This document shows, in pieces, positions 1 through 64,000 of a DNA stretch of 64,000 nucleotides (the first letter of the stretch is position 1; each line of letters opens with the position of its first letter). The notes beneath the pieces were generated by a model, which worked only from the letters and a program-made list of their open reading frames with translations, was not told the origin of the DNA and made no database searches. This DNA is from Natronococcus sp. CG52 (GTDB lineage Archaea > Halobacteriota > Halobacteria > Halobacteriales > Natrialbaceae), in NCBI RefSeq assembly GCF_023913515.1, contig NZ_CP099391.1, forward strand, positions 2,852,001 to 2,916,000, given 5' to 3'. Both the position numbers and the translations under genes were made by a program.

Positions 1-3000
1 CCGGAGTCGAGTTCGGCCGGCGGCTCGTCCGCGGTCGTTCCCTCGACGAACTCGCTCCCGACGACGAGGGGGGCGTCGTTGGGGTTCTCGTAGCCGAAAG
101 TTACGTCGATCGCGTCCTCACCGACCGCCGTATCGGCGACGAATATCGACGGTTCTGCCGGCCGAACGGCCTCCAGACACGCCTCTCCCTCCGGGTTCGG
201 ATGGTCGATAGTGGCCGTCGGGATCGCCGTCGGTGAGCTAATTCCGGAGACGTAGGTTCCGTAGGGTCCGTACTCCGAGACGCCGACGGTTATCTCGTCG
301 CCCGTGAACTCGTCTTCCGCCCCGACCTCGAAGACGATCGTCCCGGTAAACGGCGCTTCGACGTCTTCGCCGACGGTGATCCAGTCCTCGATGATCGTGT
401 TTCCGAACCCGCCGGCGTCGTAGAAGCCGGTGCTCGCTGCGACCTGATCGCCGTCCTCGAGCGAGGCCGTAACTTCGGCCCTGGTGCAGTCCACGAACTC
501 GACGTCGAAGGCGACGTCGAACGCGTACTCGATCGTCTCGCTCGCCAGCACCTCGCCGTCGGCGTCGACGACGGCGACCTCGAGCGTCGCGTCTTCCTCG
601 AGCGGCGGGTCGAGCGGGATCGACTCGTTCTCGATCGTTTCGTTCGCGTCGAACGGGTCGGTTTCGGCGAGCTGTTGGCCGTCCTCGTCGGTAACACTGA
701 GTGCGTACTCGACGGCTGCGCTGGCCTCCTCGACGGCCAGCGATTCGCCGTCACCCTGTTGATCCTCGACCGAGAGCTCCGCAGTGGGATCCGGATCGGG
801 CTCCTCGATCGCGTACTCGACCGTCTCGCTCGCCAGCACCTCGCCGTCGGCGTCGACGACGGCGACCTCGACGGTCGTGTTCTCTTCGATCGGCGGCTCG
901 AGATCGAGTTCCAGTCCCGTGACCGTCTCTTCGGCCTCGAACGCTTCGCTCTCGACCGTTTCGCCGTCGTACGACGCAGTGACGGTGTACTCGACGGGTG
1001 CCGACGCCGCGCCGACGAGCAGACGCTCACCGCCGGCCTCCTGATCCTCGACCTCGAGGATCGTCTCGGGCTCCTCCTCGAGCGTCACGAGCGTCTGGTC
1101 CATCACGGGAACGCCGCCCGCACCGACGTACGGAACGTCCTCCTCGCCGTCGGTGTCGACGTAGTCGAACGCCTCGTTCTCGTTCGTATCCAGGTGCGCG
1201 ACCGCGATCAGCTGGCGCTCCTCCTCGAGCGGCTCCTCGAGGTCGATCTCGACGCTCTCGTGCTCGCCGGACTCGAGGGAGTCGGAGACGCCGCGGACGC
1301 TCTCCGCCGCCTCGCCCTCGAGGAACCGCTCGTCGTGGATCGCGACGAACCCGCCCTCGGAGAGCTCGATCGAATCGACGACGACCGTCTCGCCGTCGGT
1401 TTCCTGCTCGGGGAACGAGAGTCGCGCCTCGCCCTCGACTTCGTCGATCTCCTCGAGTCGCTGTTCGATCTCGATCCCGAGGTACTGGACGATCTCGGTC
1501 TCGCCCTCGATTCCCTCTTCAGCCGCGTAGGCGGCCGCGCCGGCCGCGCTCTCCTGGGTGAGCACCTGCAGCTGCGTGACGCTGATGCGCTGGTACTGGA
1601 CGAGTCGCGCCGTCTCCTCGCAGGCACCCCTTGCCGCCGTCTGGATCTGTTCGACCGACGCCGTCTGGTGCTGCGAGAGCGAGCCGCTCGAGGCCCCCGC
1701 GGCGAGTCGCTGGACCTGCACGACATCGACGACCTGTTTCTGGACGACCGCACCCTCGCCCGCGCCGAAGGCGGCGGCCTGGATCTGTTCGACCTCCACG
1801 ACCTGGTACTGGATCGCCGACTCGACCGCACCCTCCGCGGCGCCGACCGCGGCGTGCTGGATCTGGGTGATCGACACCTCCTGTTGCTGGGCGAGCGCGC
1901 CTCCGGAACTGCCGACGGCGGCCGACTGGATCTGCTCGACCGTCGCCTCCTGGCTCTGGACGATCGCACCCTTGGCCGCGCCGAACGAGGCCTCCTGTAT
2001 CTGCGTGATGGTGATTCGCTGGACCTGTTCGATACGGACCGACTGAACCTGCACCAGCGACCCCTTCCCGGCTCCGCGGGCCGCGGCCTGGGTCTGCTCG
2101 ACGGTCACCGTCTGTCGCTGGACGAGCGCGCCCTTCGCGGCTCCGGTCGCGGCCTTCTGGACCTGCTTGATCGTCACCTCCTGGCGCTGCTCGACGTCGA
2201 CCTGCTGGACCTCCTCGAGCGCTTCGCGCGTGCTTCCCTCGAGCGCGCCGGCTGCCGCCCCGGCCGCGGCGTGCTGGACGTGCTCCAGGGTGACGTGCTG
2301 GCGCTGCTCGACCGTTATCGTCTGGTACTGCTCGAGGACGCCGTAGGCCGATCCCTGGGCAGCCTCCTGGATGACGGGGACGCGGTCGATGTCTCGCTCG
2401 CCGGCCTCGCTCGCGGCGCCCGCGGCCGCGCCGCGGGTTGCAACCTGGAGCTGTTCGACGGTCACACGCTGTTCCTGGGCGAGCGCACCGTGTGTTGCGC
2501 CCCACGTTGCACTCTGCAACTGGGTCGCAGTTACGGTCTGATGTTGTGCGAGGGCGCCGTCGGTCGCCCCGCCGACGGCGAACTGGACCTGTTCGACCTC
2601 GAGGCGCTGCTCCTGCAGCAACGCGCCGTGGACAGCCCCGCTCGTCGCCGCCTGGACCTGCTCGACGCTCGCCTCCTGGTGCTGTGCGGCCGACTCCAGG
2701 GCACCCTCGAGCGCCGCCGCGCGCTGCTCCTGTGTCACCTCGATTCCCTGAGCCTGAACGAGGGCGATTCCCTCGTCGACGCCGTCTTCGACGGCTTCCT
2801 CGGACTCCTGAGCGAGCGACGCGTCCGCGGGCGTTTCCGTACCTATCGCGACCGGCTCGAACGATCCCTCCGTCGAATCGATCTGAGAGGGCGCCGCAAC
2901 TTCGGGATTCGAGTCCTGTCCCCCGACGTCGTCGACGGATTCGGCGGTACCGTCAGCGAACGGCGACCCACCGCCGAGAACTGGCAGTGCGACGACGCTC

Positions 3001-3050
3001 GTAATCATCAACAGGGAGAGCATCGTCGCGACGAACGCGGCGCGATTCAT
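1..3050 (-). CDS. Secreted repeat-rich surface protein with DUF7282-like domain (3' end outside window)
   Basis: The frame is open from the ATG at 3050 to the left edge (1016 codons), so the C-terminus is missing. Residues 1-27 form a Sec-type signal (MNRAAFVATM, then a hydrophobic run ending near ALPVLGG). About residues 100-515 hold roughly 14 Gln-rich repeats of about 23 residues with the pattern QxQxVxVEQxQxAxxGAxxGAL. Residues 553-660 resemble the haloarchaeal DUF7282 domain (SEGGFVAIHD, then AVAHLDTN and DGEEDVPYVG). After that come two similar Ig-like segments containing EVAVVDADGEVLASET, and further beta-rich sequence. It is predicted to be exported and attached to or shed from the cell surface. 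Function is unknown; adhesion or a structural role is inference. A long open frame on the plus strand here is an antisense shadow made by the repeats. Confidence 0.85.
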   Translation of the reverse strand, partial: MNRAAFVATMLSLLMITSVVALPVLGGGSPFADGTAESVDDVGGQDSNPEVAAPSQIDSTEGSFEPVAIGTETPADASLAQESEEAVEDGVDEGIALVQAQGIEVTQEQRAAALEGALESAAQHQEASVEQVQAATSGAVHGALLQEQRLEVEQVQFAVGGATDGALAQHQTVTATQLQSATWGATHGALAQEQRVTVEQLQVATRGAAAGAASEAGERDIDRVPVIQEAAQGSAYGVLEQYQTITVEQRQHVTLEHVQHAAAGAAAGALEGSTREALEEVQQVDVEQRQEVTIKQVQKAATGAAKGALVQRQTVTVEQTQAAARGAGKGSLVQVQSVRIEQVQRITITQIQEASFGAAKGAIVQSQEATVEQIQSAAVGSSGGALAQQQEVSITQIQHAAVGAAEGAVESAIQYQVVEVEQIQAAAFGAGEGAVVQKQVVDVVQVQRLAAGASSGSLSQHQTASVEQIQTAARGACEETARLVQYQRISVTQLQVLTQESAAGAAAYAAEEGIEGETEIVQYLGIEIEQRLEEIDEVEGEARLSFPEQETDGETVVVDSIELSEGGFVAIHDERFLEGEAAESVRGVSDSLESGEHESVEIDLEEPLEEERQLIAVAHLDTNENEAFDYVDTDGEEDVPYVGAGGVPVMDQTLVTLEEEPETILEVEDQEAGGERLLVGAASAPVEYTVTASYDGETVESEAFEAEETVTGLELDLEPPIEENTTVEVAVVDADGEVLASETVEYAIEEPDPDPTAELSVEDQQGDGESLAVEEASAAVEYALSVTDEDGQQLAETDPFDANETIENESIPLDPPLEEDATLEVAVVDADGEVLASETIEYAFDVAFDVEFVDCTRAEVTASLEDGDQVAASTGFYDAGGFGNTIIEDWITVGEDVEAPFTGTIVFEVGAEDEFTGDEITVGVSEYGPYGTYVSGISSPTAIPTATIDHPNPEGEACLEAVRPAEPSIFVADTAVGEDAIDVTFGYENPNDAPLVVGSEFVEGTTADEPPAELDS
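523..871 (-). repeat. 61-bp near-identical direct repeat pair (523-583 and 811-871)
   Basis: The two copies differ at one base and encode EVAVVDADGEVLASET in two successive Ig-like segments of the surface protein. The near identity at DNA level suggests recent duplication or gene conversion within the gene. Confidence 0.75.
1506..2753 (-). repeat. About 14 tandem Gln-rich protein repeats
   Basis: Inside the surface protein, units of about 69 bases encode QxQxVxVEQxQ followed by xAAxGAAxGAL. The units diverge at DNA level (the repeat is ancient) but the spacing of Gln and Gly/Ala is well kept. Two units contain extra inserted segments (near residues 215-230 and 270-280). Confidence 0.8.
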
Positions 3051-3370
3051 GGTCTCGACGCCCCGTCGGCCGTCTGCACCCTCGAGCGCTTCCTCCGTCT
3101 CCCACCAGTTGTGCGAAGTGATCGCATTCCTCTCCACAGCGCCGTCAACGCGACGAATAATCCCTATCGGTCGTTCCAGTTAGTCGGCAGAGACAATGTC
3201 GTGTTACGGAGACAGGCCAACGCCTTCGTCACCGATAATCGTTGCACGTCGCCCTCGAGCGCGCGACTCGGTTCGATCGATCGGACTGGAAGCGGACGGC
3301 GACGAACGTATCCGTTATGGCGACGTATACCCCGTCACACTCGGATTTCTGTCGGCGCGCGACCGACTCG
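3051..3370. other. Intergenic region between divergent surface-protein gene and biotin operon
   Basis: I see no convincing gene here. It should carry the promoter of the minus-strand surface protein and the upstream promoter elements of bioY. A short AT-rich stretch (gggattattcg on the minus strand near 3160) is a possible TATA element. Confidence 0.4.
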
Positions 3371-3398
3371 GTAAACCGAAGTCTTGATCTTGGTTTAC
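3371..3398 (+). promoter_or_regulatory. BirA-type biotin operator
   Basis: A perfect 7-bp inverted repeat, GTAAACC (3371-3377) and GGTTTAC (3392-3398), is separated by 14 bases. It matches the core of the known bacterial/archaeal BirA operator, GTAAACC-N14-16-GGTTTAC. It ends 14 bases before the bioY start, over the expected core promoter, so a biotin-ligase repressor bound here would block transcription when biotin is abundant. The downstream genes are a biotin transporter, which fits. Confidence 0.85.
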
Positions 3399-3412
3399 AG
3401 ACGTGGTAGCGT

Positions 3413-4000
3413 ATGGAAACAGAACGGAGCGACGTCGACCTAATCGAAGGTGACGCCGTCCACGCGTTCGCTCGAGCGGCCCTGCTCGCGGCCCTTCTCG
3501 GGGCAGTAGCACCCGTTGCGATACCGATTCCGCTGTCCCCGGCTCCAATCACCCTGCAGGTGTTGTTCGTCTTCCTCGCCGGGCTCCTGTTGGGTCCCGT
3601 GTGGGGTCCCGTCTCGATGTTACTGTATCTCACCGCGGGCGCTATCGGGATTCCCGTATTCGCCGGATGGGAAGCCGGACTCGGTATCCTGTTCGGTCAC
3701 ACCGGGGGCTACCTCTGGTCGTATCCGCTGGCCGCGCTGCTGATCGGCCTGATCGCCCATCGCGGTACCGATCTCCGGGATCCGGCCGACGTTCCGATCC
3801 CGGTCATCGTCACCACGCTCGTGATCGCAACCCTGCTCATCTACGCGATGGGCGTCGGCTACATGGCCTGGCTTCTCGAGTTGGAACTCTGGGAAGCAAT
3901 CACGATCGGCGCGCTCCCGTTCATCCCCGGCGAGATCCTGAAGATCGCCGCCGCGGTCGTGATCGTCGAGAGCGGACGAATCGAGCCGATCCGGTCGTAG
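3413..4000 (+). CDS. bioY: Biotin ECF transporter substrate-binding component BioY
   Basis: This 195-residue, very hydrophobic protein has about six membrane segments. BioY hallmarks are present: IPIPLSPAPITLQVLFVFLAG near residues 37-57, the LGPVWGP turn, YLTAGAIGIPVFAG, and a C-terminal FIPGEILKIAAA. BioY is the S-component that binds biotin in the membrane. It is followed after 10 bases by an ECF ATPase and then EcfT, so the three form a dedicated BioYMN-type importer. The start ATG lies 14 bases after a BirA-type operator, implying biotin repression. Confidence 0.95.
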   Translation: METERSDVDLIEGDAVHAFARAALLAALLGAVAPVAIPIPLSPAPITLQVLFVFLAGLLLGPVWGPVSMLLYLTAGAIGIPVFAGWEAGLGILFGHTGGYLWSYPLAALLIGLIAHRGTDLRDPADVPIPVIVTTLVIATLLIYAMGVGYMAWLLELELWEAITIGALPFIPGEILKIAAAVVIVESGRIEPIRS

Positions 4001-4010
4001 ATCGAGAGCC

Positions 4011-4730
4011 GTGATCGAATTTCGTTCAGTTTCGTTCGACTTCGACGACGTGGGAGTGCTCGAGGACGTCTCCCTCTCGATTCCAGACGGCGAGTTCGTC
4101 GTTCTCGCGGGCGCCAACGGGAGCGGAAAGACGACGTTGCTACGTCACTGCAACGGCCTGCTAACCCCGGACGAAGGGACGGTCCTCGTCGACGGCACCG
4201 GCGTCGAGGACGACCTGATCGGCGCGCGCACGAGCGTCGGCATGGTCTTCCAGCACCCCCGCGACCAGTTCGTCGCCGCGACCGTCGGCGCAGACGTCGC
4301 CTTCGGTCCGGAGAACCTCGGCCTCGAGCGCGACGATATCAACCGCCGCGTCGAGAACGCGCTCGACGGGGTGAACCTGGCGGGACGCGGGGACGAGCGG
4401 ATCGACCAGCTCTCGGGCGGCGAGCAGTCCCGCGTGGCCATCGCCGGCGCGCTCGCGATGGAGCCGACCCACCTCGTACTCGACGAACCGTTCACCGGTC
4501 TCGACGAGCCGGCCCGCAAGTCGGTGCTCTCGCGACTCGAGGCGCTCGCCGCCGACGGCACGGGGATCCTGATCGCGACCCACGACCTCCGAGACGTGCT
4601 CGGACTCGCGGACCGCGTCGTCGCGATGGCCGACGGACGGGTCGTCGTCGACGAACCGCCCGAGACGGCCGTCGAACGACTCGAACCCCTCGAGGTTCGC
4701 GTTCCTCGAGACCGGAGACCGGTTCGGTGA
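4011..4730 (+). CDS. bioM: Energy-coupling factor transporter ATPase (BioM/EcfA)
   Basis: A 239-residue ABC ATPase. Walker A is GANGSGKTT (residues 34-42), the Q-loop region is VFQHPRDQF (79-87), the signature is LSGGEQ (134-139) and Walker B is HLVLDEP with the catalytic Glu at 159. The H-loop is ATHDLRD. The FQHPxDQ form of the Q-loop is typical of ECF/CbiO-type ATPases. It starts with GTG 10 bases after bioY and ends 4 bases before the EcfT gene, so the three genes are one operon. It powers biotin uptake with BioY and EcfT at the inner face of the membrane. Confidence 0.92.
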   Translation: MIEFRSVSFDFDDVGVLEDVSLSIPDGEFVVLAGANGSGKTTLLRHCNGLLTPDEGTVLVDGTGVEDDLIGARTSVGMVFQHPRDQFVAATVGADVAFGPENLGLERDDINRRVENALDGVNLAGRGDERIDQLSGGEQSRVAIAGALAMEPTHLVLDEPFTGLDEPARKSVLSRLEALAADGTGILIATHDLRDVLGLADRVVAMADGRVVVDEPPETAVERLEPLEVRVPRDRRPVR

Positions 4731-4734
4731 GCCG

Positions 4735-5439
4735 ATGCTGACCTACGAACCCGACGACACGATCGTCCACCGACTCGATCCGCGGGCCAAACTCGCGGTC
4801 CAGATCGGCTTCGCCGCGACCGCGCTCGCGCACACGACGCCGCGCGCCCTGGTCGCCCTCTCCGGGCTGACCGCGTTCGTGCTGGTCGCCGCTCGAGTCC
4901 GACTGCGCAGGACGCTCTCCGCCTACCGGTTCGCGCTGGTCATCCTCGCGCTCGGTCCGATCGTCGCGGCGGCGACGCTGGGATCGCCGTGGATCGACCT
5001 CGATGCCGGTCTCACCACCGCGCTGGCGAGCTATCGGGTCTTGCTCATCCTGCTCGTCAGCGCGGCCTACGTCCGGACGACCCCGGTCCGTCACTCTCGA
5101 GCCGCGATCCAGCGGACGGTTCCCGGCAAACCCGGTCAGTTGCTCGGCACTGGCGTCGCGCTCGTCTTCCGATTCCTTCCCGTGCTCCAGGCGGATGTGC
5201 GGACCATCCGCGACGCGATGGCCGCGCGGCTCGGAACCGAACGGGGGGTCGTCGATCGCCTCACGACGCTCGGCCTGCTCGGTCTCTCGCGGACGTTCGA
5301 CCGGGCCGACCGGCTCTCGCTCGCGCTCCAGGCTCGCTGCTTCTCGTGGAACCCGACCCTCCCGCCGCTGTCGTTCTCGCGGCGCGACCTGCCCGCGCTC
5401 GGGCTCTCGATCGTCTTGTTACTGACCGCGTTTCTGTGA
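4735..5439 (+). CDS. bioN: Energy-coupling factor transporter transmembrane protein (BioN/EcfT)
   Basis: A 234-residue membrane protein of the CbiQ/EcfT family. It begins MLTYEPDDTIVHRLDPRAKL; the HRLDPRAKL segment is the family's usual N-terminus. The cytoplasmic coupling helices carry Ala-Arg motifs (AMAARLGTERG and LALQARCF) that dock into the ATPase. It is the last gene of the biotin transport operon. No biotin synthesis genes are present in the window. Confidence 0.92.
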   Translation: MLTYEPDDTIVHRLDPRAKLAVQIGFAATALAHTTPRALVALSGLTAFVLVAARVRLRRTLSAYRFALVILALGPIVAAATLGSPWIDLDAGLTTALASYRVLLILLVSAAYVRTTPVRHSRAAIQRTVPGKPGQLLGTGVALVFRFLPVLQADVRTIRDAMAARLGTERGVVDRLTTLGLLGLSRTFDRADRLSLALQARCFSWNPTLPPLSFSRRDLPALGLSIVLLLTAFL

Positions 5440-6581
5440 TGGAGGCCGGGTTCCGGGTCGCCGAGTTCCCACATCTCATTGATCTGACTTCGGCGTACGG
5501 CGGCCTGTAATCGCTCTGGACGACCTATATGCACTTTCGCTCGGCGATACGGTAGTCGACTAAGCGGGATCCGTCGGTCGCCCACCCAATTTGTTTTGGG
5601 GCTAAAACTAATCGGCAGTACTTCGATGCAACGAGATGCGGAGTACCGAGCTCCCAACTCTTCATAACCACCTCCGGACCCACACGACCAGAGCGGAGTC
5701 TCTGGTGCCGGCGTACCGAACGACCGTAGTCCCATCTCCCGCGGCTACTGCGGGGTACGAGTGATCGAACACGACACCTGCAGCTTGCTCGAGATTACGT
5801 CGACCCCTCTCGGAACGCACCGCGGCTCGCGGTACTGATCGACGCGAGAAAGAGAACGGAATCGGTGTGGAGTGCAGCCGGGGTGGTGGGATGCGAAAGC
5901 TGTACGGGTGGATCCTCTGCCCGTTCGCTCGGGCGGATCGCCCGGTGCCGTACCACGGCTACTTCTTTCGGGCACTCGGGGAGGCTCGAGGCATAGTGAA
6001 CGCCGGGGTCGGGTCCTCGAATGAGGAACCGTTCAGGCGAGTTACCACAATTATCCGGTTACTCGGACCGTCGATCTCCGAGAACGGACAGCAGTTCTCC
6101 GGGAAGCAAGGAGCGGAACTGTAATGGAGCCCAGGGAGCATCGACGGAAGGTCACAGGACACTCCCCGGTAGCAGTAGCTCAGTCTCCGGTGCATATGAT
6201 TCTTGTTATATATTTTACGTAACAGTAGAACAGCGATCGTGCTGGTCGTTAGAAGTCAACTCGAGCCACACCGACTGTAGCGTTTGCGACAGAATCGCCG
6301 GGGACGTCGAACGCTATAGTAGCCGCTGACAGTCAGTGCACTCCCGATCGCACAGCCGTCGTGCGATCGGTGTGTAAACCGTTCCGGTCGGTATTAGAGA
6401 TCCGAGTTGCTGTAAGAAGCGGAATCGACGAACGTATCGCGTCCCGCAGATAGCAGTTTTGAACTGAAGCCGGTGGAGGGATTGCGAACCGCCTGAACTT
6501 CGGTCGCTTCGCTCCCTCGTTCCGTAGTTCAAATCCCTCCATAACGTATTTGCTGCTCACGGAGTTGTTCGCAGCAAAATA
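5440..6581. other. Gene-poor region upstream of tRNA-Thr
   Basis: About 1.1 kb with only short frames of no recognisable family and no consistent codon bias. It is less GC-rich than its surroundings in places (for example 6195-6225). Its right part contains tRNA-derived repeats. It looks like the remains of an integrated element at the tRNA 3' end. I see no integrase or transposase. Confidence 0.5.
6467..6540 (-). repeat. tRNA-Thr 3'-end copies (possible att-site remnant)
   Basis: A 17-bp copy of the tRNA 3' end with flank lies at 6467-6483 (aagccggtggagggatt) and matches 6581-6597 exactly. A second piece of the T-arm, gttcaaatccctcc (about 6527-6540), is present in inverted orientation and can pair with the first. 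Duplicated tRNA 3' ends are what integrases of tRNA-targeting elements leave behind. No element genes remain nearby, so this would be an old scar. Confidence 0.6.
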
Positions 6582-6655
6582 AGCCGGTGGAGGGATTTGA
6601 ACCCTCGACCTAATCCTTACGAAGGATTCGCTCTGCCAGTCTGAGCTACACCGGC
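6582..6655 (-). tRNA. tRNA-Thr (anticodon CGU)
   Basis: The minus strand folds as a full cloverleaf: acceptor stem GCCGGTG paired with CACCGGC, D-arm GCTC/GAGC, anticodon stem AATCC/GGATT with loop TTCGTAA giving anticodon CGT, and T-arm GAGGG-TTCAAAT-CCCTC. The discriminator base is U and CCA is not encoded. No intron is seen in the anticodon loop. Confidence 0.95.
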
Positions 6656-6796
6656 ACGCTCGCTTTGCTCGCGTCCCGTGCATCGGCGACGGCCGTCGCC
6701 TCAACACCGGCGCTGAACGCGTTTAATGATAGGAGCGATAGCCGGCATAAGGATTGCGAATCGTCGCGGTGGTGTGACGGTGTTTCGTGGTGGGGG

Positions 6797-7777
6797 TTAG
6801 CGCTCGAGTCGAACGTCCAGACAGACGTTCAACTCGTGCGGCGCGTACGATCGAACCGTGTGACGCGTCTCGACGGTGACGTCGTATTCGGGTTCGGCGG
6901 CCTCGCGGATCGCTCGTTCTCCGGGACCGAACGGATCGTCCTCGTGCTGGATGTCGTAGTAGTGGAGCGCGCAGTCGTCGCCCGCGACCGTGACCGCGGA
7001 CTCGAGGAACGCGTCGGCGCTGTGCGGGAGGTTCATCACGAGGCGGTCGGCCCAGTCCTCGTACTCGGGTACGACCTCCCGCACGTCGGCACAGATCGCG
7101 GTGATGCGATCTTCGACGTCGTTCCGCCGTGCGTTCTCGCGCAGGTAGTCGATCGCCGTCTCGTTGACGTCGACGCCGACGCAGTCAGCGCCGCGTTTCG
7201 CGAACGGAATCACGAACGGGCCGACGCCGGCGAACATGTCGAACGCCCGCTCGCCGGACGTAACCCGTTCGGCGACGCGGTGGCGCTCGGTCGCGAGTCG
7301 CGGCGAGAAGTAGACTTCCGCGAGATCGAGCACGAACTCGCAGCCGTACTCGCGGTGGACGACTTCGGTGTCCTCGCCCGCGAGGCGGTCCCAGTCGCGC
7401 ACCCGCGTCTCGCCTTTCACTTTCGACTCCTTGTTCAGTACCGTCTCCACCGGGAGATCGGACTCGAGGATCGCGTCGGCGATCGCTCGCGCACGCTCGT
7501 CGTCGTCCTCGTCTATGAGCGCGGCCTCGCCGAGTCGTTCGTAGGACGGCTCGAACTCGAGCAGATCCGCGGGGGTCGTCTGCGTTTCGCGCTCGGTGAC
7601 GGCGCGGTGAACGACCGCGTACTCGCTCGAGACCGCGTCGGGGTCGGTGACCGGAACGTAGAGCCAGCCGTCCTCGACGGTAATCTCGTAGTCGTCGTGG
7701 ATCAGGTCCGCCTCGGCGAGGGCTGATCGAGTCGCTTCGCCTGCCTCGCGCTCGACGCGGACACACGGCACCTCCAT
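6797..7777 (-). CDS. trm5: tRNA (guanine(37)-N1)-methyltransferase Trm5
   Basis: A 326-residue protein of the archaeal Trm5 family, which methylates G37 next to the anticodon and protects reading-frame maintenance. The N-terminal about 110 residues form the D1-like recognition part, followed by a linker with VLNKESKVKGETRVRDW. The Rossmann methyltransferase has the SAM-binding motif DMFAGVGPF, the acidic VGVDVNE and the catalytic-site motif NLPHSA. Length is normal for the family. It sits next to tRNA-Thr on the same strand. Confidence 0.93.
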   Translation of the reverse strand: MEVPCVRVEREAGEATRSALAEADLIHDDYEITVEDGWLYVPVTDPDAVSSEYAVVHRAVTERETQTTPADLLEFEPSYERLGEAALIDEDDDERARAIADAILESDLPVETVLNKESKVKGETRVRDWDRLAGEDTEVVHREYGCEFVLDLAEVYFSPRLATERHRVAERVTSGERAFDMFAGVGPFVIPFAKRGADCVGVDVNETAIDYLRENARRNDVEDRITAICADVREVVPEYEDWADRLVMNLPHSADAFLESAVTVAGDDCALHYYDIQHEDDPFGPGERAIREAAEPEYDVTVETRHTVRSYAPHELNVCLDVRLER

Positions 7778-7842
7778 ACCGATAGTCGCCGCTACCGGGT
7801 CCTAACGCTGACGCTTCGAGCCGTCGGATCCGGCCTCGTCGA

Positions 7843-8598
7843 TCAGCGCCGCTCCGACACGACGTCGGCCGATGCGCGGCGTTCGTGGTACTGCTCGCGC
7901 GCCCAGGCCACGGCGCCGGGATCGTCGTTGAAAATGACGCCGCACGGACCGCCGGCGTCGTACACGGTTAATCCCGCGTGCGTTTCCTCGTCACCCTCGG
8001 CGATCCAGATCGCGTAGGAATCCGAGAGCGACGTCAGCAGCAGTCGGCCGTCGCCGGCTTCGACGATCTCTCGAACCAGTTCCCGTTCTCGGTCGTCGAA
8101 CGACTCGTACAGTTCCTCGTCGAGGACGAACTCGCACGTCAGTCCGCCGTGTTCGACCGCGTCCTGCAGATCGTCGAGGATCGTGGGGACCACGGTCGGC
8201 CCGGTCCCGAACAGCGAGTCCGCGGCGTTGAGGATGCCGCGGCTCGCCTCGAAGACCTTCCACGGAGCGCACGGCTCCGGCGTTTCGACGGTCGCGCCGC
8301 GGAGAAACGCCGCGTCGACCGAGCCCGGTTCGACCGCCTCGAGTACCGGCGCCGCCGCCTCGAGCGTTTCCATGTGCGACCGATAGGCTCGCCGTTCCTG
8401 CAGTGCGAGGCGTCCGATCTCGGTGAGTCGATAGCGAGAGTCGACGGGTTCGACGTAGCCTTCGTTCGTTAGCTCGGCGAGTCGGCGGTCGACCGTCGAT
8501 CGAGAGACCGACGAGGCGGCGACGAGATCCGGTTTCGTGCGCGGCTGCTCGAACAGCGCCTCGAGTATCTCGTCTCTGCTCTCGGATGTCGGCTCCAT
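7843..8598 (-). CDS. HTH transcriptional regulator with FilR1-type C-terminal domain
   Basis: A winged HTH fills the first about 75 residues (EILEALFEQPRTKPDLVAAS, then SRSTVDRRLAELTNEGYVE). It is followed by a domain like the methanogenesis regulator FilR1 middle domain found in many haloarchaeal regulators. I chose the ATG at 8598 (MEPTSESRDEIL), because the extra 16 residues from an upstream ATG at 8646 are not conserved in character. Target and ligand are unknown. It stands alone, divergent from the diphthine synthase gene. Confidence 0.8.
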   Translation of the reverse strand: MEPTSESRDEILEALFEQPRTKPDLVAASSVSRSTVDRRLAELTNEGYVEPVDSRYRLTEIGRLALQERRAYRSHMETLEAAAPVLEAVEPGSVDAAFLRGATVETPEPCAPWKVFEASRGILNAADSLFGTGPTVVPTILDDLQDAVEHGGLTCEFVLDEELYESFDDRERELVREIVEAGDGRLLLTSLSDSYAIWIAEGDEETHAGLTVYDAGGPCGVIFNDDPGAVAWAREQYHERRASADVVSERR

Positions 8599-8723
8599 TA
8601 TCCCGTCCCTCGTAGCTCTTCGTGCTGTATCAGTAACTGGTATCACATAGTTCCTGTCACCGGAGCCGAGCGACGAGACGTCGACTCGAAAGGTTATAGC
8701 GGCCGCTCCCGCTATCGGCGGCC

Positions 8724-9497
8724 ATGCTTACGTTCATCGGCCTCGGCCTCTACGACGAGCGATCGATTACCGTCGAAGGGCGGGAGGCGCTCCGCGCGGC
8801 CGACCGCGCTTACGCCGAGTTCTACACCAGCAAACTGCTCGGAACGACCGTCGAGGAACTCGAGTCTACCCACGACGTGACGATCGAAGTCAGGGACCGG
8901 GCCGGCGTCGAGCAACACCCGGACGACATCCTCGAGACCGCCGAGCGGGAGGACGTGGCGTTCCTGACCGCTGGAGACACGATGATTTCGACGACCCACG
9001 TCGATCTCCGGCTGCGCGCACACGACCGCGGCATCGAGACGCGGGTGATCCACGGCGTGACGGCACAGACGGCCGCCAGCGCGCTGACCGGGCTCCAGAA
9101 CTACCGGTTCGGCAAGGCGACGACGCTGCCGTTCCCCTACGCTCACGGGGCGGAGGGACTCCCGGCGAGCGTGACGGAGACGATCGACGACAACCGCGCG
9201 GACGGCCTGCACACGGTCGTCTACCTCGACATCAAAGCGGATCGCGACGAGTACATGACCGCCGACGTCGGTGCCGAACTCCTCGCGGAGGCCTATCCCG
9301 ACCTCGTCGGCGTCGTCGTCGCCCGCGCCGGCAGTCCCGACCCGCTCGTCGCGGCCGGCACGATGTCCGATCTCGTCGAGCGGTCGTTCGGCGACCCGCT
9401 CCACCTGCTCGTGATCCCCGGCGAGTGTCACCTCCTCGAGGCCGACGCACTGGTCGAACTCGGCGGGGCGGACAGAGAGACACTCGATGTCGTTTGA
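8724..9497 (+). CDS. dphB: Diphthine synthase
   Basis: A 257-residue SAM-dependent methyltransferase of the DPH5/tetrapyrrole-methylase fold. It methylates the modified His of elongation factor 2 in diphthamide synthesis. Characteristic segments are MLTFIGLGLYDERSITVEG at the N-terminus, the AFLTAGDTMISTTHVDLRLR motif, GVTAQTAASALTGLQNYRFG, and LHLLVIPGECHLLEADAL near the C-terminus. A TATA-like element (ggttata, about 8693-8699) about 28 bases before the ATG suggests a leaderless transcript. Confidence 0.95.
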   Translation: MLTFIGLGLYDERSITVEGREALRAADRAYAEFYTSKLLGTTVEELESTHDVTIEVRDRAGVEQHPDDILETAEREDVAFLTAGDTMISTTHVDLRLRAHDRGIETRVIHGVTAQTAASALTGLQNYRFGKATTLPFPYAHGAEGLPASVTETIDDNRADGLHTVVYLDIKADRDEYMTADVGAELLAEAYPDLVGVVVARAGSPDPLVAAGTMSDLVERSFGDPLHLLVIPGECHLLEADALVELGGADRETLDVV

Positions 9498-9708
9498 GAG
9501 GGACACCCTCGGCGCCGTCTGAGACTACACGTACTCGGCGTCGCAGCGAAAATCGGAGCGTCGTCGAACCTCGGAGATAGATGAGTTGTCGCTTAGCAAC
9601 GGCATAAAACCCGGTTCGGAGACCGGCTCGAGAACCATTTTGCCGCACAATACCGGTTTAACAACTCTATTAACAAGTACGCAGGCTGGCACGGTTACGA
9701 CGAGCGAC

Positions 9709-11607
9709 ATGGATAACGGAAACGACGCTAATCGCGGATCTTCCAGACGGCGAATGTTAGCCGCGCTCGGCGCAACGTCGGCGACGGTCGCCGGCTGCCT
9801 GGACTTCCTCTCCGACGGCGAGTCCGAGGGAGAGGGAGGTGACGACTCCGGGGACGACGGCAACGAGTCGGAGAACGGCGGCGACGAGACGAGCACTGAG
9901 GGAGTACAGTGGCCCGCGATCGACGACGGCGAACTGCTCGAGGACTTCGAGGGCGACCTGTACCAGCGGTCCGGCGACGTCTCGCCGGCACCCGACGAGG
10001 CGCGGCGGGGCTCACAGGCCGCAGTCGTCGAGAACGAAGACGGCGGCGAAGCCGGCCTGAGCGTGTACTTCTCGGACAATCTCGATCTTACCGAGTCTGA
10101 CGTCTCCGTCGCAGTCAAACCCGAGTCCGCAAACCGGATCTACGTCGAGTTCATCGCGCCCGGCCGGAGTCGACGTCTTACCACGGTCCGCGTCGTCCCC
10201 GACGAGTACACCGGCTGGCTCCGACTCGACTGCGGGTACGAACACAAGCCGGCGGACGAGCCGGATCTGTCGGAAGTCAGCGCGATCAACATCCTCGCGA
10301 CTAACGGCGACAGACCGGTCAAGATGTACGTCGACGACCTTCGCCGAACCGAATCCGTCGACAACGGAAAGGTCATCCTCTCGTTCTTCGGCGGCTTCGA
10401 CTCGCAGTACGAGATCGGGGCCGAGATGCTCGAGGAGCGCGGGTGGACGGCCGCGGTTGCGGTCAACCCCGAGGCGATCGGTGCCGGCGGACGAATGGGC
10501 GTCAACGAACTCCAGGATCTACAAGATCGCGGCTGGGACATCTGTTCGCACCCGCCGACGAGCAGCCCCCTGTCCGACTTGCCCGAGGATCGACAGCGCC
10601 AGATTCTCGAACACTACCAGGGGCAACTGGAGAACCAGGGCTTCGAAAACGGAGCGCGCCACCTGTACGTTCCCGACGACCGAATGGACCAGACAACCCA
10701 CGAGATCGTCAGAGACGTCCACGAGTCGGCGTTCCTGTTCGGAGCCTGTACGAGCACCATGCCGCCGACGGGGAGACACATGATCTCTCACATCTGGGGT
10801 CCGGACCTCCACGGCGGCGTTCGCCGTCACATCAACCTCGCCGACCAGTACAACCAGCTTACCGTCCTTCGCCTGCCGCGGATCGTCGACGAGGACGAGG
10901 TCGAGGGGAACCGGATGACCCTCGACGACTTCGAACACCTGCTCAATCACATCGAACACCGGGGTCTCGACGTGATCACGCCCTCCGATCTGGTCGACGG
11001 GACGTACGAGCGCGACAACGACGACGAAGACGTGAGCGCGAACCGACCGGACGGAACCATCTTCGAGGCCGGGCGGACGTACGATTTCAACGGATCCGGA
11101 TCGGGGACCACGTCGACGTTCTCGCTCGACGAGGGGGTCGCCACCGCGAGCTTTTCTCACGACGGTGATGGCGATTTCACCGTCGAACTGGCCGGTAGCG
11201 ACGGTGACACCTTCGTGACTACCGCCGGAAACACCGCCGGCGAGTCGATCGCGATCGTCGACGAGGGAGCCTATCAGCTCGAGATCGAGGCCGACGACAC
11301 CTGGTCGCTCGCGCTCTCCCAGCCGGAGATTCACGGCGACAACCTCAACGAACTGCCGATCGAGCGCTCCGGAACTGGCTCGTCGTTCGTCGGCCCGATC
11401 TGGACGGAAGACGACGTCAGCCTCTCTCTGACACACGACGGCGACGGTGACTTCATCGTCGACGGCCACGGCGCGGACGGCAGCAGAGAGTCGATCGTCA
11501 ACCAGACCGGCTCGTTCGATAACTCGAGATCCTACGCGGCGAACGGAACCGTCTGGATCAACATCGAGGCCGACGGGGAGTGGACGCTCGAGGTCCAGGA
11601 AGGGTAA
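9709..11607 (+). CDS. Tat-exported lipoprotein with polysaccharide-deacetylase-like domain
   Basis: The ATG at 9709 gives a twin-arginine lipoprotein signal: RRR at residues 13-15 and lipobox TVAGC with Cys30. After an acidic linker comes a beta-rich domain. A NodB/polysaccharide-deacetylase-like barrel then starts at VILSFFGGFDSQYEIG and continues through GWDICSHPPTSS and the closing GLDVITPSDLVDG. The C-terminus has two related beta-sandwich segments (each with SHDGDGDF or THDGDGDF). The usual metal-binding pair of Asp (TFDDG) is replaced by FGG and only one His of the HxxxH motif is present, so deacetylase activity is doubtful. It is anchored outside the cell and may bind surface glycans (inference). 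Confidence 0.75.
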   Translation: MDNGNDANRGSSRRRMLAALGATSATVAGCLDFLSDGESEGEGGDDSGDDGNESENGGDETSTEGVQWPAIDDGELLEDFEGDLYQRSGDVSPAPDEARRGSQAAVVENEDGGEAGLSVYFSDNLDLTESDVSVAVKPESANRIYVEFIAPGRSRRLTTVRVVPDEYTGWLRLDCGYEHKPADEPDLSEVSAINILATNGDRPVKMYVDDLRRTESVDNGKVILSFFGGFDSQYEIGAEMLEERGWTAAVAVNPEAIGAGGRMGVNELQDLQDRGWDICSHPPTSSPLSDLPEDRQRQILEHYQGQLENQGFENGARHLYVPDDRMDQTTHEIVRDVHESAFLFGACTSTMPPTGRHMISHIWGPDLHGGVRRHINLADQYNQLTVLRLPRIVDEDEVEGNRMTLDDFEHLLNHIEHRGLDVITPSDLVDGTYERDNDDEDVSANRPDGTIFEAGRTYDFNGSGSGTTSTFSLDEGVATASFSHDGDGDFTVELAGSDGDTFVTTAGNTAGESIAIVDEGAYQLEIEADDTWSLALSQPEIHGDNLNELPIERSGTGSSFVGPIWTEDDVSLSLTHDGDGDFIVDGHGADGSRESIVNQTGSFDNSRSYAANGTVWINIEADGEWTLEVQEG

Positions 11608-11915
11608 CCTCGAAGCGCGTCGCTCGTTCGCCGAAACCGACTCGAGGCCCGACACCGCTCTCGGTTACCTCGAGTCGGTGCGCGTGACTGGTCGGTACGA
11701 CGGTTTTTTCGAACGCGCTGTCCGCGCCAACGGACGCCTGTGAGCCGGTTCGAGCCGCCTGCTTTCGTACCGGGACCGCTCGTCGCGCGTACGAATCGGG
11801 ACGGATACGGCGGACTGTCGCGGTATCTCCGCTAACTGATCCCTCGCGCAGCGCGTTTCGGTAGAGCTCCGTGAACAGTGTCCGTTCTGGTCGAAAATAT
11901 CGACCAATTCAATCA
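11608..11915. other. Intergenic region before the aldolase gene
   Basis: No gene is supported. A T6 run at 11704-11709, about 97 bases after the lipoprotein stop, could serve as its transcription terminator. The right end becomes AT-rich and leads into the aldolase promoter. Confidence 0.4.
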
Positions 11916-11937
11916 GAAACAAAAGTGTTCGAAAGTA
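11916..11937 (+). promoter_or_regulatory. Fructose-regulon promoter element, copy 1
   Basis: GAAACAAAAGTGTTCGAAAG plus TA, ending 30 bases before the aldolase ATG. It matches 18 of 22 bases of an element in front of the PTS EIIC gene (17851-17872, minus strand). Shared position and sequence in two promoters of one pathway suggest a common regulator or a common core promoter. This is my inference. Confidence 0.5.
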
Positions 11938-11966
11938 ATTAAGCACGATACCGGAATGTTTCACAC

Positions 11967-12749
11967 ATGAAGCCGTTCAACGACGCTCCGATCAGCCGAA
12001 ACGGAAAATCGCTCATTCTCGCACACGATCACGGCCTCGAGCACGGTCCAGCGGCATTTGCCGGCGTGGAGGACCGCCTCGATCCCGAGACCGTCTTCGA
12101 GATGGCAACCCACGACGCCGTCACGGCGCTCGCCGTCCAGAAGGGGCTCGCCGAGACCTATTACCCGTCCTACGAGGACGACGTTTCGCTGCTCGCGAAG
12201 TGTAACGGAACCTCGAGCCTCTGGGAGGGCGAGCCCTACTCGCCCCGGACCTGGTCGGTCGAAAACGCCGTCGAGGTCGGCGCGGACGCGATCGGGTACA
12301 CCGTCTACCCCGGCACGAACCGCGAGCCGGAGATGGTCGAGGAGTTCCGCGCAGTTCAGGAGCGGGCTCGCGAGCACGGCCTCCCGGTCGCAATGTGGTC
12401 GTATCCGCGCGGCCAGGCGATCAAGGAGCACCGCAGCCCCGACGTCATCGCCTACGCCGCTCGAATCGGACTCGAGCTCGGCGCCGATATCGCGAAGGTG
12501 AAGTACCCGCGCAGCCGGGAGGCGCTGGCCCGCGCCGTCGATGCTGCCGGCGACGTCCGCGTCGTCCTCAGCGGCGGCTCGAAGACCAGCGACTACGAGT
12601 TCCTCTCGCTGGTCGAAGCCGCGATGGACGCGGGTGCGGGCGGGCTCGCCGTCGGCCGCAACGTCTGGCAACGCGACGACCCCGAACGGATCCTCGACGC
12701 CCTGGAACGGGTCGTGTTCGAGGGCGCCTCGGCTGACGGCGCGCTATGA
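11967..12749 (+). CDS. fba: Class I fructose-bisphosphate aldolase (archaeal type)
   Basis: A 260-residue protein of the archaeal DeoC/FbaB class I aldolase family. It interconverts fructose 1,6-bisphosphate with dihydroxyacetone phosphate and glyceraldehyde 3-phosphate through a Schiff base. Key segments are LILAHDHGLEHGP near the N-terminus, GYTVYPGT, the Schiff-base Lys in DIAKVKYPR, LSGGSK and the phosphate-binding GLAVGRNVWQ. It overlaps fbp by 4 bases (ATGA) and faces the fructose PTS genes, so it probably works on fructose-1-phosphate-derived FBP. In H. volcanii the aldolase at the matching position is class II, as I recall, so this would be a non-homologous replacement. Confidence 0.92.
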   Translation: MKPFNDAPISRNGKSLILAHDHGLEHGPAAFAGVEDRLDPETVFEMATHDAVTALAVQKGLAETYYPSYEDDVSLLAKCNGTSSLWEGEPYSPRTWSVENAVEVGADAIGYTVYPGTNREPEMVEEFRAVQERAREHGLPVAMWSYPRGQAIKEHRSPDVIAYAARIGLELGADIAKVKYPRSREALARAVDAAGDVRVVLSGGSKTSDYEFLSLVEAAMDAGAGGLAVGRNVWQRDDPERILDALERVVFEGASADGAL

Positions 12750-13639
12750 ACGGTGTCGGCACCGAACGGATCCTGGATGCGATCGCCGACGTCGCGTCGG
12801 ACGTTCCCGCCGCGCTGTCGGACCTGCGCCGGGAACCCGAGGCTGCCGCCGGCGACGAGCGAAACCCGACCGGTGACGGCCAGTTGGCGGCCGACCGGTG
12901 GCTCGACGACCGGTTTCGGGGCGCGCTCGAACCGCTCGAGGCCGTGGGCGCGTACGCGAGCGAAGAGCGCGCCGACGTCCTCGACTGCGGGAGCGGTTAC
13001 GGCGTCGCGATCGACCCCCTCGACGGCTCCAGCAACCTCGCCTCGAATCTGCCGATCGGAACGGTCTGCGGCGTTTACGACGCCGCGCTTCCGGCGCGGG
13101 GAACCGACCTCGTCGCAAGCGTGATCGTCGTCTTCGGGCCGTGTATCACGATGACGGTCGCGACCGACGGTGACGTCGTCCAGTACCGTCTCGAAGACGG
13201 CGAGCGGATCGATCCCTGTTCGCTGTCGCTCTCGAGCGACGCCGGAAGTACGGAGGACGTAAAAGAAGACAGCATCTGCGGATTTTCCGGCCGTCGAGGT
13301 GATCTTCCGCCTGCGCTTCTCGGACTCCTCGACGAGTTCCGCGACGAGCGACGACTCCGGTACTGCGGCGCAGCCGTCGCCGACGTCGGCGCCGTCCTCG
13401 AGCACGGCGGCGTCCTCTGCTATCCGGAAACGGAGCGCCGTCCGAACGGCGTCTTGCGTCTTCAGTACGAGGCCAACCCGATCGCGCACGTCATCGAAGC
13501 CGCCGGCGGCCGGGCGATCGACGGCAGTGGACGCATACTCGAGCGAGAACCGGCCGCGCTACACGAGCGAGTGCCGGTCTTCGTCGGCTCGACGGAGCCG
13601 ATCGACCGGGTTGAAGCAGTGCTCGAGACGAGCGAGTAG
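12746..13639 (+). CDS. fbp: Class 1 fructose-1,6-bisphosphatase
   Basis: A 297-residue member of the FBPase/inositol monophosphatase superfamily, class 1. It removes the 1-phosphate of FBP in gluconeogenesis. Metal-binding motifs are ASEE (residues about 70-73), IDPLDGSSNL (about 90-99) and a C-terminal Glu in LQYEANPIAHVIEAAGG. NPTGDGQ matches the substrate loop of the family. The start overlaps the aldolase stop, so the two are co-translated. Together they carry triose phosphate to fructose 6-phosphate. Confidence 0.92.
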   Translation: MNGVGTERILDAIADVASDVPAALSDLRREPEAAAGDERNPTGDGQLAADRWLDDRFRGALEPLEAVGAYASEERADVLDCGSGYGVAIDPLDGSSNLASNLPIGTVCGVYDAALPARGTDLVASVIVVFGPCITMTVATDGDVVQYRLEDGERIDPCSLSLSSDAGSTEDVKEDSICGFSGRRGDLPPALLGLLDEFRDERRLRYCGAAVADVGAVLEHGGVLCYPETERRPNGVLRLQYEANPIAHVIEAAGGRAIDGSGRILEREPAALHERVPVFVGSTEPIDRVEAVLETSE

Positions 13640-13706
13640 CGCGCTCTCGATTTCTCTCGAATCGAACGGAAGTCGCCAAATCAACTACAGCGCCGCTGCC
13701 CGTGGT

Positions 13707-14180
13707 TCAAGAGAGGAGTCGTTTGAGTCGGGCAAACAGCCCTTTCGACGGATCGCCGCCCCGCTTTACGGCCTCGCTCGAGTCGTCCGCTTCGGCAGCG
13801 ACGCCGCCCTCGGAACCGGGACCAGCCCGATCGGGCGCCGTCGCGTCGTCGTCGGCAGCCGAAGCGTCGGCGTCGCCACCGGCCGTCTCGATCGCCTCGT
13901 CGAGGAGCCCTTCGGCGTCGTTGACCGCGTCCTTTACCGTTCCGTTGACGAGCGGTTTGCCGCCGAATCGGTCCTGGCTGACCGAGGTGTCCGCGGCGAT
14001 GATCACCGCGTCGGCGGCCTCGATGTCCTCGCTCGAGAGTTCGTTCTCCTGGCCCATGGCGCCTTGCACCTCGACGTCGATCTCGTGACCGTTCGCCTCC
14101 GCGACCTGCTCTAAGTTCTCGGCCGCCATCTGGCTGTGTGCGATACCTGTCGGACAGGATGTGACTGCGACGAATTTCAT
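13707..14180 (-). CDS. ptfB: PTS fructose-specific enzyme IIB
   Basis: A 157-residue protein. Residues 1-100 are an EIIB-fru domain with the phosphorylated Cys9 in SCPTGIAHS. The remaining about 57 residues are an acidic, low-complexity linker ending in a short basic amphipathic helix (GLFARLKRLLS) that is not part of the standard domain. It takes phosphate from EIIA and gives it to fructose during transport through EIIC. It is the last gene of the PTS operon, 3 bases after ptsI. Confidence 0.93.
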   Translation of the reverse strand: MKFVAVTSCPTGIAHSQMAAENLEQVAEANGHEIDVEVQGAMGQENELSSEDIEAADAVIIAADTSVSQDRFGGKPLVNGTVKDAVNDAEGLLDEAIETAGGDADASAADDDATAPDRAGPGSEGGVAAEADDSSEAVKRGGDPSKGLFARLKRLLS

Positions 14181-14183
14181 GTG

Positions 14184-15896
14184 TTAGTCTCGGTTGATGT
14201 GGTTCTGAACTGCATCTTTCGTGCTCGCTTCGGTCGCCCGGCTGGCAAGCTCCTCCGCATCCGTCGTCTCGGTTTCGGTGATAGTCGCTTTTACCGCGGG
14301 AATCGTGACGGCGCTCATGCTGAGTTCGTCGAGGCCGAATCCGACGAGCAGTTCCGTCAGATCGGGGTCGCCGGCCATCTCGCCGCACATACCGACCCAG
14401 GCGTCGCCCGCGTGGCCGGCCTCGACGGTGCGAGCGATCGCCCGGAGGACGGCGGGCTCGAGCGGATCGTGTAGCTCCGCGACGCGGTCGTCCTCCCGCG
14501 AGGCGGCCATCACGTACTGGGTGAGGTCGTTCGTCCCGATACTGAGGAAGTCGACGCGTTCGGCGAGTTCGCTGGCGAGAAATACCGCACTCGGCGTCTC
14601 GATCATCACACCGAGTTCCGGCATCGCGTACTCGAGCCCCTCCGACTCGAGGTCCGTGGCGACCGATTCGACCGTCCCGAGGGCCGTCTCGAGTTCCGGT
14701 ACCGTCGCGACCATCGGGAACATCACCGAGAGCCGACCGTCGCCGTCCGCGGCCGCACGGAGCAAGGCCCGGAGCTGGGCCTCGAAGAGATCCGCGTCCG
14801 GACCGAGCGATCGGCGAACCCCGCGCTCGCCGAGGAACGGATTCTCGGCGTCGGGCTGCTCGAGGTAGGGGATCGGCTTGTCACCGCCGACGTCGAGGGT
14901 TCGGACGACGACGCGACCCTCGGGGAAGGCGTCGAGCGCCTCCGCGTAGACCTCGAGTTGCTCCTCCTCGTCCGGCGGCCCCTCTCGGTCGAGAAAGAGG
15001 AACTCGGTCCGGAAGAGACCGATCCCGTCCGCACCCTGTCGGACCGCGCCCTCGAGTTCCGCGAGCGTTCCGACGTTGGCGGCGACCTCGACCGCCTCCC
15101 CGTCGGCCGTCCGTACCGATTCGTCCCGGATCTCGACGTCGCGTTCGACGGCCGCACGCTCGCGCTGGTCCGGCGTCGGATCGACGATCACGGTCCCGTC
15201 CTCGCCCTCGACGAGGACGTCGGCGTCACCCTCGATCGCCGTGAGTTCGGATCCGACGCCGACGACGGCCGGAATTCCGAGCGAGCGGGCGAAGATCGCC
15301 GCGTGGGAGGTTCGTCCTCCCTCCGCAGTCGCGAAGCCGGCCACGCGATCGGGATCCAGCTGTGCGGTATCGCTCGGCGTGAGCCGTTCGGCGAGCAACA
15401 CGCTGCCGGAGGGCAGCGCCGCGAGATCGACGCGGTCGCCGCCGGTCAGCACTCGAATCAGCCGGTCGCGGACGTCCCGGAGGTCGTCGGCCCGCTCGGC
15501 CATCCGCCCGTCCATGCCGGCGAACTGCTCGATCGGCCCTTCGAACGCCCGCCGGACCGCGTGTTCGGCGGGAAGCCCACCGTCGATGGCGTCTTCAACG
15601 CCGTCGGTGATCTGGGGATCGTCGAGAAACTGTTTGTGGGCGTCGAAGACGGCCGCCTCGTCCTCGCCGACGCGGTCGGCCGTCTGCTCGCGCTCGCGCT
15701 CGAGTTCCTCGCGGGCGCGGTCGCGCGCCTCGTCGAACCGGTCGCGTTCGGTCGCCGGATCGACCTCGGTCGGGTCGGGCGGCTCCTCGAGTTCGGTTCC
15801 GCTGCCGGGCTCGTACCAGACGGCGGTGCCGACGCCGGCGAGCGGGGTGACGCCGGTTCCGTCGTACGTTTGCGTTGCGTTTTCGTTCGTACTCAT
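14184..15896 (-). CDS. ptsI: PTS phosphoenolpyruvate-protein phosphotransferase (enzyme I)
   Basis: A 570-residue enzyme I, the usual length. The N-terminal and phosphohistidine domains carry the active His198 in GGRTSHAAIFARSLGIPAVVG (His is phosphorylated by PEP). The C-terminal PEP-binding barrel has IGLFRTEFLFLDR, VRTLDVGGDKPIPY, the LSIGTNDLTQY motif and GMCGEMAGDP. It transfers phosphate from PEP to HPr. It lies between ptsH (4 bases upstream) and the EIIB gene. PTS systems are rare in archaea and restricted largely to haloarchaea. Confidence 0.96.
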   Translation of the reverse strand: MSTNENATQTYDGTGVTPLAGVGTAVWYEPGSGTELEEPPDPTEVDPATERDRFDEARDRAREELEREREQTADRVGEDEAAVFDAHKQFLDDPQITDGVEDAIDGGLPAEHAVRRAFEGPIEQFAGMDGRMAERADDLRDVRDRLIRVLTGGDRVDLAALPSGSVLLAERLTPSDTAQLDPDRVAGFATAEGGRTSHAAIFARSLGIPAVVGVGSELTAIEGDADVLVEGEDGTVIVDPTPDQRERAAVERDVEIRDESVRTADGEAVEVAANVGTLAELEGAVRQGADGIGLFRTEFLFLDREGPPDEEEQLEVYAEALDAFPEGRVVVRTLDVGGDKPIPYLEQPDAENPFLGERGVRRSLGPDADLFEAQLRALLRAAADGDGRLSVMFPMVATVPELETALGTVESVATDLESEGLEYAMPELGVMIETPSAVFLASELAERVDFLSIGTNDLTQYVMAASREDDRVAELHDPLEPAVLRAIARTVEAGHAGDAWVGMCGEMAGDPDLTELLVGFGLDELSMSAVTIPAVKATITETETTDAEELASRATEASTKDAVQNHINRD

Positions 15897-15900
15897 GGGC

Positions 15901-16170
15901 TCAGGCTTCCGATTCGGGCGTCGAGAGGACTTTCTCGAGAGCGTCGAGCGCGGCCGCAGCGTCCTCGCCTTCGGCGACGATCGTGACGTCGTCGCCGCTC
16001 CCGACGCCCAGGCTGGTGACCGCGAGCATGCTCGCCGCGTCGACCGGGTCGCCGTCGGTCGGAGCGACCCGGACGTCGGCCTCGTACTCGTTCGCGGTTT
16101 CGACGAACTTCGCGGCGGGTCGCGCGTGAAGGCCGTCCTCGGGAACGACGGTTACCGTTCGCTCCATCAT
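15901..16170 (-). CDS. ptsH: Phosphocarrier protein HPr
   Basis: An 89-residue HPr with the active His15 in GLHARPAAKF. The second conserved region is ASMLAVTSLGVGSGDDV. It receives phosphate from enzyme I and passes it to EIIA. It overlaps the EIIA gene by 4 bases. The regulatory Ser46 region exists, but no HPr kinase is seen in the window. Confidence 0.95.
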   Translation of the reverse strand: MMERTVTVVPEDGLHARPAAKFVETANEYEADVRVAPTDGDPVDAASMLAVTSLGVGSGDDVTIVAEGEDAAAALDALEKVLSTPESEA

Positions 16171-16637
16171 GCGATCGCCTCCGTGATCGTCTCCTCGATC
16201 GCGGCCTTCGAGTCGGCCTCGTGGAGCCGCTCGCGAACGTCGTCGTGCATCAGCGCCCGCGAAAGCGAACTGAGCAGCGAGAGGTGTTCCTCGCCGCCTT
16301 CCTCGGGGACGAGCAGCATGAACAGCAGCGTCGCGGGCTTTTCGTCCATCGCATCGAAGTCGATCCCCTCGTCGGAGCGAGCGAAAACGATCGTCGGCCG
16401 AGAGACTGCACCGCTCTTCGCGTGCGGAATGCCGATTCCCTTGCCGACGCCGGTCGTCGCCTCCTCCTCGCGCGCGAGAAGGGCTTCGAGGGCGGCGTCG
16501 CGGTCGGAGACGCGTTCAGTCTCGACGGCTCGATCGAGCAGGAACTCGATACAGGCCTCTTTCTCTGCCGGAGGCTCCTCGAGCACGATGAGTTCGCGTG
16601 TCAGTACGGTCTCGATATCGGGTTGAGTCGTAGTCAT
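16167..16637 (-). CDS. ptfA: PTS fructose-specific enzyme IIA
   Basis: A 156-residue EIIA of the fructose/mannitol type. The phosphorylated residue is His72 in GIGIPHAKSG. The segments MLLVPEEGGEEHLSLLSSLSRAL and RLHEADSKAAI are typical of the domain's C-terminal half. It is the second gene of the operon after EIIC and is translationally coupled to ptsH. Confidence 0.94.
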   Translation of the reverse strand: MTTTQPDIETVLTRELIVLEEPPAEKEACIEFLLDRAVETERVSDRDAALEALLAREEEATTGVGKGIGIPHAKSGAVSRPTIVFARSDEGIDFDAMDEKPATLLFMLLVPEEGGEEHLSLLSSLSRALMHDDVRERLHEADSKAAIEETITEAIA

Positions 16638-16664
16638 TGTAGGTGGTCGAAGGTCGTGAGGGAA

Positions 16665-17807
16665 TTAATCACTTGCCTGTGCGGGCTTCGCTCCGGCAAC
16701 TCGCTCGTGGTAGTCGGGCTTGAGAAGCGTCACAACCGTGGCCGTGACTACCGTTCCGAGGAACAGGCAGCCGAGGAACAGCAGCATGCTGTTCGAGAGG
16801 AGAACGACGAAGATCCCGCCGTGGGGTGCGGGCATCGTCACGCCCAGCCAGAGCGCGGTTGCGCCGGCCGTCGCGCTCCCGAGGATGGCCGACGGAATGA
16901 CTCGAAGCGGGTCGGCGGCGGCGTAGGGAATCGCGCCTTCGGTAATGAACGAAAGGCCGAGCGGGACGGCGGCTTTCGCGTTCTCGTACATCTCCGCGGA
17001 GTACTTTTGCGGGGCGATAAAGTTCGAAAGCGCGAGTCCGAGCGGCGGAACCATACCCGCGATCATCACAGCGGCCATCGGAGCGAAGATCTGGTCCGCG
17101 ACGAGCACGGTCCCGAAGACGTACGCTACCTTGTTGATCGGGCCGCCCATATCGATCGCCATCATCCCGCCGAGGATCGCCCCGAGCAGGACGGCGTTCG
17201 TCCCCTCCATTCCGCGGAGCATCGTCGTCAGCGCGTCGTCGATGATAGCGATCGGAACGCCGAGTCCGAGGATGACGACGGGCGCGAGAAACAGCGTCGT
17301 GAAGACGGGGATCACGAGAATCGGCATCATCGGTTTGACGGCCGACGGCACCGGCCACCCCTTCATCCAGCGTGCGGCGTACCCGGCGAGCAGCCCGGCG
17401 ACGATCGCGCCGAGAAAGCCCGCGACTGCGCCGTCGGCCTCGAAACCGATGACGAGACCGGCCGCTTCGATGATCTGCTCCTGCTGGATCGCCCACGAGA
17501 GGATGAATCCGGGTGCGAGTCCGGGTTTATCCGCGATCGCGTAGGCGATGTATCCCCCGAGTATGGGGATCATCATCGTGAGGCCGAGCACGCCGATTTC
17601 GGCCATGTACCACGCGAGCGATCCGGTCTCCTCGAACACCGTCTCCGTATCTCCTGCGGTGAACGGGAGCTCCGCGATCATAAAGGCCATCGCGAGGAAA
17701 ATCCCGCCGATCGTCACGAAGGGGATCATGAACGACACGCCGGTCATCAGATCCTCTTTTACCGATATCAGGTACGTACGCAGTTGGCGTTCTACATCGT
17801 CTTTCAT
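16665..17807 (-). CDS. ptfC: PTS fructose-specific enzyme IIC (membrane permease)
   Basis: A hydrophobic protein of about 380 residues with roughly ten membrane segments: the EIIC-fru permease. Family segments include HLTG-type KEDLMTGVSFMIPFVTIGG near the N-terminus, GFLGAIVAGLLAGY, MGGPINKVAYVFG and FITEGAIPYAAADP, which holds the substrate-proximal Glu. I chose the ATG at 17807; a GTG at 17825 would add six residues and lies 26 bases after the shared promoter element. It is the first gene of the operon EIIC-EIIA-HPr-EI-EIIB. Confidence 0.94.
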   Translation of the reverse strand: MKDDVERQLRTYLISVKEDLMTGVSFMIPFVTIGGIFLAMAFMIAELPFTAGDTETVFEETGSLAWYMAEIGVLGLTMMIPILGGYIAYAIADKPGLAPGFILSWAIQQEQIIEAAGLVIGFEADGAVAGFLGAIVAGLLAGYAARWMKGWPVPSAVKPMMPILVIPVFTTLFLAPVVILGLGVPIAIIDDALTTMLRGMEGTNAVLLGAILGGMMAIDMGGPINKVAYVFGTVLVADQIFAPMAAVMIAGMVPPLGLALSNFIAPQKYSAEMYENAKAAVPLGLSFITEGAIPYAAADPLRVIPSAILGSATAGATALWLGVTMPAPHGGIFVVLLSNSMLLFLGCLFLGTVVTATVVTLLKPDYHERVAGAKPAQASD

Positions 17808-17850
17808 TAGTCTCGTCCCTGGCACTATCCATCAGACCCGAATGCAAAAG

Positions 17851-17872
17851 TGCTTTCGAATATGTTTGTTTC
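17851..17872 (-). promoter_or_regulatory. Fructose-regulon promoter element, copy 2
   Basis: On the minus strand, GAAACAAACATATTCGAAAG plus CA lies just before the EIIC gene and matches the aldolase-promoter element at 18 of 22 positions. A weaker half-copy (GAAACAATCATA, 19668-19679 minus strand) lies upstream of glpR. It may combine BRE/TATA function with an operator. Confidence 0.5.
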
Positions 17873-17912
17873 GTATCGTAATTCCTGTACGTTATTCTGT
17901 GACGGAAACTCG

Positions 17913-17926
17913 TCGGCTGAGCCGGA
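17913..17926. promoter_or_regulatory. Candidate GlpR operator (palindrome)
   Basis: TCGGCTGAGCCGGA is an inverted repeat between pfkB and the EIIC promoter. As I remember it, the reported H. volcanii GlpR motif is TCSNC-N3-4-SSNGGA, which this sequence fits exactly. It lies 8 bases after the pfkB stop, so a short terminator stem is the alternative reading. Confidence 0.45.
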
Positions 17927-17933
17927 AACGATG

Positions 17934-18842
17934 CTAGTATGCCGAGACGGCGATCGACTCTCGATCGTCTCGAATGCCGGCGAGTGACGGCGCACGAGTT
18001 CCCGAGACCGAAACGACCCGAGATGCGACGGCGATCCCCTGGCTGAGCGCTTCAGCATCGGAGTCGCCGCGCAGGCGCGAGGCGAGGACGCCGGCCAGCA
18101 GGGCGTCACCCGCTCCGACGGTGTCCACGACCTCGATCTCTCGAGCGGGCGCGTGCAACGACTGCTCGGGCGTCGCCATCACCGCTCCCTCGCCGCCGAG
18201 TGAGGCGACGACGCTGTCGAACCCGTCCGCTCGAAGCTCCCTCGCTGCCCCCAGCGCCGACTGCACGTCGTCGATCCGACGGTCCGTCGCCGCTGCGAGT
18301 TCGTCGACGTTCGGTTTACAGAGAGCGTACTCGGCATCGAGGGCCGACAGCGTCGCGCCGTCGACGTCGACGACCGTCTCCCAGGGACCGGCCTCGGCGA
18401 GCAAGTCGATCGTCTCCGGGTTACATCCCGGCGGTAAACTCCCCGCAACGACCACCCGCTCCGGACCGTACTCGCGCAGTCGATCGACGAGATCCTCGAC
18501 CGCGATCGCGGGTACGTGAGGACCGTTCTGGTTGATCTTGTACTCCTCAGTCGGCTCGAGAACCGTCGTGTTGAGTCGCGTCTCGCCGTCGATCTCGACG
18601 AAGTCGGCGGCGATTCCCTGGGCCGAGAGCTGCTCGAGAAGATACTGCCCGAGAAAGCCGCCGGCGACGCCAGTCGCGACTGTTTCGACGTCAAGGCCGA
18701 CGAGGTACTTCGAGACGTTGATTCCCTTGCCGCCCGCGTCGTACCGGTGGTCGGTCGCTCTGGCGACCGTTCCCGCCGCGAGCGACTCGGAGAGTTCCAC
18801 CGTGTAATCGACGGCCGGGTTGAGCGTCACGCTAGCGATCAT
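17934..18842 (-). CDS. pfkB: 1-phosphofructokinase (PfkB family)
   Basis: A 302-residue PfkB/ribokinase-family sugar kinase. The N-terminal motif is GGKGINVSKYLVGLDVETVATG, and the C-terminal ATP/catalytic motif is DTVGAGDALLAG with the catalytic Asp. It phosphorylates fructose 1-phosphate made by the adjacent PTS to fructose 1,6-bisphosphate, the substrate of the aldolase in this cluster. It overlaps the upstream glpR by 11 bases, so repressor and kinase are co-transcribed. Confidence 0.94.
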   Translation of the reverse strand: MIASVTLNPAVDYTVELSESLAAGTVARATDHRYDAGGKGINVSKYLVGLDVETVATGVAGGFLGQYLLEQLSAQGIAADFVEIDGETRLNTTVLEPTEEYKINQNGPHVPAIAVEDLVDRLREYGPERVVVAGSLPPGCNPETIDLLAEAGPWETVVDVDGATLSALDAEYALCKPNVDELAAATDRRIDDVQSALGAARELRADGFDSVVASLGGEGAVMATPEQSLHAPAREIEVVDTVGAGDALLAGVLASRLRGDSDAEALSQGIAVASRVVSVSGTRAPSLAGIRDDRESIAVSAY

Positions 18843-19602
18843 CCGGTTCCTCCACGCCGACGGTTAGGTCCGCCGCCTCGCACGCCTCGGCCAGTTCGCC
18901 GGTCGGTTCGGCGTCTGTCACCAGCACGTCGACGTCCTCGAGCGAGGCGAACTGGACGAAGCTTCGGTCGCCGAACTTCGTCTGATCGCCGACCAGAACG
19001 ACGCGCTCGGCGTTCTCGACCATGAGCTGTTTCATTCGCGCCTCGTCTTCGTTGGGCGTCGTCAGCGCGCCGTCGTCGATTCCGTTCGTTCCCAGAAAGA
19101 GTAGATCGAAGTTCGTCCGCTCCATGAACGACTCCGCGCTCGGGCCGACGAGCGCTCGAGTCCGGTGGCGAAGCGTCCCGCCGGTGAGTTTCACGTCGTT
19201 CGCGTTCTTGCCGAGTTCGAGCGCCAGCAGCGGCGAATTCGTTACCGGAATGAACGAGGTGTCCGACGGCACCTGCCTCGCGACCTGTATCGTCGTCGTT
19301 CCCGAGTCGAAGAAGACGACCTGTCCGTCGTGGATCTCTCTGGCGGCTCGAGAGCCAATACTCACCTTCGCCTCCAGATTCTGGACTTCCTTTTGGATGT
19401 ACGTCTGTTCGCGCCCGACGGCCGTCGCGGGAACGGCACCGCCGTGGGATCGATCGACTAGCTGTTCGTCCTCGAGTTCGGAAAGATCTCGCCGAATCGT
19501 CGCTTTCGATACGTCGAGTTCGTCGGCTAACTCCTCGACGGAGCACCCGTCCCGTTCCGAGACGTGTTCCACGACTTTTCGTTTTCGCTGTTCGGGTAAC
19601 AT
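18832..19602 (-). CDS. glpR: DeoR-family transcriptional regulator GlpR
   Basis: A 256-residue DeoR-type repressor. The N-terminal HTH spans about residues 5-55 (RKVVEHVSERDGCSVEELAD, then VSKATIRRDLSELE, with LVDRSHGGAV after it). The C-terminal sugar-phosphate sensor domain has VFFDSGTTTIQVA and TGGTLRHRTRALVGPSAE. Its H. volcanii counterpart represses fructose and glycerol catabolic genes. Here it is the first gene of a glpR-pfkB operon beside the PTS operon, which makes those promoters likely targets. Upstream DNA (19603-19700) is AT-rich with a direct repeat of aaacaatc. Confidence 0.92.
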   Translation of the reverse strand: MLPEQRKRKVVEHVSERDGCSVEELADELDVSKATIRRDLSELEDEQLVDRSHGGAVPATAVGREQTYIQKEVQNLEAKVSIGSRAAREIHDGQVVFFDSGTTTIQVARQVPSDTSFIPVTNSPLLALELGKNANDVKLTGGTLRHRTRALVGPSAESFMERTNFDLLFLGTNGIDDGALTTPNEDEARMKQLMVENAERVVLVGDQTKFGDRSFVQFASLEDVDVLVTDAEPTGELAEACEAADLTVGVEEPDDR

Positions 19603-19874
19603 GATGTTCGAGGGGAGCCTTCATTACGGACTGTGTTCTGCATGTTCTTATTTGTTTATCTCGATTTTATGATTGTTTCCGATTGTTTGATGCGTATTTA
19701 TTACGGCCTCGTTCGCGGCCGCCGACCGTGACCGGGAATTCGAAGATAGAATTTCAGCTATCTGATCCGTTTTTCGTCCGTTTTCGTATTACTCTCGTGA
19801 GTAGTTTACTAGTATGCAGCCGTCTCAGAACGATCAAAAACGAACTCAGAACGATCGCAACGTGAGGATACCGC

Positions 19875-20855
19875 TTACACGCGATCGATAATCGCGTTCG
19901 TCACGTCCTCGGTGCTCGCGTCGCCGCCGAGGTCCGGCGTTCGCGGGCCGTCCTCGAGCGTCGACTCCACTGCCTCGTGAACCGCGTCGGATTCCTCGTC
20001 GTAGCCGAGGTACTCGAGCAACATCGCGGCGGAGATGATCGTTGCGGCCGGGTTCGCGATCCCCTCGCCGGCGATGTCGGGTGCGGTCCCGTGGACGGGT
20101 TCGAACAGCCCGCGCTCCGGGCCGACGTTCGCGGAGGGAAGCAGGCCGAGCCCGCCGACGAGTCCCGCCGCGAGGTCCGAGAGGACGTCGCCCGCGAGAT
20201 TCGGACAGACGACGACGTCGAACTGCGTCGGATCGAGACACACCCGAGTTGCGAAGGCGTCCATCAGCACCTCGTCGGCCTCGACGCCGTTCTCGTCGGC
20301 GACCGCCGCGACCGTATCGCGGAAAACGCCGTCCGTCTCCCGCATGACGTTCGCCTTGTGTGCGATGGTGAATCCGTCGTGATCGCTCTCGGAGACGTAC
20401 TCGCAGGCGAACTCCGCGAGTTGACTCGAGGCCGACTGGGTGACGACGCGGGTGAGCGTCGCGACGTCCTCGGTCAGGCGATCCTCGTGGCCCGCGTAGA
20501 CGCCCTCCGTGTTCTCTCGGAGGAAGACCAGATCCGTCTCGGGGCGGACGGCGTCGATACCCGGGTACGCCTTCGCCGGTCGAACGTTAACGAAGGAATC
20601 GACCGCCTCTCGAAGCGGGAGGATGACGTCCGCGGCGGTCTCGCCGGCCGCACCGAACAGCGTCGCGTCGGCCGACGCCGCGAGGTCGTACGTCTCCTGT
20701 GGCAGCGCCTCGCCGGTCTCTTCCTGTACCGCGTCGCCGGCGTCGGCCTCGACGAACTCGAAGTCGATCTCGAGCGCGTCCAATACGTCGACCGCTGCGG
20801 GCGTGACCTCTCGTCCGATTCCGTCGCCGGGAACGACGGCGATCTCGTGAGTCAT
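19875..20855 (-). CDS. leuB: 3-isopropylmalate dehydrogenase
   Basis: A 326-residue beta-decarboxylating dehydrogenase that oxidises 3-isopropylmalate in leucine synthesis. I chose the ATG at 20855 ([17 protein letters not shown]), since an upstream ATG at 20900 adds 15 unconserved residues. Substrate and NAD motifs include [25 protein letters not shown], the metal-ligand region [20 protein letters not shown] and [14 protein letters not shown]. It is separated from leuD by two extracellular-protein genes, so it has probably its own promoter. Confidence 0.93.
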
Positions 20856-20959
20856 GCCAGACCCTCGCTCCCCGGAGGAAAAGAGGGTATCGAATACCAC
20901 GAGTACTGCCCGACGGCCGCGCCTGGCCGTCGGATCCGAAAATCGCGTGACGACGAGCG

Positions 20960-23269
20960 TCAGGATCGAGCCAGACGCGCGACACCGCCCGCGACCAACG
21001 CGAACGTCGCCGCCAGCGCGCCGAGATGCGACACCGACCCGCGGGTATCCGAGAGCGAGACGGTGATGGCTCCCGTCGATCCGGTACCGACCGCGCCGGA
21101 CTCGACGACGGTCGTCTCGAACTCCGGAGCCGATACCTCGATCGAATAGGATTCGTCTGTCCCGGCGACGACCGCCGTAAGCGTGCCGTTCTCGTCCGTT
21201 CGTTCGTCCGGTTCGAGTGCGGATCCGGACGAGCGCTCGAGCGTGACGGATGCGTTCTCGACTGGTTCTCCCGCCTCGGTTTCGACGCTGAGCTCGAGCG
21301 TCGCGTCGCCCTGCAACTCGAACGACTCCGTGAGCCGGTCCCGAGCGCCGGCCGTGACGACCCGTTCGCGCTCGACGTAGCCCGGCGCGTCCGCGCGGAG
21401 GGAGTACTCGCCGACCCCGGGAACGTGCTCGATCCGGTACGTGCCGTCGCCGACGTACTCGGCCGAATACGTCCCGCGCGTCCCGTCCGCGACGACCGTT
21501 GCCGTCTCGAGGTCGTCTCCGAACTGCGCGTCGGTGAGCGTGACTGCGATCGACGCGTCGCCGGCGAGTGATACGTCGGTTCTGGTCGTCTCGTCCGCCG
21601 GGACCCGCGTCGTCTCGGTCTTCGATTCGTAACCGTCGCGTTCGACGGTAACGTCGTATGCCCGGTCACCGCGGAGTCCGACGAACTCGAACGACCCGTC
21701 GGATTCGGTCGTCGTCTCGCGTTCGGTGCCGTCCGCCGCGGCGCTCACGACCGAGGCGTTCGCGAGGGGATCGCCCGTCACCGTATCCGAGACCGTCCCC
21801 TCGAGGGTCGCGTGCTCGCCGGCCGCGTCGATCGCCGCCGCGGCGTCGACGACGCCGTGTCCGTACCGGACGTCACCCTGCCCGTCGTCCGGCACGGTCG
21901 CGGACTCGATCAGCGCGCTCTCGAGTTTATCGGGCCCGAGGCCCGTCGCCGTCGCCGACTGAACGAGCGCGGCCGTGCCGCCGACGTACGGGGCCGCCAT
22001 GCTGGTCCCGCGCTTCGTCTCGTAGCCACCACCGGGGATCGCGCTCTCGACGTCGACTCCCGGCGCGACCACGGTCGGAACGGTGTACGACGCCGGCCAC
22101 CGGTCCGGTGCGTCGGACCCCCAGACGTCGCGCGTCTCGATCGTTTCGCCGCCCGAAAAGTCGGGAACCGACCCCGACTCGTCTACCGCGCCGACGCTCA
22201 CCGCGTCGTAGACGTTTCCCGGCGACGTGGAGTTCCCCTCGCCCCGATTGCCGCTCGAGGCGACGACGACCGTACCGGCGTCGTTCGCGTTCTCGATCGC
22301 GTCGATCATGGCGGGACTGTACCCGTTCCAGCCGAGGCTCATCACGATGACGTCGGCCTCCTCCTCGACGGCCCACTCGATCCCCGCGAGGATGTGGCGC
22401 TCGTATCCGACGCAGCGGTCCCGCCGACAGTCGGTCATGACGGCCCCGTGGTAGAGGTCCGCATCTGGTGCGACGCCGATCTGCGTTCCGCTCTCGTTCC
22501 CGCCGGCGACGACCCCCGAGACGTGGGTTCCGTGGTCGTCGTACGCGGTCGGTTCCGCCGCGGGGGAGTCGCCGAAGTCGTTCCACTTCGCGACCTCGAG
22601 ATCCGGATGACTCTCGTCGACGCCGGAGTCGAGGACGGCGACCGACGCGCCCTCGCCCCGCGTGCGGTAGGTGTCCCAGGCCGCCGGGACGTTGCTCTGT
22701 TCGAGTCCCGGCGCGTACGATCCGTTCGACGAATTGCCGTCGTCGCCCGCGCCCCGTGCCCCGTTAGCCGTGGAGACGGTGATCTCGCTATCCGCGCGAA
22801 TCGCGGTCACGGCCTCGATATTCGCGAGTTCTGCGAGCGCCACTCGATCGGTATCGACCGTCACGAGCGCGGCGTTCGTGATCCAGAACTGTCGCTCGAG
22901 CGTGATCTCGTCAGTCGCGTTCGCGTACTCCTGGAAGGGACGGTGGGACGTCCCCGCGTCCTTCGGCCGGGCGGCCGGGTCGTCGATCGGATCACTCGAG
23001 TCGTCCTCGAACCGTACGAGTACAGCGACCTCACCGCTCGCGTCGTCGAGCGATGGATCGATCGGTGTCCGTTCCGTCCCGTTGACCCCGTCGGTACCGT
23101 TCTCTATCGGCGCGTTCCGGTCCGACGAATCGACCGCACCGGGAGCGGCGACGGTCGACTCGTCGGAGACTGCCGCAGCCACCCCGGCCACGGGGAGGAG
23201 CGAACAGATCAGCACGACTGCCAGAAAAAGAGCGAAGGCCCGGCCCCGACGAGACAACCCCAGAGACAT
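20960..23269 (-). CDS. Secreted subtilisin-like serine protease (S8 family), membrane-anchored
   Basis: A 769-residue protein. Residues 1-33 are an export signal with an arginine pair ([15 protein letters not shown]). A propeptide of about 130 residues precedes the S8 catalytic domain, whose triad is Asp214 (VAVLDSGVD), His246 (DDHGTHVSG) and Ser423 ([11 protein letters not shown]), with oxyanion Asn341 (ASSGNRG). After residue 460 come carboxypeptidase-regulatory-like and other beta domains, and the C-terminus is a single membrane helix ([19 protein letters not shown]). All catalytic residues are intact. It sits inside the leucine biosynthesis cluster beside a VWA lipoprotein. Confidence 0.92.
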
Positions 23270-23449
23270 TATCTAATTCGAGATAGTATCCTGAAGCAAA
23301 TAAAGTTACTATCTATCAGAACAGTAGAGAAGAACAGCGAAGACGGAGAGGGGGCGCTTTAGGCACCTATGCGAGCGATTTGTGCCAATATACTGTCCGT
23401 ATCCGATTCTCGGTACGTTAGTGTAAGATGTAACGAATTACTCACTGCG

Positions 23450-25168
23450 TTACTCCGCCTCGAGAATCGCCTCCAGCAGTTCCCGTTCCCGCTCGAGCGT
23501 TTCGTCGCCGATCGCCGACGTCTCCGTCTCGAGGTGGTTGCGGAAGCGACCGATCCGGTCGTCGTACGGTTCGGAGGCCGTCAACGGCTCCGACTGCAAC
23601 TCCCACTCGCCGAACTGATCGTCTGCAGGCGGCCGATCGATCCCGTCGTTCGCGTCGACGAGCGCCGCGTCGCGTTCGTAAACGGCCCAGTTCTTCAGCA
23701 GGTCGGCGTAGCGGGCGAGCAGGACCGCCTTGCGGACGGAGGCGGTGCCGTACTGCTCGTCGTCGCCGCTCGGAAACGAGACGGTCTCGGTCGCGGACCG
23801 ACGGTCGCCCGATCGGGTCTCCCAGCTCGCCTCGAGATTCAGCGTCGCTTCCTCCTCCGTTTCCGCGTCGCCAGTTCGCTCGACCTGCACGAGGACGACC
23901 CCGCCTTTCGCCTCGCCGTCGCTCCGCGGGGAAGGGAACAGCGTGTCGACGCGCATGAGTTCCCCCGTCGTTTCGTCGGCCGCAGTCGAGCCGTACACCT
24001 GACCGATCTCGTACCCCGCCGCCTCGAGTTCCAGCGAGAGGTCGTAGACGAGCGGCGTCACCATGTACTCGAACTCGTCGTCCGTGCGCCGCTCGAACTC
24101 GTCCTCCGAGTAGACGCTGTAGTAGTTCGCGCCGCGGACGCCGGTAATCTGATCGATCAAATCCGCGTTGAAATCCACGCCGACGCCGACGACCGTCGTG
24201 TGGTGGTCCTTCTCGGCGTTCTCCTCGAGACTTCCCCGGAGTTCGTCGGCGTCGGTCTCACCCACGTTGATCTGGGCGTCGGTCAGCATGATCGACCGGT
24301 TCTCGTACTCATCGCGGTCGGCCTCCGCGTACTCCGCCATCAGTTCCTCGCTCAACTCCATCGCGGCCGAGATGTCGGTCCCGCCCCGCGGCTCGATGCT
24401 CTCCTGAATGTGTCCGCGAATCGCGTCCATATCCGTCTCGCCGACCTTCCTGAGGGGCTTCGCCAGGTACGCCTCGTGATCGAAGAGCACGACGCCGAAC
24501 CGATCCTCCGGACGCAGGTGGTGGGTCATCGAAACCAGGGCGTCCCTCGCGACGTCCATCTTCGGCCGCGACGTTCCGCCGTCGGCTTCCCGCTCGTTTC
24601 CGTGCTGGTCGTAGTAGTAGTCGCTGAAACTCGCGCCCATCGACCCCGAGATGTCGAGCACGATCACGAGGTTCAGCGCCGGCCGCTCGAAGTCCGACTG
24701 CGAGAGGCCGGAATCCAGGCCGACCGAGAGGTACCGCTCGGTGTCACCGGAGAACGGATCCGGCGTCACCGCAGGCGTGTACGTCGGGCAAAAAAGCGAC
24801 TCGCAGGAGCCGTCGCCGCCCGTGTCGAAGTAGTACTCGTGAAACAGGCCTTCGTAGGCCATGCTCTCGGGAATCGGCAAGTACCCCTCGGAGACGTTGC
24901 GCCGGAACGTCCCGACGTCCGCGGCGCCGCCCGCCGCGAGGCCGATGCTTTCGCCACCGTCGGCAGCCTCCTCCGCCGTCGCCGCGTCGTCGGTTCCACC
25001 GAAGAGCCAGGAGTCGTCATCGTCGTCCGGGGGCGAGTACTGCCAGTCGTCCACTCGTCCGGAATTGCTCCCCCACAGACTCGAGCGCGTCGGCGCCGAG
25101 CAGCCCGCGAGCGCGCTACTGGTGCAGGCCCCACACAGTGCCAGAAACCGCCGTCGTTCCGAAGGCAT
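23450..25168 (-). CDS. VWA-domain Tat lipoprotein (YfbK-like)
   Basis: A 572-residue exported lipoprotein. The N-terminus has a twin-arginine motif (SERRRFLALCGA) and lipobox ALAGC with Cys23. A von Willebrand factor A domain begins near residue 160 with an intact MIDAS (LDISGSMGAS, Asp172; later RGGTDISAAM and the LTDAQINVG Asp). The layout, with an N-terminal PESMAYEGLFHEYYF segment and a C-terminal helical region with KNWAVYERDAALVDAND, resembles bacterial YfbK/DUF3520 proteins. It likely binds divalent metal and a protein partner at the cell surface. The adjacent co-directional protease is one candidate partner (inference). Confidence 0.85.
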   Translation of the reverse strand: MPSERRRFLALCGACTSSALAGCSAPTRSSLWGSNSGRVDDWQYSPPDDDDDSWLFGGTDDAATAEEAADGGESIGLAAGGAADVGTFRRNVSEGYLPIPESMAYEGLFHEYYFDTGGDGSCESLFCPTYTPAVTPDPFSGDTERYLSVGLDSGLSQSDFERPALNLVIVLDISGSMGASFSDYYYDQHGNEREADGGTSRPKMDVARDALVSMTHHLRPEDRFGVVLFDHEAYLAKPLRKVGETDMDAIRGHIQESIEPRGGTDISAAMELSEELMAEYAEADRDEYENRSIMLTDAQINVGETDADELRGSLEENAEKDHHTTVVGVGVDFNADLIDQITGVRGANYYSVYSEDEFERRTDDEFEYMVTPLVYDLSLELEAAGYEIGQVYGSTAADETTGELMRVDTLFPSPRSDGEAKGGVVLVQVERTGDAETEEEATLNLEASWETRSGDRRSATETVSFPSGDDEQYGTASVRKAVLLARYADLLKNWAVYERDAALVDANDGIDRPPADDQFGEWELQSEPLTASEPYDDRIGRFRNHLETETSAIGDETLERERELLEAILEAE

Positions 25169-25261
25169 GCCTAGCCCATCGCGTTCGCGCCGATAAGCCG
25201 TTCCGCAAGCTGAAACGACGATTGTAGCTACCGAAACGGGACGAAACCGTACCCGGAAGCG

Positions 25262-25903
25262 CTACTCCGCTTCGGGGATCGCCGCGTCCTCGACGTACGG
25301 GAGTTCCTCGGCCGTTCGCCGAACCGCGCTCGTGTTCGACTTCATCAGCGCCGTCGTGTCCCAGACGCCCTCGACGAGCGCCTTGCGCTGGGCGTCGTCG
25401 ACGGTGACGTCGATCGTCTCGGAGCCGTAGGTGACGGTCTCCGCTTCGACGTCGATATCGATCTCTCCGTCGGGATTCTCGTCGACCCACTCCTGGAGTT
25501 CCCGTATCGTCTCGCTGTCGGCCGTCACGGTCGGAATGCCGAGCGCCAGACAGTTGCCCGCGAAAATCTCGGCGAAGCTCTCGCCGATGATCGCGTCGAT
25601 GCCCCAGCGCATCAGCGCCTGGGGCGCGTGCTCGCGCGAGGAGCCGCAGCCGAAGTTGCTGTTGACGACCATTACCGACGAATCCTGGAACCGTTCCTCG
25701 TTAAACGGGTGGTCCTTGAGGTCGTCGTTCTCGTCGAACCGCAGGTCGAAGAAGGCGAACTCGCCCAGCCCGTCGAAGGTGACGACCTTCATGAACCGCG
25801 CCGGGATGATCTGGTCCGTGTCGATATCGTTGCCCCGAATCGGGACGCCCGAGCCGGACACGTAGTTGACCTCCGGAATGTCGACCGCACCATCTCCGGT
25901 CAT
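25262..25903 (-). CDS. leuD: 3-isopropylmalate dehydratase small subunit
   Basis: A 213-residue LeuD/aconitase-swivel subunit. Signature segments are [16 protein letters not shown] and [19 protein letters not shown], with [11 protein letters not shown] following. With LeuC it isomerises 2- to 3-isopropylmalate. It overlaps leuC by 4 bases and is the last gene of the ilvB-to-leuD operon. It is slightly longer than bacterial LeuD because of a C-terminal extension. Confidence 0.95.
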
Positions 25904-27321
25904 GCCAGATTCACCTCTTTCAGGTCGCGCACGTCAGAGACCTCCCCGGTAATCGCCGCCGCGGCGACCATCCGCGGGTTCATCAGGACGGTGCGGCCGT
26001 CCTTCGATCCCTGGCGGCCGACGAAGTTCCGGTTCGAGGAGGAGGCGCAGGCCTCGTCGCCCTCGAGCTGGTCCTCGTTCATCCCGAGACACATCGAACA
26101 GCCGGCGTTGCGCCAGTCGAAGCCGGCGTCCTCGAAGACGTCCTTCAGGCCTTCCTCCTCGGCGGCTTCCTGGACGCGCTGGCTGCCGGGGACGACGAGC
26201 GCGCGGACGTCGTCGTGGACCTCGCGGCCCTCGACGATCCGGGCGGCCCGCCGCAGGTCGGGCAGGCGAGCGTTGGTACAGGAGCCGAGGAAGGCGACGT
26301 CGATGTCGTAGCCCTCCATCGTCTCGCCGGGCTCGACGCGCATGTGCTCCTGGGCGCGTCGCGCGGTGTCCTGCTTGCCCTCGGCCAGGTCTTCCGGCGC
26401 GGGGATCGGATCGGAGATGCCGATCCCCTGTCCCGGGGTCGTTCCCCAGGTGACGACCGGCTCGAGTTCGTCGGCGTCGATCCGAACGACGTCGTCGTAC
26501 TCCGCATCGGCGTCCGATCGAATCGACTCCCAGTACGGCTTCAGTTCCTCGAACTTCTCCGGGTTTTCCTGGAAGTAGTCCGTCTCCTCGAGCCACTCGT
26601 AGGTGGTCTCGTCGGGGTTGACGTAGCCCGCTCGAGCGCCGCCCTCGATCGACATGTTACAGATTGACATCCGGCCTTCCATCCCGAGGCTCTCGATGGC
26701 CTCGCCGGCGTACTCGTAGACGTAGCCGACGCCGCCCTCGGTGCCGAGTCGGCGGATGATCTCGAGGATGACGTCCTTCGCCTCGACGCCGTCGCCGAGT
26801 TCGCCGTCGACCTGGATCTTTCGGACCTTCTGTTTCTCGAACGCGAGCGTGCCCGTCGCGAGCACGTCTCGGATCTGGGAGGTGCCGATCCCGAACGCGA
26901 GCGCGCCGAACGCGCCGTGGGTCGACGTGTGGGAGTCGCCGCAGACGATCGTCTTCCCGGGTTGGGTCAGTCCCTGCTCCGGGCCGACGACGTGGACGAT
27001 CCCCTGATCGCCGCTGTTCGGGTCCGAGAACTCGATCCCGGCCTCGCGGACGTTCTCCTCGAGTTCGCTCATCATCTCCTCGGCGGCGTCCTCCTGGTAG
27101 GGGCGGGACTGGTCCGCCGTCGGGATGATGTGGTCGACCGTCGCGTGCGTGAGTTCGGGGTAGGCGACCTCGAGGTCGCGCTCGCGGAGCATCCCGAACG
27201 CCTGCGGGCTAGTCACCTCGTGAATGAGGTGCAGTCCGACGAACAGCTGATCCTGTCCGGTCGGTAGCGTCGTCACCTTGTGGCGGTCCCACACCTTGTC
27301 GTACAGCGTTCCCTCACTCAT
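25900..27321 (-). CDS. leuC: 3-isopropylmalate dehydratase large subunit
   Basis: A 473-residue aconitase-family subunit with the three 4Fe-4S cysteines: one in [14 protein letters not shown] and two in [13 protein letters not shown]. Other landmarks are [38 protein letters not shown] and [11 protein letters not shown]. It forms the leucine-pathway dehydratase with LeuD. Both flanking junctions overlap by 4 bases, so it is co-translated with its neighbours. Confidence 0.96.
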
Positions 27322-27662
27322 ACGTCGCCTACTCCCCGCTCGGATTCGCGGTCGTGCTCGCGCCCGCGCTCGAAGACCTCGTTGGCGTCTTCGGCGCCGT
27401 TCGGCGGCGTGTGGCTCACGTCTTTCATCTGCTCGCTCGCGGTACTGTCGACCGGATCCGTCGCCGCCGGCTGACTGTCGGCGGCGTTGGAAGAGCCGCG
27501 GTCTTCCGACGTTCGCCTCGTTGCTCTCGGCTCACCGCCGTCGGCCACGACGGTCGAACCGCGGTTGAACAGGCGGCCGGCCGTCTCCCCGGTGTAGGGA
27601 TTCGTGTGGCTGACGTCGCCCATCGACTGGTCGCTCGTGGTCTGTTGGTTCGATCGTGTCAT
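27318..27662 (-). CDS. Conserved haloarchaeal small protein with duplicated DVSHT motif
   Basis: A 114-residue hydrophilic protein encoded between ilvC and leuC, with start and stop junctions that overlap or abut both neighbours. It contains two copies of a roughly 20-residue motif: [20 protein letters not shown] (residues about 16-35) and [20 protein letters not shown] (about 80-99), joined by a low-complexity linker. No catalytic motif is visible. A small hypothetical gene occupies the same place in H. volcanii, as far as I recall, so it may be part of the pathway rather than a chance frame. Function unknown. Confidence 0.75.
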
Positions 27663-27663
27663 G

Positions 27664-28714
<1,051 letters not shown>

Positions 28715-28722
<8 letters not shown>

Positions 28723-29377
28723 CGTCTGCTGGTTGTGTGAACTGCTGGGTCTGTTTCGCCTCGGTGGCGGCCGATTCCGTCGGTGGCACCGCGGTGTCGT
28801 CGGTGCCGCGCGCGAGCGCGGTCGTTCCGGTTCGCGCGATCTCGCGGATGCCGAACTGGCCGAGCGTCTCGATCGCGGCCTCGATCTTCTGGCGGGCGCC
28901 GGTGATCTCGATGGTCGCCGTCTCCGGACTCGAGTCGACCGTCTTCGCGTCGTACATGTCCGCGACGGCGGCGACCCGGTCCGGACGCTCGGCGTTAACC
29001 TTCACGAGCGCCAGTTCCCGGCGCATCGCGTCGGGCTCGAGTTCCCGCACGGCGATGACCGGCAGCAGCTTTCGCAGCTGCTTCTTGATCTGGTCGATGC
29101 CGGGATCGGGTTCCTCGACGACGAGGGTGATCCGGGCGCGCTCGTCCTCGGCGGTCGGACCGACCGTCAGGCTCTCGATGTTAAACTGCCGCCTCGAGAA
29201 CAGTCCCGAGACGTCCGAGAGCACGCCGGGCTCGTGTTCGACCAGCACCGAGATGACGGTGCGTCGGGGGTCGTGCTTCGCTTCGATCTCCGGATCGATG
29301 CGGATCCCTTGCTTGTTGCGCCGACCGGCCGGTGTCGGTCGCTCCTCCGGGGACGGTCCGTCGAGCCCTCGCGTCAT
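28715..29377 (-). CDS. ilvN: Acetolactate synthase small (regulatory) subunit
   Basis: A 220-residue ACT-domain regulatory subunit. The start ATG at 29377 overlaps the ilvB stop (ATGA). The ACT domain begins at [21 protein letters not shown], followed by [14 protein letters not shown], and a second domain with [11 protein letters not shown] covers the rest. It normally confers valine feedback and raises activity of the catalytic subunit. The C-terminus (about 30 residues, Thr/Gln-rich) is unconserved in character. Confidence 0.94.
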
Positions 29378-31191
29378 AATTGGTCCTCCGTCAGCGCGAA
29401 CTGACCGTTGTCGCCGCCGCTCGGCACCATCGGATAGACGTTCGCCTGCGGATCGATGTGGGCGTCGATCACCGAGGGACCGTCGTACGCCAGCGCGGCG
29501 TCGATGGTGTCGGCGACGTCGTTGTAGTCGTCGATCCGGAAGCCCCGCGCGCCGAACGCCTCGGCGAGCTTGTCGAACTCGGGCATCCAGCCGTAGTCCG
29601 ACGCGGAGTGACGGCCGTCGAAGAAGGCGTCCTGCCACTGTCGGACCATCCCGATGTACTCGTTGTTGAGCACGGCGACCGTGATGTCCAGCTCCTCGCG
29701 GACGGCCACGGACAGTCCCTGCAGCGTCATCAGGAACGAGCCGTCGCCGTCGATACAGACGACCTCCTGGTCGTCGTCGGCCGCGAAGCGGGCGCCGATC
29801 GCCGCCGGCAGCCCGTAGCCCATCGTCCCCAGCCCGTGACTCGAGACCCAGGTCCGGGGCTCGGTGTAGGTCCAGTACTGGCAGGCCCACATCTGGTGTT
29901 GGCCGACGCCGGTCGTCACGACGGCGTTGTCGCTCGTCGCTTCGTCCAGGGCCTCGACGACGAACTGGGGCTTGACCGGTTCGTCGTCGGGCGTGTCGTA
30001 GGCCATCGAGTAGTCGGACTTCCACTGCTGGCACTGGGCGCGCCACTTCGTGATCTGCGGCGAGTCGTCGACCGCCTCGCTCAGCTGGTCGACGACCGTT
30101 TCGGCGTCGCCGACCAGCGGGTAGTCCGCGTGGATGTTCTTCGAGATCTCCGCGGGGTCGATGTCGACGTGGATGACCTCCGCGTCGGGTGCGAAGGTTT
30201 CGATCCCGCCGGTCAGGCGGTCGTCGAACCGGGTGCCGATCGCCAGCATGGTGTCACAGTGGGTGATCGCCATGTTGGCGTAGCCGGTACCGTGCATGCC
30301 CGCCATCTCCATGGATAGCTCGTGATCCTCGGGGAACGAGCCGATAGCGGGCATCGTCGTGACGACCGGGATCTCGTGCTCGATGGCGAACTCTCGACAG
30401 GCCTCGCTGGCCTCGCCCTTGATGACGCCGCCGCCGAGCAGCATGACGGGACGCTGGGCGTTTTCGATCCGCTCGGCCGCGGCGTCGACGATCTCCCGGT
30501 CCGCTTCCTCCTGCACCTCGTAGGTGTGGGGCACTGCGGGCTCGTCGGGTTCGCGGTCGGTCTCGGCGTTGGTAACGTCCTTCGGCAGGTCGACCAGCGT
30601 CGGTCCGGGTCGGCCCTCTCGGGCGAGTGCGAACGCCTCGCTGACGTCGGTCCCGACGCGATCCGGTTCGCTCGAGAACGTGTTGTCCTTCGTGACCGGC
30701 GTCGTGACGCCCGTCGTGTCGGTCTCCTGGAAGGCGTCGTTGCCGACGAACTCGGTCGGCACCTGGCCGGTCAGCGCGACCATCGGGTCCGAGTCCATGT
30801 CGGCGTCGGCGAGGCCGGTGACGAGGTTCGTCGCGCCCGGTCCCGACGTGGCCAGGCAGATGCCCGGCTCGCCCGAGACGATGCCGTAGGCGTCGGCCGC
30901 GTGCGATGCGCCCTGCTCGTGGGCCATCGTCACGTGGGTGATCTCGGAGTCGTAGAGGGCGTCGTAGACGGGCATGATCGCGCCGCCCTGCACGCCGAAG
31001 GCGTGTTCGACGCCCGCGTTCTCGAGCGCGCGGACGACGGCCTCGGCGCCCGTGGTGACGGGTTGTTGCTCGGTTTCGGACGCCGCTTCGGCGGTCGCGT
31101 CGGCGTCGACCGACTCCTCCGCGTCGCGAGCCGGCTCCTGGTCGTCGTGCTGTTCTTCCGTCGTGGTAACCGGTGCTGCGCGTTCGCTCAT
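29374..31191 (-). CDS. ilvB: Acetolactate synthase large (catalytic) subunit
   Basis: A 605-residue ThDP-dependent enzyme that makes acetolactate (or acetohydroxybutyrate). The first about 45 residues are an acidic extension. The catalytic Glu is in MAHEQGASHAADAYG; FAD/ThDP landmarks include AIGTRFDDRLTGG, SHGLGTMGYGLPAAIG and the ThDP motif GDGSFLMTLQ ending in NN. It is the first gene of the ilvB-ilvN-ilvC-small protein-leuC-leuD operon and has a strong Shine-Dalgarno sequence. Confidence 0.96.
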   Translation of the reverse strand: MSERAAPVTTTEEQHDDQEPARDAEESVDADATAEAASETEQQPVTTGAEAVVRALENAGVEHAFGVQGGAIMPVYDALYDSEITHVTMAHEQGASHAADAYGIVSGEPGICLATSGPGATNLVTGLADADMDSDPMVALTGQVPTEFVGNDAFQETDTTGVTTPVTKDNTFSSEPDRVGTDVSEAFALAREGRPGPTLVDLPKDVTNAETDREPDEPAVPHTYEVQEEADREIVDAAAERIENAQRPVMLLGGGVIKGEASEACREFAIEHEIPVVTTMPAIGSFPEDHELSMEMAGMHGTGYANMAITHCDTMLAIGTRFDDRLTGGIETFAPDAEVIHVDIDPAEISKNIHADYPLVGDAETVVDQLSEAVDDSPQITKWRAQCQQWKSDYSMAYDTPDDEPVKPQFVVEALDEATSDNAVVTTGVGQHQMWACQYWTYTEPRTWVSSHGLGTMGYGLPAAIGARFAADDDQEVVCIDGDGSFLMTLQGLSVAVREELDITVAVLNNEYIGMVRQWQDAFFDGRHSASDYGWMPEFDKLAEAFGARGFRIDDYNDVADTIDAALAYDGPSVIDAHIDPQANVYPMVPSGGDNGQFALTEDQL

Positions 31192-31529
31192 CGATTACCT
31201 CCTGCCGCGTGGGGGCGGTCCGTTGCTCTGGGTGGTGTCATCTGCTGGATTGCTGGTCGCTCTGAAGCCGATGCGACGAATACGGGCCGGAATCGAGGAA
31301 GGAGTAGGTGAGGGGCTAGTTGGCCCCTACAATACGAATGCGAGCGAGCGCGCTGCCGTCGGCTGCACGAGCGCGAGCCGATGGTGAAGCGCGATCCGTC
31401 ATTACTCATCTCGTAGGCCCGCCAGTCGTAATAATAGTTCCGACCAGGGCAATGCTGGCGCAAACGCTGATGCGAACACTGCCGCGATAGCCGGGGCTCC
31501 CGGCCGGTAGCAAACGGGGCGGGCATCCC
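31192..31529 (-). other. Long leader region of the ilv-leu operon
   Basis: About 340 bases separate leuA from ilvB. A possible TATA element (ctattattac, minus strand near 31430) would give a leader of about 200 bases. Within it GGGGC and GCCCC (around 31320-31335) can form a small hairpin. Short frames in the leader show no run of Leu, Ile or Val codons, so classical attenuation is not supported. Confidence 0.35.
31197..31203 (-). promoter_or_regulatory. Strong Shine-Dalgarno for ilvB
   Basis: AGGAGGT on the minus strand lies 5 bases before the ilvB ATG. Such a full match to the anti-SD is uncommon among the starts in this window, many of which look leaderless. It shows that ilvB is translated from a leadered mRNA. 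Confidence 0.7.
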
Positions 31530-32763
31530 TCAGATTCGCACCTCCTCCGGCTCCTGCTGGCGCTCGATGCCAGCTTCCTCGGCGAATCGCTCCAGGTCGT
31601 CGACCGTGATCCGGCGCTTTTCCGCACCGTAATCCTTGACCTTTCGGGTGACCGCGCGCACCTGCTCGTCGGTGGGGTCGAATCCGGACTCGCGCAGTCG
31701 TTCGCGGACCGAGTGCGTCCCGGTGTGTTTCCCCATGACCAGTCGGCGTTTCGCGCCGACCATCTCCGGAGTCATGACGCCGGGTTCGAAGGTGTCGGAG
31801 TTCTCGATGACGCCGGCGGCGTGGATGCCGCTCTCGTGTGAGAAGGCGTTGTCGCCGACCACCGGCTTGTTGCCCGGCGTCGGGACGTCGCTTCGCTCCT
31901 CGACGGTCTCCGAGAGCTCCATGATCCGCGTCGTGTCGATTCCGGTATCGCACTGGTAGACCGACTCGACGGCCATCACGAACTCCTCGTAGGCGGCGTT
32001 GCCGGCGCGCTCGCCGATCGAGTTGACCGACACCTGGGCCTGGTCGGCCCCCGCTTCGATGCCGGACAGCGCGTTGGCGGTGGCCAGCCCGAAGTCGTCG
32101 TGGGTGTGGACGTCGACCCGCGCGTCGGTGTGAGCGCAGACCTTCTCGATCATGGCCCGGAACCGATTCGGCGTCGCGACGCCGCAGGTGTCCGGAATGT
32201 TGATCCAGTCCGTACCGGCCTCGCTGACCGCTTCGATCACCTCGAGCAGGAACGCCTCGTTGGTACGCGTCGCGTCCATCGGCGAGAACATGCAGGTCGC
32301 CCCCGCTTCCGTGATGCGTTCGACCGACTCGACGGCGCGCTCTACGACTTCCTCCCGCGTGGCGTGCATCGAGTCCTCGATCTGAACGTCGCTGGTGCTG
32401 ACGAACGTGTGAACCATCTCGACGCCGGAATCCAGCGCCGCTTCGATGTCCTTGTCGACGACGCGGGCTAACCCGCAGGTAGTCGTCGACGTCGAGGACG
32501 CGATATCACGAACGGCTTCGAACTCCGCATCGGAGTTGACCGGGAACCCCGCCTCGATGACGTGGGTTCCCATCTCGTCCAGAATCGATGCGATGTGCCG
32601 TTTGTCGTCGGCGGAGAACGACGTTCCGGGCGACTGTTCGCCGTCCCGGAGGGTCGTATCGAAGACACGTGCTGACTCGATTTCGTCAGTGGAATCTAAC
32701 GTGCCCTGGAAGAACTCGACCCCCCTGACTGGTGTCAGAGGTCGGGTTGCCTTGTGAAGACAT
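31530..32763 (-). CDS. leuA: 2-isopropylmalate synthase, N-terminus reached only by a +1 shift or unusual start
   Basis: The catalytic frame encodes an alpha-isopropylmalate synthase: VEFFQGTLDSTDEI, ARVFDTTLRDGEQSPGTSFS (metal Asp and catalytic Arg), GTHVIEAGFPVNSD, HTHDDFGLATANAL and NAFSHESGIHAAGVI. The frame is open up to a TGA at 32829-32831 but has no ATG, GTG or TTG before codon 32573, which would delete the catalytic strand. The leaderless-type ATG at 32763 opens a 25-codon frame that would join the leuA frame if one base of a G6 run (32720-32725) were skipped. Given coordinates assume that route (about 410 residues). A CTG inside the frame is the other option. A sequencing error in the homopolymer is possible. 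Confidence 0.8.
32722..32741 (-). promoter_or_regulatory. Hairpin over the leuA start region
   Basis: On the minus strand CCTCTGAC-ACCA-GTCAGGGG forms an 8-bp stem (one G-U pair) with a 4-base loop. Its 3' arm contains the G-run where the reading frame of leuA changes. It lies 22-41 bases downstream of the leaderless ATG. Confidence 0.55.
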
Positions 32764-33209
32764 TGTATCCGTTCCGAGGCTCGACGATGTATATAAACCT
32801 GGCGCTGTCTCAGGTGTGTCGTGACCTGTCAACCCGAACAGCAGTCGACCGCTGCTGGAAAATCGCAAGACATCAACGACCTATTATTGAGCAGAGATCC
32901 TATTACCATACGGGACGGCTGCCGAACGGCTACTTTATTTCTAATGACACCTCTATAATTTCTATTTTTATTTCCACGTAATTAATCTTGAAGCGCTGGC
33001 GCGCGCTCTCCGGTGGACACACGGTCACTAACAATTAGCACAAACTCGGATAATCATACGTGCATCCATTCACAAGATTTTTTCAGCACGAACGACCAGA
33101 TACAATCGTCGTGTTAGGAAGATGCAGGGCTGTAGCCGAAGGAACTGCAACAGTGTTACAATCGGGCGCGCGTTCGATCGCCGCTCGTTCGAATCGGTAG
33201 TAACACCGA
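32764..33209. other. AT-rich intergenic region upstream of leuA
   Basis: About 450 bases, clearly AT-richer than neighbouring genes around 32880-32990. It holds the leuA promoter and a 6-bp inverted repeat (CAGCAG 32839-32844, CTGCTG 32852-32857) just upstream of the TATA box, which could be an operator. I see no gene. Confidence 0.45.
32790..32798 (-). promoter_or_regulatory. TATA box of leuA
   Basis: gtttatata on the minus strand is centred about 31 bases upstream of the ATG at 32763, placing the transcription start within a few bases of that ATG. This supports translation beginning at 32763 on a leaderless or nearly leaderless transcript. Confidence 0.6.
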
Positions 33210-33803
33210 TCACTCGAGCGCGTCGCGGTGGGACTCGTACCGGCTCACGTACCGGTCCTCACAGGAGGTACAGCAGAACGTCTTGACCTCGCCGTCGACC
33301 GACGCCGTCACCCCGTCGTTGGTGACCTGCTTCCCACAGACCACGCAGTCGAGTGCGAACCCCGTCGCCGCGAGGTCGGTGATCCGCTCCGAGCGGTTGC
33401 ACAGCGCGACGTCGTAGCCGGTCAGCGTCTCGAGCTCGAGCTCCCGTTCGAGCCAGGATCGGGCGTCGGCGTCCGGGATCGCCGCGTGGACGATCACGCG
33501 GCCGTCCATCGTCTCGAAGACGTGTTCGACGCCCTCGAGGTCGCCGGCGGCCGCGTAGACGTCGTCGACCGCGTCGGGGGTCGGCTCCAGTTCGACTAAC
33601 ACCGGCACGTCGCCACGGAGCGTTCCGCGGTCGATGTCGATCGTAAAGCCCTGGATGATTCCCTGCTCCTCGAGTCGCGAGATGCGATCGGAGACGGCCG
33701 GCGGCGTCAGGCCGACGTGATCGGCGATCTCCCTGTACGGACGGCGGGCATCGGCCGCGAGGAGTTCAAGAATCTCGAGGTCTGTCTCGTCGAGATCGCG
33801 CAT
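33210..33803 (-). CDS. Lrp/AsnC-family regulator with C-terminal TRASH metal-binding domain
   Basis: A 197-residue protein starting MRDLDETDLEILELLAADAR. The AsnC HTH is REIADHVGLTPPAVSDRISRLEEQG, followed by an Lrp ligand/dimer domain. The last about 45 residues are a TRASH domain with cysteines in CVVCGK and FCCTSCEDRY that would bind a metal such as copper. The same architecture occurs in a Halobacterium copper-responsive regulator. It is divergent from a ferritin-like gene across 93 bases, suggesting metal-controlled expression of one or both. Confidence 0.88.
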   Translation of the reverse strand: MRDLDETDLEILELLAADARRPYREIADHVGLTPPAVSDRISRLEEQGIIQGFTIDIDRGTLRGDVPVLVELEPTPDAVDDVYAAAGDLEGVEHVFETMDGRVIVHAAIPDADARSWLERELELETLTGYDVALCNRSERITDLAATGFALDCVVCGKQVTNDGVTASVDGEVKTFCCTSCEDRYVSRYESHRDALE

Positions 33804-33896
33804 ACGCGTCGATTTAGGGAGGGCCGGGACATGAGTGTACCGTGCGGGGGACGGCGTGTGAGGATTATACCTCCGCTCGTGGTAGACCGGGGCGCA

Positions 33897-34352
33897 ATGA
33901 CGAACGACGAAGTCACCGACCTGTTGACGGAAGCGTACATCGACGAACTCGAGACCGTGATGAACTACCTGACGAACGCCATCGTGCTGGACGGCGTCCA
34001 CGCCGAGGAGGTCAAAGAGAGCCTCGAGACGGACGTCGACGAGGAACTCGAGCACGCCCGGTTGCTGGGAAACCGACTGAAGCAACTCGACCGGTCCCCG
34101 CCCGGCTCGGAGTCGTTCGAGGCGCGCCAGTCCAGTCTCCAGCCGCCCGAGGACACGACCGACGTGCAGTCGGTCATCGACGGCGTCCTCGAGGCCGAGG
34201 AGGAGGCGATGGAGACCTACCGATCGCTGCTCGAGGCGGCCGAGGAGGCGAACGACCCCGTCACCGAGGACGTCGCGGTGACGATCCTCTCGGACGAGGA
34301 GGCTCATCACACCGAATTCCGGGGATTCAAGAAGGAGTTTCCCCAGGACTGA
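33897..34352 (+). CDS. Ferritin-like / rubrerythrin-type four-helix protein
   Basis: A 151-residue protein, mostly helical, starting MTNDEVTDLLTEAYIDELET. Likely di-iron ligands are Glu in IDELETVMNY, EELEHARLLG, AEEEAMETYR and SDEEAHHTEFRGF, which gives the E...ExxH...E...ExxH pattern of the ferritin-like superfamily. It may store or oxidise iron, but the exact activity is not clear. An upstream in-frame extension to 33717 is unlikely because it overlaps the divergent regulator. Confidence 0.82.
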   Translation: MTNDEVTDLLTEAYIDELETVMNYLTNAIVLDGVHAEEVKESLETDVDEELEHARLLGNRLKQLDRSPPGSESFEARQSSLQPPEDTTDVQSVIDGVLEAEEEAMETYRSLLEAAEEANDPVTEDVAVTILSDEEAHHTEFRGFKKEFPQD

Positions 34353-34414
34353 GGCGTCTACAAACAGGTCTCTCGAAGCGAACGTTTTTCTCGTCGCGCT
34401 TCGAGTGAGCCCAC

Positions 34415-34702
34415 ATGAGCGATTTCGACCTCGACTTACGGACCGTCGAGGATGAGCACATCGCCGAGGAGTTCGAGGGTGAGATCGTCCTCGGCGTCCT
34501 CGACGGGACGACTCCGGCGGACAAGTGGCTCGAGACGGTCTCGAACGGCAGCGTGCTCGTCCTCTGCGTGGACGGGGAAGTCAACGACCTGGCGGCCGGC
34601 TTCGCGCGCGACGTCAAGGAATCCGGCGGTAGCCTCGTCCACTTCCGGGGCTTTCTGATCGTCGCGCCGCCGGGCGTCGACGTTAACAGCGACCAACTGT
34701 AA
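34415..34702 (+). CDS. DUF5779 family protein
   Basis: A 95-residue acidic protein (MSDFDLDLRTVEDEHIAEEF) matching my recollection of the haloarchaeal DUF5779 family. It has alternating hydrophobic strands (EIVLGVLDG, SVLVLCVDGEVNDLAAGFA, SLVHFRGFLIVAPPGVD), no membrane segment and no obvious active site. Function unknown. Confidence 0.75.
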   Translation: MSDFDLDLRTVEDEHIAEEFEGEIVLGVLDGTTPADKWLETVSNGSVLVLCVDGEVNDLAAGFARDVKESGGSLVHFRGFLIVAPPGVDVNSDQL

Positions 34703-34804
34703 GAGGGGAGTAATTTCGCGCCGATACCCGCAGTTGTATCGGCCGAAACTCGATCGGCGCGTCGTCACAAAACGATTACCTCGGATGCGATCGTACCGAC
34801 CGGT

Positions 34805-35032
34805 ATGGGACGATACGGCAACCTCGACTACGCCTCCTTGGCGAAGACGGGCTTCCTCCTGGGACTCGGGCTGTTCGCGTTCGGTGCGGGTGCAGAGCTC
34901 CTCGGCCGCGCGCTCTACGATTCGCTTCCCGCCTGGGAACACGCGCTGTTCGTGTACTGTGAGGGAATCGGAATCGCGGTCGCGTTTTTCTCGCCGTGGA
35001 TCTTCGGGGTTCTCCTCCCGCTGACCGAATAA
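34805..35032 (+). CDS. Small two-helix membrane protein (DUF7860-like)
   Basis: A 75-residue protein with two membrane segments: residues about 14-36 (TGFLLGLGLFAFGAGAELLG) and about 48-72 (ALFVYCEGIGIAVAFFSPWI). The N-terminus MGRYGNLDYASLAKTGF resembles a small haloarchaeal family I believe is DUF7860. Function unknown. Confidence 0.7.
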   Translation: MGRYGNLDYASLAKTGFLLGLGLFAFGAGAELLGRALYDSLPAWEHALFVYCEGIGIAVAFFSPWIFGVLLPLTE

Positions 35033-35056
35033 CCGCTCCGAGCGGATGCGAGGGAT

Positions 35057-35740
35057 CTACGATCGAAACGTCAACCAGTGACCGTCTTGATCGCGCACGA
35101 CGACTTCCTCGGCCGCGTCTTGCTCGATCCGGTCGACGCGATCACGGACTGCGTCGAGCGCCGCCCGCGGATCTTCGGTCTCGAACCCGAGGTCGACGTG
35201 GACGCCGCCGCGTGCGTCGGCGATTCCGAGGTGCGGTTCCCAGAGCTCGAGCGCCATCGGACCGTCCATCCGGATCCGCTTTCGGTCGTCGCCCACGTCG
35301 ACCGTCTCGAATCCGAGATCGGTGTAGAACGCCTGGGCGCGCTCGAGCGACTCAACCTCGAGGACGACCTCGAAGATACCGTCGATCCCCGGCCCGTCGA
35401 CGCCCTGCTGGCCGAGTTCGACGCAGTTGCCGTCGGGATCGTACAGGTACAGCGACTTCGCGGTGCCGAATTGGACCTCCTCGAGGTCGTACTGCTCGCT
35501 CAGGCGGGTCCACCAGTCGTCGTACTCGGCGGCCGGGATGGAAAAGGCGTAGTGGGTGTGGAGCCCGCCTCGCGGGAGTTCGTCTGGTCGTCGCAGAACG
35601 AGATCGGTCTCGCCTGCGGCCAGGACGCACTCGTCCTCGCGGTCGTCGCGGACGGACAGCGACAGCGTCTCCTCGTAAAATCGCCGTGTCTGCTCGAGGT
35701 ACTTGGCCTCGAGCGTGAGCCAGGAGAGACCGGTGAGCAT
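35057..35740 (-). CDS. VOC-superfamily (glyoxalase-like) metalloprotein
   Basis: A 227-residue protein with two vicinal-oxygen-chelate repeats: residues about 1-105 (LTLEAKYLEQTRRFYEETL, then YLYDPDGNCVELGQQG) and about 113-225 (FEVVLEVESLERAQAFYTDL, ending VVRDQDGHWLTF). Metal ligands would be the His/Glu at strand ends. I chose the ATG at 35740; an ATG at 35767 adds nine residues. The substrate cannot be told from sequence. Confidence 0.85.
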   Translation of the reverse strand: MLTGLSWLTLEAKYLEQTRRFYEETLSLSVRDDREDECVLAAGETDLVLRRPDELPRGGLHTHYAFSIPAAEYDDWWTRLSEQYDLEEVQFGTAKSLYLYDPDGNCVELGQQGVDGPGIDGIFEVVLEVESLERAQAFYTDLGFETVDVGDDRKRIRMDGPMALELWEPHLGIADARGGVHVDLGFETEDPRAALDAVRDRVDRIEQDAAEEVVVRDQDGHWLTFRS

Positions 35741-35820
35741 GGTCGTCCCTACTTCGGGTGGGGACATAGAAGCGTCGCCGCCCGTCCACGTTTATGAGCG
35801 GAGCGGACGTAGTGTCCAGC

Positions 35821-36504
35821 ATGCCCTTCCGCGTCGACGAGCAGGCGACCGAGTTCGCGGAGATCGATCGCTTCGACGGCGGCGTCGGCTGGATCGCCCA
35901 GCCCGAAGAGAAGATGCAGCGCGCCAGCCACGCCCTCGAGCGGGACGGCGAGGTGTGGCTGTTCGATCCCGTCGACACCGCCGGACTCGACGAACTCCTC
36001 ACCGAGTTCGGAGACGTGACCGGTGTCGTCGTCACGCTCGGCCGACACACGCGCGACGCCGAAGCCATCGCGAACCGTCACGACGTTCCGGTCTACCTGC
36101 CGGCGTTCTTCGAGGGCGTCTCCGAAGGGATCGACGCGCCGGTCGTCCGCTTCGGCGACGAACTCGCGGAGACCGGATTCAAGACCCGGATCGTCGTCGA
36201 CAACCAGTTCTGGCGGGAGGTCGCCGTCTACGATCCCGACGGGCGAACGCTCCTCGTCTCGGAATCGCTCGGGACGGCCGACTACTACCTCGCCAGGGGT
36301 GAACGCCTCGGGGTACACCCGGTTCGGCGGGCGGTTCCGCCGCGCGACCCCCTCGGCGACCTCGTCCCCGATCGGGTGCTCGTCGGTCACGGCGCCGGTA
36401 TACTGAACGACGCGCCGACCGCACTCGAGACCGCCCTCTCCGGGTCGCGAAAGCGAGCGCCGCTGCTGTACGCCAAAACCGGACGAAAACTGCTCCCGAT
36501 CTGA
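35821..36504 (+). CDS. Conserved protein resembling a metallo-beta-lactamase fold
   Basis: A 227-residue protein (MPFRVDEQATEFAEIDRF). Segments such as GEVWLFDPVDTAGLDELL, VTGVVVTLGRHTRDAEAI and DRVLVGHGAGIL follow the layout of MBL-fold hydrolases, but the HxHxDH motif is reduced to a single His region, so a metal-dependent hydrolase is uncertain. I chose the ATG at 35821, because an upstream ATG (35794) sits in a TATA-like tttatg that would place the transcript start at 35821. Function unknown. Confidence 0.65.
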   Translation: MPFRVDEQATEFAEIDRFDGGVGWIAQPEEKMQRASHALERDGEVWLFDPVDTAGLDELLTEFGDVTGVVVTLGRHTRDAEAIANRHDVPVYLPAFFEGVSEGIDAPVVRFGDELAETGFKTRIVVDNQFWREVAVYDPDGRTLLVSESLGTADYYLARGERLGVHPVRRAVPPRDPLGDLVPDRVLVGHGAGILNDAPTALETALSGSRKRAPLLYAKTGRKLLPI

Positions 36505-36535
36505 GGGACACAACTAACCTCGCACCCCTCGTACG

Positions 36536-36964
36536 ATGACCGTGGTATACGTCACTCGCGCGCTGGTCGACGTTTTGCTCGAACTCGCCAGCGACGCCGA
36601 TCCGAACCGTGTAGCGACGGGCGTCTCCGTTACCCCTGCCAGCGAACTCGAGGGGGGCGACGAGATACCGCCCGAAACGCTCGTCTTCACGGATTTCCTC
36701 CTCCCGGATTCGGGTAACGCGGTTAACGCGGTCTTCGGCGTCGATCTCTCCACGCCCGTTCGCGAGGCCCAGGGGCAGTTCGTCTCTCATCCCGTCAGGG
36801 AACTCGAGGTGACGAAACGGGACGATCTCGCGGAGGTGATCTTCGTCGCGGTCCCGCCGTGGAAGATCGACGACGCGTCGTTCGCCGCCTTCGATCGCGC
36901 GGGCAAGCGCCAGCCGCTCGAGATCATCGATGCCCGCGCGCCGGAGGGGTCGCTCCAGGATTGA
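36536..36964 (+). CDS. Conserved haloarchaeal hypothetical protein (JAB/MPN-like start)
   Basis: A 142-residue acidic protein. It begins with VYVTRALVDVLLELASDADP and later has GQFVSHPVRELEVTKRDDLAEV. The opening helix and a central xxSHP recall JAB/MPN isopeptidase folds, but the full JAMM metal motif is absent, so this is only a structural guess. It lies 31 bases after the MBL-like gene on the same strand. Confidence 0.6.
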   Translation: MTVVYVTRALVDVLLELASDADPNRVATGVSVTPASELEGGDEIPPETLVFTDFLLPDSGNAVNAVFGVDLSTPVREAQGQFVSHPVRELEVTKRDDLAEVIFVAVPPWKIDDASFAAFDRAGKRQPLEIIDARAPEGSLQD

Positions 36965-37282
36965 ACACTCGACGACAAGACAAAATAACTCGAGAACGAT
37001 GCTATGGCGGCTCAGCGGCCGGCTGCCGACGGCCAGCTTCCGTCGTCGAGGATCCGGTCGACGATGCTCCCGGAAGGCTGTTCTCCGTCGTCGGATTCGT
37101 CGGGAGAGGGGAAGTTTGGCACGTGTGGCATGCACCTCGACCTCCACGAGCGGCTAGCGTCTCGAGACGGAAAATAGCTCGGCCCGTCCGGCGACTCGGG
37201 AGCCCAGTTCGGCCTCGCGAGGGGCCGAAGGGAGGTTCCGACGTGGGAGCGGCCGTCGGATCGGTCGCCTCGCCGCGCTCGC
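36965..37282. other. Intergenic region with one possible tiny gene
   Basis: About 318 bases between convergent neighbours. Besides the short minus-strand frame listed separately, I see no gene. The GC-rich inverted pieces ggccggctgcc and gacggcc near 37017-37040 could form a terminator stem. Confidence 0.35.
37012..37131 (-). CDS. Possible 39-residue small protein
   Basis: A short frame (MPHVPNFPSPDESDDGEQPS, then IVDRILDDGSWP) with haloarchaeal-like acidic composition. Small acidic proteins are frequent in haloarchaea, but there is no family match or clear ribosome-binding site, so support is weak. Confidence 0.25.
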   Translation of the reverse strand: MPHVPNFPSPDESDDGEQPSGSIVDRILDDGSWPSAAGR

Positions 37283-37492
37283 TTACTCGAGATACCCCAG
37301 CCCGCGGAGCTGTTCGGCGATTTCTTCGAACTCCGCCTCGGTGAGTTCGCCCTGTTGCTGGTGCTGGATGACGATGCTCCGGAGCAGGAATCGGACCAGA
37401 TCGCTGGTGCTCTGGAAACTCGTCCCCTCGATCGTCTCGTCGACGCGGTCGGCGAGGTCCTTCGGGATCGAAACCGTGGTGTACTCGGTCAT
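37283..37492 (-). CDS. CopG-type ribbon-helix-helix regulator
   Basis: A 69-residue protein: ribbon MTEYTTVSIPKDLADRVDET, then helices STSDLVRFLLRSIVIQHQQQ. This is a typical RHH DNA-binding fold that acts as a dimer. The C-terminal helix ends in EIAEQLRGLGYLE, a tail strikingly like that of the AlkP-superfamily proteins encoded 8-20 kb away. No toxin gene adjoins it, so it is probably a transcription regulator rather than an antitoxin. Confidence 0.85.
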   Translation of the reverse strand: MTEYTTVSIPKDLADRVDETIEGTSFQSTSDLVRFLLRSIVIQHQQQGELTEAEFEEIAEQLRGLGYLE

Positions 37493-37595
37493 ACACGATA
37501 CTCCGTCGCGCCCCTCAAAGACGTGTCGGCATTCGAGAAGGGGTCGGCGATCGTCTCCGTAGCGGTTTTGAGATGTGGCGCCCTACACACGACGC

Positions 37596-37925
37596 ATGGG
37601 AGTCCGGCCACCGTCGAACAACGACGACGATAAACCCGACAGCGTCGACTTCGGCATCGCTGCAGTCGACGCTCGTCTCAGGAACACCGATCTCGCGTTT
37701 CCGGCGACGAAAGACGATGTCGCGGCCGAGCTCGGTCACGAGCACATCTCCTACGACGTCCACGGCAACGACGTCCCGCTCGGGGAGATGCTCGAGGAGA
37801 CCGACCGCGACCGGTTCGGATCGCGCCAGGAGTTGCTGAACGCGCTCCACGAACCCTTCGAGGAGTACCGCCGACAGCACTCGAACGGCGTCGTCCAGCA
37901 GGTGCGGTCGATGCTACCGTTCTAG
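37596..37925 (+). CDS. DUF5789 family protein
   Basis: A 109-residue acidic protein (MGVRPPSNNDDDKPDSVDFG) with LAFPATKDDVAAELGH, a short linker and FGSRQELLNALHEPFEEYRR near the C-terminus, matching my recollection of the haloarchaeal DUF5789 family. The ATG at 37596 is preferred over 37575. It converges with aglJ with a 4-base overlap. Function unknown. Confidence 0.75.
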   Translation: MGVRPPSNNDDDKPDSVDFGIAAVDARLRNTDLAFPATKDDVAAELGHEHISYDVHGNDVPLGEMLEETDRDRFGSRQELLNALHEPFEEYRRQHSNGVVQQVRSMLPF

Positions 37926-38932
37926 TCGTCGTCTCGCTTGCGTTCGCTTCGCGTAATCTGCTCGAGACGTCGCCGCTGCTCGCGATGCAGCGTCACGAGC
38001 ATGTCGGAAAGGACGCCGAACATGAGTAACTGGACGCCGAGCAGGATGGCGGCCGCCGAGACGATCGCCATGATCTCGTGGCCCTGCTGGTACTGGACCC
38101 ACTGCCAGAGGACGTACATCGCGATGACGCCGCCGGACGCGATACCGGCCGCGCCGAGACTCCCGAAGTAAAACAGCGGATTGTTCGTCTTCGCGAGAGA
38201 GTACAGCGCCAGAATGATCGTTCCCCCGTCTTTGAGCGGGTGGAGGTTCGTCTCCGACTCGTCGGGCCGAGCGCTGTAACTGATCGGAACCACGGCAGTG
38301 TCGATCCCGTGTTTCACGCACTCGACGGCGAGTTCGGTCTCGATCGTGAACCCGTCCGAATCCAGCGCGAGCCGGGCGAACGAGTCGGTCGTGAACGCAC
38401 GGTACCCCGAGAGGACGTCGTCGTACGCCGCTCCGTGAATGAACCGGAACGAGCGGTTGATTAACCGATTGCCGAACCCGTTGAGCGCGGCCATCGCGTC
38501 GTCGTCCATGTCAGCGAACCGGTTGCCGATCACGTGCTCGTACCCGCGCGAGAGGGGTTCGATCATCGCGTCCGCATCCGCCGGATCGTACGTTCCGTCG
38601 CCGTCGACCATCAGCACGTACGGGACGGTAATGTACTCCAGCGCCTCGCGGACAGCCTGTCCCTTCCCGTCACCGGACTGGGTAATTACCTGCGCGTCGT
38701 GTTCGCGCGCGATCTCCCGCGTGCCGTCGTCGGAATCTCCGTCGACGATGACGACGTTCGTGTATCCGCGTTCGTGAAAGCCCTCGATCACGTCGCCGAT
38801 CGTCGCCGCCTCGTTCAGGGTCGGGATGAGGACGCAGACCTCCTCGGCCGAAATTTCCCGCGTCATCTCGGTCATGACGAGAACCTCCATCTCGCGCTCG
38901 ACCGCGTCCACGCGGGCCCCATCGTTCTCCAT
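37922..38932 (-). CDS. aglJ: Dolichyl-phosphate hexose synthase AglJ-like glycosyltransferase
   Basis: A 336-residue GT2-family enzyme. The GT-A domain has CVLIPTLNEAATIGDVI, DGDSDDGTREIA and the metal-binding DGDGTYDPAD; later segments VIGNRFAD and VLSGYRAFT are typical of Dol-P-mannose/glucose synthases. Two membrane helices follow (about residues 240-315). In H. volcanii AglJ charges dolichol phosphate with the first sugar of the N-glycan. Here it lies about 20 kb from aglB, with a replication origin and the glycan genes between them. The C-terminus is short and basic. Confidence 0.88.
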   Translation of the reverse strand: MENDGARVDAVEREMEVLVMTEMTREISAEEVCVLIPTLNEAATIGDVIEGFHERGYTNVVIVDGDSDDGTREIAREHDAQVITQSGDGKGQAVREALEYITVPYVLMVDGDGTYDPADADAMIEPLSRGYEHVIGNRFADMDDDAMAALNGFGNRLINRSFRFIHGAAYDDVLSGYRAFTTDSFARLALDSDGFTIETELAVECVKHGIDTAVVPISYSARPDESETNLHPLKDGGTIILALYSLAKTNNPLFYFGSLGAAGIASGGVIAMYVLWQWVQYQQGHEIMAIVSAAAILLGVQLLMFGVLSDMLVTLHREQRRRLEQITRSERKRDDD

Positions 38933-39089
38933 TGTACGTGACTCCCGTGTCGGTATTCAAAAGAGTGCTGATCAGCTACCAGTCGCCGTTCGTGCATTTC
39001 GCTCCGTCGCAGACTCTCCCGGCGGCGTCCGCCGTGTGACCGTTCTCGTCGGGCGCGCTCGAGCGCAGGGTGTGAAGCCACGGACATCG

Positions 39090-40469
39090 CTACGTCTCGA
39101 CGATCGAAAGGAGGTGCTGGCGCATCCGCCCGTCGATCGGGATGTTGGCACACCGATCGTCGAGTCCGATCGTCTGGAGGAGCAGACTCGAGTCGTCGAG
39201 CAGGGAGAGTTGCAGGTACGTTCCCTCCCGGTAGCCGTCGCTCGTCCGGGTCATATCGATGATCTTCAACGTCTCGTACTCTCGAAGCTGGTCGGTGATA
39301 CGCTTCTTCCCGAGGACGTTCGCGTCGATCGCTTCGGCGAACGCGCGGTAGACGCGGTACATTTCCGTCGCCTTGAACGCCGAGCGGTCGGTGAACTCGT
39401 CCATCGTCGCGAGCGCCGCGATCGCGATCTTCGCCTGGGTCGGACAGCCGCGTATCAGATCCTGGATCCGGGTCACTTCGGCGTCGTCGTTCGCGACGCG
39501 AACGTGGTTCTCGGTGACTCTCCCGGCGTCGTTGTCACGGGCGACCTCGCCGGCGAGCCGAAAGAGATCGATGGCTCGCCGCGCGTCGCCGTGTTCTTGC
39601 GCCGAGAACGCGGAACACAGCGGGATGACGTCGTCCGTGAGCACGTCCTCGCGGTAGGCGTCGCGTCGACGGTTGAGGATGTCGCCGAGTTGGTTCGCGT
39701 CGTACGCCGGGAAGACGATCTCGTCCGGTGAGAACGAACTCTCCACGCGGGTGTCCAGCCGATCGCCGTACTTGAGGTCGTTGCTGATGCCGATGACGGT
39801 GATGCTCGCCTCGACGTCGTTCTCCTCGCCCGCCCGCGAGAGTTGCATGAGGAGTTTGCTGTCGTCGGCCTCCTCCGGCGGGACGTTCTTGACGTCGTCC
39901 GGCGGGGCGAGCCGGTCGATTTCGTCCAGAACGACGATGATCGCGTCGTAGAGTTCGTCGATGACCGACCACAGGCGGTCGTAGTAGGCACCCGTTGCGA
40001 TGCCGGAATGGGGGATCGTGATCCCGGTTTTTTCGGGATCGTTCAGACTCTTCGCGAGATGGATCACCGTCTGGACCTCCGAGCGGCGCTGGGCGCAGTC
40101 GATGACCGCTCGACCGATTCGAACGTCGTTCTCCTCGCCGCGTTCGACCACCTCCCGACTGACGTACCGCGTAACGAGGGTCTTCCCGGAACCCGATTTC
40201 CCGAGCAGGAGCGTTCCCTTCCCCGTCCCGCCGGAGATCGTCGGTTTGAGACGTCGGGCGACGGTCTCGATCTGGTTGTTCCGCCCGACGATCTTGTTCT
40301 GGTCGGGGACGTGGTCGATGCGAAGCAGATCCTCGTTCGCGAAAATCCGGTCTTCCTCGTCGAGGACCGAGAGGGGATCGTCGCGAGATTCGGAGCGAGA
40401 GTGGGCGACAGCGCCGTGCTCGGCCGCGTACTCGCCGAGCGTCCCCGTCCCCTCCACGTGCAAAGGCAT
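39090..40469 (-). CDS. orc1: Orc1/Cdc6 replication initiator
   Basis: A 459-residue AAA+ initiator. Walker A is GKSGSGKT (residues 90-97), Walker B is IIVVLDEIDRL, sensor 1 is ITVIGISNDL, and the arginine-finger region follows. A winged-helix DNA-binding domain fills the C-terminal third (FKATEMYRVYRAFAEAID, then KRITDQLREYETLKIIDM). The start ATG at 40469 lies 1 base from an origin-recognition repeat, so Orc1 probably represses its own gene. It is encoded immediately beside the predicted origin. Confidence 0.93.
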   Translation of the reverse strand: MPLHVEGTGTLGEYAAEHGAVAHSRSESRDDPLSVLDEEDRIFANEDLLRIDHVPDQNKIVGRNNQIETVARRLKPTISGGTGKGTLLLGKSGSGKTLVTRYVSREVVERGEENDVRIGRAVIDCAQRRSEVQTVIHLAKSLNDPEKTGITIPHSGIATGAYYDRLWSVIDELYDAIIVVLDEIDRLAPPDDVKNVPPEEADDSKLLMQLSRAGEENDVEASITVIGISNDLKYGDRLDTRVESSFSPDEIVFPAYDANQLGDILNRRRDAYREDVLTDDVIPLCSAFSAQEHGDARRAIDLFRLAGEVARDNDAGRVTENHVRVANDDAEVTRIQDLIRGCPTQAKIAIAALATMDEFTDRSAFKATEMYRVYRAFAEAIDANVLGKKRITDQLREYETLKIIDMTRTSDGYREGTYLQLSLLDDSSLLLQTIGLDDRCANIPIDGRMRQHLLSIVET

Positions 40470-40470
40470 A

Positions 40471-40493
40471 CACCGCGTTTCAGATGAATTCTC
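40471..40493 (+). repeat. ORB-like repeat 1
   Basis: caccgcgtttcagatgaatt, same orientation as repeats 2-4; directly abuts the orc1 start codon. Confidence 0.7.
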
Positions 40494-40598
40494 CTTAGTT
40501 CTTTCCCTCCGCCGACGGCGGCCGATCGCGTCCGGACCGGAATTGCGCCGTGTCAGTCGGTTAACGCGCGATTCGCGACCGCCGCGGCCGCCGTACCG

Positions 40599-40621
40599 AC
40601 ACCGGGTTTCAGATGAATTCT
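40599..40621 (+). repeat. ORB-like repeat 2
   Basis: acaccgggtttcagatgaat; differs from repeat 3 at one central base. Confidence 0.75.
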
Positions 40622-40671
40622 CGAGGCCGAGAGGGAGCCGTCGAACGGGAACGGATTGCGGATTGGTATCG

Positions 40672-40698
40672 CACCCACACCGGATTTCAGATGAATTC
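40672..40698 (+). repeat. ORB-like repeat 3
   Basis: acaccggatttcagatgaat preceded by caccc; matches repeat 4 over its core. Confidence 0.8.
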
Positions 40699-40730
40699 GC
40701 GACTGAGCGGGCGTCGTCGGTCGAGACGAC

Positions 40731-40760
40731 CCCCCCACCCACACCGGATTTCAGATGAAT
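40731..40760 (+). repeat. ORB-like repeat 4 with C/G-run
   Basis: Full-length element: a ccccccaccc run followed by acaccggatttcagatgaat. The G-string beside the core is a usual part of archaeal ORBs. Confidence 0.85.
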
Positions 40761-40885
40761 CGAGTCGCGAGTGCGGATCGGTTCGAGGGGAAGCGGTAAT
40801 CAGGGGTTTCGACGCGAGACTGTGAGGATCGTTCGACGACAGCGACCCCGGACGTCGAGGCGTCTCGAGGCCAGTACCGCCGCGT

Positions 40886-40907
40886 ATTCATTCGAAATCC
40901 GGTGTTG
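40886..40907 (-). repeat. ORB-like repeat 5 (divergent, inverted)
   Basis: attcattcgaaatccggtgt is the reverse complement of the repeat core with small differences. A further degenerate piece lies at about 40960-40980. Confidence 0.55.
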
Positions 40908-41039
40908 TCGCCGTTTCGTTCCGAACGCCGGTCGCGATCATCGTCTCGGTAGTTCGGTCGGACGAAATCACCGGGTGCGGGATAAGTGAGACGGAAAACG
41001 GGACCGAGTGCCGACAGATTGTCGTGAGACCGTGATAAT

Positions 41040-41105
41040 CCGGTTCTTCGCAGCGTACTACTACTACTAGATTACCACTAGAGTAAAGTATATAATAACG
41101 GTACA
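41040..41105. other. AT-rich DNA-unwinding element
   Basis: A local AT-rich patch including ctactactactag and agtaaagtatataataacg, between the two orientations of ORB repeats. It is the best candidate for origin melting. Confidence 0.6.
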
Positions 41106-41238
41106 GGTAGATCGTCGACTTTCCGGGAGCGAGAGCGGTCTGTCGGCGGTGAGTTGCTCCTTCCGCCCGATTCTTCGGGAACGGGCCTCCGTGTTTCCTC
41201 GGGGTAGACGAGAAACCCCACCCGCTCGTTCGGACGAA

Positions 41239-41264
41239 ATCATCTGAAATCCGGTGTGGGGGTG
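41239..41264 (-). repeat. ORB-like repeat 6 (inverted) with G-run
   Basis: atcatctgaaatccggtgtg followed by a ggggg run: the inverted partner of repeat 4, marking the far side of the origin. Confidence 0.85.
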
Positions 41265-41474
41265 AGGACGGCAGTTACCCTGCTTCCCGGGATCCCGGTC
41301 GATACAGCATCCGGTGACGAACCGCGACCGTAGTTCAGAGACATCCCGGAACCGCTCCGATCGACCGGACCACAGCGAACGACCCTCGTGAGATCGAACG
41401 CATCACGGAGCCGCTCTCACGGTATCGGTCAGTACGATCAGAAGACCTTTTTCAGCTACCGACGACCGAACTGT

Positions 41475-42425
41475 ATGGATCTAACGGACGGCCGAATTCT
41501 CGTGACGGGCGGGGCGGGGTTCATCGGTTCACATCTCTCGGAGCGTCTCGTTGCGGACAACGAGGTCGTCATCGTCGACGACTTCTCGAACGGACGTGAA
41601 CGATGGGTCCCTGACGGCGCGGAGTTGCTCGAAGTGGATCTCACCGACCGGGCAGCGGTCGCGGAAACTGTCGATTCCGATCTCGACCTCGTTTTCCACC
41701 TCGCCGCTCGAAAGGATCCCAACGACGACGACCCTCGCGGTCAGTTTGCCGAGAACACGACCATGACGCACTCGCTTCTCGAGGCGTGTCGTACCGCCGG
41801 TGTCGAGCGCTTCGCGTTCGCGTCGTCGTCGACCGTCTACGGGGAAGCGCCACGACCGACGCCCGAAGATTACGCGCCGCTCGAGCCGATCAGCGTCTAC
41901 GGGGCGAGTAAACTCGGCGAGGAAGGGCTGGTTTCGACGTACGCACACTCCCACGGACTCACCGCGTGGACGTTTCGCTTCGCAAACGTCGTCGGCCCTC
42001 GCCTTCGCGGAGCCGTCGTTCCGGACTTCATCGAAAAACTCCGCGAGGACCCGCGCTCGCTCACCGTTCTCGGCGACGGCCGGCAGGAGAAATCCTATCT
42101 CCACGTCGACGATTGCGTAGACGCGATGTGCCACGTAATTGCAAACGCCGGCGCCCGACACGCGAAATCGAACGCGGGTTCGATGCACACGTACAATCTC
42201 GGGACCCGGACGACGACGTCGGTCGATCGAATCGCCGACATCGTCAGCGACGCGCTGGAGATCGATCCGGAGTACGAATACACGGGAGGCGACCGAGGGT
42301 GGACGGGAGACGTGCCCCGAATGCGACTGTCCATCGAAAAGCTATCCGCACTCAAGTGGGAACCGACGGTAGAGAGCGACGACGCCGTTCGTCGAGCGGC
42401 GGACGAACTGATCGGCGAGCTATAA
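41475..42425 (+). CDS. NAD-dependent NDP-sugar epimerase/dehydratase
   Basis: A 316-residue extended SDR enzyme. NAD motif GGAGFIGSHLSERL (residues about 11-24), active-site Ser region FASSSTVYG, and YGASKLGEE supplying the YxxxK pair. Closest in layout to UDP-glucose 4-epimerases. I chose the ATG at 41475, since the upstream 29 codons are not conserved in character. First gene on the far side of the origin, it probably supplies a nucleotide sugar for the glycan built by the downstream genes. Confidence 0.88.
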   Translation: MDLTDGRILVTGGAGFIGSHLSERLVADNEVVIVDDFSNGRERWVPDGAELLEVDLTDRAAVAETVDSDLDLVFHLAARKDPNDDDPRGQFAENTTMTHSLLEACRTAGVERFAFASSSTVYGEAPRPTPEDYAPLEPISVYGASKLGEEGLVSTYAHSHGLTAWTFRFANVVGPRLRGAVVPDFIEKLREDPRSLTVLGDGRQEKSYLHVDDCVDAMCHVIANAGARHAKSNAGSMHTYNLGTRTTTSVDRIADIVSDALEIDPEYEYTGGDRGWTGDVPRMRLSIEKLSALKWEPTVESDDAVRRAADELIGEL

Positions 42426-42539
42426 GCGACAGGGCGGAAGCTCCCCTCTCGTTTCATCCCCGTTTTGCTTTTAATTCACGAGGCAACGACGCTAGCGGTG
42501 TCGAACGGCTTTTGATCGCACCCCGGATAAGATCCCTAC

Positions 42540-43457
42540 ATGCACGATAACCGGATTCTCGTGACGGGCGGCGCGGGATTTATCGGCGCTAATCTCGCCA
42601 ACTCGCTGGCCGAGCGAAACGACGTGATCGCGCTCGACGACTGCTACCTCGGAACTCCCGAAAACCTCTCGGACGACGTGACCTTCGTCGAAGCGAGCGT
42701 GCTAGACGACGATCTCCCGACGGACGTAGACGTCGTGGTTCACCTCGCGGCCCTCTCCTCGTACGCTATGCACGAGGACGATCCGCGCCGAGGCGTCCGA
42801 GTAAACGTCGAAGGGTTCGTGAACGTCGTCGAGCAGGCGCGGCGAGACGGCTGTGAAACCGTCGTTTACGCATCGACATCGTCGATCTACGGAACGCGAA
42901 CGGAGCCGTCCCCGGAGGATATGGACGTCACCGTGAATACCGGTTACGAAGCGTCGAAGGTCGCTCGAGAGCGCTACGGAGAGTACTTCTCGAACCACTA
43001 CGGGCTGTCCGCGTGTGGGATGCGTTTCTTTTCGGTCTACCAGGGGTACGACGGGGCCGAAGAGCACAAGGGAAAGTTCGCGAACGTGATCGCGCAATTC
43101 GCCGACGACGTTGCAAACGGCGACTCGCCGAAACTCTACGGCGACGGGACCCAGACGCGAGACTTCACGCACGTCACGGACGTCGTTCGCGCCCTCGAAC
43201 TGGCCGCCGAGCGCGAACTCGACGGGATCTACAACGTCGGAACCGGCGAGCCGTATTCGTTCAATACGATCGTCGACCTCCTCAACGAAGAACTCGACAC
43301 GAGCGTCGAACCCGAGTACGTCGAGAATCCGATCTCGGATGCGGTCTACGTTCACGACACGTGCGCCGACGCTTCGAAGCTACGGGCGGAGACGGGCTGG
43401 GAGCCCGAGATCAGCCTCGAGGAGGGGATAGAACGGGTGTGTGAATCGTACAGATAA
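42540..43457 (+). CDS. NAD-dependent NDP-sugar epimerase/dehydratase
   Basis: A 305-residue extended SDR with GGAGFIGANLANSL, YASTSSIYG and the YEASKVARE catalytic pair, plus FFSVYQGYDG and the substrate-loop GDGTQTRDFTHVTDVVRA. It is a paralogue of the preceding gene with different substrate-binding loops, so the two probably act on different sugars (UDP-glucose/UDP-glucuronate type). Its stop lies 80 bases before the next gene, which has its own promoter. Confidence 0.88.
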   Translation: MHDNRILVTGGAGFIGANLANSLAERNDVIALDDCYLGTPENLSDDVTFVEASVLDDDLPTDVDVVVHLAALSSYAMHEDDPRRGVRVNVEGFVNVVEQARRDGCETVVYASTSSIYGTRTEPSPEDMDVTVNTGYEASKVARERYGEYFSNHYGLSACGMRFFSVYQGYDGAEEHKGKFANVIAQFADDVANGDSPKLYGDGTQTRDFTHVTDVVRALELAAERELDGIYNVGTGEPYSFNTIVDLLNEELDTSVEPEYVENPISDAVYVHDTCADASKLRAETGWEPEISLEEGIERVCESYR

Positions 43458-43508
43458 CGATCCGGCCGATCGCAGTTCGGTTGTGGGACCGTCCCAATGC
43501 CAAAGAGG

Positions 43509-43516
43509 TTTTTATC
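43509..43516 (+). promoter_or_regulatory. TATA box of the glycosyltransferase operon
   Basis: tttttatc centred 25-26 bases before the ATG at 43538, consistent with a leaderless transcript that starts the GT2-GT4 pair. Confidence 0.55.
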
Positions 43517-43537
43517 TAACACAGTCAACGCCGCCAC

Positions 43538-44680
43538 ATGAACCTGCTCGCGGTGGCTACCGTTTCGCTTCTTCTGCTGACGGCCGCACCCTACGTCTGT
43601 TACCTCGCGCTTCACGCGTGGATTCGTCCGCGGGGATCGCCGGCGGACAAGCGGCCCGCAGAACCGACGGTTAGCATCGTGCTTCCGACGTACAACGAAG
43701 AACGGATCGTCGAGACGAAACTCGACGACCTGCTCGAACTCGACTACCCGATGGAGAAAATCGAGCTCGTCGTCGTCGACTCGTCGACCGACGACACTCG
43801 GACGATCATTCGCGAATACGTCGCTGACCTGGACGCCCCCGAACTGGTGCTACTCGAGGAAGACGAGCGCCGCGGTCTCGCCGTAGCGCTCAACGACGCG
43901 TACGCCGCCGCGTCGAACGACGTCGTCGTCAAGACCGACTGCGATTCCAAACTCTCGTCGGACGTCCTCCGGGAAGCAGTCGCGAACCTCGCGGACGACG
44001 ACGTCGCGGCCGTGACGGGACGAAACGCCGAGGTGCTCGGCGGCAGCGAAGTCGAGTCCGGGTACCGGGGTGTCCAGAGTCACATCCAGCAACTCGAGTC
44101 TCACCTCGACTCGACGCTCATCTTTCACGGGCCGTTCTGTGCGTTCGAGAACGACGCGCTCCTCCCTATCGACCCGAACTCGCTGGCCGACGACACCGAA
44201 CTCGCCCTGAAGATTCGTCGGCAGGGCCAACGGGTGATCTTCGACCCCGCCGTGACGTACATGGAAGCGAGTCACTCCGAGTTCATGAAACGACGCACGC
44301 AGAAGGACCGCCGCGGGATGGGGCTGATCCGATTGCTGATCCAGCACCGCGACGCGCTCGGTCGGTACGGCAACTACGGACGTGTCGTCCTGCCGTTCAA
44401 CTGGTGGTTCATGATCGTCTCGCCGTGGTTGCTCGCGGCGACGCTCGCCGTCGGAACCGTCGCGGCCGTCTCGCTGTTCGGCGTCGGCGGACTGGCGGCT
44501 CCCGTCGCCGTTGGCGCGTTCACGTATCTCGGCCAGCGTGATTTACTCGGACCGGTACAGCCGCTGTACTCGATCTTCGATACGCAGGTATCCTTGCTGC
44601 GAGCGAGTATCGCGCTGGTGATCGGCGACGCAGACGGAACGTGGGACGTCGACGCCGAGCTGCGGGAGGCGTTCAAGTGA
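43538..44680 (+). CDS. Membrane GT2-family glycosyltransferase
   Basis: A 380-residue protein: one N-terminal membrane helix, a GT-A domain (VSIVLPTYNEERIVETKLDD, VVVDSSTDDT, and DCDSKLSSD as the DxD-like motif), an acceptor region with SLADDTELALKIRRQG and QKDRRGMG, then two to three C-terminal helices. The topology is that of processive or lipid-linked sugar transferases such as AglE-type enzymes. It overlaps the next GT4 gene by 4 bases (GTGA). Confidence 0.87.
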   Translation: MNLLAVATVSLLLLTAAPYVCYLALHAWIRPRGSPADKRPAEPTVSIVLPTYNEERIVETKLDDLLELDYPMEKIELVVVDSSTDDTRTIIREYVADLDAPELVLLEEDERRGLAVALNDAYAAASNDVVVKTDCDSKLSSDVLREAVANLADDDVAAVTGRNAEVLGGSEVESGYRGVQSHIQQLESHLDSTLIFHGPFCAFENDALLPIDPNSLADDTELALKIRRQGQRVIFDPAVTYMEASHSEFMKRRTQKDRRGMGLIRLLIQHRDALGRYGNYGRVVLPFNWWFMIVSPWLLAATLAVGTVAAVSLFGVGGLAAPVAVGAFTYLGQRDLLGPVQPLYSIFDTQVSLLRASIALVIGDADGTWDVDAELREAFK

Positions 44681-45714
44681 AGATTCTGCTCGTCACGCAC
44701 CGATACCCGCCGCACGCGGGAGGCGTCGAGACCCACGTTCGCGAACTCGCCACTCGTCTCGTCGACCGCGGACACGACGTGACGGTGTTTAGCGCGGACG
44801 CCGAACCGGACGTCGAACGACGCCACACCGACGATGGGGTGCGAATCCGTCGATTTGCGTCCGCGAGTCCCGGAAGTGCGTTCTACGCGGCGCCGCAGCT
44901 GACCCTCGCCGTCCGCCGTTTCGATGCCGACGTCGTTCACGCGCACAACTACCACGCGTTTCCCCTGTTTTTCGCCGCCCTCGGAATCACGGACGAGCGG
45001 TTCGTCGTCACGACCCACTATCACGGCGGCAGCGCCGACGGCGTTCGAGACGCGTTGCTGTCGCTCTATCGGCCGTTCGGTCGGTCGGCCCTTCGGCGAG
45101 CGGACGACGTGATCGCCGTCAGTGACTGGGAACGGAACCGACTGCGAACGGATTTCGGGGTCGACGCGACGGTGATCCCCAACGGCCTGCACGTCGACCG
45201 CTTTACGGCCGCCGACCCCGAGCGACGGGACGCCCCGTACCTCCTGTCGGTCGGCCGCCTCGAGGAGTACAAGGGCGTCCAGCACGCGATCCGCGCGCTC
45301 CCCGAACTACCCGAGTACGAACTGCTGGTGGCGGGGCGCGGGCCGTACCGGACCAGTTTGGAGCGGCTCGCCCGCGAGACGGGCGTCGCGGACCGGGTGA
45401 CGTTTCTCGGGTTCGTCGACGACGATCGATTACCGCGACTGTACGCCGGAGCGGACGCGTACGTGACGCTGTCGGCGTTCGAGGCGTACGGGATGACGGT
45501 CGCGGAAGCCCTGGCAGCGGGGACGCCGTGCGTCGTCAGAGCGGCCGGCGCGCTGACGGATTGGATCGACCGAGAGGGGTGCGTCGGCGTCGCCGACCCG
45601 TCCCCGACGGCGGTCGCAGCGCGGATTCGCGACGCGGTCGACCGCGATATCGACGCGACCGAAGTCCCGAACTGGGACGACGTTACCGACCGACTCGTCA
45701 CGCGATACGCGTGA
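44677..45714 (+). CDS. GT4-family glycosyltransferase
   Basis: A 345-residue GT-B enzyme with no membrane segment. It starts with GTG at 44677 (KILLVTHRYPPHAGGVETHV). The N-domain has VVHAHNYHAF, and the donor domain has LLSVGRLEEYKGVQHAIRAL, FLGFVDDDRLPRLYAGAD and the catalytic SAFEAYGMTVAEALAAGTP (the E-x7-E motif). Translationally coupled to the preceding GT2, it probably extends the same glycan in the cytoplasm. Confidence 0.9.
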   Translation: MKILLVTHRYPPHAGGVETHVRELATRLVDRGHDVTVFSADAEPDVERRHTDDGVRIRRFASASPGSAFYAAPQLTLAVRRFDADVVHAHNYHAFPLFFAALGITDERFVVTTHYHGGSADGVRDALLSLYRPFGRSALRRADDVIAVSDWERNRLRTDFGVDATVIPNGLHVDRFTAADPERRDAPYLLSVGRLEEYKGVQHAIRALPELPEYELLVAGRGPYRTSLERLARETGVADRVTFLGFVDDDRLPRLYAGADAYVTLSAFEAYGMTVAEALAAGTPCVVRAAGALTDWIDREGCVGVADPSPTAVAARIRDAVDRDIDATEVPNWDDVTDRLVTRYA

Positions 45715-45781
45715 TCGGGTGATCGAGTCCTCACAACCAAAGGCACGTATTGTTTTGAGGGTCGCCCGACTTCGAGTTTAC

Positions 45782-47149
45782 ATGAACGTCCTCCTGGTGA
45801 CCGTCGATTCGCTGCGCGCCGACCGGGTGAGTTCGAACGTGATGCCCGCGACCCGGTCGTTCGCCGATACCGCCCTGGAGTTTACCGAGTGTATCGCTAA
45901 CGGCCCGTCGACTCCCGCATCCTTTCCCGCTATCCACGCGAGCCGGCACTTCGCGAGCATCGAGGGACTGGGGATTCCGCCCCGGAAAACGGACAACGGT
46001 GTTCGGACGCTGGCCGAGACGCTCTCCGAGGCGGGATACGCGACCGCCGGCTACACGGACAACCACTTCGCCAGCGGATCGTACCACTACGATCGCGGAT
46101 TCGAGACGATGTACGACGCCAGCGGCAGGACCGAAGCGGGGCGACTCAAACAGTTCGTTCAATCGAATCTCGAGAAGGACGGCGCGCTGTTCAAGAGCAT
46201 CGAGGCGGTGTACAACCGCGCCGACGCGCTCCTCGCCGAGGCGACCGGCGACGACAGCGAGTACGAGCGCGCGGCGTCGCTGAACGATCGCGCGCTCGAG
46301 TGGATCGACGATCGGTCCGGCGACTGGTTCGCGTGGCTCCACTATATGGATGCCCACCACCCCTACGAGGCCCCCGAGAGGTATCAGCGGCAGTTCCTCG
46401 ACGAACCGCTCTCGCTGTCTCGCTGTCGCGGTCTCTCCCGCAAGGGGACCCACCATCCGGAGGACGTGACGGACGAGGAGTGGGACCTGATTCGCGGCCT
46501 CTACGACGCCGAGTGCGCCTACGCGGACGATCAGTTCGAGGCCCTGCTCGGCGCGCTCCACGAGCGCGACCTCCTCGAGGAGACGGTAATCCTGTTCACC
46601 GCCGATCACGGCGAACTCGTCGGCGAACACGGCCACGCCGGTCATCCGCCGAAGTTCTGGGAGGGTATCATCCGCGTCCCGTTCGTCCTCCACCACCCCG
46701 GCAGAGCCGCCGACGTCGTCGACGGGCAGATTCGACTCCTCGACGCGGCGCCGACGATCGCCGATGCGGTCGGGCGCGCTCCGTTCGACGGGTGGCAGGG
46801 AGCGTCGGCGCTGACGATCGCCGACGGCGACGTCGACGCGCGCGAGTTCGCCTTCGGTGACGTGGGGCGGCGGGTCGAGTACGGCCGGTGTTGCGTCCGC
46901 CGCGCCGACGGCTGGAAACTGCTGCGCCACGACGACGGCGAGTTCTGCTTCGACGTGACCGAGACGCCGGCGGAAGATCCCGAGGACGACCGGTCCGACG
47001 ACGCGTCGACCGAGTGCGGCGAACTGTCGGAAGCGCTCGACGACCATCAGGAACGAATGCGGCGGCTTCGGGAGGGCGGCTCGGTCGGCGTCGCGGAGGA
47101 CGAGCGAATGGTCGAGGAGCACCTGCGCGACCTCGGCTACATGGAATAA
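45782..47149 (+). CDS. Sulfatase-like AlkP-superfamily enzyme
   Basis: A 455-residue protein from ATG 45782. Metal-site motifs are VTVDSLRADRV (first Asp), YMDAHHPYEAP and FTADHGELVGEHGHAGH. The nucleophile region GPSTPASFPAIHAS lacks the CxPSR formylglycine motif, so it is not a classical sulfatase; a Ser/Thr nucleophile suggests phosphohydrolase or phosphotransferase activity. There is no signal peptide or membrane segment, so it is cytoplasmic. It ends LRDLGYME. It is the first of seven AlkP-fold genes in the island. Confidence 0.85.
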   Translation: MNVLLVTVDSLRADRVSSNVMPATRSFADTALEFTECIANGPSTPASFPAIHASRHFASIEGLGIPPRKTDNGVRTLAETLSEAGYATAGYTDNHFASGSYHYDRGFETMYDASGRTEAGRLKQFVQSNLEKDGALFKSIEAVYNRADALLAEATGDDSEYERAASLNDRALEWIDDRSGDWFAWLHYMDAHHPYEAPERYQRQFLDEPLSLSRCRGLSRKGTHHPEDVTDEEWDLIRGLYDAECAYADDQFEALLGALHERDLLEETVILFTADHGELVGEHGHAGHPPKFWEGIIRVPFVLHHPGRAADVVDGQIRLLDAAPTIADAVGRAPFDGWQGASALTIADGDVDAREFAFGDVGRRVEYGRCCVRRADGWKLLRHDDGEFCFDVTETPAEDPEDDRSDDASTECGELSEALDDHQERMRRLREGGSVGVAEDERMVEEHLRDLGYME

Positions 47150-47191
47150 CTACGGATCGACGTGGAGAGGCTACGGAGCGACGTGGAGCAG

Positions 47192-48109
47192 CTACAGATA
47201 CCCCAGAGCGCCGAGTTTTTCCTCGATATCTCCCCGTTCCGTACCTGGCTCTCGCTCGGGAACGTAATTTCCGGTGTCGGTCGCACTCGTCTCGTACCAC
47301 GGAACGTTCCGTATCGACTCGAGCGGGACCCGCGGATGACCGTACACGCCCCACTCGCCCGCCGCGTTTCCGTGATCTGCGCTGATAGCGACCCGTTCGG
47401 CGTCGAGGTTCTCGAGCAGCAGTTCTACGTCTTCGAGGACGTAGCGGAGGTTCTCGCGGTACGACGACCAGAGGGTGTCGCGGTCGAGATCGCCGCGCCG
47501 GAGGCGATGCCACGGCGAGTCCCATCCTTCGCCGTCGCCGAGCGTTTCGGCGTTCATCCCGTCGGTGAGCGGCTCGGGAACGGACGGAAAGTGCGGTTGC
47601 ATGTAGTGGACGATGAGGCGATCGTGGTCGTTCTCTCGCCCCGCGGCGATCGCCCGGTCGGTGACGGCTCGCGCCGGAATCGTGCCCGACCCCTCGTCCC
47701 AGCCGTAGCGCCAGACCTCGTCGAGCGCGAGCAGGTCGCCGCCGGAGAGCACGCGTTTACTGAACGGATTCCCGGTGACGTACGCCGTCCCCCGCATTTC
47801 GTCCGCGTACTCGTCTGTAAAGGTGTTCTCGATCCACTCGATCGACGAACTGCCGACGGACGTCAGCGTCCCCGGATCGTCGAGAAACGGGTACTCGGCT
47901 GCGACCTCTCCGATCAGATCGATCCGACAGGCGTCCAGGAGGATCAGCGCGTCCCACTCGCGGTCGTACACGTGTTCGCCGCCGGAGTAGAACGCGTTCA
48001 ACCGTCGGAGGCCACCGAGATAGAGTTCGTAGGCGCTATCTGCTGTGCCACCGACCGGGTCGCTCCGGATTCGTTCGGACGTGTCCGAGACCCAATCAGC
48101 GATCGTCAT
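47192..48109 (-). CDS. Small AlkP-superfamily protein
   Basis: A 305-residue protein. AlkP-like motifs: ALILLDACRIDLIGEV (metal Asp), a Ser-rich possible nucleophile SVGSSSIEW, IVHYMQPHFPS, and ISADHGNAAGEWGVYGHP. It is shorter than sulfatases, with a 50-residue N-terminal helical part and no signal peptide. It ends EKLGALGYL. It faces the preceding sulfatase-like gene convergently and has its own promoter in the 278-base divergent region to its right. Confidence 0.8.
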   Translation of the reverse strand: MTIADWVSDTSERIRSDPVGGTADSAYELYLGGLRRLNAFYSGGEHVYDREWDALILLDACRIDLIGEVAAEYPFLDDPGTLTSVGSSSIEWIENTFTDEYADEMRGTAYVTGNPFSKRVLSGGDLLALDEVWRYGWDEGSGTIPARAVTDRAIAAGRENDHDRLIVHYMQPHFPSVPEPLTDGMNAETLGDGEGWDSPWHRLRRGDLDRDTLWSSYRENLRYVLEDVELLLENLDAERVAISADHGNAAGEWGVYGHPRVPLESIRNVPWYETSATDTGNYVPEREPGTERGDIEEKLGALGYL

Positions 48110-48387
48110 CGATTTTCGGTATCGGGATCATGCGGTTATCGAGCGGTCGATCCGCACGCAGTGGTTCGACCCGCAGAACTAATAATTACCGCCATCGGCG
48201 GTACTGAATCTGATCCGTTCGAATTCGGAGTCAACGCGGAGGGTTCACCGATATTCGGTGAACCGCCTTCGAATCGCCGAACGGTGCTGACCGCTGACCG
48301 GGAGGATTGCGCACCGCTCGCCGTCTCGAGACCGGCGGATCGACCCGACCACCTGTTATTAGGTCGACGAGCGGATAGTGGCTACCG

Positions 48388-49281
48388 ATGATCGTTCTCG
48401 GAATCGACGCGGCCGACTATCGGCTCGTCAAGCGGTGGAATCTCGAGAATCTCCTCCTGGACAATCACGCCTCGCTCGAAACCTTTTCGCACTCGCTGGA
48501 AACGCCGTCGACGATCGAGGTCTGGCCGTCGATCGCGACCGGCCTCCCTCCGGAGGAGCACGGGCTCTCCGGCGGAAGCAGGGACAGACTCGAGTGGGAG
48601 AATCCGGCGCTCAAACTCGCCAGTCGCCTAACCAGTTACCTCCCGACGGAGGTCAGATACCAGCTCGGTCGGCCGTTTCGTCGAACGTCGTCCCTCGAGT
48701 CCGCGCGAATCGACGACTCCATCCCTCACCTGTTCGACTCCGGACACGTTCGGAACTGGCCGGGAATAACGCCCGCTCGCGAGTGGGGTCAAGCGAGCGA
48801 GTGGTTCGGACGGGTCTCACGGGGTGAACTCTCCGACGAGGAGTACTTCAGACTCGAGATGGGGAACGACGGCCGGATCATCGGCTGGCTCGAGGCGCAG
48901 GCGCTCAGCGGTGTTTCGATCGCCGGCGCACACACGCACGGGCTCGATCACCTCGGTCACGTGTACGCGAAGCGTCCCCAAAGGCTTCGAGAGGGATACG
49001 AACTCATCGATACGCTGGTCGGTCAACTCCGCGACCTCGCCGACGAACTCGTGATCGTCTCCGATCACGGGATGCAACAGACGCTGACGGACGATCCGGA
49101 GCCCGGAGTGCACTCGTGGCACGCGATGGTTTCGACGACGATGGAGGGAGACCTGCCGGACTCGGTATTCGACGTCCGGCCGTGGATCGAAGCGCGCCTC
49201 GGGAGCGAAAGCCGGACGGAGAACGACGCGGCGACGATCGACGCGCCGGCGGAGCACTTGCGGGATCTCGGGTACCTGTGA
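48388..49281 (+). CDS. Short AlkP-superfamily phosphodiesterase-like protein
   Basis: A 297-residue protein starting MIVLGIDAADYRLVKRW. It has the phosphodiesterase-type nucleophile segment ETPSTIEVWPSIATGLPPEEHG, GAHTHGLDHLGHVYA, VIVSDHGMQQTL and a final metal His in GVHSWHAM. It lacks the large insert of its longer relatives, so it may be a minimal version. It ends HLRDLGYL. No signal peptide. Confidence 0.82.
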   Translation: MIVLGIDAADYRLVKRWNLENLLLDNHASLETFSHSLETPSTIEVWPSIATGLPPEEHGLSGGSRDRLEWENPALKLASRLTSYLPTEVRYQLGRPFRRTSSLESARIDDSIPHLFDSGHVRNWPGITPAREWGQASEWFGRVSRGELSDEEYFRLEMGNDGRIIGWLEAQALSGVSIAGAHTHGLDHLGHVYAKRPQRLREGYELIDTLVGQLRDLADELVIVSDHGMQQTLTDDPEPGVHSWHAMVSTTMEGDLPDSVFDVRPWIEARLGSESRTENDAATIDAPAEHLRDLGYL

Positions 49282-49350
49282 CGCGCGGTCGTGCCACTCA
49301 CCGCCCGGAGCGCCGCAGCCCGTCGCGGTCGTTTCGAAGTTGCCCCGATT

Positions 49351-50919
49351 CTATTCTAAGTACCCCAAGTCCCGGAGAGTCTCTTCGACCTCGGGACCGG
49401 CGTCGCGCCCGTCCGCTCCGGTCGCAGTCGGCGGCCCTCGCTCGGGCGATCGGTCCGCGGGGGCGCCGGTCAGAACGTCGAAGCACACCTCGCCGTCGAC
49501 GTCTCGAGGGACTGGCGCGTCGAAGTAGTGGAGCAGCGTCGGCGCGAGGTCGTACAGCGAGAGGTCGAGATCAGTGCGCCCGTCGGCGACGTCCTCGCCC
49601 CACGCGGCGAACACGCCGGTTCGGCGGTGAGTCGCCAACCAGTCGGTCGTTTCGCCGAACACGTCGCCGCCGATCGACTCGGGAGCGTCGACGCCCGGCG
49701 CGTACTCCACGAGGAGGTCGGGACCGCGGAGCCGGTCGCCGGTGTACGCGTCCGCCGGGTCGTGGACGGCGGTCGCCACGGGACCGCCCGCGGGCGTCTC
49801 GAGCCCCTCGAGGTCCTCGGCGAGCGCCGTCGCGTAGCGTGCCGCGGCGTCGTCGCTCGAGAACGCGTCGCGGTTGACGTAGATCGGTCCGCGACCGAGC
49901 GAGACGGCTTTCGTCCGCTCCCAGTCGATGGCGGCGTCCTGGATCGCGACGCGCCCGCTCTCGCTCGGGAAGAGCCGCTGGACGGACTCGGGGACCAGCG
50001 ACTGGGCGAGATTGACCAGCCCCGCCCTGTCGACGAGGCGCTTGAGCCGTTCCTCGGTGAGGCCGACGGTCGCCAGCAGGTCCCGCGTTTCCGAGTCCTC
50101 GATCGCGAGGTCGCCGCGCTCGAGCAGCCACTGGTTCACGAGGAATATTTCGTCGATCTCGACGAAGCCGTGGTCACTCATGAGGACGATCGCCTCCGCG
50201 TCGTCGCGCTCGAGCAGGTCCGCGAGCAGGTCGTCGATCCGTTCGTAGATCGTCCGCAGTTTCTCGGGCCGGTCCCAGAGCCGGTGCTGGAGCGTGTCGG
50301 TCGCGAACAGCGTGGTGTGGACGAGATCGCAGTCCTTCTCGTCGGCGAGCCACGTCGCGGCGCGGAACCGCTGGTCGAACAGCGCCGCCGCTTCGTCGAC
50401 CAGTTCGTCGGGTGTCGCCTCGTCGAGTACGAGGTCCGGCTTGACGCGGTAGTCGGGAATCGCCTCGAGCAGGTCGTCCCCGAGCGACTCGGGCGCGGTA
50501 AACCGCTTCCGTTCACTGGCGGGACTGCCGGCGACGACGAAGAGGCCGTCGCCGTCCGCGTTCCGCCCGCCGGCGTCGGGCGGGTGAGTCGTCGGCATGT
50601 TGATCACGCTGGCGCGGAATCCCCGGTCGGCCAGCACGTCCCAGTACTCCGCCGACCGGAAGTCGCCGGCGTCGTTGGCGGAAATTTCGTCGGTCCGTCG
50701 ATCGTACGCGAACCACTCGTAGACGCCGAGTTTTCCCGGCGTCTTTCCGGTCGAATAACACTTCCACGCCGGAAAGGTTACAGGCGGGAGGGTGCTCTCG
50801 AGATCGCCGGCGACGCCCTCGTCCAGGATCCGAGCGAACGTCGGGAGAGCTCCCTCCTCGATCCACGGCCGGAGTAACGACCAGTCGGCCCCGTCGAGAC
50901 CGAGGACGTAGACGGTCAT
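49351..50919 (-). CDS. AlkP-superfamily type I phosphodiesterase-like enzyme
   Basis: A 522-residue protein starting MTVYVLGLDGADWSLLRPW. The nucleophile region is TLPPVTFPAWKCYSTGKTPGKLGVY, with later metal motifs FATDTLQHRLW and VLMSDHGFVEID. The C-terminal part has YDLAPTLLHYFDAPVP, usual in this subfamily. It ends EETLRDLGYLE. No export signal. It follows a GT4 gene on the same strand by 24 bases, so the two form a minus-strand operon within the island. Confidence 0.87.
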   Translation of the reverse strand: MTVYVLGLDGADWSLLRPWIEEGALPTFARILDEGVAGDLESTLPPVTFPAWKCYSTGKTPGKLGVYEWFAYDRRTDEISANDAGDFRSAEYWDVLADRGFRASVINMPTTHPPDAGGRNADGDGLFVVAGSPASERKRFTAPESLGDDLLEAIPDYRVKPDLVLDEATPDELVDEAAALFDQRFRAATWLADEKDCDLVHTTLFATDTLQHRLWDRPEKLRTIYERIDDLLADLLERDDAEAIVLMSDHGFVEIDEIFLVNQWLLERGDLAIEDSETRDLLATVGLTEERLKRLVDRAGLVNLAQSLVPESVQRLFPSESGRVAIQDAAIDWERTKAVSLGRGPIYVNRDAFSSDDAAARYATALAEDLEGLETPAGGPVATAVHDPADAYTGDRLRGPDLLVEYAPGVDAPESIGGDVFGETTDWLATHRRTGVFAAWGEDVADGRTDLDLSLYDLAPTLLHYFDAPVPRDVDGEVCFDVLTGAPADRSPERGPPTATGADGRDAGPEVEETLRDLGYLE

Positions 50920-50943
50920 ACCCGTTTACTGGATCCGGCGGCG

Positions 50944-51978
50944 CTAAAGTGCTTTGAGAACGTCGCGAAACGCGGTGCGGAACGCGGCTTTTCTCGAGTC
51001 GGGGTCGAATCGGGCGCCGCGCTCCCGAGCGAGAGCCGCGAGCTCCCGGCGCTCGCCGGGACGGCGCTCGAAGTACTCCCGGACGCCGCGGGCGAGCGCG
51101 CGCTCGCTCGGTGTCACGACGAGAGAGGGGTCGATCTCGCGGGCCTCGGAGCGCGTTCCCGCGGTCCGGGTGACGAGCGGGACGAGTCCGGCGCGCATCG
51201 CCTCGAGCGTGCTGACCGGGAACGTGTCCATCCGAGACGGCTGGACGAACAGCGAGGCGGGCGCGAACGCGTCGACGAGTTCCTCGACGTACCCCCGAAC
51301 GCGGACGCCCGGCGTCTCGGCGTACTCCGCGGGGTGACCCCCTCCGACGACGTGGAGTTCGGCGTCCGGAACCGACTCGCGGACCCGCGGCCACGCGTCG
51401 ACGAGCATGTCGACGCCCTTGTACTCCCACGGGCGCGCGACCGTCACCGCGACGTTCGACTCGAGGTCGGGACGCACGCCGCCGAGGGCGTCGTACGTCT
51501 CCCGCTGGATGAACGGGTGGGCGACCTCGATCGGCGTGTCCGGTCCGACGACGGGCCGAGTGAACCCCGCGGCGAACGCCGAGACCGCGACGACGCCGTC
51601 GATCCCGCGGCGTCCGACGGCGCGAACCGCCGGCGTTCCGAACCGCCCGATAACCGATTTCACCGCCGATTCGCCCTCGAAGTCGGCGTTTCCGAGCTGA
51701 TAGAGGCCGTGGTCGGCACAGAGGTAGACGAGTTTCCCGCCGCGGGCGAACCGGCGCGCGAGCGCGGCGTACAGCGGCCGCGACCCTTCCACGAGGTACA
51801 CGTCGTAATCGGGGGCTGCGAGCCCGTTGACAACGTCCTCGATAAGCGTTCCCTCCAGCGGGCCGAGCGCCAGGCGGTGATAGTCGACGAGATCGGCGCC
51901 GATCGCTTCTGCGAACCCGCGGTGCGCCGGATGCGGGTCCTGGTGGAGCATCGCCACGCGGACGGCGTCGGGATCCAT
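50944..51978 (-). CDS. GT4-family glycosyltransferase
   Basis: A 344-residue GT-B enzyme. The N-terminal domain has VRVAMLHQDPHPAHRGFAEA and the donor domain ESNVAVTVARPWEYKGVDML, VRGYVEELVDAFAPASLFVQ and SRMDTFPVSTLEAMRAGLVP with the catalytic Glu. It ends with a short basic segment. It is first in a two-gene minus-strand operon with the AlkP-type enzyme, divergent from the next sulfatase-like gene across 89 bases. Confidence 0.88.
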   Translation of the reverse strand: MDPDAVRVAMLHQDPHPAHRGFAEAIGADLVDYHRLALGPLEGTLIEDVVNGLAAPDYDVYLVEGSRPLYAALARRFARGGKLVYLCADHGLYQLGNADFEGESAVKSVIGRFGTPAVRAVGRRGIDGVVAVSAFAAGFTRPVVGPDTPIEVAHPFIQRETYDALGGVRPDLESNVAVTVARPWEYKGVDMLVDAWPRVRESVPDAELHVVGGGHPAEYAETPGVRVRGYVEELVDAFAPASLFVQPSRMDTFPVSTLEAMRAGLVPLVTRTAGTRSEAREIDPSLVVTPSERALARGVREYFERRPGERRELAALARERGARFDPDSRKAAFRTAFRDVLKAL

Positions 51979-52067
51979 CGTTCGAGACGGCGCACGGTGG
52001 ACGCATAAATGTCGCCCTCGCGAACGCGGAGGGGAGAGTTAACTCGCCCAGGAGCATTGTACCGAGT

Positions 52068-53531
52068 ATGAGCGATCACCCGAACGTCCTCCTGCTCGTT
52101 TTCGACGCGCTCCGGGCCGACGCGCTCTCGTGTGACGAAGCCGCGTTCGGCGTCGAGACGAGCGCCTTCGACAGGGTGGCAGAGCGTGGGACGGTATTCG
52201 AGAACGCGTTCGCAGTCGGGCCGTGGACCCCGCCCTCCCACGGCGCGATGTTTTCCGGAAAGTACCCCAACGCGACCGGTTTCGACGGCTCGTGGCCGAC
52301 CATGCCCGAATCGATCCCGTTACTCGCGGAGTGGTTTTCCGAGCGCGGCTACCGGACGTACGGCATCCCCGGTCCCGCGAAGATGGGGTCCGCGACCGGT
52401 CTCGACCGCGGGTTCGAGTCGTACTACGAAGTGTACGAGAGAATCGCGGATCGACCGTCACTGGCGTACCTCGGGCAGATCGCGACCGAGCCGCTCGTTC
52501 GCAAGGACTTTTTGCGCCTCGTCGGTCGGGGGAACGACTACTACACCGAGATCAAGTTCGATACGCTCCGGGAGTGGCTCGGCGATACGCCCGAGCCGTT
52601 CTTCGCCGTGGCGAACCTGACGACGGTTCACGCGCCGTACGATCCGCCCCGGCCGTACAAGCGAGAAGCGACGCCCGAGCTCTCGCGGCCGCGACTCGGA
52701 CTGCTCGAGGAACTGCTCGACTCCCCCTGTGCGTACGACGACCCCGCCGTCGACGACGAGCGGCTGTTCGCCGCGGCGGACGGCGCCGGCGCACAGAGCG
52801 TCGCGTTGCGGTACCGTGACGACCCCGACTTCCTCTCGGAGGTCGAACTCGACGTCCTCAGGCGGTGGTACGGCGCCTCCCTGCGATACCTCGACGACCG
52901 CCTCGCGGCGTTCCTCGACTGGTTCGAAGGGGCGGGACTCGACGAGAACACCCTCGTCGTGCTCACCGCCGACCACGGCGAACTGTTCGGCGAGCGAGAC
53001 GCGCTGTATCACGGCAACTTCCTCTACGACGAGGTGACCCGCGTCCCGCTCGTGCTCGCCGGACCGGGTATCCCGAGCGGTGAGCGCCGAACCGACCTCG
53101 CGTCGCACGTCGACCTCTTCGCCACGCTCTGCGACCGCTGCGGGCTGGACGAACCGGAAACTGACGGCGATTCGCTGTTCGGGCCCCGTCGGCGCGACGC
53201 CGTCTTTGCGGCCGAAGCCCCCTCGAACCTGGGGGATGTCGATGCCGCGAGTACGGTGGCAGCGGATACCCTCGCGGAGTTCGAACTCGGCCGAAAGTCG
53301 GTGCGCACCGAGAACTACCGATTCGAGCGCCGATCGGACGGGACCGAGGTCCTCTACGAACTCCCCGACGAGTCGATCGTCGACGACCCCGACGAGTCGA
53401 TCGTCGCGGCGCTTCGGGAGCGACTGGTCGGAACGCTCGGAGAGACGTTCGACGACGCCGGGGACGAGGCCGACGTCGACCTGAGCGCCGGAGTCGAACG
53501 CAACCTTCGCGAACTCGGCTACCTCGAGTAG
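52068..53531 (+). CDS. Sulfatase-like AlkP-superfamily enzyme
   Basis: A 487-residue protein. Motifs: VLLLVFDALRADALS (metal Asp), nucleophile region VGPWTPPSHGAMFSGKYPN (Thr in place of the sulfatase Cys), LTTVHAPYDPPRPYK and LTADHGELFGERDALYHGN. No CxPSR, no signal peptide, no membrane helix. It ends RNLRELGYLE. It heads a plus-strand series of three AlkP genes and a flippase with short gaps, so these are probably co-transcribed. Confidence 0.87.
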   Translation: MSDHPNVLLLVFDALRADALSCDEAAFGVETSAFDRVAERGTVFENAFAVGPWTPPSHGAMFSGKYPNATGFDGSWPTMPESIPLLAEWFSERGYRTYGIPGPAKMGSATGLDRGFESYYEVYERIADRPSLAYLGQIATEPLVRKDFLRLVGRGNDYYTEIKFDTLREWLGDTPEPFFAVANLTTVHAPYDPPRPYKREATPELSRPRLGLLEELLDSPCAYDDPAVDDERLFAAADGAGAQSVALRYRDDPDFLSEVELDVLRRWYGASLRYLDDRLAAFLDWFEGAGLDENTLVVLTADHGELFGERDALYHGNFLYDEVTRVPLVLAGPGIPSGERRTDLASHVDLFATLCDRCGLDEPETDGDSLFGPRRRDAVFAAEAPSNLGDVDAASTVAADTLAEFELGRKSVRTENYRFERRSDGTEVLYELPDESIVDDPDESIVAALRERLVGTLGETFDDAGDEADVDLSAGVERNLRELGYLE

Positions 53532-53577
53532 CACCGTAGAAAACAGTTTTAAGCCGCCTCGTCGGATCGGTCGAGAC

Positions 53578-55182
53578 ATGCAGACCCTCTTGGTCGGCCT
53601 CGACGCCGCCTGCTTCCCGGTACTCCGACCGCTGTTCGAGGACGGCGAGTTGCCCCACCTCGAGGCGGTGTTCGAGGGTGGGGCCGCGGACCGACTGGAG
53701 TCCCAGATTCCGCCCTGGACCGCGAGCGCGTGGCCCTCGCTGTGTACCGGTGTGAACCCCGGCAAACACGGCGTCTTCGACTTCCTGCGCTTCGACGGCT
53801 ACGACTGGGACATCGTCAACGCGACCGACGTGCGACGGCGCAGCCTCTGGGAGTACGCCGACGACGCCGGACTGACAAGCGTGGTCGTCAACGTCCCGGT
53901 AACGAGCCCGCCACCCGAAATCGACGGCGCTGTCGTTCCGGGCTACCTGGCCTCGGAGGAGCCCCGGTGTCACCCCGACGGCGTTCTCGACGACATCCGG
54001 GACGCGACCGGGGAGTACCGCGTCTACGCCCGCCGGGAGACGGACGAGCGCGCCGGGGAGGAGAAGTTCGACGACTACCTCGACCTCACTCGGATGCGCG
54101 GCGAGGCGTTTCGCTACCTCGCCGATCGGTTCGACCCCGAGTTCGGCTTCGTCCAGTTTCAGAAGACCGACGCAGTGTTCCACGACTTCCCGGGCGAGCG
54201 CGAGAAAGTCGAGCGGATCTACCGCGCCGTAGACGAGCAGGTGGGCGCGATTCTCGACGCCTGCGATCCCGATACCGTCGTCGTCGCCAGCGACCACGGA
54301 ATCGGCGAGTACGACGGCTACGAGTTCCGGATCAACCAGTACCTCCGGGAGGCCGGCGTCGTCGAAACCACGACCGACGGGCAGGGCGTCCCCTCGTGGT
54401 TCCAGATAAAGGACGAGCGACTGACCGAGGGCGGTGACGGCGGTCGGTCCGGTCACCCGTTCCTCGAGCGCCTCGCCGCCACCGCGGCGAGCGCCGGCCT
54501 GACCTACCAGCGAAGCAAGGCTATCCTCGAACGACTCGGCCTCGCCGAGTTCGTCGGTAAGCGCGTACCCGTCGGAGCCGTGTTCGCAGCCAGCGACGCC
54601 GTGGATTTCGCGGCGTCGCGAGCGTACCTCCGCTCGCCGTCGGAACTGGGCGTCCGGCTGAACGTCGAAGGGCGCGATCCCGAGGGCGTCGTTCCCGCCG
54701 ACGAGTACGAGTCCGTTCGCGACGATATCATCGAACTCCTGTCGGACGCCACGACGCCGGATGGGGCGCCCGTGTTCGAGGAGGTCGTCCGGCGCGAGCG
54801 GCACATTCACGGCCCCTACGCCGACGAAGCGGTCGACGCGCTCGCGATCCCGAACGACTTTCGACACTCCCTCTCCGCGGTCGTCGGCGAACGGTTCGGC
54901 GATCCCGAACCGTACAATCACAAGCGAGACGGCGTCGTCGCGATCGACGGGCCGAACGTCGACGTCGACGCCGACATCGGGGGTGCGCACCTGTTCGACG
55001 TCGCACCGACCGTCCTGGCGACGCTCGGCATCGCCCCCGCCGAGGCGATGGACGGCGACGCCCTCCCGGCGATCGACGCGCCGGAACCGAGGTCGTATCC
55101 GCCGTACGCGCCCCGCGACCAGACCGCGACCGAGGACGAGGACGTCGTACGGCGCCTCTCGGATCTCGGATACCTAGAGTAA
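53578..55182 (+). CDS. AlkP-superfamily type I phosphodiesterase-like enzyme
   Basis: A 534-residue protein starting MQTLLVGLDAACFPVLRPLF. Nucleophile region: QIPPWTASAWPSLCTGVNPGKHGVF; metal sites: QKTDAVFHDFPG and VVVASDHGIGEYDGYEF; later HLFDVAPTVLATLGI. It belongs to the same subfamily as the 49351 and 55231 genes. It ends RRLSDLGYLE. No export signal, so the substrate is likely cytoplasmic or at the inner membrane face. Confidence 0.87.
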   Translation: MQTLLVGLDAACFPVLRPLFEDGELPHLEAVFEGGAADRLESQIPPWTASAWPSLCTGVNPGKHGVFDFLRFDGYDWDIVNATDVRRRSLWEYADDAGLTSVVVNVPVTSPPPEIDGAVVPGYLASEEPRCHPDGVLDDIRDATGEYRVYARRETDERAGEEKFDDYLDLTRMRGEAFRYLADRFDPEFGFVQFQKTDAVFHDFPGEREKVERIYRAVDEQVGAILDACDPDTVVVASDHGIGEYDGYEFRINQYLREAGVVETTTDGQGVPSWFQIKDERLTEGGDGGRSGHPFLERLAATAASAGLTYQRSKAILERLGLAEFVGKRVPVGAVFAASDAVDFAASRAYLRSPSELGVRLNVEGRDPEGVVPADEYESVRDDIIELLSDATTPDGAPVFEEVVRRERHIHGPYADEAVDALAIPNDFRHSLSAVVGERFGDPEPYNHKRDGVVAIDGPNVDVDADIGGAHLFDVAPTVLATLGIAPAEAMDGDALPAIDAPEPRSYPPYAPRDQTATEDEDVVRRLSDLGYLE

Positions 55183-55230
55183 CCGAAACGGATCACACAC
55201 CTTTTGCCGGTCGACGTCATCACGACGCAC

Positions 55231-56787
55231 ATGATCGTTCTCGGACTCGACGGGGCGACCTTCTCGCTCATCGATCCCTGGGTGGAGGACGGGCACCTCC
55301 CGACGTTCGAGCGCTTGCTCGACGAGAGCGTCCACGGCGAACTCGAGAGCACGGTCCCCGAAATCACGGTTCCGGCGTGGCCCGCCTTCGCCACGGGGCG
55401 AAACCCGCCGGAACTCGATATGTACGGATTCACCCACTTCAACCGCGACACTCGCGAGAACGACCTGAGCCACGACGAGTTCGTCCCCGGAAAGATGTGG
55501 GACGTCGTCGACGATCAAGACGGTTCGGCTGTCGTCTTTAACATCCCCGGCTCGTACCCGTGGCAGGCCATCGACGGCACGATCATCGCCGCGGCTCCCG
55601 AGTACAAGGAGGAGTACGCCCACCCGCCCGAGCGCTGGGACGAACTGACCGAGCTCGTCGACGGCTACAAACTCCGTAACGACGAACGACCGGGATCGCG
55701 CGCCTACGTCGATCGGAGTCTCGAACTGGTCGACAAGCGCTTCGAGGCGTTCGAGCACTTCATCCGCGCGGAAGACCCCGAGCTGGCCGTCGGGCTGATC
55801 AGAGCGACCGATCGCGTGGCCCACCACTACTGGGGGGAAGACAGCGTCCCGCCGGCGTCGCCGAGCAATCCGGTGTTCGAGGTGTACCGCCACGTCGACG
55901 AGCGACTCGGGGAGTTCCTCGACGCCCACGAGGACGACGACGTCGTCGTGATCAGCGACCACGGCTTCGAGAAGGTCCGCGAGAACTTCGCGGTCAACGT
56001 CGTCCTCGAACGCGCCGGCCTCGTTTCCGTGCGGGATTCCGGCGACGCGACCAGAGCCGCGCTGGGATCTGTTCGCGACGTCGCCAGCGATGCGCTCGGT
56101 CGGATCGGGCTCCTGACGCTCGCCCGAAGGATGATCCCCGAGAGCGCCCTGACCGGCGTGCCGTCCGGCGACGCGCTCGGGCTCGACAACGCCCTCAGCA
56201 CCGGCCGGATCGACTGGACGGAGACGCGGGCGCTCGCGGACGTCGGTCAGAAGACCGCGATGATCTACGTCGTCCGAGACGATCCCGACGAGATCGCTCG
56301 GATCTGTGACGACGCCGAAACCGCGCTTCGCGAATCGGCCGAGCGGGAGGGGATGACGGTGCGGTTTCTCCGACTCGAGCGGGGCGGGCCGCACACGCCG
56401 GACCTCTGCATGGTCATCGAAACGCCGGAAGTTCACGCCTCCTCCCGGTTCGACGTCGAGGACGCGGTGTTCGAGATCGACACCAGCGGCCACGCTCGCG
56501 AGGGGATCTTCCTCGCCCGCGGCCCGTCGTTCCGCGAGGGCACCGTCGAAGGTGCCGCACTGACCGACGTCGCGCCGACGGTCCTGCACGCGTCGGGATA
56601 CCGGGTTCCGGCGTCGATGTCCGGAGACCTCCTCGACGTCTACGCGGGCGGTACCGATCCCGCCGAGCGCGAACCCGAGTACTACGACTTCATCGGAGCG
56701 GACGCCGTCACGGCCGGCGGAGTCTCCGACGACGAGAAGGCGTCCGAGGTGAAGGATAGACTCCGCGAACTGGGGTATCTGGAGTAA
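55231..56787 (+). CDS. AlkP-superfamily type I phosphodiesterase-like enzyme
   Basis: A 518-residue protein from ATG 55231 (MIVLGLDGATFSLIDPWVED). Nucleophile region: STVPEITVPAWPAFATGRNP; metal sites: IRATDRVAHHYWG and VVVISDHGFEKVREN; later ALTDVAPTVLHASGY. It ends KDRLRELGYLE. Its TAA overlaps the flippase ATG by one base, which ties its activity to the export step of glycan assembly. Confidence 0.87.
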   Translation: MIVLGLDGATFSLIDPWVEDGHLPTFERLLDESVHGELESTVPEITVPAWPAFATGRNPPELDMYGFTHFNRDTRENDLSHDEFVPGKMWDVVDDQDGSAVVFNIPGSYPWQAIDGTIIAAAPEYKEEYAHPPERWDELTELVDGYKLRNDERPGSRAYVDRSLELVDKRFEAFEHFIRAEDPELAVGLIRATDRVAHHYWGEDSVPPASPSNPVFEVYRHVDERLGEFLDAHEDDDVVVISDHGFEKVRENFAVNVVLERAGLVSVRDSGDATRAALGSVRDVASDALGRIGLLTLARRMIPESALTGVPSGDALGLDNALSTGRIDWTETRALADVGQKTAMIYVVRDDPDEIARICDDAETALRESAEREGMTVRFLRLERGGPHTPDLCMVIETPEVHASSRFDVEDAVFEIDTSGHAREGIFLARGPSFREGTVEGAALTDVAPTVLHASGYRVPASMSGDLLDVYAGGTDPAEREPEYYDFIGADAVTAGGVSDDEKASEVKDRLRELGYLE

Positions 56788-58253
56788 TGAAAGTCGGTGC
56801 AGAAACGTCGAAGCGGTTCGTCACGAACGTTCTCGGAACGGTCGCGGGGTTTCTGGGAACGGTCATTTTTACGCGCGAACTCGGCTTCGAGGGCATCGGC
56901 GCGTACGCGATTTTCTTCAGCCTTCAGATGGTGGCGGCGAATCTCGTCAGCTTCGGACTCTACCCGACCGTCGTCAAACGGGTGAGCGAGAAGAACCGCG
57001 AAGCGCGTCAGTTCACCAGCGGCGGTCTGATCCTCCTCGCCGGCGTCGTCGTGGTCGCCGTGGCGTCGATGGTCTTCCGTGACTGGATCAACCAGTTGAT
57101 CGGCGTGGATGCCGCGGCGCTCGTTCCTCTCAGCGTTCTCTCGTGGGGGATGTTCCGGCTCTCGGGATCGTTCCTGGAGGGGAAACAGCGGGTCGCCCTC
57201 GTCGGCGCGATAGAGAACGGACGATACGCGCTCATCGTGCCGATTCAAGTCGCGCTGATCGGCGCGGGACTCGGGGTCGTCGGGCTCATCTGGGGATTGA
57301 TCGCGGGGCAGTTCCTGATTTTCTTGATTTCGTACGTCGGATTCGCACGCGTCGTCCCGGCCTGGCCCTCGATGGAACTGTTCCGGGAGTTCGTTAACTA
57401 CTCGAAATACGCGTACGTCCAGAACGTCTCCAGCCAACTCTTCAAACAGGCGGATTACATACTCCTCGGCTACTTCGTCGGCCCCGGGCCGACCGGAGTC
57501 TATCTGAACGTCTTTCGAATCACCGAAGCGTCGATGCTGTTTTCCTCCGCGCTGTCTCAGGTGGCCTTCCCGCAGTTCTCGGCCCTGACGGAGAGGGGAG
57601 ACGACGAGCGAATCTCTCGTCTGCTCGCCAGCGTGTTCACGTACGCCGGGCTGTTCGCGATTCCGATGATCGGCGGCGGTGCCGTCATCGGGAACGCGCT
57701 CCTGATGACCGTCTACGCGAACAGCGCGGGCACCCTCTCGCTCCCCCTCGTGGGCGTCGTCGGGATGGCAAACGCGTTGCTCCCGGTACTCGCGGTGGCG
57801 AACCTGCTCAACGGGTACCGCGAGGGACTGGAAATGTTCTTCCTCGGAACGGATCAGCCGCGAGTCTACGCGGTTAGCGGGCTCCTCCTCATATTCGTCT
57901 ACACCCTGTTGTCGGTACCGCTCACGGTGCTGTTCGGTCCGTGGGGCATCGCGTGTGCGACCGTTCTCGCGTTCGGCGCGAGCGTCGTCATTTTGCTCGT
58001 TTTTCTCGACGAGCAGATACCGGAATCGGCGTCGATCGACGTCGGCGTACAGCTAATATCGATGCTGGGTATGACCGCCGTCGTGTACGCGCTCAAACTG
58101 CAGCTGGGCGGTGCTCTCGGCTGGGCGCGAATCACGATCCTGATCGGCGTGGGCGCGGGGACCTACTTCGCGGGGCTGTTGCTGCTCAGTGAACGGATTC
58201 GTCTCGACGCTATCGGCGTCATCCGCGACCTCCGTAACGAGGGGCTTCTGTAG
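56787..58253 (+). CDS. Oligosaccharide flippase family protein
   Basis: A 488-residue polytopic membrane protein with 12-14 helices of the MATE/Wzx polysaccharide-transporter type. It begins MKVGAETSKRFVTNVLGTVAG, followed by FTRELGFEGIGAYAIFFSLQ and KRVSEKNREARQF, and later YFVGPGPTGVYLNVFRITEA. It probably flips the dolichol-linked glycan to the outer face, the role suggested for AglR in H. volcanii. Position between the AlkP genes and aglB supports that. Confidence 0.88.
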   Translation: MKVGAETSKRFVTNVLGTVAGFLGTVIFTRELGFEGIGAYAIFFSLQMVAANLVSFGLYPTVVKRVSEKNREARQFTSGGLILLAGVVVVAVASMVFRDWINQLIGVDAAALVPLSVLSWGMFRLSGSFLEGKQRVALVGAIENGRYALIVPIQVALIGAGLGVVGLIWGLIAGQFLIFLISYVGFARVVPAWPSMELFREFVNYSKYAYVQNVSSQLFKQADYILLGYFVGPGPTGVYLNVFRITEASMLFSSALSQVAFPQFSALTERGDDERISRLLASVFTYAGLFAIPMIGGGAVIGNALLMTVYANSAGTLSLPLVGVVGMANALLPVLAVANLLNGYREGLEMFFLGTDQPRVYAVSGLLLIFVYTLLSVPLTVLFGPWGIACATVLAFGASVVILLVFLDEQIPESASIDVGVQLISMLGMTAVVYALKLQLGGALGWARITILIGVGAGTYFAGLLLLSERIRLDAIGVIRDLRNEGLL

Positions 58254-58386
58254 AACGATCCGTCGTAACACTGCCCGATCTGGACGTAACGCGCACTCGA
58301 GGACTACGGAGCGCAATCCGGGTTTCGAACGCTCGAGCGGTTTCGTCCCGTGCGCGTCCCGAAAGTGTCGGAAGTACATGACAAGG

Positions 58387-58394
58387 CTTATTCT
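58387..58394 (+). promoter_or_regulatory. TATA box of aglB
   Basis: cttattct centred about 27 bases before the ATG at 58418. This supports a separate, leaderless aglB transcript and the ATG chosen over an upstream TTG at 58394. Confidence 0.55.
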
Positions 58395-58417
58395 TGGCTT
58401 GGGTCTGGTGCAAGCTA

Positions 58418-61369
58418 ATGAGTACTGACACTGAACACGTCGAGGAGGGGACCGAATCGTCCCTCCTCGAGACGTGGCGGAGCTGGTATCACCTCCCCGT
58501 CGTCGGGGTCGTGATGCTGTTTATGGTCTGGGTGCGCACCCAGTCGTACGAGAAGTTCGTCACCGACGACGGAACGCCCGCCCTGGCGGGCGTCGACTCG
58601 TGGTACCACTGGCGGACGATCCAGTGGACCGCGGAGAACTACCCGCGGACGATGCCGTACGAGGTCTGGACCGGTTTTCCGACGGGTAACTACGTCGGCC
58701 AGTTCGGCACGCTGTTCGATCAACTCATCGTCACCGCCGCGATGATCGTCGGCCTCGGCGATCCGTCGACCGAGACGCTGTACACGGTCTCGCTGCTCGC
58801 TATTCCGGTCATGGCCGCGCTCGTCGCGATCCCCGTCTTCTACGCGGGCCGCCGACTCGGGGGCACGATCGGCGGTATCGTCTCCGTGATCGTTCTCGCG
58901 CTCGCGCCCGGCCAGTTCCTCGCTCGCTCGACGGTCGGGCAACTCGATCACCACGTCGGCGAAGTCCTGTTCATGGCGATCGCGGTGGTCGCGATGATGG
59001 CCGCACTCCGCGCGGCCGAACGCGAGAAGCCGATCTACGAACTGATCGTCGACAGGGATTGGGACACCCTTCGGGCCCCGACGCTCTACAGCGGCCTGGC
59101 CGGCCTCGCACTCGCGCTGTACGTCTGGGTGTGGCCGTCGGCGATCCTGTTGATCGGGGTATTCGGCGTCTTCTTCGTCGTTCAACTCCCTCTCGATTAC
59201 CTGCGCGGCGTCTCGCCGGACCACGTCGCCTTCGCGGGCGCGGTGAGTCTCGGCGTCGCGGCGATCGTAACGACGCTGCTGATCGAACGACCGGGTACCG
59301 GCGTCACGAGCTTCAGTTACCTCCAGCCGCTCACCGCGCTGCTCGTCGCCGCCGGCTGCGTCTTCATGGCGTGGCTCGCACGGGAGTGGGACGATCGGAA
59401 CCTCGATCGCCGTTACTATCCGGCGACGATCGTCGGCCTCATCGTCGCGACGTTCGCCGTAATGTGGCTCGTCCTCCCGGACTTCTACGGCACGCTCGTC
59501 GGGAACCTCACGAGCCGCCTGCTCCCGCTCGATCCGGGTACCGGAACGCTTACCATTCAGGAAGCACAGCCGCCGTCGGACTTCACGGAGCACGTTTTCG
59601 AGGAGTACGGCACCGCCTTCTACACGATGCTCGTCGGCCTCGCCTTCCTCGTCGCCCGCCCGTTCCTCGGTCGGGAGTTCCGCGCCGAGTACACGCTGAT
59701 CCTCGTCTGGTCGCTGTTCCTGATCAGCATGGCCGCGACGCAGATCCGCTTCGCGTACTACCTCGTGCTCGCGGTCGCCGTCGTCAACGCCGTCTTCGTC
59801 GCGGACGTCGTACGACTGTTCGATCTCGACCTGCAGCGCGGCGCCCGGTCGCTTCGGGAGATCGAGACCTACCAGATCATGGTCCTGCTCGTGGTCGTGT
59901 TGCTCCTGTTCGCTCCGCTGCTTCCGGTCGTCAACGCCGACGGAAACGCAATCGATCGCGGCGAAGTGGCATCCCCACACTCCGACGCCCAGGTCTGGGA
60001 GGGGTCGACGCACTGGCTCGAGTCCAACACCCCCGATCCCGGCGCCTACGGCGGCGCTGACAACGCCGACGAACTCGAGTACTACGGCACCTACGACCGC
60101 CCCGAAGACGGGGATCACGAGTACCCCGAGGGAGCCTACGGCGTGATGTCCTGGTGGGACTACGGCCACCTGATCACGACCCAGGGCGAACGCATCCCGC
60201 ACTCGAACCCGTTCCAGCAGAACGCGCGCACCTCCTCGGCGTTCTTCACGGCCGAGTCCGAGGAGCAGTCGGAGCTCATTCTCGAGGCGATCGCCGCCGG
60301 CGAGGATCCGCTCGACGACGAGAACGACGTCCGCTCGAGCGAGGAACTCGAGGCCGTGGTCGACGAGGACGCCCACGAGCAGATGCGGTACGTGATGATC
60401 GACGACCAGATGGCCGGCGGGAAGTTCAGTGCGATAACCGCCTGGTCCGGCCCGGGCTACCGCCACTACACCACGCCGGCGGATTACGAGCCGAACGAGC
60501 AGATCGAGCGCGACGAGATCGAGGAGCGCTTCGGCGACGTGCCGTACCACGACACCACGCTCTCCCGGCTCTACTTCGACGACGCGAGCGGGATGGAGCA
60601 CTACCGGCTCGTCCACGAGAACGACGACCGAACGGTTCAGTACATCAGCTACGCCCTCGTCGATCCGGAAACCGACCGGGTGATCCAGGGCGAGAACGGG
60701 CAGCCACAGGTCGCGATCAACCAGATGGTCGACCAGCGGACTCAGGTACAACTCGCCCGACTCCAACAGAACTCGAACGTCGACGTCGAAGAGTTCGACG
60801 TGCGTCAGGGTTCCGCCATCAAGACCTACGAACGCGTCGAGGGCGCGACCATCACCGGAACCGTCGACGAACCCGTCGGCGACGATGCGACGGTGATCGC
60901 CGACGTCGAACTCGATCCCGGCACCGAACGCGGCACGTTCAATTACACCCAGGAAGCCGAACTCGAGGCGGACGGCTCCTTCGAACTGACCGTTCCGTAC
61001 GCGACCGACGACGAACTCGGCGTCGAGGACGGCTACACGAACAGCAGCGTCGAAGCGGTCAGCGACTACACCGTGACCGTCGTCGGCGACGAGACGTACC
61101 AGGGAGAAACCGAGGTGCCCGAAACCGCCGTCGTCGACGGCGACACCGTCGAGGTCGAGGGCCTCGAGGAGACCGAACTCGAGGAGCCGGTCGGTGAAGA
61201 TGCCGACGACGGTGAGGAGGGCGCTGATGATGAGGACGCCGACTCTAACGACGGTGAGGACGCTGCCGACGAAGACGCTGCCGACGACGGTAACGAGACG
61301 ACCGGCGACGAGAACGCGACCGATGATGCCAGCGGTTCGCTCGCTCCGGTCGCCGCTCAGGTGCAATAG
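58418..61369 (+). CDS. aglB: Dolichyl-phosphooligosaccharide-protein glycotransferase AglB
   Basis: A 983-residue STT3-family oligosaccharyltransferase, from the ATG at 58418. The N-terminal half has about 13 membrane helices, with catalytic acidic motifs ALAGVDSWYHWRT and QLDHHVGEV. The soluble half has the diagnostic WWDYGH at residues 579-584 and a beta-rich end (EGATITGTVDEPVGDDATV). The last about 60 residues are a highly acidic Asp/Glu/Ala tail with NET and NAT sequons. It transfers the lipid-linked glycan to Asn of S-layer and other exported proteins and closes the glycosylation island. Confidence 0.96.
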   Translation: MSTDTEHVEEGTESSLLETWRSWYHLPVVGVVMLFMVWVRTQSYEKFVTDDGTPALAGVDSWYHWRTIQWTAENYPRTMPYEVWTGFPTGNYVGQFGTLFDQLIVTAAMIVGLGDPSTETLYTVSLLAIPVMAALVAIPVFYAGRRLGGTIGGIVSVIVLALAPGQFLARSTVGQLDHHVGEVLFMAIAVVAMMAALRAAEREKPIYELIVDRDWDTLRAPTLYSGLAGLALALYVWVWPSAILLIGVFGVFFVVQLPLDYLRGVSPDHVAFAGAVSLGVAAIVTTLLIERPGTGVTSFSYLQPLTALLVAAGCVFMAWLAREWDDRNLDRRYYPATIVGLIVATFAVMWLVLPDFYGTLVGNLTSRLLPLDPGTGTLTIQEAQPPSDFTEHVFEEYGTAFYTMLVGLAFLVARPFLGREFRAEYTLILVWSLFLISMAATQIRFAYYLVLAVAVVNAVFVADVVRLFDLDLQRGARSLREIETYQIMVLLVVVLLLFAPLLPVVNADGNAIDRGEVASPHSDAQVWEGSTHWLESNTPDPGAYGGADNADELEYYGTYDRPEDGDHEYPEGAYGVMSWWDYGHLITTQGERIPHSNPFQQNARTSSAFFTAESEEQSELILEAIAAGEDPLDDENDVRSSEELEAVVDEDAHEQMRYVMIDDQMAGGKFSAITAWSGPGYRHYTTPADYEPNEQIERDEIEERFGDVPYHDTTLSRLYFDDASGMEHYRLVHENDDRTVQYISYALVDPETDRVIQGENGQPQVAINQMVDQRTQVQLARLQQNSNVDVEEFDVRQGSAIKTYERVEGATITGTVDEPVGDDATVIADVELDPGTERGTFNYTQEAELEADGSFELTVPYATDDELGVEDGYTNSSVEAVSDYTVTVVGDETYQGETEVPETAVVDGDTVEVEGLEETELEEPVGEDADDGEEGADDEDADSNDGEDAADEDAADDGNETTGDENATDDASGSLAPVAAQVQ

Positions 61370-61623
61370 CGCCTGACGCGTCGCCCCGAGTCGAACTCTC
61401 TTCTCGACGTTCTTCTCCGATCGTCTACGGACAATTCTTCCACGTCCGACGCGTCGCTACCGTTTCAGCGTACTCGAGCGCCGTTCTTCCGATCTCGGTT
61501 CCGCCTTCCGATCTCGAGCGTTCACGTGCGTCTACTCGGCCGTTCGTCCGAAACGAGTTCGTCCGTTCAAAATACGTGCGACACCGACCGTCGTTCACGA
61601 CGGTCCGCGATCTACCGGACCGC

Positions 61624-62799
61624 TCACGACGTCACGTTCCCGTTCGGGCCGTTCTCGACCGGGCCGAGTGCCCGAAACGCGATCGTCGGGAACCGGGCGA
61701 CGACCGTGCTGGGGCGGCGGCCGCTCCCGCTGACGGACAGCGGGACGCGTTCGATGACACCGCGATCCGCGAGTTCGTACAGAAAGCGTTTGACCGTTCC
61801 GGCGGTCAGCGACGATCGGTCTGCGATCTCCGCCGCGACGTCGCGAATGGGACGGTCGGCGGAATCGACGGCGATGAGGTCGCGGAGGACCTGTTGGCGC
61901 GTCTCGGAGAGTGCCAGCACCCGATCGACGTGGACGCCGTTCTCGGGAACGTCCGCCGTCGCCGCCTCGAGGTGGGTCCGTTCGATTCGATCCGCGCCGT
62001 CCTCGCCGGCGAGGACCACCGCGCCGAACAGCGCGGCGAGCGCGTCGTGTGCGTTGCCGTCGGCCCAGATCGCGACCTCGCGGACGGTTTCGTGGTCGAG
62101 GGCCCCTGGAGAGAGCCCGGTCGACGTCCGGTCGGTGACGACGTCGACGAGTTCGTGATGGCGGTAAGACGGGACCGTCACCGTCGGTCCGTCCCAGCCG
62201 TCGGGTTCGGTCTGCCCGACGGCGATCGTCGAGACGTTTTCGGCCGACGGTTCGACGAGTTCGCGAACGCGCTCGTAAGAGAGCGTCTCGGGTTCGTCGT
62301 AGTGATCGACAGCGATGACTGCACGCCGGTCCGGTCGCTCGAGCCGCGAGCAGAGTCGCTCGCGGAGATCGTCGGTTCCCACGCCGCTCTCGGGAACCGA
62401 CTCCGCGGAGATCCGCGAGAGGACGGTCCGGTAGAACGCGAAGGCGCTCTCGACGCGACGCGCGTCGACGTAGACGAACCACGTCACCGGGCCGGTGCTG
62501 CCGGCCCGCGTCGTCGTCCCCATCGTGCGAGTGGTCTCGCCGAGTCGATCGTTCAGCGCCGCGAACAGCGACGTGACGATCGCTGAGGTTCCGGCACCCG
62601 CGGGACCGACGACCGCGACGGGCTCCGGAAGCGTGCCGTCGAACACCGCCTCGAGTGCGTCGAGCAGCTGCTCGAGCACGGGACCTCGACCCACCGGTTC
62701 CGACCGGTGAACCACCGGACTGAGGTGTTCACGGTTGACGACGATCCCGTTGTCGCGGCGCGCGGATCGTCGTCGAGCGATGCGTTCCTGGAGGTCCAT
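61624..62799 (-). CDS. Orc1/Cdc6-like AAA protein with damaged P-loop
   Basis: A 391-residue protein starting MDLQERIARRRSARRDN. The layout matches Orc1/Cdc6-type ATPases: PVGRGPVLEQLLDALEAVF before the P-loop, a Walker B-like AVIAVDHYDEPE, sensor-like STIAVGQTE and a C-terminal winged helix (DRSSLTAGTVKRFLYELADR). The P-loop reads GPAGAGTS (residues 65-72) with Thr where the ATP-binding Lys should be, and Walker B is also altered. ATPase activity is doubtful; it may be a DNA-binding regulator. Its ATG overlaps the glpC stop by one base (TAATG). Confidence 0.78.
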   Translation of the reverse strand: MDLQERIARRRSARRDNGIVVNREHLSPVVHRSEPVGRGPVLEQLLDALEAVFDGTLPEPVAVVGPAGAGTSAIVTSLFAALNDRLGETTRTMGTTTRAGSTGPVTWFVYVDARRVESAFAFYRTVLSRISAESVPESGVGTDDLRERLCSRLERPDRRAVIAVDHYDEPETLSYERVRELVEPSAENVSTIAVGQTEPDGWDGPTVTVPSYRHHELVDVVTDRTSTGLSPGALDHETVREVAIWADGNAHDALAALFGAVVLAGEDGADRIERTHLEAATADVPENGVHVDRVLALSETRQQVLRDLIAVDSADRPIRDVAAEIADRSSLTAGTVKRFLYELADRGVIERVPLSVSGSGRRPSTVVARFPTIAFRALGPVENGPNGNVTS

Positions 62800-64000
62800 T
62801 ACGTCTCCTCCAGCTCCGTCCCCACGAGCGCGGCCTCGAGAACCTGCAGCGTGTGCTGGATCTCGTAGCCGGTTCCGTGCTCCATCTGCATCGAGCAGGT
62901 CGGACACTCCGTCAGCCCGGTCGTGGCCTCCGCGTCCTCCATGTGCTCGAACATTTCCTCACCGATCTTCATGGAGGTTTCGTAGTTCTCTTCCTTCCAG
63001 CCGTAGGTGCCGGAGATTCCGGAACAGGAGTCGCCGACGTCCTCGGCCTCGACGCCGTCGATCGCGCTCATCACTTCGATCGTCTGTCCGTCCAGCCCCT
63101 GATTTCGCGAGTGGCACGGGGCGTGGTAGGCGAAGCTGGCGTCGTCGACCCGGGTCCCCTCGAGTTCGCCCTCGAGGTCCTCGTGGACCCGGAGGTACTC
63201 GACGGCTTCCCAGGTGTTCTCGGCGACGCTCTCGGTGCCCTCGAAGTCGAACAGCTCCGGGTACTCCTGGCGGAGCGACATCGAACAGGAGGTACAGGAG
63301 GCGATGACGTCGGCGCCGTCTTCGATCGCCGCGGAGAGTTCGCGAACGTTCGTCTCGGCGGCCCGTCGGGCGTCGTCGAGCATTCCGTTGGCGAACATCG
63401 GCGTCCCGGAACAGGCCTGTTCGGGAATCATGACCTCGTAGCCGAAGCGCTCGAAGACGCGCACGAGCGCCTTCCCGACCTCAGTCGTGTTGTAATTCGA
63501 GTAGCAGCCGTGGAAGTAGGCGATGCGCTTCTCCTCGCTCTGGACCTCGGCGCCGCGCTCCGCTCGCGCTTCCTGCGCTCGCTCCCTCGAGGTGGCGTTG
63601 CCACCTCGCTTTGCCCACCATTCACGAAAGGTCGTCTTCGCGAACTCGGGGAACTCTCGCTCGCTGGTGATGCCGAGGACCTTCTCGCCCATCCACTGCG
63701 TGACGGAGAGGCCCATCACGAAGTTCGCCGTCCGCGGGAACGCCGACGCCAGCGGGGCGAGCTGGCGGTAGTTCGAGAGCATCCGGTTGCGCCAGTACTC
63801 GCGGGAGAACTTGCTCATGTTCTCCTCGACGTACTCGGCTCGCGCCGTATTGTGCATCTGCGACAGGGGTACTTCGGAGGGACAGGCGCTGTCACAGCGC
63901 ATGCAGTTCGAACACTTCATCACCGAGTCGTCGATGTCGTGGTCGTCCTGACGCTTGAGCCGCCACTGCTCGGGTCCCTGGAACTTCGGGCCGGGGAACT
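62799..64000 (-). CDS. glpC: Anaerobic glycerol-3-phosphate dehydrogenase subunit C (5' end outside window)
   Basis: The frame continues to the right edge (FPGPKFQGPEQWRLKRQDDH before MKCSNCMRCDSAC), so the N-terminus is missing. It has a ferredoxin-type cluster motif CSNCMRCDSACPS and two CCG domains (ACSGTPMF with SCTSCSMSL, then APCHSRNQG with SCSGISGTYG and ECPTCSMQMEHG). These bind iron-sulfur clusters. GlpC passes electrons from GlpAB to the membrane quinone pool in glycerol use. glpA and glpB would be expected just beyond the edge. Confidence 0.9.
   Translation of the reverse strand, partial: FPGPKFQGPEQWRLKRQDDHDIDDSVMKCSNCMRCDSACPSEVPLSQMHNTARAEYVEENMSKFSREYWRNRMLSNYRQLAPLASAFPRTANFVMGLSVTQWMGEKVLGITSEREFPEFAKTTFREWWAKRGGNATSRERAQEARAERGAEVQSEEKRIAYFHGCYSNYNTTEVGKALVRVFERFGYEVMIPEQACSGTPMFANGMLDDARRAAETNVRELSAAIEDGADVIASCTSCSMSLRQEYPELFDFEGTESVAENTWEAVEYLRVHEDLEGELEGTRVDDASFAYHAPCHSRNQGLDGQTIEVMSAIDGVEAEDVGDSCSGISGTYGWKEENYETSMKIGEEMFEHMEDAEATTGLTECPTCSMQMEHGTGYEIQHTLQVLEAALVGTELEET

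Follow-up and report, generated by a model that had tools for sequence, protein, structure and literature searches.

Seven AlkP-fold proteins encoded upstream of aglB in Natronococcus sp. CG52 as probable cytoplasmic transferases of N-glycan assembly

A cluster of alkaline phosphatase-fold genes beside aglB

The window analysed here is a 64,000-nucleotide stretch of the Natronococcus sp. CG52 genome (contig NZ_CP099391.1, positions 2,852,001 to 2,916,000). It contains seven genes of the alkaline phosphatase (AlkP) fold at 45782-56787, all with intact reading frames, which we designate E, F, G, H, J, K and L (Table 1). Six were assigned by Pfam. F matched no Pfam model, and was assigned by a profile search, which returned choline sulfatase (E 8e-5), and by an AlphaFold model (pLDDT 89), for which Foldseek gave the catalytic domains of MCR/EptA as the nearest PDB structures (E 2.6e-7). 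The initial annotation had divided the seven correctly into two sulfatase-like, three long and two short forms, and family scans bore out the flanking genes that it named: two epimerases, GT2 and GT4 glycosyltransferases, a flippase and AglB. The last AlkP gene, L, which has an alternative TTG start at 55204, does overlap the flippase gene, by 1 base (TAATG). However, to describe AlkP genes as alternating with GT4 genes in operon-like pairs was too strong, as GT4 genes number only two, the first preceding E and the second lying between H and J, and both strands are used. Pfam scans detected about 20 AlkP genes in the whole 4.74 Mb genome, and with six of these plus F packed into 11 kb, the cluster did not arise by chance.

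Table 1. Genes of the AlkP cluster and its flanks, numbered from the first letter of the window.
Feature	Position	Strand	Details
Two NDP-sugar epimerase/dehydratase genes	41478-42425, 42540-43457	+	family scan
Membrane GT2 glycosyltransferase	43538-44680	+	family scan
GT4 glycosyltransferase, 5' of E	44674-45714	+	overlaps GT2 gene
E, sulfatase-type AlkP (PF00884)	45782-47149	+	455 aa; Pfam
F, short AlkP, Agl30 (VNG1056C) family	47192-48109	-	305 aa; profile search, AlphaFold, primer peptides
G, short phosphodiesterase-type AlkP (PF01663)	48388-49281	+	297 aa; Pfam
H, long phosphodiesterase-type AlkP (PF01663)	49351-50919	-	522 aa; Pfam
GT4 glycosyltransferase of conserved cassette	50944-51978	-	24 bases from H, same strand
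J, sulfatase-type AlkP (PF00884)	52068-53531	+	487 aa; Pfam
K, long phosphodiesterase-type AlkP (PF01663)	53578-55182	+	534 aa; Pfam
L, long phosphodiesterase-type AlkP (PF01663)	55231-56787	+	518 aa; Pfam
Flippase, polysaccharide (PF13440/PF01943)	56787-58253	+	Pfam; presumed exporter of finished lipid-linked glycan
AglB oligosaccharyltransferase	58394-61369	+	TIGR04154, E 2.6e-266; likely start 58418

Linkage to aglB in other genomes and a shared C-terminal tail

A role for the cluster in N-glycan assembly had been proposed, to be abandoned if such genes were not linked to glycan loci elsewhere. The linkage proved to be strong: 50 of 80 named haloarchaeal aglB loci contained AlkP genes, 144 in total and all upstream of aglB, and no such gene was found in 400 kb of control DNA. 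This aglB-linked set falls into four subfamilies, a division that is new here. F-type genes number 47 across the 80 loci, with F itself lying about 10 kb upstream of aglB, and a methanogen locus likewise unites F-type, long-type, glycosyltransferase and STT3-like genes. Relatives of E that are 70-89% identical are present in two related genomes, G013 and G008. The order AlkP-GT-AlkP-AlkP-AlkP-flippase, also reported here for the first time, is a laterally exchanged cassette, with Halorussus marinus and Haloferax mucosum among the strains that carry it; its exchange beside a resident aglB recalls serotype switching, and is relevant to the specificity of mating and of virus-host interactions.

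A previously undescribed LxxLGY tail ends 131 of the 144 aglB-linked AlkP proteins, compared with 6 of 1,664 other genes, and is present in all seven proteins of the window (HLRDLGYME in E, KLGALGYL in F, HLRDLGYL in G, LRDLGYLE in H, LRELGYLE in both J and L, and LSDLGYLE in K). In the J model the tail forms a C-terminal helix after a flexible linker, and a flexible linker is also seen in the F model. We propose that the LxxLGY helix serves to dock these proteins onto a partner that they share. A free C-terminal end is not required, since a C-terminal tag on the related proteins Agl30 and Agl31 (see below) did not abolish their function in Haloferax (Hfx.) volcanii. We rejected the idea that the tail marks every F-type protein, because it is missing from one conserved branch (MEDQRFLE...PWLEVE) and from the methanogen members.

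Cell compartment and catalytic residues

The placement of the seven enzymes in the cytoplasm was upheld, as none has a hydrophobic N-terminal segment, a transmembrane segment or an export signal, and in six of them the AlkP fold starts at residue 2-6. The first 60 residues of F contain no hydrophobic segment, and its model begins with helices at 3-16 and 18-40. In lacking transmembrane segments the seven differ from the EptA/MCR phosphoethanolamine transferases, which are the nearest solved folds to F, and from LtaS; these AlkP-fold transferases are transmembrane proteins whose active site is extracytoplasmic, and move phosphoethanolamine or phosphoglycerol.

The top Foldseek matches of the J model were class I (formylglycine) sulfatases, with 6HHM first. 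E and J share the fold of these enzymes, but differ in having Thr in place of Cys/FGly, no signal peptide, and the LxxLGY tail. The nucleophile position is Thr in both E (GPSTPASFPA) and J (GPWTPPSHGAMFSG), and none of the seven proteins carries a CxPSR or CxASR formylglycine motif, so that classical sulfatase function is unlikely, as had been proposed. The same position was Thr in 61 and Ser in 15 of the 76 sulfatase-type proteins linked to aglB, and Cys in none. We therefore rejected, on motif and linkage tests, the very improbable reading that these are ordinary catabolic sulfatases lying near aglB by accident; their sequence profiles do match sulfatases, but they lack the motif and the export signal, they all lie upstream of aglB across the 50 loci that have them, and this genome's own Cys-type (FGly-type) sulfatases, five in number, form a separate tailless group, whereas its three Thr ones carry the tail.

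G, H, K and L have the site of NPP and phosphonoacetate hydrolase (also PF01663), consisting of a Thr nucleophile and the two-metal residues D, D/H, D/H and H. The residues D, T, D, H, D, H and H are invariant in the long phosphodiesterase-type family (D9, T48, D208, H212, D249, H250 and H431 in H), and the same motifs occur in G (Thr42, with DxxxH and DHG metal motifs). The four differ from the known hydrolases in their low identity to them, intracellular location, position in glycan loci, and LxxLGY tail. Such a group of four, with a predicted phosphodiesterase-type site for two metals and without any characterised homologue, is new here.

Kinship with Agl30 and Agl31 and the proposed decoration of the glycan

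Outside eukaryotes, sulfated N-glycans were the earliest glycoprotein modification to be discovered, yet the sulfotransferases responsible were named only in 2025. Genetic work in that year showed that Agl30 (VNG1056C, UniProt Q9HQQ3) and Agl31 (VNG1057C, UniProt Q9HQQ2), both of them AlkP proteins encoded in the aglB cluster of Halobacterium (Hbt.) salinarum, are required for N-glycan sulfation; deletion of both lowered the sulfated glycan more than 300-fold, either one expressed alone in Hfx. volcanii added sulfate, and the sugar reportedly sulfated by Agl30 was IdoA in the Dol-P-linked tetrasaccharide, the sulfotransferase claim being based on deletions and heterologous expression, not on purified enzyme (PMC11980604). 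Sulfation at the Dol-P stage was known from earlier work in Hbt. salinarum and in Hfx. volcanii. In the latter, Agl7 is needed to sulfate a Dol-P-linked hexose before flipping (PMC3871713). The aglB cluster of Hbt. salinarum contains a third AlkP gene, VNG1063H, which had no effect on sulfation, and membership in such a cluster thus does not prove activity. A further caution on the sulfotransferase claim is that a mass shift of 79.96 fits sulfate or phosphate unless it is resolved to a few ppm.

We assign F to the Agl30 sequence family indirectly, through three peptides derived from published primers, DFGHLDM, ITDRTV and HLEDLGYL, which match the F family at aligned places (DFGQLDM, ITDRTV and HLEDLGYL in Halobellus). 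Reading the first of these as an active-site GLWTPGY was rejected in favour of the frame that gives DFGHLDM, which agrees with the F family and lies at the right distance from ITDRTV. Like F, Agl30 is encoded in an aglB cluster, and it ends in LEDLGYL; it is membrane-associated, and its relative in Hbt. salinarum DSM 3754 has a hydrophobic N-terminal stretch, which F lacks. E and J resemble Agl31 in kind. Both are PF00884-type proteins, and 6HHM, the top match of the J model, is also the closest PDB structure to Agl31 (PMC11980604). Agl31, also an arylsulfatase-type AlkP protein of an aglB cluster, is soluble and ends in LEELGYT, and the absence of an export signal in E and J is as expected of such an enzyme. 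The window differs from the Agl31 cluster in having two Agl31-type genes and four further phosphodiesterase-type genes (G, H, K and L), which fall outside both subfamilies. An Agl31 primer had no match in 392 plus 26 genomes and an Agl30 primer none in the two Halobacterium genomes searched. This is explained by the strain searched being DSM 3754 (91-R6), in which the DNA of regions rich in glycosyltransferase genes has diverged (PMC10264941). Its cluster is a diverged version, and the relative there, though of the arylsulfatase type, is distant.

The lack of a classical sulfotransferase had been taken as an argument against sulfate. None was found in the parts of the window scanned, and Pfam detected no PAPS-dependent sulfotransferase domain (PF00685/PF13469) in the seven proteins, but the genome does have a classical sulfotransferase, beside an APS kinase gene on another replicon (C2). 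The argument itself is weak at best, because Agl30 and Agl31 are AlkP-fold proteins reported to be sulfotransferases (PMC11980604); with F in the Agl30 family and E and J Agl31-like, the "missing" sulfotransferases are probably these AlkP proteins themselves. In six genomes no Sat- or CysD-type ATP sulfurylase scored above the cut-off, and APS kinase was present in two, and missing from four, Hbt. salinarum DSM 3754 among them. PAPS from the usual genes is not supported as a general explanation, since APS kinase is lacking in G013 and G052, which carry all or most of the cassette. This raises the question of how sulfate is activated in a cell without recognisable ATP sulfurylase or APS kinase.

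With a probability of roughly 0.6, we propose that the seven are cytoplasmic AlkP transferases acting on the Dol-P-linked N-glycan, with E, F and J as sulfotransferases and G, H, K and L making related transfers. Our analysis established the fold, the missing export signal, the residues, the tail, and the linkage and synteny, and others demonstrated the dependence of sulfation on the relatives Agl30 and Agl31, whereas the individual reactions, the donor, the covalent intermediate and what the tail does are inferred. Given their kinship with the Halobacterium proteins, E, F and J most likely work as intracellular sulfotransferases of the sugar chain; the sulfuryl group would be taken up by a conserved Thr or Ser and handed on to a sugar hydroxyl, in a two-step transfer as in EptA or LtaS, but with sulfate and in the cytoplasm. 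G, H, K and L, which have no characterised close relative, probably use their two-metal Thr site to add sulfate, phosphate or a phospho-substituent to the same glycan. The decorated glycan would then be exported by the adjacent flippase and attached by AglB to S-layer and archaellum proteins. Of the earlier idea that phosphate-linked groups are transferred in an undescribed step, transfer onto the lipid-linked glycan before flipping is probable, but sulfate is better supported than phosphate for E, F and J, as their homologues Agl30 and Agl31 are the reported sulfotransferases; the step is partly described already, as sulfation by Agl30 and Agl31 has been published (PMC11980604). More speculatively, G, H, K and L might form a new class of cytoplasmic sulfuryl or phosphoryl transferases with a non-PAPS donor, docking with the Agl30/31-type proteins through LxxLGY on one membrane assembly. 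If so, an exchangeable 'decoration' cassette would set the surface charge and type of haloarchaea.

A role as phosphotransferases, for all seven or at least for G, H, K and L, is possible, though rather unlikely; they would then resemble cytoplasmic relatives of EptA, LtaS and NPP, and place phosphate or a phospho-alcohol on lipid-linked sugars. The complete two-metal Thr site, the resemblance of F to phosphoethanolamine transferases, and the lack of sulfate-activation genes in most genomes examined are consistent with this, and Thr/Ser nucleophiles in the AlkP superfamily are typical of phosphate chemistry; but Agl30 and Agl31, the only tested relatives, add sulfate, and no phospho-donor gene (e.g., for CDP-glycerol) was found among neighbours with families scanned. 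It is improbable that the enzymes are cytoplasmic hydrolases of quality control or recycling, trimming or editing nucleotide sugars or the lipid-linked glycan. Most PF00884 and PF01663 members are hydrolases, but a sulfatase with Ser or Thr where FGly should be works very poorly (the C54S change in choline sulfatase lowered kcat/KM about 1000-fold; PMC5870055), it would be strange for a single glycan to have seven linked hydrolases, and Agl30 and Agl31 work in the building direction. The survey suggests that hundreds of aglB-adjacent haloarchaeal genes named 'sulfatase' or 'alkaline phosphatase family protein' likewise build, and do not degrade, charged glycans, the simple marks of such builders being Thr/Ser instead of Cys, the LxxLGY tail, and no signal peptide.

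Seven alkaline phosphatase-fold genes in the glycan island

The window, part of a 3.97-Mb contig of a haloarchaeal genome, holds seven complete genes of the alkaline phosphatase (AlkP) superfamily, here called E, F, G, H, J, K and L, with two epimerases on one side of them and the flippase/aglB pair on the other. The initial annotation had placed all seven in an N-glycosylation island, which was correct, and the arrangement is far from chance. E and J (sulfatase-type) matched Pfam model PF00884, G (short) and H, K and L (long) matched the phosphodiesterase model PF01663, and F was recognised by no Pfam model. Three lines of evidence established the fold of F: an alignment of 38 relatives; a profile search, in which choline sulfatase and phosphoethanolamine transferases were matched weakly but consistently; and an AlphaFold model (pLDDT 89, pTM 0.87), which had the MCR and EptA catalytic domains as its best PDB neighbours. 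The reported lack of export signals and of the CxPSR motif was confirmed, as hydrophobic N-termini and CxPSR/CxASR motifs are absent from all seven proteins (0/7 with either). The genes for J, K, L and the flippase are co-directional, with successive gaps of 46, 48 and -1 bases.

A further GT2 glycosyltransferase gene just beyond the island is possibly part of the pathway. Given the Cdc6/Orc1-type gene to the left of the island and the Cdc6-lid AAA protein to its right, a replication origin may lie nearby.

Locations of the genes and loci discussed (G000, the window's genome; L numbers, individual loci)
Feature	Location	Strand
Seven AlkP-fold genes, E to L	window 45782-56787	
GT2 glycosyltransferase	window 37922-38932	-
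Cdc6/Orc1-type gene	window 39090-40742	
Cdc6-lid AAA protein	window 61624-62802	
APS kinase fused to a cytidylyltransferase-like domain	L179:5005-7326; G000 contig C2, ~199-201 kb	
Second glycan-like locus (L154)	G000:C1 ~2.599-2.604 Mb	
Long AlkP locus (L180)	G000:C1 ~2.022-2.029 Mb	
Sulfatase-type gene, Halobacterium bonnevillei	L058:6477-7858	

Known relatives and the group probably transferred

Three AlkP genes of the Halobacterium salinarum aglB cluster were tested in 2025 (PMC11980604). Sulfation of the third sugar depended on membrane-bound VNG1056C (Agl30) and that of the fourth on soluble VNG1057C (Agl31); no effect was visible for VNG1063H; deleting both Agl30 and Agl31 lowered the sulfated peptide more than 300-fold, and either protein alone placed a sulfate-sized group on the host glycan in Haloferax volcanii (PMC11980604). 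These data remove the earlier argument that sulfate chemistry is unlikely where no sulfotransferase is in sight. Sulfation in Halobacterium salinarum takes place on the dolichol-linked glycan, and therefore before flipping; Agl7 of Haloferax volcanii is likewise needed to sulfate a Dol-P-linked hexose (PMC3871713).

Glycosyltransferase-rich regions of strain DSM 3754 differ from those of NRC-1 at the DNA level (PMC10264941), and Agl30 and Agl31 were compared through translated published primers (PMC11980604) rather than whole sequences. The Agl30 primers encode DFGHLDM, ITDRTV and a C-terminal HLEDLGYL; relatives of F from Halobellus have DFGQLDM, ITDRTV and HLEDLGYL in the equivalent alignment positions, the first two ~23 residues apart, as the qPCR primer pair requires. 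Because these peptides fit the F alignment in both place and spacing, they indicate that Agl30 is an F-type protein. Agl31, described as arylsulfatase-type with 6HHM as its closest solved structure (PMC11980604), ends in LEELGYT, and 6HHM was also the top structural hit of the J model. In the DSM 3754 cluster a sulfatase-type and an F-type gene lie side by side as a corresponding pair, and the F-type protein has a hydrophobic N-terminal stretch. In Halobacterium bonnevillei, the sulfatase-type gene adjoining the F-type gene seems split in two frames, by either a sequencing error or a frameshift.

All metal and nucleophile residues typical of the phosphodiesterase branch are present in G, H, K and L, and the sulfatase/EptA residues Asp, His and DHG are conserved in E, J and F. 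At the nucleophile position, aglB-linked sulfatase-type proteins have Thr (61) or Ser (15), and never Cys. A choline sulfatase with Ser in place of formylglycine loses activity about a thousand-fold (PMC5870055), a penalty that fits enzymes whose acceptor for the group is a sugar and not water. Most economically, the group would be transferred in two steps, by way of Thr or Ser, on the cytoplasmic side and ahead of flipping. The proposal of an undescribed phosphate step stands in part: cytoplasmic modification of a lipid-linked glycan is well supported, but for E, F and J the evidence favours sulfate, and G, H, K and L possibly transfer phosphate or another group. This kind of system was first described in 2025; what is new here is the breadth of the family, a C-terminal tail, an exchangeable cassette and the missing donor pathway.

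The sulfate donor is the weakest point of the two-step transfer reading. Neither Sat nor CysD scored above the cut-off in any of six genomes, and a real APS kinase was confined to two of these, the window's genome and its sister; in the former it lies on another, 393-kb replicon, adjoining a classical sulfotransferase (PF13469). APS kinase was absent from two genomes with all or most of the cassette, and none of the three enzymes was recognisable in the draft assembly of Halobacterium salinarum DSM 3754 (G399), a species known for sulfated glycans. Either sulfate activation goes unrecognised or the donor is other than PAPS.

Spread, cassette exchange and the LxxLGY tail

To survey other genomes, 80 named haloarchaeal aglB loci were gathered by a scan with an aglB alignment, and AlkP genes were counted with profiles of four subfamilies, with twenty 20-kb regions as controls. 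Such genes proved linked to glycan loci elsewhere: 50 of the 80 loci held 144 (70 sulfatase-type, 47 F-type, 17 long and 10 G-type), and the control regions held none. As an internal control, all 144 lay upstream of aglB and none downstream.

In Halorussus marinus, Haloferax mucosum and Haloprofundus marisrubri, aglB has beside it a block made up of H, the second GT4 gene, J, K, L and the flippase, with gene order and orientation preserved. To judge from protein identities, this cassette has evidently been exchanged separately from the resident aglB, because its AlkP proteins are 54-80% identical to those of the window, whereas the adjoining aglB products share only 35-40%. The left part of the island, from the epimerases to G, is complete in only one other genome, of the same genus.

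An LxxLGY end was found in 131 of the 144 AlkP proteins, most exceptions being proteins cut off at locus ends, and in 6 of the 1,664 other genes called. A variable acidic linker precedes this tail; in the J and F models both have low confidence, and the tail forms a short helix. Among sulfatases elsewhere in the window's genome, all five Cys-type proteins are tailless and all three Thr-type proteins tailed. We infer that the tail may be a tag for one common partner.

Tailless F-type proteins occur in haloarchaea (15/15 genomes sampled) and occasionally elsewhere in the phylum (4/85 genomes), and one non-haloarchaeal genome groups an F-type and a long-type gene with glycosyltransferase genes and an STT3-like gene. 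In G409 and G418, small genomes from another family of the phylum, the F type matched at 12 and 9 separate places, several of them tailless and in tandem. The second glycan-like locus of the window's genome has, in a row, two GT4 genes, a tailless F-type gene, whose branch recurs across haloarchaea, and a tailed sulfatase-type gene. At L180, a long LGY-tailed AlkP gene lies beside a polysaccharide deacetylase and an epimerase, and its relatives are present in most of the related genomes searched.
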